DNA from: a virus | Virus record (IMG/VR): IMGVR_UViG_3300032032_000015 | Span: 1 to 31,147 of that record | Direction: 5' to 3' (one strand) | Length of the DNA stretch: 31,147 bases | In this document: positions 1 through 31,147 of the stretch, one piece after another | Layout: every line of letters starts with the position of its first letter | How positions within the stretch are numbered: position 1 is the stretch's first letter | Notes under the pieces: generated by a model | Told to the model about the DNA's origin: nothing | Databases searched by the model: none | What the model saw: the letters and a program-made list of their open reading frames with translations, nothing else | Position numbers and translations under genes: made by a program

Positions 1-3000
1 TCTATTTTTCTCCTCTTCTTCTTCATCATCGTTAAATAACATCGCGAATAAAGTTTTCTGAAGAGCGTGGAAAATCAAATTCTGCATTGTAGTATAATAT
101 ATAATTTGAGATAAATGACTTAAATCACTTTCTCTTTGAGTCATACCAGGAATTTTTCTTCTATTGTATAAATTCTGAACCGCTTTTTTAGTTTTTCTAT
201 TATACTGCATGGTAACATTTTGAAACGATAATATAACACGTCCACCACCACCAGCTTGTTGTTGAGATATTTTACTAGGATTACTAGATTGCTGAGTTTC
301 TTCTGCTATTTTATAAAAATCAGCAAACGCTTTTGTTTCAGCTTCTGCTTTAGTTAGACCTTGTTTCTCATATGTTTTTACTCTATTAATAAAGAAAGAA
401 GCTCCACCTGTTGCTATAGCTAAAGTATCCATTATTCTAGTAATAACAAAACCTTTATCTAATAAATAGGAAATCATACCTTGCATTCCTCCTCTCTTAG
501 CTGCGGCAGCTAATTCAGCTTCGTTAACATTTATCTTTAATCCATCTCGTCTATTAACCAAGTAATCAGAGTTCATTAATTTAATTACTGTAGGTATCCA
601 ATCCGCGCTTGCAAAAGCTTTACCAGCCGCAATCAAGTTATTATCACCCCAATTTATAAAGTTAAGAGCAGAAGTTAACTGTAATAATCCTGATCTAGTA
701 TTTAAAAACATTACTGCACCAACAGATCCATTTAACCAGTTCAACATTAAATCTACTGGTCTACTACTTCCAACAGGTCTATTACTACCAGATTTCATTC
801 TTCGCATAGAATCTTCTAATGCTTCTCTAAATCTACTACCATATAAAGCCTCGATTTTATACATGTTTTCATCAGTAAATATAGCATCCATATTAGCTTC
901 CCATTCAGCCAACATTTTACTTCTTAGGCCTGTATCAATAGATCTTTCTATATCTGTTGCTATCGTCCCACCCTGCCAATTATCTCTTGGTTTAGGATAT
1001 TTCTCTGTTCTTTGAATTAATAAAATTTCATCAGCAAAAACATTTAATTCACTATCTGCTTCCACAGCTTTAATTAATCTAGCTTGATCAACCTTAGATA
1101 AGCCTGGAATTTCCATTCCTTGTTTGTTCCATATATAAACTCTCACTGCGTGAGATTTAGTAAAAGGTCCTACACCTATCTCAGCTTGTAAAGGATTAGA
1201 AAAGCTTATCTTACCACTACGTAAAGAAGGAAATTTACTAACTAAAGCATTAAAATCATTAGCCGCACTAACCTTAGCTGATATTAATTCTTGCTCTGCT
1301 TTATTATAAGGATCAATTAAATTTTCATGTATCCACTCTAAATGTTGTGTTCCTTTATCGCCTTTTCCTGCAAAACTATACATTAAACCTAAAAAATCAT
1401 CAGCTGAAGGAGTAATAGTAAGGGTTCTTTTTATTCCTTTCCATAATCCTTTATCTTTTTGTTGACCTTCTAATTGAGCTCTAGCTTTTGAATAAGATTT
1501 AAATTCTTCTTTACCAGTAGTCTCTTCCAGCATTCTATTAAATTCAACACTTAATTTTTTACGTTTACTAGACTTAGCTTGTTGAACTTTAGATTTAACA
1601 TCTACTTGATCTAATATTTGTTTAACTGCTTTTACGTTTTGTATAGCATCATCCGCAAAATAAAAATCATTATATCCTTCTTTAGTTTTATCTAATACCC
1701 ATCTAGCTTTAGCTTGAGGACTTCCGTCTTCTAATCCAGTTATATTTTCCATAGGTATATTTAAACCTATACCGTCTAAAAACATTTTAATTCCTGGTGC
1801 TGAAGCTTGTGGTCTTGCTGTTAATATAAAGATATCTTTACCTCCAAATTTCTCTTGTCTTTTTAAAGCAAGATCTGCTAATGGTCCTTTTTGAGCGTTT
1901 TTAACGTCTTCAAATTGTGAAAAATCAAATGAAGCTCCCATTTCTTCTAAATCTACAGCTCTCTCTGCAAATTCTGCTGGAGTTAATTCCATAGTAGCCT
2001 CATCCATGCTCCCTGGAGCATAATAAGGCATGTTAACGATAACTTTTTCTTTTGTCTTAGCTATTGTATCATCAAAATCAAAAACACTTATACCTTTTCG
2101 TTTAGAAGATTTACCTAACGCTAAAGCTTTAGTAGTTAAAGAATTCTTCATAGTATCCATAACTTCTTGACCAGTCATATTCGTGTCCATGATGGTTGGA
2201 GCTAATTTAAGAGAAGTAAATTTAACCCTAGCATTTTTAGCTATATTAACTGGAATAGAAACTTTTAAGTGTTCTTGAGCTTTCTTTAAACTAATTTCGC
2301 CTTTAACAACAGCCATTACTAATTCATTTTGATAATGTCTTAAAGATGAATTTTGAGCCTGAATAGAATTTAAACCTAAACCCATTTCGGTTTCTACTAA
2401 AATTTTTCCTGTAATCGGATCTATAAGAGTGTTTAAATTTATTCCTGCAGCTGCGAATCTAGCTAAACCTATGTGGTCATCTAAAATCGTAGTGCCATCT
2501 AATATAGTGGCTCCATACCCTTCATTATCTAATCTCCAATCATCAAGTTTAGAAATTTGAGTTTGGTAATAATTTTTATCAATACCTTTTAAAACTTTAT
2601 CTGTATGATCATATTTAATACCCCATAATATACTAGCTCCAATATATGAAGCTGGAGGATTGTGTTCTTCACGGAATTTTCTCCCATCACTATATTTCTT
2701 ACCTTTACCATAATCAAACCTTTTAGAAACTCCTTTAAAACCTGCGGCTATTTTTATTAAACCTCCAGTAGCTTGATAGGAAGCTGCAACTAAAGGGATT
2801 AAGTTTTCTAAAGGAACCTTTAATTCATTGTGGGCTTTATCTAAAATCTTTACATAAAGTCTTAATGCTTCTTTATTAGCATCTAATTGAGGTTTATTAT
2901 CTTTTAAAAACTTTTTACTAATTCTTTTATTTGGTATCTCTATTCTTGCACCAATTTTATTACGGATTCTAAATTTATTTAATTTTTTATTAAGAGGTAG

Positions 3001-6000
3001 ATTATTATATTTTTCCGATTCTTTAATTAAATTTTCATAAGCAGGATCTGATTTACCATAGTAAACTCCAGTGTTAGGTAAAAACTTTCCTTTATTTATT
3101 CCTTTAAGACCAGCTGCTTGTGTACCAGCTTTGGCCCAACCACCATTTTTTAATTTATAAAACTTACTTACGCCTGGATCATTTTTGCTATATTTCTTAC
3201 CAGTTTTTGGATTATGGGTTTCTAATTTACCATTTTTAAACTTACCATATTCTCGCGCTCTTCCAAAATTCCCTAGGCCAGAGGCTATTAAAATACCAGT
3301 TCCTAATTGTCCTCTATTTACTAACTCAATATCTCTTTGATAAAGATCCTCTAAATCTTTTTCTTTAACCGAAATTTTAACGTATTTATCATCTAATATA
3401 AGAGCTGCAGCATGGAAATCTCGTGCTTGACCAAGTTTTATTAAATTATTATTTTGATTAGAAGTTACTGGTTTACTACGAGAACTAGCTTTACCGGTTA
3501 TATCTAAAGAAGCATCTTCTTTATTTCGTTGATTTAATTGCTGTGCAATATCATCTAAATAATTTTCTGCTAATTCTATTCTTAAATCTTCTACTTGTTG
3601 TTCCTGTAAATCTTTAAGATTTTCAACCTTATCTATCCTTTGATTAGGAACTTTTTTTAATTTATCTAATTCAATTTTTTGTTTAGCTTCTAAAGCTTTG
3701 ACTTTTTCATCAAAACTAGGGTCTTTTAAAGACAGAGTATCAGCAATTTTAGACATGTATTCTTTATTGTCTTTCAATTTGCTAATATTTTCTACCATTA
3801 AACCCTCTGTAAGTAAACTAAAAAGAGATTGTGATTTTTTCTCATCAGATTTAAAATAATCCTTCATTGCTTGTTTCGAAGGTTTTTTCATTTTATATTG
3901 ATAAGAACCAGGAGAAGTTTTCTTTCCTTTTTCGTCTACTTTAGTTTCTGCAATTCTTCTAACTTTCTCAACTTTAAATAAATCTTTAAATCTTCTTTTA
4001 ATAGTAGAAATAGGAATAATAGTATTCAATCCTTCATCTACTATTTTATCTACAAATTTATTATAGGATTCACTACCAAATTTTCCAATACCTTTAGGAG
4101 TAATTTTTACAACCTTACCGGTTTCATCTTTTATTTTTTGCTCGCCTTTTAATAAAGCTCTATACGTTTTATTCTTGCTGGCAGCTATAAGGGATTTAGC
4201 TACTTTAATAGGATTTACACTTCCTACCATAGCATTTAAAATATCTTTCGAAACACCTGTCCATCGTCCTTGAGTATTTTTACCTCCTAAAATATCAGTT
4301 AATATTTCTCCAGTTATAATATTTCTTACTGAAGGTAAAGTACTTGGAGTTTTCTTTGGTCTACTTTTGTCTTGTTGACTCGGAGCATCAAAATCTTTTT
4401 GAGTTGAAACTTCAGGAGAAATACCTTTTTCAGTTAAAACATCTTGACTAACTTGTTGTTGTTTTCTTTTCCATTCTGCGGTTAATTTACTACCAACTCT
4501 ATCTCCCATTATATTATAAAGATAATTAGAGACACTTTGTTTTTGTCCCGTTGTAGGATTAATTTCTTTATAATTTTGCATTATACTTTCAAATTCTCCT
4601 CCTATTAAAGAGACAGCTTCTTTTTTATCAATCTGATTCCATGGAACTTTATTTTTTCTAGCAGATTCTTCTAATGCAGCTAAACTAGTTGCAACATATT
4701 GTTCATATAATGTACCTAAATCTTCTCCTAATGTGTTTTTATCTTGTTGATATTGCTTAGTTAATTTATCTAAAAGCTTCCCATCACTTTTTATAGAGCT
4801 TTTTCCAGATATTTGATCTCCTGCTTGCTTTTCAATAATACTACTTATAGTACTTTGACTTTGTTTTCCTTTACCTAAATTCTTTCCTATACCAATAGTA
4901 GATTTTCCACTAGCAAGGTTTCTAAATGTTTTATTAAGAGCTTTACCTTCTCTACTAGCTTTAGCATAATCTTTAACAAAATTAAATACATCTTTACCAG
5001 TTCTAAATCTTCTATTAATTCCTAGTCTTCCTAAGATATTTCTAACTATATTACCAATTTTATCTCCCCAACTCTCATTTAAAGTAATCTCTCCATTAAT
5101 AAGAGCATCAGCTAAGAAAGTTAAAGCTTCTTCATATTGATCTTCAACAGGTTTGTTTTTATATAACTCATATCTTTCTTTAAGAGATTCACTCATAAGA
5201 CCATCGGTATCTATTTGTTCTAAATAATTTAACAAAGCTTTACCCATAGCTGTGGCTGCTTGCGGATTGTTTTTTACAGTTTGGAATAAAACAGCATGTA
5301 AAAACTCGTGATCAGCGACCGCGATATCTCTTAGGTTTCTAGATTTCGCCTCATTTACTACTATTAGTTGTTCTCCTGTCTCCTCATTTTGAAAAATAGT
5401 TCCTGTATCTGTACTTTCTGATACCTTATTCCATTTTCCAGATTCATTCTGTTTTTTAATAAAATTTTCAGCTCCTTTATTAGTTTTGAAACTACGCATT
5501 TTTACTAGTCCATTACTATCATCTACTAATAACTTTACTCTAGCAACTTTTTTATTGATTGCTTCTTGTATTGCTAAATCATTAATTTGATCAATAACTT
5601 TTTTTAGTTCTTCTACAGCATCTGCGGCTAACTCAGGGCCTTCGTTTTCAATTTCATTTTCTAGTTCTGCTTTTTTATTAAGTAAATCAAAGGCTTTGTT
5701 TTTGGCTTCAGCGCTAAAATGAAATGGAAGTTTAAGTAAAGTATTTCTTTCATTAGATAGGTTCTGAAGTTTTAATTGACGTTGATCGTTGTCTATTAAT
5801 CCTTTATTAAAATCATCTTCAATTTGTTTTTCTTTTTCTTTAAAACTAGTTTGGATTTTTTTATATAACTTAGGATCTTTAATATTCATTCTAGTGCTAA
5901 TTACTAAATCTTTTATAGAAGTAATTGTACCAGATACAGCTCCACCAAGACCAGTCATACTCCAACCACCTACAAATCCTTCACCCATAGCATTAACATA

Positions 6001-8295
6001 TTCCATAGCGTTGAACTTTCCTTTAGTAAACTGCTCTATCCCAGTTTGTAAACCTTCAGTTCCCCCTTCTACTAATCCAGCATGGAGTTTATAAATATAA
6101 GAATTACCGTATTGTTTTAAGCCTTGTCTTATATTTCCTTTCATCATCTCTTTAAGACCACTAAACGCGTATTTAGATTGTTTTAATATAAATCCAGCTG
6201 AAGCATATTCTGCTCCTGCGATAGCAGTTCCCGCTATCATACTACTACTTAAAATCCTATCTACCATTGTTGGATTAGACTCCATCCACTCTATTATTTG
6301 TTCTCCTGATAATTGCTCTAATGGAACACCTAAGGATTCTGCGGCTTTGGTTCTTAATCTATCACTCGCTATACTTCCTCCCTCCATAGCTATAGTATAC
6401 AACCCATATGTCATTCTAGTTGCTACCATATAAGGAAGTTGTTTTAATATAACTTCAGGTATAAATAAAGCCGCATCAACTAGATTTCCTTTTCCAATAG
6501 CATTCCAAAAATCAGTAAATTCTCTAGTGTCCCAATTACCTTGTTTCGCTTCTTTATCTATTACTTGTCCGTACCATTTTGCTGCATCTTCAGTAAAGCT
6601 AGTTATTAATTTTTCTGCATTTATTTTAGCATCATAAAATCTCATTTCTCTCCACTCGCCATCTCTACCTTTGTGAATAGGATTACCTAATTCACTAAAT
6701 CTTTTCCATTCTCCTTTATTATTTTGATAATGAGTTGGTCTAATTTCTCCTGTTATAGTATTGTAAAATACTGGAGTATCCTCTCCTTTAAATAAAAGAT
6801 GTTTTTTAGATTCTCTTTCTTCAACATCAGCGGCAAAAGGAAGTTCACCTGGGCCTATACTATCTAGTTCTTCTTGAGATAAAACCCAATCACTTAAATC
6901 AGTCATGGTATCCGCAGCTCGATTAAATTTTAAAGCTTCTATATGTTTATCAAATTGTCCTAACATTTGTAAACCATATCTCATAGAGCCTTCAAGATTA
7001 GCTTCTAATCCAAAACTTCTTAAAACATCATCAAAAGGTCTTAATCTTTTGTAAACAGTATTTTCTAATAATACATCTGAATTAAGACCTAATCCTAAAT
7101 CATTAATAGCACCAGGTTCAGCACTCCATATTTTATCCCACATCTCAGAAACATCCATAGGTGACCCATCATCATTGAATAAACTATTTTCGTCTATTAT
7201 TTTTTCTCTATTTTCTTTTTTTATAACCTCTTCTATAAAAGGATTAATCATATTAGAATATTGTCCTTCCCATCTTTCTACTCTATCTTGAAAAGCGGGG
7301 TCAGCTAAAATTAATTTATTAGCAAATACAGAGTATTCATTTTCTATTTCTGCTATTTTATCCCAATATCCTATATCAAAAGACCTAAAATATTTACCTT
7401 CAACTATAAAAGGATCTAGTTTTTTAACTAATTCCGCTTTTTTAGCATCTAAAAGAGCTGTGTTTTTATTTAAAACTGATTCTTGAATGTTTCTAATAAA
7501 AGGATCGTTATCAAGGAAATTATTGAATAATTTTTTACCATAATTTTCTCCGTCTTTAACATTGCTCCAGTCTATATTGTTAGGAGTAGTAAATTCCGTT
7601 GATTCTACTGTATTTTTAAGCTCTTTTGCTATCTCTAGATTTAATTTTTCATTTCTTTGCTCAGGAGTATCAATACCAGCATCATTTACTCTTTGAATTT
7701 GTTGGTCTACAGTAAGAGTTAACATTTCTCCAGCTATTTTACTATCTCTATCCTCTGTAGTATAGTCTTCAGTAGGATTAATAGTAATATTACTAAGATC
7801 TGGATTTTCAATATCTCTATCTACTTCGGATGTTGATTTAGGTACCATTGTACCCGGTACGAAGGTTTGTACATCTCCTGATGCATCTACCTCACTTAAA
7901 GGACCATCTATATCTCCTTGATCATATCCAATGTCTACTCCACTATTTTGTAACCCTGTAATATAAGTTTGATAATCTCCATTAGCCGCAACCCATCTAT
8001 TATAATCTTCAACAGGACCTCCATTTTGTAAAATTAAATCAGGATTGTCAAGATACTGTTGAATCTCCTCTTTTTTAAACTTTACTCCATCAATTATTAC
8101 ATCATCAGATTTTTTTGGACCTATTACAACTGGTTTTACACCATCTGTAGCAACTCCAACTAAAACCTCTTGTTCTGACATAAAATCTAGTTCAAGCTTC
8201 GCAAGTGCATCATTGATTTCTTGTTCGGTTTTATTAGCTTTTTCAAGCCTAGCACGTAACGCCGCTTTTTTCTCTTCTAAGGTCTTTTCAGCCAT
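1..8295 (-). CDS. Giant multidomain virion/polyvalent protein (C-terminus cut by window edge)
   Basis: Reading the minus strand from ATG at 8295 (MAEKTLEEKKAALRARLEK) gives 2765 codons without a stop, still open at position 1. Visible parts: a charged N-terminal half; a hydrophobic, Gly/Ala-rich segment at about residues 595-795; coiled-coil-like charged stretches at about 800-900; a zinc-metallopeptidase motif HEFLH at 996-1000 with a possible third ligand E1055/E1056 in YEEALTFLADAL; an unassigned region with EHNPPA at 1877-1882; a HAD phosphatase-like domain at about 2066-2230 (VFDFDDT with D2073/D2075, ILTARP with T2159, K2196, FADD with D2215/D2216); and an Arg/Asn-rich C-terminal region with SALNFINWGDNN, ending in an acidic run. 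Zn-peptidase plus HAD plus such a C-terminus is the make-up of phage 'large polyvalent proteins'. Its place last in the late cluster suggests an internal, ejected virion protein. Function is inferred; the frame and motifs are seen. It starts 10 bases after the preceding stop. Confidence 0.9.
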   Translation of the reverse strand, partial: MAEKTLEEKKAALRARLEKANKTEQEINDALAKLELDFMSEQEVLVGVATDGVKPVVIGPKKSDDVIIDGVKFKKEEIQQYLDNPDLILQNGGPVEDYNRWVAANGDYQTYITGLQNSGVDIGYDQGDIDGPLSEVDASGDVQTFVPGTMVPKSTSEVDRDIENPDLSNITINPTEDYTTEDRDSKIAGEMLTLTVDQQIQRVNDAGIDTPEQRNEKLNLEIAKELKNTVESTEFTTPNNIDWSNVKDGENYGKKLFNNFLDNDPFIRNIQESVLNKNTALLDAKKAELVKKLDPFIVEGKYFRSFDIGYWDKIAEIENEYSVFANKLILADPAFQDRVERWEGQYSNMINPFIEEVIKKENREKIIDENSLFNDDGSPMDVSEMWDKIWSAEPGAINDLGLGLNSDVLLENTVYKRLRPFDDVLRSFGLEANLEGSMRYGLQMLGQFDKHIEALKFNRAADTMTDLSDWVLSQEELDSIGPGELPFAADVEERESKKHLLFKGEDTPVFYNTITGEIRPTHYQNNKGEWKRFSELGNPIHKGRDGEWREMRFYDAKINAEKLITSFTEDAAKWYGQVIDKEAKQGNWDTREFTDFWNAIGKGNLVDAALFIPEVILKQLPYMVATRMTYGLYTIAMEGGSIASDRLRTKAAESLGVPLEQLSGEQIIEWMESNPTMVDRILSSSMIAGTAIAGAEYASAGFILKQSKYAFSGLKEMMKGNIRQGLKQYGNSYIYKLHAGLVEGGTEGLQTGIEQFTKGKFNAMEYVNAMGEGFVGGWSMTGLGGAVSGTITSIKDLVISTRMNIKDPKLYKKIQTSFKEKEKQIEDDFNKGLIDNDQRQLKLQNLSNERNTLLKLPFHFSAEAKNKAFDLLNKKAELENEIENEGPELAADAVEELKKVIDQINDLAIQEAINKKVARVKLLVDDSNGLVKMRSFKTNKGAENFIKKQNESGKWNKVSESTDTGTIFQNEETGEQLIVVNEAKSRNLRDIAVADHEFLHAVLFQTVKNNPQAATAMGKALLNYLEQIDTDGLMSESLKERYELYKNKPVEDQYEEALTFLADALINGEITLNESWGDKIGNIVRNILGRLGINRRFRTGKDVFNFVKDYAKASREGKALNKTFRNLASGKSTIGIGKNLGKGKQSQSTISSIIEKQAGDQISGKSSIKSDGKLLDKLTKQYQQDKNTLGEDLGTLYEQYVATSLAALEESARKNKVPWNQIDKKEAVSLIGGEFESIMQNYKEINPTTGQKQSVSNYLYNIMGDRVGSKLTAEWKRKQQQVSQDVLTEKGISPEVSTQKDFDAPSQQDKSRPKKTPSTLPSVRNIITGEILTDILGGKNTQGRWTGVSKDILNAMVGSVNPIKVAKSLIAASKNKTYRALLKGEQKIKDETGKVVKITPKGIGKFGSESYNKFVDKIVDEGLNTIIPISTIKRRFKDLFKVEKVRRIAETKVDEKGKKTSPGSYQYKMKKPSKQAMKDYFKSDEKKSQSLFSLLTEGLMVENISKLKDNKEYMSKIADTLSLKDPSFDEKVKALEAKQKIELDKLKKVPNQRIDKVENLKDLQEQQVEDLRIELAENYLDDIAQQLNQRNKEDASLDITGKASSRSKPVTSNQNNNLIKLGQARDFHAAALILDDKYVKISVKEKDLEDLYQRDIELVNRGQLGTGILIASGLGNFGRAREYGKFKNGKLETHNPKTGKKYSKNDPGVSKFYKLKNGGWAKAGTQAAGLKGINKGKFLPNTGVYYGKSDPAYENLIKESEKYNNLPLNKKLNKFRIRNKIGARIEIPNKRISKKFLKDNKPQLDANKEALRLYVKILDKAHNELKVPLENLIPLVAASYQATGGLIKIAAGFKGVSKRFDYGKGKKYSDGRKFREEHNPPASYIGASILWGIKYDHTDKVLKGIDKNYYQTQISKLDDWRLDNEGYGATILDGTTILDDHIGLARFAAAGINLNTLIDPITGKILVETEMGLGLNSIQAQNSSLRHYQNELVMAVVKGEISLKKAQEHLKVSIPVNIAKNARVKFTSLKLAPTIMDTNMTGQEVMDTMKNSLTTKALALGKSSKRKGISVFDFDDTIAKTKEKVIVNMPYYAPGSMDEATMELTPAEFAERAVDLEEMGASFDFSQFEDVKNAQKGPLADLALKRQEKFGGKDIFILTARPQASAPGIKMFLDGIGLNIPMENITGLEDGSPQAKARWVLDKTKEGYNDFYFADDAIQNVKAVKQILDQVDVKSKVQQAKSSKRKKLSVEFNRMLEETTGKEEFKSYSKARAQLEGQQKDKGLWKGIKRTLTITPSADDFLGLMYSFAGKGDKGTQHLEWIHENLIDPYNKAEQELISAKVSAANDFNALVSKFPSLRSGKISFSNPLQAEIGVGPFTKSHAVRVYIWNKQGMEIPGLSKVDQARLIKAVEADSELNVFADEILLIQRTEKYPKPRDNWQGGTIATDIERSIDTGLRSKMLAEWEANMDAIFTDENMYKIEALYGSRFREALEDSMRRMKSGSNRPVGSSRPVDLMLNWLNGSVGAVMFLNTRSGLLQLTSALNFINWGDNNLIAAGKAFASADWIPTVIKLMNSDYLVNRRDGLKINVNEAELAAAAKRGGMQGMISYLLDKGFVITRIMDTLAIATGGASFFINRVKTYEKQGLTKAEAETKAFADFYKIAEETQQSSNPSKISQQQAGGGGRVILSFQNVTMQYNRKTKKAVQNLYNRRKIPGMTQRESDLSHLSQIIYYTTMQNLIFHALQKTLFAMLFNDDEEEEEKNR

Positions 8296-8305
8296 ATGAT
8301 TTTAT

Positions 8306-9880
8306 TTAAATTACTGGAGGAGGTGGTAAAACTGGAGCCGCTGCGTCAGCTTCTACTGCTAATTCTTCTTCTTCTTCTTCTTCAATTTCCATCGGAATAT
8401 TTTGATAATAAATTATCATTCCTGCTTGCCATTCTTTAATACCTAAATGAACTCTATAGAATTCTGGAATAGGCATATCAAACTCATTAAGATGATCTAT
8501 AATTAATTTATCTCCTTCATCTGAAGTTAAATATCTTTTAATAAAAGTGGGTTGATTACTATATGAAAACCCTTCTTGTAATTTTCTTGTTAAACTGTTT
8601 TCAGTTAATTGAAAAAAGAACCATGCTTTCTGAGCATCTAACATACTAATAGGAGTTTTAGATGTACCTATCATACTCATTTTATACCTATTACCTTTCC
8701 AACCTGCTTTTTCTACAGGACTAACTGAATTATAAGTAGCATATTCTCTTCCTGTTAAAGGTTCAAAAAATCCTGCAGGTAAATCTATTTTGAAATTATT
8801 AGTAGAATAAGCATATAAGATTCCAGGATTTCCACTTCCTACAGCAAATAATCCTTCTAAAAATCCGCTTTTCTCTCCTGTATATGTTACATTACTATTA
8901 ATAGCTTCAGTGTTAACAAATCTCATTTCGTTTTGTTGAACAACTTTGTCATCTTCTTCGCCTTTTATAACTTCTATAAATGTATCTCCTAAGTTGTTAG
9001 CATCTTCTTCTTCATCACCAGTTGGCATGTTTCCTCCTAAAAAGAATTGAGGTTGAATATTTCCTTCTATTTCAATCCCAGCGTTAGTCCATGCTGTTCC
9101 TACATCAAAAGGTGATAAACTTTCACTAATATATATACTTAAAAAATTATCTTCTTTTATTTGATTAGAATCAACATCTGCCTTAACAATATAATAAGGA
9201 GTATTTTGCATTAACATTATATTTTTTCCTTCTCGTACATCATTCGTTATATAAAGTTGAGATTTAAAATGTTTTTGAAAGATATCACTAAACATATTTA
9301 TAGCAACTGTTTGAGTAAATACACTTTTTTCTCCTTCATCATCATAATAATATGATTTATCTACTTTTACATCAGGAGTATAATCAAAACAATTTCCCCA
9401 AGCTAAAGCCATTAACACACTTAAATCCATTTCTCTTTCATCTACTCCATTAAAATTTTTCTTTGATAGACTAGCTATAAAAATAGGTAAATTTTTAGGT
9501 AAAACATCTTCTACTGCTACCATTAAAGCTCCTCCTAATTCTTCAATTTCATCTAAACTCTTCCAATATCTTTCAATTTTCTGAGTCATTTGCTTTATCT
9601 CCTGTTGAGGCATGTTTTGAGCATTAGATTTTAATATAGTCTGCATTTGTAAAATACCTCCTGGTTCTTCTAATTCTCTAATTTTGTCTTTAACAATTTT
9701 TTCATTCAACTTAGGATCTTCATAAGGATTATCAGTATTAGGACCATTTACAAAACTTCTATATTGAAGACTCAACCTCATTAATAGATTGCTTATGTTA
9801 GCTTTTCTTAATACAGAAACCGAATGTAACATTTCTTGATTAGTATTGTGAGCTTGTAATAATTTTAACGAGTTTTCCAT
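8306..9880 (-). CDS. Probable internal virion protein, 524 aa
   Basis: No family is recognised. The protein has an alpha-helical N-terminal part (to about residue 130, rich in Leu, Gln and Lys), then a mixed, probably beta-rich middle with many aromatic residues. The tail is low-complexity: a run of Glu (EIEEEEEEELAVEADAAAP) followed by a proline run. There is no signal peptide or clear membrane segment. ATG at 9880 is preceded directly by the TAA of the upstream gene in the context TAAAATG, and the giant protein starts 10 bases downstream. It sits between an Ala-rich putative ejection protein and the giant protein, the position T7 gp15 holds between gp14 and gp16, so an internal core or ejection role is a reasonable inference. 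A tail or baseplate-like structural role is the alternative. The acidic tail could mediate contact with a basic partner or with the portal tunnel. Confidence 0.75.
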   Translation of the reverse strand: MENSLKLLQAHNTNQEMLHSVSVLRKANISNLLMRLSLQYRSFVNGPNTDNPYEDPKLNEKIVKDKIRELEEPGGILQMQTILKSNAQNMPQQEIKQMTQKIERYWKSLDEIEELGGALMVAVEDVLPKNLPIFIASLSKKNFNGVDEREMDLSVLMALAWGNCFDYTPDVKVDKSYYYDDEGEKSVFTQTVAINMFSDIFQKHFKSQLYITNDVREGKNIMLMQNTPYYIVKADVDSNQIKEDNFLSIYISESLSPFDVGTAWTNAGIEIEGNIQPQFFLGGNMPTGDEEEDANNLGDTFIEVIKGEEDDKVVQQNEMRFVNTEAINSNVTYTGEKSGFLEGLFAVGSGNPGILYAYSTNNFKIDLPAGFFEPLTGREYATYNSVSPVEKAGWKGNRYKMSMIGTSKTPISMLDAQKAWFFFQLTENSLTRKLQEGFSYSNQPTFIKRYLTSDEGDKLIIDHLNEFDMPIPEFYRVHLGIKEWQAGMIIYYQNIPMEIEEEEEEELAVEADAAAPVLPPPPVI

Positions 9881-9881
9881 T

Positions 9882-10805
9882 TTAACTTAACTTCTTAAAT
9901 TCAACATCTATTTTAGAATAATCAACTCTATCAAAACCGTCTGAATGTTTTATAACCGCATAAGAAGGAATTTCGTCTGACATGACTCCTTGATAAACTC
10001 CTGTTCCAAATAGTTTGTTTATATATTCAAAACTATAAATATTTAATCCTTTATTAGATTTTCCTATTAATTTTATGCTATGTTTTCCTTTTCTATCAGA
10101 AAAAGCACCAGCAATATTTCCAACACTTTGAGCAGTTTGTCCCCATGCTTGAGTTTCTGCTAGATTAGCATTAGCTTCTGCTTCCGCATAACCATCCATC
10201 ATACCCGCAGCTCTTGCCATATCAGCATTAGTTCTAGCTTCTTCAACAGCAAACATATATTCCTCTCCTTTAGCAGCAAAATCTTGTTCTCGTGATGCTT
10301 GACCAATAGTAAGATCTTGATAACGCGTTGTAGCGGCAACTTTTTGTGTCTGCATTGCGGCTTCTCCTTGTGCTCTAAGCTTAGCATTACCAGCTTCTTG
10401 TTCTTGAATACTCGCAGCAATACCTTTTTTACTTTTCAATGCCATCATAGCTAGAGCTGTAGCACCACCCGCTGCCATTCCAGTAGCTTCCATTGTATCT
10501 AAAGTATTAGCCAAACTTATATCGGCTTCTTCTGCTTGCATCTCTGCCGCAGCAGTTGAAACTTGAAGTTGATTATAAGGATTTGTTATTTGTCCTGATA
10601 AATCACTAGCCAAACCTGACAAATCAGTTATTCCTGCGTAAGGATTAACGATATCTTGACGGTTTTCTTTTAAACTACTTAATTCAGTTTCCCATCTCTG
10701 CTTTTCAGTTTTTGCATCGTTCGCAGCTTTTTTAGCTTTATTTGCTGCTGCGGCTCCTGCTCCAACTGCTATCGCGGTTGCTGCGACTGCTGTTACTACT
10801 GCCAT
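9882..10805 (-). CDS. Ala-rich virion protein with C-terminal S74-like chaperone domain
   Basis: The N-terminus (MAVVTAVAATAIAVGAGAAA) is strongly hydrophobic and Ala/Gly-rich, consistent with a membrane-inserting segment. Residues 25-230 are helical and rich in Ala, Gln and Glu. Residues 236-307 look like the endosialidase-type intramolecular chaperone (Peptidase S74): SDRKGKHSIKLIG, then IYSFEYINKLFG and VYQGVMSDE. In that family the protein cuts itself before or near the SD pair with help from a lysine, releasing the chaperone after trimer folding; S236 and K241 are the matching residues here. The usual SDRRLKK is SDRKGKH here, so self-cleavage is uncertain. Similar small Ala-rich proteins with this ending occur in marine phages. 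Size, hydrophobic start and gene order suggest a gp14-like ejection protein. The upstream stop and this ATG share the TAAAATG context. Confidence 0.75.
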   Translation of the reverse strand: MAVVTAVAATAIAVGAGAAAANKAKKAANDAKTEKQRWETELSSLKENRQDIVNPYAGITDLSGLASDLSGQITNPYNQLQVSTAAAEMQAEEADISLANTLDTMEATGMAAGGATALAMMALKSKKGIAASIQEQEAGNAKLRAQGEAAMQTQKVAATTRYQDLTIGQASREQDFAAKGEEYMFAVEEARTNADMARAAGMMDGYAEAEANANLAETQAWGQTAQSVGNIAGAFSDRKGKHSIKLIGKSNKGLNIYSFEYINKLFGTGVYQGVMSDEIPSYAVIKHSDGFDRVDYSKIDVEFKKLS

Positions 10806-10806
10806 T

Positions 10807-11217
10807 TTATTCTATATTTTTAATTATTTCATAAGAAGGATCTGTGTCAACAGTCCAACCTAGTTTTTTATGTGTTTCAATTAATCCTTTATTTCTACCA
10901 ATAGAAAATATTTGTTTTTTCCCTTCTTTTTTACACACTTCTTCTGCGGTATTTATTAAGAGTTCTATAGCTTCTTTTCTATCTTTATCTCTATATTCGG
11001 GGTTAGATACAATCCATTCTAATAATACTCCACTAGAATTAGTAAAATATAAAAATCCTGCGACTATTAAAACGTCTTCTTTGTATACCATTAAACCACC
11101 TGTTCCATTGTTTGGTAAAAATTCTTTGGGAGGATTCTGCCATTTAGGCCAAGTATCCCACCATTTAACTAAAATATCCCAATCAGATTCTTTTAGTTGT
11201 CTAATATTTAATTTCAT
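10807..11217 (-). CDS. GNAT-like acetyltransferase fold protein
   Basis: This 136-aa protein has the layout of a GNAT N-acetyltransferase: MKLNIRQLKESDWDILVKWW at the start (strand 1 and helix 1), then GGLMVYKEDVLIVAGFLYF (strands 2-3), LLEWIVSNPEYRDKDR (strand 4 and the acetyl-CoA loop), a long helix with KEAIELLINTAEEVCKKEG, and IFSIGRNKGLIETHKKLGW (strand 5 with the common 'hxKLGF' ending). The canonical Q/R-x-x-G-x-G/A loop is not intact; YRDKDRKEA stands in its place, so acetyl-CoA binding may be weakened or altered. It lies between the nozzle genes and the internal proteins, in the same operon, with spacing of a few bases. In family terms it could modify a virion or host protein; the target is not visible from sequence. 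The fold call is moderately firm and the activity uncertain. Confidence 0.65.
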   Translation of the reverse strand: MKLNIRQLKESDWDILVKWWDTWPKWQNPPKEFLPNNGTGGLMVYKEDVLIVAGFLYFTNSSGVLLEWIVSNPEYRDKDRKEAIELLINTAEEVCKKEGKKQIFSIGRNKGLIETHKKLGWTVDTDPSYEIIKNIE

Positions 11218-11222
11218 ATAAT

Positions 11223-12632
11223 TTATCTATTACTGTAGTTACTACCTACTGCAAATAATTCTTTAGGTCCGGTAGGATCCGTAGTATTATCTGTTTGTAG
11301 TTTCACCGTTGCATAAAATGCTTTGATACCAGATTCTTGCGCAGCATCTGGAATTACTTCCATAGCTCTTACGGTACCATTATTTTTTAGAGCTGCATAA
11401 TAAGTGTTTTGTTTTCTATCAAAACCCGCTCTATATTCTATTTGTGATACAGGATCTGTATAAAATCCTTCATCATAACTATATATTCTTTCTACACTAT
11501 CTGTATAACTTGTATTTCCTAAAATAGGCTCTTGAGGATTAGAATCTACCCCTGTTACATCACTTGTAAAACTACTAACAGGTACTTCCCAACCATTACT
11601 TCCTTCATAACTAATAGTTTTAAAAGTTTTCATTCTTGTAGGTTGAGGATTAAATACAAATGTTACACTAGAACTATATTGTTCTCCATAAAAATTATTA
11701 TATAGAGGATTTATATAGTGCTGGTAAATTCCATTCTTTTTAAAACTTATAAATCTTCCTAAACAACTAGTAGTTAACCATGGGGTATAGTCAAAGAAAC
11801 TAGTCCACCCGTTTATTCTTTCATCATATGCTATAGTGGTTTGAGGATTTCCTAAAGTAATAACGTAGTTTTTATTATAAATATCCCATCCCCCAGTTAT
11901 TTCTCCATCTTGAGATAAAGTATCTCTAAAATAATCTATCATTCCAAAATTAGAAATTTGTTCTATACCACTAGCTCCTAGTTTTAACACTGCAGATTGG
12001 TCTTTATCAGTCCAGTATTTATTATAACCATGTATAGCAAAAGATCCTGGGTTTTTAGATATTCCATAATTTCCTTGAAAAGGAGTTATTTGTCCTATTA
12101 CTAAAGTTCCAGTAGTAGTTAATTTAGAACCATCCGCGGTATAAATAGCGTCTTTATCTATCAAAGCATTATTAACTTTCTTTTCTTGGAATATTAACAG
12201 ATTAGTATTTTCTGCATATAATTTTTGTATACTACCTGACCTTGGGTCTACAGTTCTACTTATAACTTCACCTATAGGAAATTGATTTGTGTTGTTTATT
12301 CCTGTACGAGAATTAAATATTCCTGAATAAATTAATCTATTAGTAAACACTTGTTGTTGAGGACTATCTTCTACTGAATAAGCTTTAATTCCATAATCTG
12401 TTGATACATTGTTATAACCTCCTCGTATTCTAGCTTCTTCTATATACCAATCTTCATATACATTTGCATCTATATAACCATCACCTGTTGCAGGATTTGG
12501 TGTACCATTAGTGGTACCTCCACTATTAACACCTACGGGTGCGGGAGGATCGAGCTCAGTGTATTGAGTAGCGTTCTTCAATCTCTTTAACCAAAAGGAG
12601 TTAAAATATGATAGTTCTATAGTAGTAGCCAT
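11223..12632 (-). CDS. Tail nozzle/muzzle companion protein (beta-propeller-like)
   Basis: The 469-aa protein is rich in beta-forming and aromatic residues. Motifs such as YGIKAYSVEDSPQQQVFTNR, IYSGIFNSRTGINNTNQFP, TGTLVIGQITPFQGNYGISK and YDERINGWTSFFDYTPW are typical of the second half of tail tubular protein B / nozzle proteins of podoviruses and of crAss-like muzzle proteins. It starts about 30 bases after the 1648-aa protein, whose N-terminus matches the first half of such nozzles. My reading is that the nozzle is made of two polypeptides here. A Pro/Gly/Thr-rich linker (about residues 28-50) near the start may join it to its partner. Location would be the distal end of the short tail. 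Homology is recognised by pattern only; a separate tail-fibre adaptor is the alternative. Confidence 0.7.
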   Translation of the reverse strand: MATTIELSYFNSFWLKRLKNATQYTELDPPAPVGVNSGGTTNGTPNPATGDGYIDANVYEDWYIEEARIRGGYNNVSTDYGIKAYSVEDSPQQQVFTNRLIYSGIFNSRTGINNTNQFPIGEVISRTVDPRSGSIQKLYAENTNLLIFQEKKVNNALIDKDAIYTADGSKLTTTGTLVIGQITPFQGNYGISKNPGSFAIHGYNKYWTDKDQSAVLKLGASGIEQISNFGMIDYFRDTLSQDGEITGGWDIYNKNYVITLGNPQTTIAYDERINGWTSFFDYTPWLTTSCLGRFISFKKNGIYQHYINPLYNNFYGEQYSSSVTFVFNPQPTRMKTFKTISYEGSNGWEVPVSSFTSDVTGVDSNPQEPILGNTSYTDSVERIYSYDEGFYTDPVSQIEYRAGFDRKQNTYYAALKNNGTVRAMEVIPDAAQESGIKAFYATVKLQTDNTTDPTGPKELFAVGSNYSNR

Positions 12633-12661
12633 ATATTATTATTACTTGTTTTTACTTATTA

Positions 12662-15600
12662 TTACACCGGTCCTGTACAATCTATACATGGGCTTCCTGT
12701 TGCTCCTGTAGTGCCGTCATAAAAATCTACCGAGAACCGTGAATCTCCCGGATAAGCTCCACAACCAGGTCCTGATATTCCATTGTTTCTTACTACATAT
12801 TCACCTGGAGTATCAAATTGATAGGTTATAAAAGAACTTGTAGCTCCTGTTCCTCCTACTGTTAAGTTGTTCCAACTTCCTACTGTTACTCCAAATTTAT
12901 CTATAGCAGGTTGCCAACTAGCAGCTGCACTAGTTCTGTAAATAATAGTATAATATGTTTGAAAATCAACTGGTAATAAAGTAGCGTTTTTATCTAATTT
13001 AGCAGTAATTACTAATTCACCTTGAGTTAAAGCTGCATTACTAAAAGCTGGTGGTGGGTCTGGAAAACAATAAGTTGGAGCTAACCAACCCGCTATAGCT
13101 TCTGTTAATACATTATAATATCTTATTCCTGCTCCTCCTGTCACAGGGTAACTAGTAATACCACTTCCAGCTGGTGCTGGTAATGTACCAAAATAAGAAT
13201 CACTTCCACTTAGTGTAGCATTATTTACAAAATTACTTGCTCCAAAGAATACTTCTAAAGGTAAACCAGTACCTGAACTACATGTAGTATCTAACCCTGC
13301 CATTGCACTTGTAGGTCCATAACATATTGCTTGTTCTGTATCAGGTATACCCACAACTATATCTACATCTATACTGGTAGATAAACTATTAGGACTAGAT
13401 ACACACGTTATAGAAGCATCGGTTAACGTAGCTTCAATTGTATAAGTGCCGTTTATTAAAGAACCACCCGTTATAGTAACCACACCTGTATAAGGGTCTA
13501 TACTAAATACCGCTGTAGAGCCCACTGGAGCTGATGTGGTAGCAAGAGTCCAACATAATTCTGCTGTATTATTAACTAAATCTATAGAACCGTTTTGTCC
13601 AATAAATGTCCCAATATTAGTATTACCTATTATAAAACCTATATTAGAAGATCCACCTGCTTGTCTAGTTGTAGGATCTAAAGCACTATAAAATCCTGCA
13701 GCTGGAGGTCCAGCTTGATCTACTACAGGCGCTATATTTGTTAAAGTAATAGTGGTTAGATTATTTAAATCATCTACATATAAACCTGCTCCAGATGTAG
13801 TTCTAAAAGAAATTGTCCATGAATCTGCTTTTGTACCTGAAGGTGTTCCATACCAAAATTCTTGATTAGTTTCTATATCAAAATCTCTATTAGGGGTTCC
13901 AGCTGGAGTATCTACTAAAACAAATGGAGGTGTAGGTGTAGTAACATCATTTCCATTATTATCTAATATCTCGGTAATTACTGCTCCTACTCCTGCAGGA
14001 CCATCTAAAGTTATCCAATTACCTGAAGAATCAGTAAATTTAAAATCAGTATTAGTTTTAAAACCTATTACATTATCTTCAGCTACTACTCCCATAGTTG
14101 AGGTAGAACTTAAAACACCTGCATATTCATCTAACACTTGATCATTTAAAAATACTAAATTACCTGTAGTAGTAGTTTCCCAGAATATATCTATTAAACT
14201 TTCTACGGGTTCTGTTTCTGACACGCTTAAATAAGGTACCATACACGCAGTAGCACCTCCTAAAACTGTAGGATATCCTTGATTAGTAACATATGCGCCT
14301 AAGGTATTCAATACTGGGGAGGTTGGTTCTGTTAATTGAGGTTGAGGTTCTTCCGCCCCTACTTTAAGACCAGCACATAAAGGATTTTGTTCTACATTAT
14401 AAAAACTTTGTTCCGCTCCAGCAGGTCCCCAAGGAATTTGAGGAAATGTAACTACAGGTGCACCAGCGTTATCAAACACTCTACTAACGTTATTAAATTC
14501 TCCTTTAGTAGCATTAGGATCAAAGGGAGAATTTGCTAATTCTAAACCACCTGAACCTACTGAGCCTATAGTTGTAACTTCATCTGGTTTTCTACCCGGG
14601 AAATATTGAGTATTCCACGGATTAAGTCTAGAATTATAATATTGTACCGTTGGTAATTGTTTAGCAATAACAGAAGGATTATTTACTCTTCCAAATAACT
14701 TAACAGAAGCAGAAAATTCATTTTGTAAAGGTCCTACTTCATTTAAATCTCTTGGGACTTTATTTATATTATCACTTAACAAAATAGAAAAAGCTACTCT
14801 TCCTCTATCAATAACGCTTGTTACGGGATAACCAGATACAAAACCAGGTAAATAAACATTATAATATTCTTGTTCTTGTTGTTTTACTACAAATTTATAC
14901 GATCCCCAACCTAATACGTTAACTGGATTAACAATTACTTCAATTTGCGCTCCACTACCTGTACCTCCAGTCACATCTAAGCGCTGTCCTGTAGCATAAC
15001 CAAATCCACCATCTAAAATTTTTCCACCTGTTATTCCTCCACCAGCATCTATTTGAGTAACTTCAAAACTAAAGTTTTGTCCCAAACCTAAATCTCCAGC
15101 GGGATAAACCACCCCACATACATCTCCTAAAGTGTATAATGTTCCTGCACTATCAATAGTGAAAGAATCTATGCTAGTATTTTTATAAGACTTATATAAT
15201 CCTGGTTCTCCAGTTTGTTCATTCTTGGTAACTTGAGTTATACCATTATCTACAACCACTCTTAATACACTACCCAACCATTTATAAGTAATTACATCAC
15301 TAATAGGATTATTAACTTCTTCCCATTCTTTATAAGGAACATAAATAGTAGAACCATTTTTAGTAGGATCATCATCATTTTTAGATAATATAACACTTGA
15401 TTGTCTTCCATATCTATCTGCTAATACCCATCCTACTTGATAATTTCTATTTTGCTTAACGGTGTGATTAGGATATTGAGCATAATTATTAAAGTTTAAA
15501 GACTTATCATTGTAAGTTACTTGATAATCTAAAGTACTGGGAGGAGTATGATTTTGGGTATAATTTCCATAAGTAATTCTACTTCCAATAATTTCTTGAG

Positions 15601-17608
15601 CTAAAGCTTTTACTGGTACTTTATCATAAACTCTAGTATCTTGATTAGAAGGAAGAGTTTTAAATGGTTTTATAGATTTATAATCAAAAGTATAATACCA
15701 TTGAGTAGTAGAAATAGAAGGTATACTAGTAATTTCTCCTATTGAAATTGCACTAGTATCTATAGATTCTAATATTTTAGTAGATAATCCATCAGATTCT
15801 TTATATAAAATTTCTATACTATCTATTTGATAATTATCTCTTAAAGCCGCTAATGCTTCAGTAGAATTTAATCCATCATCAGGTAAAGGAATTTTTAAAG
15901 CTACTTGATCTACTCTATTTTCAAACCACTGCACAATTGTACTCGTATAAGAGTCTACCATATCTTGAGTACTTTCGTTAGGACCACCTCCAAAAAGACC
16001 ATTTTGTTTAGGTATAAAACATATTTGAGTAAAAGGAGCAGATAGTGAATATTCATTGTCTGCAAATTTAAATCTATAACTAAATCTTATAAATTTATCT
16101 TCTATAAAATCTGGATCACCAGTAAAACTATTATCAAAATTAGGATTTGCACTAACACTAATATCATCACCACCAGTTCCTACTGCGGTTGTAGTTATAT
16201 CTTTAGTTAATTGTATAGTTATACTAGTACCCGGAGTAATAGCATCAATAGCGAATATTCTTACATCATCAGCTATAGTAATTGAAGCATCTATACTAGT
16301 AACTAAATCTCCTACTTTAGGTGTGTATTGAGGACTAGGATCTGCAATTGTATTTATATAAGGATAATATAAAACAATAGGAGTACCAGCTGCTATAACT
16401 CCTACAGCTGTAGCTCCATCAAAAGTAGTATTAAATCCATTTTCTTCTAACCTCTCACTAGCATTTTCCATGGTAGTTCTAGAGAAAGTAATATCTATAG
16501 TACTAGGACTTACATATGTACCTGGAGTTTGCGCAACACTACCATCTTTAAAGTTATTGTAAATAGTAACTGAAACATTTGGATCAATTAAAATAACCTC
16601 CCATAATTCTTGAGCTAATTGACCTGGAAAACCAGTTACAATATCTCCCACTTGTATACCAGTAGTATCTGCCATGGTGAGAGTATAACCTCTTAATGTA
16701 GATTGAGCTCCTGCGGTAATTTCTAATATATTTTGATCTAATAATAAAGGAACTTCATAAGGATAATATTTACACACTGAAATTTGATCTTCATTTGTAT
16801 AATAATTAGGACACGCTATATTATTAGGATTAGCAGAGCTTACATTGATTCTTCTAGGTTGATTTCTATTATCTGTCCAAAATAATAAATCTTCTAATAA
16901 ATTAATTCCATAAATACGATTTTGTTGACTAAAATTTAACCAACTTCCTCTTACCAACAATGTTAATAACTCATCTTCAACACTATAACGATGTATAGTA
17001 TTAGCCCATCCTATAACCAATTTATCTCCAGGCCCAGTAAAAGCTCCACCATTTAATGCAATAGATTGACTTATTACTATATTAGTAGGATTTACCTCAA
17101 TTACTAATGGATCATTATCAGGAGGATTTCCAAGCCATTCACACCCTTGAACTAACATTCCTACTTCAATACCCAATACTTGTGGGTTTAATTGTAAACC
17201 TCCAGGACCCTCTGTCCATAAAGTAATAGTAGTACCACTTTGTAGAGCCGAACCACTATACGCTACAATATCTCTAGGTTGTTGATCAGTTCCTGTATAA
17301 CCAGTACTAAACACATATATTTCACCAGTAGTTTCATTCGTGTATTGTCCTATTACTTTACCTGTATATCCTAATCCTAAATTAGGTGCTACATTACCAT
17401 TATCATATCCAGTATTTAAATAAGCTGTTCCTAATCCATTTACCATTAACTGATTTCCAGGAATATTCTCAAATTCACCAACACTGGATCCTTCTGATCT
17501 ACTTATTTGTAGATTATTAGCATCTCTGTATTCGCCATTCGGTATTAATCTATCATCCAAGTCTTTATTCATCTTGGATTTTATAAAATTATTCCTTATT
17601 TCTGGCAT
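12662..17608 (-). CDS. Very large tail nozzle/muzzle protein with added surface domains
   Basis: The start MPEIRNNFIKSKMNKDLDDR followed by LIPNGEYRDANNLQISRSEG is a recognisable opening of nozzle (tail tubular B-like) proteins in marine and crAss-like podoviruses. FSYRFKFADNEYSLSAPF and NYQVGWVLADRYGRQSSV fit the same family. At 1648 aa it is far longer than T7 gp12 (about 800 aa). The extra length includes a Gly-rich repeat domain at about residues 810-892 (GGGITGGKILDGGFGYATGQ, then VTGGTGSGAQIEV) and an Ig/cadherin-like stretch near residues 1330-1420 (FSIDPYTGVVTITGGSLING). The C-terminal 250 residues hold several cysteines, ending GSPCIDCTGPV. It forms or decorates the tail tip, where the added domains could contact the cell surface. 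ATG at 17608 lies 3 bases after the upstream stop. The family call is good; the receptor role is inferred. Confidence 0.8.
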   Translation of the reverse strand: MPEIRNNFIKSKMNKDLDDRLIPNGEYRDANNLQISRSEGSSVGEFENIPGNQLMVNGLGTAYLNTGYDNGNVAPNLGLGYTGKVIGQYTNETTGEIYVFSTGYTGTDQQPRDIVAYSGSALQSGTTITLWTEGPGGLQLNPQVLGIEVGMLVQGCEWLGNPPDNDPLVIEVNPTNIVISQSIALNGGAFTGPGDKLVIGWANTIHRYSVEDELLTLLVRGSWLNFSQQNRIYGINLLEDLLFWTDNRNQPRRINVSSANPNNIACPNYYTNEDQISVCKYYPYEVPLLLDQNILEITAGAQSTLRGYTLTMADTTGIQVGDIVTGFPGQLAQELWEVILIDPNVSVTIYNNFKDGSVAQTPGTYVSPSTIDITFSRTTMENASERLEENGFNTTFDGATAVGVIAAGTPIVLYYPYINTIADPSPQYTPKVGDLVTSIDASITIADDVRIFAIDAITPGTSITIQLTKDITTTAVGTGGDDISVSANPNFDNSFTGDPDFIEDKFIRFSYRFKFADNEYSLSAPFTQICFIPKQNGLFGGGPNESTQDMVDSYTSTIVQWFENRVDQVALKIPLPDDGLNSTEALAALRDNYQIDSIEILYKESDGLSTKILESIDTSAISIGEITSIPSISTTQWYYTFDYKSIKPFKTLPSNQDTRVYDKVPVKALAQEIIGSRITYGNYTQNHTPPSTLDYQVTYNDKSLNFNNYAQYPNHTVKQNRNYQVGWVLADRYGRQSSVILSKNDDDPTKNGSTIYVPYKEWEEVNNPISDVITYKWLGSVLRVVVDNGITQVTKNEQTGEPGLYKSYKNTSIDSFTIDSAGTLYTLGDVCGVVYPAGDLGLGQNFSFEVTQIDAGGGITGGKILDGGFGYATGQRLDVTGGTGSGAQIEVIVNPVNVLGWGSYKFVVKQQEQEYYNVYLPGFVSGYPVTSVIDRGRVAFSILLSDNINKVPRDLNEVGPLQNEFSASVKLFGRVNNPSVIAKQLPTVQYYNSRLNPWNTQYFPGRKPDEVTTIGSVGSGGLELANSPFDPNATKGEFNNVSRVFDNAGAPVVTFPQIPWGPAGAEQSFYNVEQNPLCAGLKVGAEEPQPQLTEPTSPVLNTLGAYVTNQGYPTVLGGATACMVPYLSVSETEPVESLIDIFWETTTTGNLVFLNDQVLDEYAGVLSSTSTMGVVAEDNVIGFKTNTDFKFTDSSGNWITLDGPAGVGAVITEILDNNGNDVTTPTPPFVLVDTPAGTPNRDFDIETNQEFWYGTPSGTKADSWTISFRTTSGAGLYVDDLNNLTTITLTNIAPVVDQAGPPAAGFYSALDPTTRQAGGSSNIGFIIGNTNIGTFIGQNGSIDLVNNTAELCWTLATTSAPVGSTAVFSIDPYTGVVTITGGSLINGTYTIEATLTDASITCVSSPNSLSTSIDVDIVVGIPDTEQAICYGPTSAMAGLDTTCSSGTGLPLEVFFGASNFVNNATLSGSDSYFGTLPAPAGSGITSYPVTGGAGIRYYNVLTEAIAGWLAPTYCFPDPPPAFSNAALTQGELVITAKLDKNATLLPVDFQTYYTIIYRTSAAASWQPAIDKFGVTVGSWNNLTVGGTGATSSFITYQFDTPGEYVVRNNGISGPGCGAYPGDSRFSVDFYDGTTGATGSPCIDCTGPV

Positions 17609-17611
17609 AGT

Positions 17612-18859
17612 TTAATGTTTTAACCATTTAGATTTTCCTCTCATAACCTGAACTATTTCATCAAGTTTAATATTAGATAATCTTATTTTTGCATTTCTTA
17701 ATTTAGCACTCGCCTCTTTTTTGTATCTCTGTACTATATATTCTTGAACATTTCTTCTAGTAGCTAATACCGCGTGATTTATATAAGCATAAATTGCTGC
17801 TTCTGCAAGTTTAGGAACTTGACTATCTAAATCATAAGCTAATCCATCTGATATGTATTCTAATACTATTAATCTTCCTATTAAATTACTAGAAAAAGAC
17901 ATTTTACCTTCTCTAGCATTTAGAGTAAACCAACCATTGTATTGAGCATATTCAGGTACTGATCCATACTGTTGACCCCAGTACCAGTAACCCCCATAAC
18001 CCCAACCATAACCAGCCCAATCAGCTCCAGCATTATATAAATTCCAGTTAAAGTCTTGGTTTATTAAATTAGTGTTTGCTGTACGCCATCTTTCTTCTAT
18101 TAAAGAAGTTCCTTCTAAATTATCTCCAAAATTATCTTGAGTAGGTACTCCTTCTGCATCTTGAACTGGAGTTTCATAAGGATTGGTTGTTAGGTTATTA
18201 GCAGGATATATTATTCTTTGCACTCCTAATTGATCTATCCAAGACACTCTTACGTAATTAACATAGTCTTGAGGTAATACTACACTTAAACTTGGTGGAA
18301 TAGTAAGTTCTTGAGATTCTATGCTTTTTAAAGTATCATAACTAAATTCTTGTAAACATCTTTTAGCATGAAATATAATATCACTTCTTTTTACATTAGG
18401 AATTAATTTCTGATGGCCTACATATGCTACCATAAAATTGTTTACTACATCTTCTAGTGTTAAATAAGCATATTCTCCATAGTTTTGTTCAGTAGTAACT
18501 CCATAAGCGTCTCTAAGTCCATAATTTCCTCCATCTAACATTTTTAATTGAACCACTACAACATTATTTTGTGGTAATATTATAGGAACCGCAGGAGTTC
18601 CTAAAGTTATAGTGTTACCTATTAAAGTAAATTGAGTTATATATTCTGTATAATTTATTCCGTCAGGACTAGTGTATAATTTAAAATTATTTAATGCGTA
18701 ATCCACCGCTGTAGGATCCCAACTCCCTAAAATTAAATCTGTATCAAACGTAAACGTCCATGTACTTTCTCCTCCTACTGATTCTATTACAAATCCCTGC
18801 GCACCCGCGTAATATTGTTGATTAGTTTCGGTGATTAATCCACCATCTGGAATTGCCAT
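17612..18859 (-). CDS. Head-tail ring/adaptor protein with N-terminal beta domain
   Basis: From about residue 130 on (YAYLTLEDVVNNFMVAYVG, VKRSDIIFHAKRCLQEFSYD, VVLPQDYVNYVRVSWID) the protein matches the conserved core of crAss-like ring proteins and tail tubular A-like gatekeepers, which stack below the portal. The core ends in a helical, Arg/Lys-rich segment (VPKLAEAAIYAYINHAVLATR onwards). Residues 1-125 form an extra beta-rich domain (TFTFDTDLILGSWDPTAV, FKLYTSPDGINYTEY) not usual for this core. Residues 278-299 are an odd Gly/Trp/Tyr-rich loop (WAGYGWGYGGYWYWGQQYG). The gene is 6 bases downstream of the other ring gene and 3 bases upstream of the nozzle gene, which fits the usual order of adaptor then nozzle. 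Confidence in the structural role is good; the exact ring number is not resolvable. Confidence 0.75.
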   Translation of the reverse strand: MAIPDGGLITETNQQYYAGAQGFVIESVGGESTWTFTFDTDLILGSWDPTAVDYALNNFKLYTSPDGINYTEYITQFTLIGNTITLGTPAVPIILPQNNVVVVQLKMLDGGNYGLRDAYGVTTEQNYGEYAYLTLEDVVNNFMVAYVGHQKLIPNVKRSDIIFHAKRCLQEFSYDTLKSIESQELTIPPSLSVVLPQDYVNYVRVSWIDQLGVQRIIYPANNLTTNPYETPVQDAEGVPTQDNFGDNLEGTSLIEERWRTANTNLINQDFNWNLYNAGADWAGYGWGYGGYWYWGQQYGSVPEYAQYNGWFTLNAREGKMSFSSNLIGRLIVLEYISDGLAYDLDSQVPKLAEAAIYAYINHAVLATRRNVQEYIVQRYKKEASAKLRNAKIRLSNIKLDEIVQVMRGKSKWLKH

Positions 18860-18865
18860 ATTTTA

Positions 18866-19813
18866 TTAACTTTTTTCGTTAGTTTCTTCTGCAGCTACAG
18901 CTTGTGAAGCTACTTGTATTATAGTTGGATCTTGAATTATTACCCCAGAATAAGCTAATACTCTAGTAATAATTTCTACTTGTTCAGATACATCTAATTC
19001 AAAATCTTGTGAACTAGTTGGGCTATAAACATATTGTCCTTGTGCTCCTGTAGTATAGTTCCATACTACATTATTAGGTTTTCTTAAATAAGACACAGTT
19101 ACCCCATTTTGTATCGTAGATGGATACAAGTAAAGTTTTTCATCTTCATATAAATATAAAGGAAATTTTTCATTAGGTTGAGTTAACGGGGAAAGTAATA
19201 ATTGTGTTATCTCATTTCGTTGGGTATATTCTGCGGGATGACTTCTATTATAACTATCAGTAAAAATCACTGTTCCTAATCTATAAAAATTAGAAGGAAA
19301 TAGTTGTATTAATAAAGTATCTCCAATTATTGGAGCTACTGTCATTACTAAAATATTGTTATTAGAGCTCCATGTGTAATCTACTCCTTCTACTTGTAAT
19401 ACTCCATTTAAAAATACTTTAACCTGAGCTGATTGAGATTCAGCTACAGTCCATGTAGTTACATTAAACACGGTATTAACACCGTCTATAGGAGGATTTC
19501 CTACAAATGTTTGAGAAAATGAAGGAAGGGTAGCTATTGTTGGAACTGTAAAATGATCAGTGTTAAATGTAGCAGGGCCAATCATTTGAAAAATCTCTAG
19601 CTGTTGTTCTATATTTTTTAATATATCACCATACTCAGTATCATTTTCTTCTTTTCTATACTGTTGATTTAGATCTCCTGCGTAGGCTTCAAACATAGTA
19701 AGTTGTACTTGCGTAGCAACTTTATTAAATTCATCAGGAGTAATATATCCTCTTTGTTGTTGGTTTAATATTAATAAAACCGTTTTATAAACTATATCTA
19801 CGTTTACTGCCAT
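18866..19813 (-). CDS. Head-tail ring/adaptor protein with inserted beta domain
   Basis: The N-terminus (VYKTVLLILNQQQRGYITPD, EFNKVATQVQLTMFEAYAGD) is a signature of crAss-like and marine podovirus ring proteins that sit between portal and nozzle. Residues 182-300 (TDSYNRSHPAEYTQRNEITQ, FPLYLYEDEKLYLYP) continue the core. Between them, at about residues 95-172, lies a small beta domain: DGVNTVFNV, VKVFLNGVLQVEGVDYTW, VMTVAPIIGDTLLIQLF. Its N-G-V-x-Q-x-x-G-x-D-Y-T pattern occurs in phage tail-fibre and baseplate proteins as an add-on domain. The gene follows the 276-aa protein with a 51-base gap holding a stable hairpin, so it may be expressed at a different level from the head genes. The C-terminus is a short acidic stretch (AVAAEETNEKS). 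Confidence 0.75.
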   Translation of the reverse strand: MAVNVDIVYKTVLLILNQQQRGYITPDEFNKVATQVQLTMFEAYAGDLNQQYRKEENDTEYGDILKNIEQQLEIFQMIGPATFNTDHFTVPTIATLPSFSQTFVGNPPIDGVNTVFNVTTWTVAESQSAQVKVFLNGVLQVEGVDYTWSSNNNILVMTVAPIIGDTLLIQLFPSNFYRLGTVIFTDSYNRSHPAEYTQRNEITQLLLSPLTQPNEKFPLYLYEDEKLYLYPSTIQNGVTVSYLRKPNNVVWNYTTGAQGQYVYSPTSSQDFELDVSEQVEIITRVLAYSGVIIQDPTIIQVASQAVAAEETNEKS

Positions 19814-19835
19814 TATATTGATCTTAATTTAATAT

Positions 19836-19857
19836 AGAGGCGGACGTATCCGCCCCT
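19836..19857 (-). terminator. GC-rich hairpin with UACG loop, possible terminator or RNA-processing/stability element
   Basis: Read on the minus strand this is AGGGGCGGA, loop UACG, UCCGCCUCU: a 9-bp stem with one G-U pair. It stands out in AT-rich surroundings. It lies 7 bases after the stop of the 276-aa gene and 22 bases before the next start. The sequence after it (AUAUUAAAUUAAG) is AT-rich but has no long U-tract, so a weak terminator, attenuator or 3'-end stabiliser are all possible. Confidence 0.6.
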
Positions 19858-19864
19858 TATATTA

Positions 19865-20695
19865 TTATTTATTTAGTCTTTTTTCGATAGACCTATAAAC
19901 TTCCATACCTTCATCGGTTTTAAACCATGAAGCTAAAGCTGAATAAGCATTTTCATCAAAAGGAATTGTCATTAACTTCCTATCATTACTTGCCCATAAA
20001 ACACTCTTGTTGTCTTGAGATATTTTAATTATGCCTTGTTCTGTTGCGGTAATCGCAAAATTTCTTAACATAACATTTTCATCAGATGCTAATGCTAAAA
20101 ACAAAGATGGATTCATTTTTGCTAATCTCATAACATCTCTTCTAATCTCAGAGGAACTTAAAGAATTTACTTTAGAACCAATTTCTACTCTTAAAATAGC
20201 TTCTCTTTGTTCTACATCCATGTTTCTTGCTGCAGTTAAAGCATCTATTTCTATTTCTAAATACTCTAAATCACTCATTGCTGCTTCAACAGGTTTTCTT
20301 TCATCATACTTTCTACCTAACATTGGGTGGTATAAGGATAATAGTTTTTGTAATGCCTGTTGGGCTTTAGGAATAGCTAATACGCCATCTCTAAATGTTA
20401 TGTGTCCTAAGGTAGCTTCACCTTTTTGTTCATCAACAAAACATGAATTTTGATTAGTTGCATAACGTATTTCTCGTTGTGTACTAGTCTCAGGGTCAAA
20501 CCATAATAAAGGATGCCTTCTACTATGCCTAGCCGGTATAGTAAATGTTAAAGGTTCTTTATCTCCGATTAAATAGTATTGTCTATCTTTTATTTCCCAA
20601 CTATCTTTTTTCTTAGTTGGTACTTTTGTAACAGGTGTAGCAACCACTTGTGGTTCTTCTACTACAACCTCTTCTTGTTTTTCTTTTTTTGCCAT
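19865..20695 (-). CDS. Probable head-associated structural protein, 276 aa
   Basis: No named family is recognised. Residues 1-35 are low-complexity and charged (MAKKEKQEEVVVEEPQVVAT, then a Lys run), probably flexible. Residues 36-135 look beta-rich (RQYYLIGDKEPLTFTIPARH, SRRHPLLWFDPETSTQREI). Residues 136-276 are helical (SDLEYLEIEIDALTAARNMD) and end in a basic segment. The gene is isolated on both sides by hairpins: a strong terminator between the capsid gene and its start, and a second hairpin after its stop. It starts about 20 bases past the U-tract of the first one. The position directly after the major capsid protein suggests a capsid-binding or head-completion protein. Insulation from both neighbours implies separately tuned expression, though no promoter is convincing in the short leader. 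Confidence 0.65.
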   Translation of the reverse strand: MAKKEKQEEVVVEEPQVVATPVTKVPTKKKDSWEIKDRQYYLIGDKEPLTFTIPARHSRRHPLLWFDPETSTQREIRYATNQNSCFVDEQKGEATLGHITFRDGVLAIPKAQQALQKLLSLYHPMLGRKYDERKPVEAAMSDLEYLEIEIDALTAARNMDVEQREAILRVEIGSKVNSLSSSEIRRDVMRLAKMNPSLFLALASDENVMLRNFAITATEQGIIKISQDNKSVLWASNDRKLMTIPFDENAYSALASWFKTDEGMEVYRSIEKRLNK

Positions 20696-20715
20696 AATAT
20701 AATATAATTAAATAG

Positions 20716-20755
20716 TTAAAAATAAAGGTATTGGGTGCCGAAGCACCCTTACCTT
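20716..20755 (-). terminator. Rho-independent terminator after the major capsid gene
   Basis: Read on the minus strand: AAGGTA, a one-base bulge, GGGTGC, loop UUCG, GCACCC, two bases, TACCTT, then TATTTTTAA. Two stacked stems of 6 bp each, a very stable C(UUCG)G tetraloop and a downstream U-rich tract make this a textbook intrinsic terminator. It starts 11 bases after the capsid stop codon. It would let most capsid mRNA end here, giving capsid excess over the downstream tail genes, with read-through or a new promoter supplying the rest. Confidence 0.88.
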
Positions 20756-20766
20756 ATTAACAAATG

Positions 20767-22224
20767 TTATACTCCTTGGAATAAAACAAAATTGTTTCTT
20801 GCTTGAGTAACAAGACATCTTTCTGAAAGGAAGTTTACTTCCATTGCATCAAGATCACTAGTGAAAGCTCCACCAGCAGAACCTGTTAACCAAGATTTCA
20901 TTCTTCTGTCGTCACCTTGAGACGCTCTATATCTTACGTGTAAGAAAGGACGTCTAATGTTAGTACCAAGAATTTGATCATAAACAGTAGTTGTACCTGC
21001 AGGAACTAATACTCCTTCTATAGAAGCAGGCCCAGTCATTCCACCTCTTGTAGAAGCGTCATTAAGGTATTTCCAGCTTGTTTTATAGAAATCATAAGAA
21101 CCTCTTCTGAAACCACTAAAACCTAAGTTTAAAGCCATTTCTTCTGAGTTTTCAAATAGTCCGTAAGCAGTACCACCAGCAGCTCCAGCAGATATACCAG
21201 CCAACATATCATCAAAAGCTAAATCTGTAGCTCTGTTTAAGAATAACATGTTTTCTTCGATAGCACCCTGAGTATCTAAGTTTCTTAGGATGTCATCAAA
21301 ATCAGTAATACCTGTTGCAGGACTGAATCCTACCATTATATTACCACCATTTTGAATAGCAGCAAATAGACCTTCAGTACCTATTACAGTACCTAAACCA
21401 GCAACGGCAGAACCAGCAGCTGATAATTCACCTTCAACGACAGACATTTCTAGGTAATCCTCAAATCTAAGTCTTGTTTCAGACTCAGCTTTAAGATACC
21501 ATAGATATCCACCTGTTCCGTCTTCAGTAGCAACTTCTACCCAACCGATCTGAGCCATATCAGAACCGTTTACAACGTATTTATTTCTGATAATAAGAGG
21601 GTTGTTATGAAATTGCGTGAAAGAAGGATCAACACTTACATAACCAGTAGTAGCTGTAGCAGCGTTATAGTTAGGAGTTGTAGAACCTTTCACATAATCA
21701 GAACCGTAAACAAATACTTTTACAGCACCAACTAAACCAGCCGCAGCGATAGTCGCAGCAGTATAAGGTAGAGCAGTAATCTGTCTAGCAGTTGCAGGAA
21801 CAGCGTTCCCAGGGTCTGATACACTTACCCAGCATTTTACTTCAGCACCGAAATCGTCCATAACAACAACAGTTGCACCTACAGAAACTACGTTATTCAC
21901 GCCTGCAACAGCACCTGGGTTAAGGTCGATAACATTAGCACCTAAAAGCGCACAGCCATCATAAGCAATATGTAATCTATTTTGTTCTGACCAGATTACT
22001 TGGTCACTTGTCATAGGAAGTTCTGCACCAACCATTCTTAAAAAGCCTGATAACGTTCTGTTTCCATAACGTTCAACTTCTTGTTCATAGATCTCCGGTA
22101 GGTATTGCTGAGCGAAATCCGCAAAGTTAGCACCTGCCGCATTAGTCCATTGTAAATAGTTTGAGCTTAGAATTTCCTGCACTTGACTTGGTACAATAGT
22201 ACCAAATTGTGGGGTTAAAGCCAT
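20767..22224 (-). CDS. Major capsid protein (HK97-like fold expected)
   Basis: At 485 aa it has the length and composition of a major capsid protein: rich in Ala, Gly, Asn and Val, no cysteine-rich region, even charge. The N-terminus (VPSQVQEILSSNYLQWTNAA, then FADFAQQYLPEIYEQEVERY) and the segment FLRMVGAELPMTSDQVIWSE match capsid proteins of marine/Bacteroidetes podovirus-like phages as I know them. FRRGSYDFYKTSWKYLNDAS and FLHVRYRASQGDDRRMKSWL lie in the C-terminal half. Context is decisive: portal, scaffold, then this gene, followed at once by a strong terminator as expected for the most highly expressed protein. Codon usage looks less extreme in AT than in its neighbours, consistent with high expression, but I did not compute it. 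Start ATG at 22224 lies 11 bases after the scaffold stop. Confidence 0.85.
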   Translation of the reverse strand: MALTPQFGTIVPSQVQEILSSNYLQWTNAAGANFADFAQQYLPEIYEQEVERYGNRTLSGFLRMVGAELPMTSDQVIWSEQNRLHIAYDGCALLGANVIDLNPGAVAGVNNVVSVGATVVVMDDFGAEVKCWVSVSDPGNAVPATARQITALPYTAATIAAAGLVGAVKVFVYGSDYVKGSTTPNYNAATATTGYVSVDPSFTQFHNNPLIIRNKYVVNGSDMAQIGWVEVATEDGTGGYLWYLKAESETRLRFEDYLEMSVVEGELSAAGSAVAGLGTVIGTEGLFAAIQNGGNIMVGFSPATGITDFDDILRNLDTQGAIEENMLFLNRATDLAFDDMLAGISAGAAGGTAYGLFENSEEMALNLGFSGFRRGSYDFYKTSWKYLNDASTRGGMTGPASIEGVLVPAGTTTVYDQILGTNIRRPFLHVRYRASQGDDRRMKSWLTGSAGGAFTSDLDAMEVNFLSERCLVTQARNNFVLFQGV

Positions 22225-22235
22225 TTTTCTAAATT

Positions 22236-23465
22236 TTAATTATTAAACTTTCTTTTTCTAATTTTTAATTTTGAAGAATCAGCGCCACTTATTGATTTTA
22301 CTTTTATTCCTCCTACATAAACGTCCCCACTTGCAACTTGCCTCGGTGTTTCTGTAGCTGGGTTCTTGGATTGCTTAATGATGTCTTTTACCCCATCAGC
22401 TTTTCCTTGTTCATAAAAGTGTTGCGCTAATTTATCAGCATTCATCGCAGCATGAAGAGCTTTATGGTACCCAGCAGCATCCTGAACTTTACCATTTTTA
22501 TCCACAAATGTAGATATAAAATTGTTAATATCATTCTGTTTTTGAGCAGTGCTTTTAGGATCTTGAACTTTATATCTAAATTGTTTTTCTCCTACTTTAT
22601 AATCAAAACCTTTGAATTCTTCGGAAAATAACTGGCTAGTTTTTTGTTTAAAATCTGCTTGAGCACTTTTAGCAACTTCTTGCTGTTTATTGTAACGATT
22701 AAAAAATTCCATTGCTTTTTGTTGATCTGGATTAATTCCAGGACGGTTTTTTATATCTGCATAATACTGAGATTTAAGTTTTTCTAAATCTTTTTTAGCA
22801 TCAGCCACCGCTTCTTTATAAGCTAGGTTTTTTCTACGTATATCTTTTTGTTCATCTATCTCTTCATCTACTTCAAATCTATCATCAATCATGAAATCAA
22901 CTTCTTCTGATGATAAATGTGGTTTAGTTTGAGTATAGTATTCTTTTAATAAAGCATTATCCTCTAAGGTAGAATAATCTTTATTTAATTTAACATAATC
23001 TTCAACTGTTCCTCCAGTTTCATCCATAAACTTAACTAGTTTATCTACGTTTTCAGGTAGTTTAGGAGGAGAAACTTCATCTGTAACTACATTATCCGCT
23101 TGTTCTAACGGTTGTTCTGTTACTTCTTCAATTATTTCAACAACCTTAGGAGTTACTTTTTCTTCGGTTTCCCGTACAGTTTCAGCCACTTCTTTGCTGT
23201 CTGGCGCGTCTTGTTGCTTTTCGACAATAACATCGCCCACATTTGTCTCTTGTGTTTGAACGGCATCTTCTTTTGTTGTTTGTGTTAAATCTACCTTAAC
23301 TACAGCGGGATCTATATCGCCCTGAGCTTCAGGTTTGTTAAAATCTATTTTAGCTACTTCTTTATCTCTCGCAACTAATTGTTTAGGTTTTTTAGGTTTA
23401 GACTTTATTTTAAAGTCACCTTCTTGTTTTACGTCTACTGCGACGTTTTGTGCATCTTTTGCCAT
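22236..23465 (-). CDS. Capsid scaffolding protein
   Basis: The 409-aa protein is highly charged and low in hydrophobic and aromatic residues. Residues 1-150 are acidic and Val/Glu/Gln-rich and probably disordered; residues 150-300 are helical and coiled-coil-like (EEVDFMIDDRFEVDEEIDEQ, YKEAVADAKKDLEKLKSQYY). The last residues are strongly basic (SSKLKIRKRKFNN). A helical body with a basic C-terminal tip that binds the capsid shell is the usual make-up of scaffolding proteins. It lies between portal and major capsid genes, the standard scaffold position. No protease motif (Ser-His or HExxH) is visible, so if the scaffold is cleaved the protease is elsewhere. A head-fused scaffold function in the capsid protein itself is the alternative. 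Confidence 0.75.
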   Translation of the reverse strand: MAKDAQNVAVDVKQEGDFKIKSKPKKPKQLVARDKEVAKIDFNKPEAQGDIDPAVVKVDLTQTTKEDAVQTQETNVGDVIVEKQQDAPDSKEVAETVRETEEKVTPKVVEIIEEVTEQPLEQADNVVTDEVSPPKLPENVDKLVKFMDETGGTVEDYVKLNKDYSTLEDNALLKEYYTQTKPHLSSEEVDFMIDDRFEVDEEIDEQKDIRRKNLAYKEAVADAKKDLEKLKSQYYADIKNRPGINPDQQKAMEFFNRYNKQQEVAKSAQADFKQKTSQLFSEEFKGFDYKVGEKQFRYKVQDPKSTAQKQNDINNFISTFVDKNGKVQDAAGYHKALHAAMNADKLAQHFYEQGKADGVKDIIKQSKNPATETPRQVASGDVYVGGIKVKSISGADSSKLKIRKRKFNN

Positions 23466-23494
23466 AAAATATAATTAAATAGTTATTAATATTA

Positions 23495-25882
23495 CTACAT
23501 CCCTAAAGGAGAAGTAGTATTTTCTGTTTCAAAATTGATAGGTAATAAATTGTTTTTTCTTTGATCTATCATTTGACTTTGTTGTGTACCCTGTAATTTT
23601 ACTCTTTTATCTTTTCTATCTTCAATTTGACCTTCTTTCTGTGATTCAGCTTGCATCTTTAATTGTTCTAATTGAACTTGATAGTTAAATTCTTCAGCCA
23701 TTAATTCTCTTTTAATTTGAGCTTCCGTTCGCATACGTTCAATTTCAAATTGAGATTTTCCTTGTTCTAACTCTAAATTACTTTGGGTAATTACTTGTTG
23801 TTTTTGAGCTTCAGCTTCTGCCGCTTGTTGTTGAGCTTGAGCATTAGCATCAGCTTGAGCTTTAATATTTTGTTGTTGTAATTGTTCTTCTCTTTGAAGT
23901 TTTCTTTTACGTTTTTGCTTTAATAATTGATTAGCTAATTTTAAATTTCTAATTTGTCTTATATCAATAGCATCTTCTAAATCAATTCCACCTGATTGCA
24001 AAGCAACTTGAATGTTTTGTTCTAACTGTTGTTTTTCTTCTTCATCTGGTTCTAATTCTAAGAAAATACCAAAATCATGTAAATTTAAATTATCTATTTC
24101 TCTTAAAGTTTCTACATTAAATAAAGATATACTCTCTCTTAATGCGTTTGCTGTTAATGGATACTCTAATACATCCGCTATCTTTTTAGAAATATTTTCA
24201 CAAACTCTTAAGGTTAAAAATAAACTTGCATTGTTAACATGTTTAGTTGCAATATTAGATTGCTCTGCTGCTATTTTTTGTAATCCAACTAGAGTATCTC
24301 TATCAGGTAAAGTACCATCTCTCGCTTCATTTAATCCGGTTACATCTCTTATCATTTGAACATAATAATTATAAGTCTGGATTAACGCTTGAATTTTAGC
24401 TTGTCCTGCTGAAGAGGTTAATTCTTGAACAGGAATTTTTCCTCTATTTAATTCTCCATCTTGAGTTAATGATCTACCTACAACAGAACCGGTTTGGAAA
24501 TACATGTTCAAAGCTTCGGCTGGATTGTAATTTGTACCATTACCTAAATCAACTTCAGCTAAACCGTCCATGTCTAAGAATACTCCATCTGGAACCATTC
24601 TAGATAATACTTGTTGAAGTTTTAAATGAGTTAACTGTATCATATCAGCAAAACCAGTTATTCTACTCACAATAGATTCGATTCTACCTTTATACATACG
24701 AGGCGCACAAATAGCATAATTCATTTCTACTTTAGTAGTATCTGCCATAGGTCTTGACATGTTCTCTGCTAATCCCCAATCAATCATTGTATCTGTTCCT
24801 AATACCTTAACTCCAGTATATAAAACCTCAATACTTCTCCCTACTCTTTCAAACATATCATTAGCTGGAGGATTAAAAGTATCAGGTTTTTCTAATGCTT
24901 TTTCTAAACCATTCTCAGTTTTCTTTATTTTAAAAACTTGATTTCTATAAGTTTTATATTCAAAATATAATATCTGTACAGTATTTTGATCATAATCTCC
25001 ATACCCATAAAGATAATTTCTATTACCTTTAGTTGCTTGAATTTTTTCTAATTCTGGTTCTGGAATACCTGGAAATTGTTTCTTTAATTCTGGGATAGTA
25101 ATAGATTTTACTTCTCCTACGTAATATACATCTTCAAAATTTGGATCTTCTGTATAAGAATATATCATTCTTGCTGGGTCAACATAGTCTATAGTAATAC
25201 CATTAGAAGTATTAAAATTAGTTTTAACTGCACCAATTCCACAAGTAACTAAATCATAATTAATTCTTCTCTTAGTTAATTCCCATTTATTTTGATCCAA
25301 TACTTGATTAATCGCTTCTTCTTCTGCTATTTCAACTCCTTGCTTATAACTTAATTGCATATGAAGTTCTAATTCTTCAGCTGTTTGAGGAAGATTATTT
25401 TCTGGAATACTGGTTTGAGATAAATTTACTCCTAATTTTCCTTGAGCTTGTTTAATTATATCTCTTGCAAACATATCAGTAGCAATAGCTTGAGCGTAAT
25501 CAGTTCTTTTGTTTAAAGATTGAGGATCTTGAGCAAAAGCTGATATATCGTAATCTTTATTAGAAATCCCATTTACTAAAATATCCACAAACTTAGAAAT
25601 AATAGGTACTGGTTTCCAATCTAAATTAAGATAAGATAAATCACCATTAATAGATAGTTCATCTTTATATTTTTGTATAGATTGCTCTCCGCGCGCATAT
25701 AATCTTAAGTAATTATAATTATTCCACGTAGTCAAATACCTATTACCATTAGTTCTACCTTGAGAAAACCATTCTTGTTCGATAGCACGAGCAACTTCTG
25801 CTCCATACTCCCAACTATCTTTCTCTTGATCACTAACTACTTGGCTAGGAAAAATGCTATTAGTATTATAATTTACTTTCAT
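23495..25882 (-). CDS. Portal protein
   Basis: At 795 aa it is in the range of crAss-like and podovirus portals. YLNLDWKPVPIISKFVDILV (residues 84-103) is the conserved wing/stem entry seen in this group, and DPARMIYSYTEDPNFEDVYY is a second conserved stretch. Residues about 390-430 (ICAPRMYKGRIESIVSRITG) and 515-560 (IRDVTGLNEARDGTLPDRD) fit the stem and crown of the family. The C-terminal 170 residues are Gln/Glu-rich and coiled-coil-like (REEQLQQQNIKAQADANAQA), matching the long crown or barrel helices that protrude into the head. The gene starts directly after the TerL stop (TAA then ATG). The portal forms the dodecameric ring through which TerL packages DNA. Confidence 0.85.
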   Translation of the reverse strand: MKVNYNTNSIFPSQVVSDQEKDSWEYGAEVARAIEQEWFSQGRTNGNRYLTTWNNYNYLRLYARGEQSIQKYKDELSINGDLSYLNLDWKPVPIISKFVDILVNGISNKDYDISAFAQDPQSLNKRTDYAQAIATDMFARDIIKQAQGKLGVNLSQTSIPENNLPQTAEELELHMQLSYKQGVEIAEEEAINQVLDQNKWELTKRRINYDLVTCGIGAVKTNFNTSNGITIDYVDPARMIYSYTEDPNFEDVYYVGEVKSITIPELKKQFPGIPEPELEKIQATKGNRNYLYGYGDYDQNTVQILYFEYKTYRNQVFKIKKTENGLEKALEKPDTFNPPANDMFERVGRSIEVLYTGVKVLGTDTMIDWGLAENMSRPMADTTKVEMNYAICAPRMYKGRIESIVSRITGFADMIQLTHLKLQQVLSRMVPDGVFLDMDGLAEVDLGNGTNYNPAEALNMYFQTGSVVGRSLTQDGELNRGKIPVQELTSSAGQAKIQALIQTYNYYVQMIRDVTGLNEARDGTLPDRDTLVGLQKIAAEQSNIATKHVNNASLFLTLRVCENISKKIADVLEYPLTANALRESISLFNVETLREIDNLNLHDFGIFLELEPDEEEKQQLEQNIQVALQSGGIDLEDAIDIRQIRNLKLANQLLKQKRKRKLQREEQLQQQNIKAQADANAQAQQQAAEAEAQKQQVITQSNLELEQGKSQFEIERMRTEAQIKRELMAEEFNYQVQLEQLKMQAESQKEGQIEDRKDKRVKLQGTQQSQMIDQRKNNLLPINFETENTTSPLGM

Positions 25883-28099
25883 TTATTGTATAATTTTTGA
25901 TACTGTTCCACTATTATCGAATTTTTTTATTCCTAAATCAATATCTTGTAATATAAGTTTAGGTACAGGACGATACTTGTTTTTATTACAAGCCATAATA
26001 GCTAATCCTGAACTAATAGAGGCATCATGTGTTGTTCTATTATTAATATTAAATTTAGCCCAATCTTCTAAGGTTCTTTGATGATACATATCACCGTACG
26101 TACTATCTTCTTTTAACCCTATATAATCTTCAATATAACTTTCTATTGCAGCTGCGTGGGCTTGTTTAATATCTTCACTTGAATTAGGTATTCCACCTAT
26201 TTCTCTTTCAGTAACTGATAATTTATTATAAATTTTATCAGGTCTATTCATTGCAAAACCTCTATATCCTCTTCTTTTAAAGTGATATAGAAGTCTAGGT
26301 TTGTTATTTTCTGCTAGTATAGGCATTCCATAAAATATACAAGCCATTAATACATCTTCAAAAAACATCTCTGCTGTTTGGGGTCTAGCAATATATTCTA
26401 AGAAGAAATGATTAGGTGGCATATCTTCCATACTAAACTTTGTTAATCCATGTAAAGAACCATTGGATCCTCTTCCGTCAACTGTCCCAGAAATATCATA
26501 ACTATCACAACCAAACGCACCTAAATTTTCATTACCTGGATATTTTTTACCTAATTTTTTTATTACATTATTTTGTAATCTTTGAGGTGGAACCCAAGAA
26601 ACAAAGAATCTACCACTTTTATTTGGCACAAATATTACTTCTGTATCTTTTATTCCTCCTGTCCATTGGAACGAACCTTGAGTAATAACGTGACTATGTT
26701 TAATATCAGCATTCCAATCAATTTGTTGATATATTTTAGTTAAATTAAATAAAGAGTTTTTCGATTCATCTCTAAAAGCATGTTTAGTAGTTCTTGGAAA
26801 CTGTCTATAAAATTCGTTTAAAGCATCTTGATCATCACTTAAACCATCTACTTCATTTTTCCAATAATCTAAAACTCCAATTCTAATTTTTTGTCCATGG
26901 GGATCTTCATCTGGACTTTTGGGTGTTTCGAATACAGGTATGCCATAAGCATTAATGTATCCTTCGTAGTTCCATTCCATAGGTATGAACAAACTATATA
27001 ATCCTGAGCGAGTCTGTCCGTTGGCGTTTCTTTTTGTAACATCTGAGCTTTCATATAATTTTTTAAAATTATTACCACCTTTATCTAACGCGTTTGAAGT
27101 ACTTCCCATCATGCATTTACCAATAATTCTAGATCCTAATCGTAAACAAGTTTTAGTAACCCTCCAATTATTTAAAATATTGTTAGGCCTCTCCCATTTA
27201 CCACTTTCATCATGAACTAGTAATTTTAATTTTTCACCATCATAACTATTATCTCCGGTATTTTTCCAGTCTATAGTAGTATCTAATCCTTGTAATTCAG
27301 CGGCTACTTCGCCTGTTATAATCTTTCTTCTAGTAAATTTAGAAGCTGGTACTCTATACGCTAATTCTGTTTTAGGTCTATCCATACCATCTTGAATAGG
27401 TTTAAAAAAGAAGGGATAATTTACTGATATAGGTACAACCTTGTCAGTAAACATAGTTTTAGCATCTGGTCCAGTTTTAGATAATATTCCATATCGTGAA
27501 TCACTTGAGATAGTAGCTAGATTAACAACCTCACCTGAGGCCATAAAAGAGAATCCAGAACGTCTATTTTTTAAATAACACATTCCATAACACCTATCAT
27601 CGGCCTTACATGCTTCCCAAAATATAAAGAATAATCTATTAGCTTCTCTAAAATCTGGTGGTCCAACATCAATCTTACTCCATTGTAGGTACATATAATG
27701 AGTACCTGTTAAGTAAATAGTTTTACTTTGATTATAAAACCAAAAACCTTCTTCACGTTTAATAAACTCCGCATCAATAAAATCGTACCATTTTTCTTTA
27801 AAATCTTCAGGATATTTATCCCATTCAAATACGCTTTTAATTTTACTTAAAACTTTAGGTAATGGAGTTCTCGTCCATCTTCCTGTTTCAAATTTTTTTA
27901 TTTCTTTAGGCATTTTAGGGAGTGCTATTTTTAAACCTTGTATTTCATATACATCTCCAATCATTCCAGATTTACTGATTACTACGAAATCGTGTTCCTC
28001 GTTATAACCATACTCCCATTTTTTATACCTATTATTTCTTTGAAGAACTTTAGTCTTAACATAGTTAGGTAAAATTTTATATAATTCTTGCTTATACAT
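25883..28099 (-). CDS. terL: Terminase large subunit (ATPase-nuclease)
   Basis: This is the DNA-packaging motor. The ATPase domain shows an atypical Walker A region KNRRSGFS (177-184) without the usual GK[S/T], a clear Walker B LLVHDE (293-298, D297/E298) and the coupling motif MGSTSN (331-336). The RNase H-like nuclease domain has D532 (FGCDSYD), E597 (LAENNK) and D692 (TTHDAS), which would bind the catalytic metals. At 738 aa it is long for a TerL, with about 150 residues before the Walker A region. This motif style is shared with crAss-like and Cellulophaga podovirus-type terminases. It overlaps the preceding 92-aa gene by one base in TAATG, suggesting translational coupling, and is followed directly by the portal gene. 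Confidence 0.93.
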   Translation of the reverse strand: MYKQELYKILPNYVKTKVLQRNNRYKKWEYGYNEEHDFVVISKSGMIGDVYEIQGLKIALPKMPKEIKKFETGRWTRTPLPKVLSKIKSVFEWDKYPEDFKEKWYDFIDAEFIKREEGFWFYNQSKTIYLTGTHYMYLQWSKIDVGPPDFREANRLFFIFWEACKADDRCYGMCYLKNRRSGFSFMASGEVVNLATISSDSRYGILSKTGPDAKTMFTDKVVPISVNYPFFFKPIQDGMDRPKTELAYRVPASKFTRRKIITGEVAAELQGLDTTIDWKNTGDNSYDGEKLKLLVHDESGKWERPNNILNNWRVTKTCLRLGSRIIGKCMMGSTSNALDKGGNNFKKLYESSDVTKRNANGQTRSGLYSLFIPMEWNYEGYINAYGIPVFETPKSPDEDPHGQKIRIGVLDYWKNEVDGLSDDQDALNEFYRQFPRTTKHAFRDESKNSLFNLTKIYQQIDWNADIKHSHVITQGSFQWTGGIKDTEVIFVPNKSGRFFVSWVPPQRLQNNVIKKLGKKYPGNENLGAFGCDSYDISGTVDGRGSNGSLHGLTKFSMEDMPPNHFFLEYIARPQTAEMFFEDVLMACIFYGMPILAENNKPRLLYHFKRRGYRGFAMNRPDKIYNKLSVTEREIGGIPNSSEDIKQAHAAAIESYIEDYIGLKEDSTYGDMYHQRTLEDWAKFNINNRTTHDASISSGLAIMACNKNKYRPVPKLILQDIDLGIKKFDNSGTVSKIIQ

Positions 28100-28377
28100 T
28101 ATTTAGATCTCCCTTCTGCAAACCCTTTAAAAGATTTTTCTTTTTTTTCTTCTACTTTAGGTTTATCTTCTAATAGATTCTTTTCTTCTTCTATTCTATT
28201 TAATATTTCAAAAGCATCAAATATAGCTAATTTTTTTGTAGCTGCAGCATTTTTTAATCTATCTGCGGAAATGTCAGGTCCAAAATCTATAATGGGTTCT
28301 TTAGCAACTTTAATTAACTCTTTAACTGCTACGCGCCCAGCTTGGATTATATTCTTCTTCGTTTCCTTTGTGTTCAT
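28099..28377 (-). CDS. Small protein upstream of terL, candidate small terminase subunit
   Basis: The 92-aa protein has a helical N-terminal half (IIQAGRVAVKELIKVAKEPI), a middle segment with DISADRLKNAAATKKLAIFD and helix AFEILNRIEEEKNLLED, and a Lys/Glu-rich tail. I have no firm family match, but proteins with this 'NAAATKKLAIFDAFEILNRI' core precede terL in related marine phages as I recall. Size and location fit a small terminase subunit, though no helix-turn-helix is obvious. It overlaps the end of the GroES-like gene by 56 bases and the terL start by one base, so all three appear translationally coupled. The start at 28377 is the only ATG giving this frame. Confidence is good in the gene and low in the function. 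Confidence 0.7.
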   Translation of the reverse strand: MNTKETKKNIIQAGRVAVKELIKVAKEPIIDFGPDISADRLKNAAATKKLAIFDAFEILNRIEEEKNLLEDKPKVEEKKEKSFKGFAEGRSK

Positions 28378-28927
28378 ACTTTATAATAATATCATTTGAT
28401 TTCATACAATATAATCGTTCCTCATCAATATAAAACTCCCATTCTCTTAAGGGTTTAAACCCTACCTTGTCTCCTGGGTTGATTTTAAGTGCTTCTAAAC
28501 GATCGTTACCTATTTTTAGTATACCAGTACAATAAACTTCTTTATCTTTAGTTAGAGAGTTTTCATTTTTAATAGGTTTTACAAAACATCTATCTTCAAA
28601 TGACATCCATTTATCTTTTCTTTTATAAAGATATACCTGATCTAAAGAGGCAAAATATAGATTATCTTTAAAATAACTTCTACTATTTTTAGCATTTCCT
28701 CTTATATCATAAAATCTTCTAAATATATTATGATGAACGGCTAATATATCACCTACTTTTATAGGTGTTTTAATATTTAATGGAACTTCTACTACAGTTG
28801 CAAATTTATTTATAAATTTCCAAGTTTCAATTTTATTGTTTAAAATTAATTCGGTATCTCCAATTTGTTTTTTATTATTATATCTTTCTCCTAAAGGTTT
28901 AATAATAAAATCATATAAACTTTTCAT
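28322..28927 (-). CDS. GroES-like co-chaperonin candidate
   Basis: The 201-aa protein opens with FIIKPLGERYNNKKQIGDTE, like the KPLGDR start of GroES. It has VGDILAVHHNIFRRF (58-72), NSRSYFKDNLYF, and a C-terminal barrel-like part with INPGDKVGFKP (149-159) and WEFYIDEERLYCMKSNDII (163-181), close to the GroES 'E..IDGE.LY....DI' ending. It is about twice the length of bacterial GroES (about 95 aa), so it may hold two barrel units or an enlarged mobile loop. Phage GroES analogues such as T4 gp31 help the host GroEL fold capsid protein, which would suit a gene just upstream of the head genes. It overlaps both neighbours (TAATG at 28927). An unrelated beta-barrel structural protein is the alternative. 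Confidence 0.65.
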   Translation of the reverse strand: MKSLYDFIIKPLGERYNNKKQIGDTELILNNKIETWKFINKFATVVEVPLNIKTPIKVGDILAVHHNIFRRFYDIRGNAKNSRSYFKDNLYFASLDQVYLYKRKDKWMSFEDRCFVKPIKNENSLTKDKEVYCTGILKIGNDRLEALKINPGDKVGFKPLREWEFYIDEERLYCMKSNDIIIKYEHKGNEEEYNPSWARSS

Positions 28928-29154
28928 TAGTATTCTAAATCATATTCAATAGATATTGCCATGTGAGAATTAAATTTCTTCCAAGGTAATACCTCATTGT
29001 TTTTCTTTATATGAATATTGTAAGATCTATCTTCTTCATTATATAATATATGAGATATTTCATGCCCTCCGTAAACTTGTTGTCCTACAGAATAATGCAT
29101 GGCGTCATTTTTATAATCAGCACCTATACTGATCTTACGTATTACATTATTCAT
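28927..29154 (-). CDS. Small conserved-type phage protein, 75 aa
   Basis: No function is assigned. Residues 1-20 (VIRKISIGADYKNDAMHYSV) and a Gly motif GQQVYGGHEISHI suggest a compact beta-rich fold; the rest alternates strands and charged turns (SYNIHIKKNNEVLPWKKF, MAISIEYDLEY). No signal peptide or membrane segment is seen. HEISH resembles HExxH by letter pattern (H-E-I-S-H), but in a 75-residue beta protein with no third ligand or helix it is probably not a zinc site. It is coupled to both neighbours: a TAAAATG junction upstream and TAATG downstream. Confidence 0.65.
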   Translation of the reverse strand: MNNVIRKISIGADYKNDAMHYSVGQQVYGGHEISHILYNEEDRSYNIHIKKNNEVLPWKKFNSHMAISIEYDLEY

Positions 29155-29155
29155 T

Positions 29156-29413
29156 TTATTTTTCTTCTACTACTTCGTCTTCTATTACCGTGTAAGACCC
29201 ATCTTTTAAATCAATATTAATAGAACCATACTTATCTTCTAATTCTTTTTTAATTTTTTCTTGATCTTGATTTAATCCCGCCACTTGGTGTAATACCGCG
29301 TGTTTTTCAGTTTCTAACATCCCAATTTGACTAACTGCTTGATTTAATGCATTCTGTACATTATAAATATTAGTTAGTTCTTCTTCTGTAATTTTTTTAG
29401 TTTCTTCTTTCAT
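29156..29413 (-). CDS. Small coiled-coil protein, 85 aa
   Basis: The protein is acidic and helical: ITEEELTNIYNVQNALNQAV, ETEKHAVLHQVAGLNQDQEK and IKKELEDKYGSI form a heptad-like coiled coil over residues 8-65, followed by a short beta tail (INIDLKDGSYTVIEDE). Such small Glu/Lys/Gln-rich coiled-coil proteins are common in marine phages near lysis and terminase genes and have no settled function. It has no membrane segment, so it is not a typical spanin. It starts 10 bases after the secreted protein gene with an A-rich leader, and the next gene begins in the TAAAATG junction at its stop. Confidence 0.65.
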   Translation of the reverse strand: MKEETKKITEEELTNIYNVQNALNQAVSQIGMLETEKHAVLHQVAGLNQDQEKIKKELEDKYGSINIDLKDGSYTVIEDEVVEEK

Positions 29414-29423
29414 TTTATTTGAT

Positions 29424-29813
29424 TTAATTTTTAATTATTTTATATTTCTCGAAGCGATATATTTCAGTACCATATCCTTCAAATTTAGCATACATAGTTG
29501 TTCCTTGTAAACTATAAGTTATTATATCCTCATAATTTACATGAGGTTTAAATGATAAACGTGTTTTTATAAATTTTGGAGTAATTTCAATTATAGCTTG
29601 TCGTTTAAAATGACCTTCTTTTAAATTGAGACTAAAAATTGTCCAATTTTCTTCTCCATAATAATGAGCTTCTTTATCATATAGGATAACTATATGAGTT
29701 TTCTGTTCAAAGTTTTTAGTACTAGAATATATCCCTGGAAGATTTTCTTCTAATGTTTGACTTTGTATAACTATAGTAACAAGCATAGTTATACTTAAAA
29801 GTATTTTTTTCAT
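29424..29813 (-). CDS. Secreted small protein with flavobacterial-type signal peptide
   Basis: Residues 1-19 (MKKILLSITMLVTIVIQSQ) form a Sec signal peptide with two Lys, a hydrophobic core and the SQ ending common in Flavobacteriia. The mature part of about 110 aa is beta-rich (THIVILYDKEAHYYGEENWT, AIIEITPKFIKTRLSF, TMYAKFEGYGTEIYRF) and could be a small lipocalin- or barrel-like fold; no catalytic motif is seen and no lipobox cysteine. It sits just after the holin gene, separated by a 55-base AT-rich gap, and may help lysis, block superinfection or alter the periplasm. Host-like features suggest acquisition from a flavobacterium (a moron), but this is inference. It is the clearest clue to the host. 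Confidence 0.7.
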   Translation of the reverse strand: MKKILLSITMLVTIVIQSQTLEENLPGIYSSTKNFEQKTHIVILYDKEAHYYGEENWTIFSLNLKEGHFKRQAIIEITPKFIKTRLSFKPHVNYEDIITYSLQGTTMYAKFEGYGTEIYRFEKYKIIKN

Positions 29814-29817
29814 TTTA

Positions 29818-29832
29818 TTTAATTTAATTTAA
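29818..29832. repeat. Three tandem TTTAA units in the leader of the secreted-protein gene
   Basis: On the plus strand TTTAA is repeated three times (TTAAA on the minus strand), within the 55-base gap between the holin stop and the next start. It may be only AT-rich leader sequence that favours ribosome access in Bacteroidetes, which rely little on Shine-Dalgarno pairing. No function is shown. Confidence 0.35.
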
Positions 29833-29868
29833 TTATACTTAAATATAATCACTTATTTTTAAGCATTT

Positions 29869-30324
29869 TTACTTTTTAAACATACTTGTCGCCTTTTCTG
29901 TCGTGCGTCCACCAAAATAGGCTAAGACGACGGCCATCATGACCTTCTCGAAAGTATCATTCCATGTACTATTTATATGAAATGGTATGCTTTCTACACT
30001 ATCAAGTATACCTGCAAAAGAAAATACAACAATACACCATACTAAAACTAATGGACGTACGTTTTTAGACATCCATGAATCCGACATAGAATCCGCCTTC
30101 CATCTTGAAGTAATAGACTCTATTTCTTTATTCTGTTGTTCGTATATTAATTGTTGTAATTTAATTTTATCATCTAAAGAAACATCAGATTTAGTAATTG
30201 CTGCTATAGCGTCTTTAGGTGATGTAACTCCTTGTAATATATTTCCTAATGTAGGATTAATAACAGAAGCTGCACCAAATAACAACTGCCCAACGGTAGT
30301 ATCTTTAAACTTCTTTTTTGACAT
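29869..30324 (-). CDS. Holin of the three-transmembrane (GTA/phage) type
   Basis: The C-terminal half carries the family pattern: RWKADSMSDSWMSKNVRPLV leads into a hydrophobic helix (LVWCIVVFSFAGILDSV), followed by a second helix (VMMAVVLAYFGGRTTEK). The 'SDSW-x-x-x-x-RPL' and 'AYFGGR-x-x-EK' signatures are those of the '3TM holin' family, which makes holes in the inner membrane at lysis. The N-terminal part (TVGQLLFGAASVINPTLGNI) is weakly hydrophobic and may be the first segment. I chose ATG at 30324, just after the upstream stop (TAA, G, ATG); an in-frame GTG at 30342 would add six residues and overlap the upstream gene by 17 bases. No endolysin gene is seen next to it. Confidence 0.72.
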   Translation of the reverse strand: MSKKKFKDTTVGQLLFGAASVINPTLGNILQGVTSPKDAIAAITKSDVSLDDKIKLQQLIYEQQNKEIESITSRWKADSMSDSWMSKNVRPLVLVWCIVVFSFAGILDSVESIPFHINSTWNDTFEKVMMAVVLAYFGGRTTEKATSMFKK

Positions 30325-30325
30325 C

Positions 30326-31147
30326 TTATTCAATTCGTCCACTATACGTGTTGGCTCTTAAAGCGGCTAAATATTGCTGTGCTTGCTGTCTAGACATATT
30401 TCCGTCATTTACCATCTTAGTCATTATATCTACTGGATTATCTACATTTGCACTCAAAGCATTACCCAATGTATTTGTAAGACCACTAGTATTACCTCTA
30501 AATTTAGAAGAACTAAGTGCGTTTTTAAACATGTTGGTGTCTAAGTCATAAGTGTCAGGACCAGAAGATCCGTATTGACCTCCTGCTAACATCGATGGGT
30601 ATTGAGTTTTAAATTGATCACTAAATCCAAAACTTGTACCAGGTCTAGCCGCTGATCTATCCCAACTAAATAGTTCTCCAGGACTCATTGTGTTTCTATT
30701 AACATAAGTACTAAAAGCGTCTCTCACATTAGCTCTGTTTGTAATTCCTCTTGGTAAAGAGTTAAAGTTTTTAGTTAATAACCGATTTTCCCCTCTAGCT
30801 TCGTCAGTGACATTACCAGCTCTATTTTGAGATAAGTTACTAAAAAATGGATAAATAGCCGGGCTACCTTCATATCCTACAGTTGTCATTCCTTCTTGTG
30901 CAAGGTTGGGTCCACTACCGTCCCCAAACTGTTCACTAGCAAATTTCCATGGAGTATTACGGGCATCATCAGTTACGTTGTCGCCATCATAATAATTACC
31001 ACTAGTATAACCGCTTTGATTCCAGTTTATTCCAGGTGTTCCCATGTCATGTGTGCTACCTCCAATTGATCCCACCTTAAAAGGATTAACACTTGGTTTT
31101 ATATGCTCGTCAAGCTGTCCCCAATCTAAATCAAGATCAGATAAAAC
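30326..31147 (-). CDS. Gly/Asn/Ser-rich protein, 5' end cut by window edge
   Basis: The frame stays open to the right edge, giving at least 274 residues; reading upstream of an internal GTG at 31075 adds 25 codons (LDLDWGQLDEHIKPSVNPFK) with no stop, so the real start is probably outside the window. Composition is Gly, Asn, Ser and Thr-rich with many short turns (SGYTSGNYYDGDNVTDDARN, FSDQFKTQYPSMLAGGQYG). The C-terminus is helical (VDIMTKMVNDGNMSRQQAQQ). There is no signal peptide or membrane segment in the visible part. Such composition suits an extended structural or tail-associated protein. No family is recognised. It is followed by the holin gene with a one-base gap after its stop. Confidence 0.7.
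   Translation of the reverse strand, partial: VLSDLDLDWGQLDEHIKPSVNPFKVGSIGGSTHDMGTPGINWNQSGYTSGNYYDGDNVTDDARNTPWKFASEQFGDGSGPNLAQEGMTTVGYEGSPAIYPFFSNLSQNRAGNVTDEARGENRLLTKNFNSLPRGITNRANVRDAFSTYVNRNTMSPGELFSWDRSAARPGTSFGFSDQFKTQYPSMLAGGQYGSSGPDTYDLDTNMFKNALSSSKFRGNTSGLTNTLGNALSANVDNPVDIMTKMVNDGNMSRQQAQQYLAALRANTYSGRIE

Follow-up and report, generated by a model that had tools for sequence, protein, structure and literature searches.

The ejection genes of phage T7 lie in one operon in the order small, medium, large (gp14-gp15-gp16), and the large protein is modular and includes an enzyme domain, as described in the available parts of PMC8954989. The virion RNA polymerase of phage N4, gp50, is an ejected protein of ~3,500 residues that bears an HExxH subdomain together with a large helical C-terminal part lacking known homologues (preprint PMC12633501, available parts). 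For PhicrAss001, cargo is stored in both head and tail, and ejection with partial unfolding has been proposed (PMC10172136, available parts). Polyvalent phage proteins, in the accessible portions of their description (Iyer et al. 2017, PMC5512222), are large and multidomain, adjoin virion genes, and combine a zincin-like peptidase with an unrelated enzyme domain under modular gain and loss.

Here we describe a giant gene in a virus record of 31,147 bases, the whole stretch of DNA analysed and hereafter called the window. The features of polyvalent proteins listed above are shared by the giant, which likewise joins several unrelated domains in one polypeptide adjoining virion genes, the general definition of the class; in contrast to the polyvalent proteins of PMC5512222 (accessible portions), records of its own family gave no match to PF18818 or LPD38. 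Its cassette has the gene order of T7, whereas the giant is ~2-fold larger than the T7 protein and has peptidase and phosphatase domains in place of the transglycosylase. The giant is like N4 gp50 in its HExxH region and its large helical C-terminal part, but shows no sign of a polymerase domain. PhicrAss001 resembles the window phage in its muzzle-type virion and, as proposed below for the giant, in large stored cargo proteins that are ejected according to the published model; its cargo differs, comprising gp45, gp46 and RNA-polymerase-associated proteins, with no peptidase in the available main text (PMC10172136). The HAD domain of the giant is similar to the T4 Pnkp 3'-phosphatase in motifs and predicted fold, yet it has no neighboring kinase domain and is part of a giant virion-type protein.

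The available main text of PMC5512222 makes no mention of a HAD or Pnkp phosphatase, and the accessible portions of PMC5512222, PMC10172136, PMC8776804, PMC7886860, PMC11590407, PMC12633501 and PMC8954989 describe no HAD/Pnkp-like polyvalent or ejection protein. Likewise, no polyvalent or ejection protein with such a domain was found described in the open-access literature, a body of text that leaves most subscription journals outside. While the kind of protein is already known, the family and its conserved domain order appear to be new. A reading of the window made earlier from its letters alone (the sequence-only reading) had suspected that the order was undescribed, and no description was found in the literature searched, to the extent that its text was accessible. 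Not noticed in that reading were the recurrence of this architecture across many contigs, the closeness of the predicted HAD fold to Pnkp-type 3'-phosphatases and the T7-like three-gene cassette.

The giant gene and its virion cassette

The giant frame contained no stop codon before the window end, and 2764 open codons would be expected by chance with a probability of ~10^-114, given the base composition of the gene. At a related locus, L003, which encodes a giant with 90% identity to that of the window, the whole gene measures 3052 aa and is followed by small genes downstream. Since residue 2765 of the window giant pairs with L003 residue 2771, the window giant is short by ~281 residues. A codon comparison with L003 yielded an overall dN/dS of 0.21, as expected under purifying selection. 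The improbability of the open frame and the dN/dS value indicate that the frame is a real gene, as the sequence-only reading had claimed in postulating an uninterrupted protein of at least 2765 aa. The ratio was ~0.09 across residues 2001-2750 and ~1.1 across residues 1-250 (window 7546-8295, minus strand). Synonymous divergence from L003 was low (0.08) in the latter stretch, a pattern that may reflect recombination in the recent past or a rapidly changing N terminus.

Read along the minus strand, the giant is the final gene of the virion cassette (Table 1). Within the virion module, the large terminase matched phrog_6681 (2.8e-160), the portal phrog_6547 (5.8e-146) and the structural protein, which is probably the major capsid protein, phrog_13704 (4.5e-89). 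The terminase (TerL) had matches in 87 of 50,697 phage records, namely 68 Flavobacterium, 15 Cellulophaga, 2 Tenacibaculum, 1 Maribacter and 1 unassigned. The Bacteroidetes-type podovirus virion module recognized earlier was supported. Two adjacent genes (11223-12632 and 12662-17608, minus strand) correspond to different parts of the 1474-position phrog_14478, as if a muzzle-type protein had been split in two.

The three last genes of the cassette follow the small, medium, large order of a T7-like ejection operon. In 55/55 loci the gene immediately upstream of the giant encodes 360-701 aa, and in 52/55 the second gene upstream is homologous to the 307-aa gene; 26 of these 52 homologues have a clear hydrophobic N terminus. 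By hhalign, the 307-aa gene product was related to phi38:1 gp99 (95%) and Panino 0072 (89%), and weakly to proteins of the elemo phage (21%) and MW202828 (12%). The 524-aa gene, for which the alignment held two relatives only, matched no isolate protein at >3%. None of the three cassette genes matched the T7 gp14/15/16 families in Pfam or PHROG, and such proteins diverge fast. Among family loci, 16 matches to the acetyltransferase-like gene fell three genes ahead of the giant; at the corresponding position, MW202828 carries a 136-aa gene named N-terminal acetyltransferase complex subunit.

Table 1. Features of the giant gene and of the virion cassette, in window coordinates; residues are those of the giant.
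Feature	Position	Strand	Remarks
Giant ORF	1..8295	minus	2765 codons from ATG at 8295; open at base 1, low end
Helical C-module, strongly conserved	1..1575	minus	residues 2241 to window end; extends further in L003
HAD phosphatase domain, Pnkp 3'-phosphatase-like predicted fold	1564..2103	minus	residues 2065-2244
'EH' domain, uncharacterised	2239..2916	minus	residues 1794-2019
Zincin-like metallopeptidase domain (likely)	5089..5520	minus	residues 926-1069; AF2 model m830208b1b581 residues 67-210
HExxH (HEFLH)	5296..5310	minus	residues 996-1000
N2 core, Gly/Ala-rich, weakly hydrophobic	5902..6240	minus	residues 686-798
524-aa gene, medium cassette member (gp15-like position)	8306..9880	minus	immediately upstream of giant
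307-aa gene, small cassette member (gp14-like position), hydrophobic N terminus	9882..10805	minus	phrog_6121 virion structural protein, E 8.4e-11
Acetyltransferase-like gene, inside virion cassette	10807-11217	minus	phrog_17252, 1.5e-35; Pfam Acetyltransf_1, E 0.029
Two genes, parts of phrog_14478 virion family	11223..17608	minus	shorter carries crAss muzzle C-terminal domain (crAss_MUZ_C, 1.1e-13)
Virion module: phrog_13704 structural protein, unmatched gene, portal, large terminase	20767..28099	minus	PHROG matches

Predicted domains of the giant protein

Searches of Pfam, PHROG and PDB sequences with the giant and its domain profiles returned nothing at E<=0.001, and neither did tblastn of the whole giant against phage records. 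The nearest weak match of the window giant, located where the HAD domain begins, was to phrog_1238, a phosphoheptose isomerase by name (E 0.0012), and the weak match lists for alignments A1 and A3 consisted largely of single-member matches. The sequence-only reading had named an HExxH metallopeptidase motif, a complete HAD motif set and a polyvalent-like C terminus, and both motif claims proved real. In 5000 residue shuffles of the giant, HExxH arose in 1.1% and a HAD-like spaced pattern in 0.02%, and the two never arose together.

The peptidase motif was conserved across alignment A1 (28 rows, namely the window plus 27 loci selected as HAD-positive from 63), with the first His in 26/28 rows and the Glu and second His in 28/28. 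A Glu at position 1056, downstream of the motif, was present in 28/28. In the AF2 model of this region, strands and helices follow one another as in a zincin core, and the zincin signature, HExxH plus a downstream Glu on a second helix, is present; pLDDT was 72-85 up to HExxH and 51-67 behind it. Of the 16 members in A6, the more alike of 28 peptidase rows, 6 matched Pfam Peptidase_M78 (best E 0.0018, the window member not among them) and 5 matched SprT-like, all weakly; A4 comprised 21 of 28. The structure prediction proposed as a check on the peptidase recovered the core order of a zincin, while the best zincin match in the fold list, lethal factor (LF), was the sole recognized one and reached only Z 6.2 (rmsd 4.9), below the trust level of Z 8. 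Lethal factor is also the example given for the N4 polymerase peptidase in the available text of PMC5512222. The model and the conserved residues indicate that this region is likely a zincin metallopeptidase. The Pfam check suggested at the same time went the other way: MPTase-PolyVal (PF18818) matched 0/28 records at E<=1, with control matches in 3/14 genomes, none over the cut-off, and LPD38 (PF18857) matched 0/22 own-family records at E<=1, with 0/14 in the control.

In the window giant, the HAD motifs are DFDDT (2073-2077), LTAR (2158-2161), K2196 and DD (2215-2216). Motif I was present in 35 of the 56 rows of the C-terminal alignment A2, each of which also had motifs II and IV, and motifs I, II, III-Lys and IV were invariant in A5, which comprises 28 of these 35 HAD rows. 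The fold comparison was run on the AF2 model of L003, to which the HAD region of the window is 94% identical. In VIA-align, the T4 Pnkp 3'-phosphatase (5uj0) ranked first (Z 12.6, rmsd 2.5, 126 residues aligned at 17% identity), bacterial Pnkp1 ranked second (Z 11.9), and all five top matches were Pnkp entries (Z 12.6-11.3). The first match outside Pnkp was at Z 10.7, with other HAD phosphatases below it. With Foldseek, neither AF2 model matched a PDB entry at E<=0.001, the long models yielding mostly low-probability matches. With motifs I-IV and a predicted Rossmann-like HAD fold both present, the domain belongs to the HAD superfamily as modeled, and the structure prediction check came out in favor of the HAD claim.

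Profile matches to individual members were more varied. DUF2608, a HAD-clan family, was found in 18/56 members. NCBIfam TIGR01664 (DNA 3'-phosphatase) matched 8/28 (best E 5e-4) and HAD-IA-v3 matched 13/28, while the window HAD domain itself had no NCBIfam match at E<=1. The polynucleotide kinase family phrog_415 matched 21/56 members (best E 3.6e-7), though not the window record; since it also matched in 14/14 control genomes, it is a broad rather than a specific model. There was no 5'-kinase domain next to the HAD domain, the sole Walker A-like string lying at the distant residue 1159 without a kinase family match. RNA ligase is the usual partner in RNA repair. RNA_ligase (PF09414) matched 1 of 51 records, which are fragmentary, and that one (L061) is without HAD; PF09511 matched neither family records nor controls.

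Three further regions of the giant are recognizable. N2 contains a hydrophobic stretch at residues 686-704 (mean 1.33). The EH domain was modeled at pLDDT 86-95 in most blocks, and its E1877 and H1878 were each present in 27/28 rows of A1. No family or solved structure matched it at a useful E-value; it may be a further, third enzyme. Assignment of EH as an HNH domain is a guess, as the matches (two members, phrog_5046 best E 0.086) were gone when EH was scanned alone. Against BFVD, the middle model had 2 matches at E<=0.001, both uncultured-virus proteins and one named UDP-N-acetylglucosamine kinase, and a third at E 0.0057 to an uncultured-virus protein named large polyvalent protein. As for the polyvalent-like C terminus, a strongly conserved module does exist there, whereas no Pfam or PHROG family matched it in the window giant.

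A modular family with kin in isolate phages

With the window giant as query, we recovered 63 loci among virus contigs, and the giants complete at both ends (n = 51) ranged from 2017 to 3198 aa. In blastp against the 63 giants, L003 counted, residues 1-550 of L003 were matched by no other giant, residues 951-1100 by 27-31 and residues 2251-2900 by ~60. A profile scan of public virus contigs with A2 detected 519 stretches encoding relatives, and the 80 highest-ranking ones were retained. The HAD profile had 463 relatives; among the best 80 of these, all placed by BLAST and many with frames ended by the fetched flank, the C-module followed in the HAD frame in 79 and HExxH lay upstream in frame in 64, and 6 were already in the first 63 loci by contig name. 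Only 5 of 50,697 annotated phage records were matched at E<=10 by tblastn with the HAD-plus-C segment of locus L021, in a collection from which records close to the window were possibly left out; two Gundel_1 records were the only clear matches (E 2e-4), and the other three were non-significant. A genome scan found 7 contigs with the family, all in mixed-assignment MAGs and 3 of them in two Flavobacteria-type MAGs, which may represent phage contigs in bins. This is a large, modular family of giants that is nearly without annotation.

Among 5'-complete giants (n = 55), HExxH was present in 50 and absent in 5, and HAD was present in 40 and absent in 15, with both present in 38; the 15 HAD-less giants keep the C-module. 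The C-module tree, like A2, excludes eight near-copies (L014, L017, L025, L026, L038, L053, L058 and L059). In this tree HAD presence requires 5 changes, at least 2 of them forced by well-supported branches, when L046, which starts behind the HAD position, is dropped, and 6 changes, 3 of them forced, when it is kept. On these sequence comparisons, HAD is a discrete module within the family giants. Extra segments that are alike by eye occur in L031 and L033 (middle region) and in L028 (in HAD, behind motif I), and their presence at differing places suggests a mobile module.

The annotated phage closest by TerL (63.6%), MW202828, has much the same gene order and, at the same cassette place, a 3859-aa giant with two HExxH sites (L066, 741-12320). 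Giants also occupy the window-like position in the Cellulophaga phages phi38:1 and phi40:1 (gp101 in each) and phi18:3 (gp123), in phi19:3 (gp129), in the Flavobacterium elemo phage (gp18) and in the Maribacter phage Panino (CDS0069). The Tenacibaculum phage Gundel_1 differs, its giant (gp074) lying before the terminase and not at the cassette end. According to the record notes, phi40:1 gp101 and phi18:3 gp123 were found by MS/MS proteomics; phi38:1 gp101 is 99.9% identical to the former, and phi19:3 gp129 is 94% identical to the latter.

By hhalign, the phi38:1, elemo, Gundel_1 and Panino giants have N2, peptidase or C modules in common with the window family. As hhalign probabilities, N2 scored 90% against phi38:1 gp101, 86% against Panino, 69% against elemo and 68% against Gundel_1; the peptidase module scored 88% against elemo gp18 and 41% against Gundel_1; and the C-module scored 96% against the Gundel_1 structural protein gp074. 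Six reversed giants used as controls all scored <1%. In contrast, no family module exceeded 3% in the MW202828 and phi19:3 giants, and a scan of six giants (those of Panino, Gundel_1, MW202828, elemo, phi38:1 and phi19:3) found HAD motif I in none. This pattern indicates that several isolate giants are kin by modules and that others have seemingly been replaced; exchange of giants seems to proceed at a much higher rate than that of the remaining cassette genes.

Two of the isolate giants showed additional similarities. In the Panino giant (W06, PP540027), a C-terminal portion annotated as a tRNA methyltransferase (28792-29250, minus strand) gave an LPD38 match below the cut-off (E 1.8e-5) in a scan of 6 isolate records. 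Residues 969-1825 of phi19:3 gp129 (L070) matched a Pseudoalteromonas phage protein named ADP-ribosyltransferase (E 6e-68) and a Pelagibacter phage putative structural protein (E 9e-13). As judged by such similarity, the C-terminal half of gp129 is a case of module exchange across phages of distant hosts.

Proposed role of the giant and competing explanations

We propose, at a probability of roughly 0.7, that the giant is a gp16-like large ejection protein and polyvalent effector of a podovirus of Bacteroidetes whose kin include Pervagoviridae, Pachyviridae and Elemovirus phages. In support of the ejection role, its place at the cassette end matches that of the MS/MS-noted giants of phi40:1 and phi18:3, and the N2, peptidase and C modules have profile links to isolate giants such as phi38:1 gp101; no proteomics of the window phage was found. 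Since the phi18:3 relative phi19:3 has no detectable module in common with the family, the support for packaging from phi18:3 is positional only. Ejection of the giant together with the DNA we infer by analogy, from the operon order in PMC8954989 and the crassvirus cargo model in PMC10172136 (available parts of each). As envisaged, the giant would very probably be stored in the particle and leave through the tail ahead of the DNA or along with it, and N2 could help it to cross the cell envelope or lodge there. The putative peptidase would then cut the giant into working parts, an idea that follows a proposal in the accessible text of PMC5512222, or would cut a host protein. On entry, the predicted HAD phosphatase would take 3'-phosphates off nucleotides or the ends of nucleic acids, and phage DNA or tRNA damaged by nucleases might thereby be healed early. 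Because it is retained where HAD is missing, the C-module probably does core ejection or DNA-handling work.

Delivery of enzymes is not the sole way to account for these domains. The giant might be a structural ejection protein only, with the peptidase and HAD acting phage-side, the former in self-cleavage before or during packaging and the latter as a scaffold, and nothing delivered. The P1 protein DdrB is reported to be cleaved prior to packaging (PMC5512222, available portions), and loss of HAD from 15 of 55 5'-complete giants with retention of the C-module fits such a role. Conversely, HAD-bearing rows keep the catalytic residues, and dN/dS is ~0.09 over that part of the protein, which argues that HAD is an active enzyme; we regard a purely structural role as rather unlikely. 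Far less probable still is that the giant is a virion RNA polymerase like those of phi14:2 or N4, with DFDDT derived from a crAss-like DxDxD site. Giant virion RNA polymerases do serve as cargo in crassviruses and N4 (PMC10172136, PMC7886860 and PMC12633501, available parts), and the window phage carries a crAss-type muzzle domain. DxDxD is nonetheless absent from the window giant and occurs with hydrophobic flanks in 1/55 giants, while DFDDT is accompanied by motifs II-IV and falls within a predicted HAD fold.

Action of the HAD domain on nucleic acid 3'-ends is proposed, with some uncertainty, because the fold neighbors of the model are Pnkp 3'-phosphatases. The domain could instead act on small molecules such as nucleotides or sugar phosphates, an alternative we take seriously while leaning against it. 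HAD-IA-v3 matches more members than does the DNA 3'-phosphatase model, other HAD proteins follow in the fold list only 0.6 Z below the fifth Pnkp row, and the RNA ligase partner is nearly absent. On the other side, the five best fold matches are all Pnkp, the first of them 1.9 Z above any other protein, and phrog_415, albeit a broad model, assigns polynucleotide kinase similarity to over a third of the members.

The furthest-reaching version of the ejected-effector proposal is that a lineage of Bacteroidetes-type phages injects a protein of 2,000-3,200 residues equipped with a ready 3'-end phosphatase and a self-releasing peptidase, which we consider doubtful. If true, breaks made by the host in phage DNA or in tRNA would be healed before phage gene expression, a pre-loaded repair counter-defence. 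Podovirus ejection proteins are poorly annotated, as illustrated by the 519 stretches related to the C-terminal part as against the 5 annotated records with the L021 segment. In this family, a virion position that is proven for relatives is tied to two predicted enzyme domains, and injected end-repair becomes directly testable.
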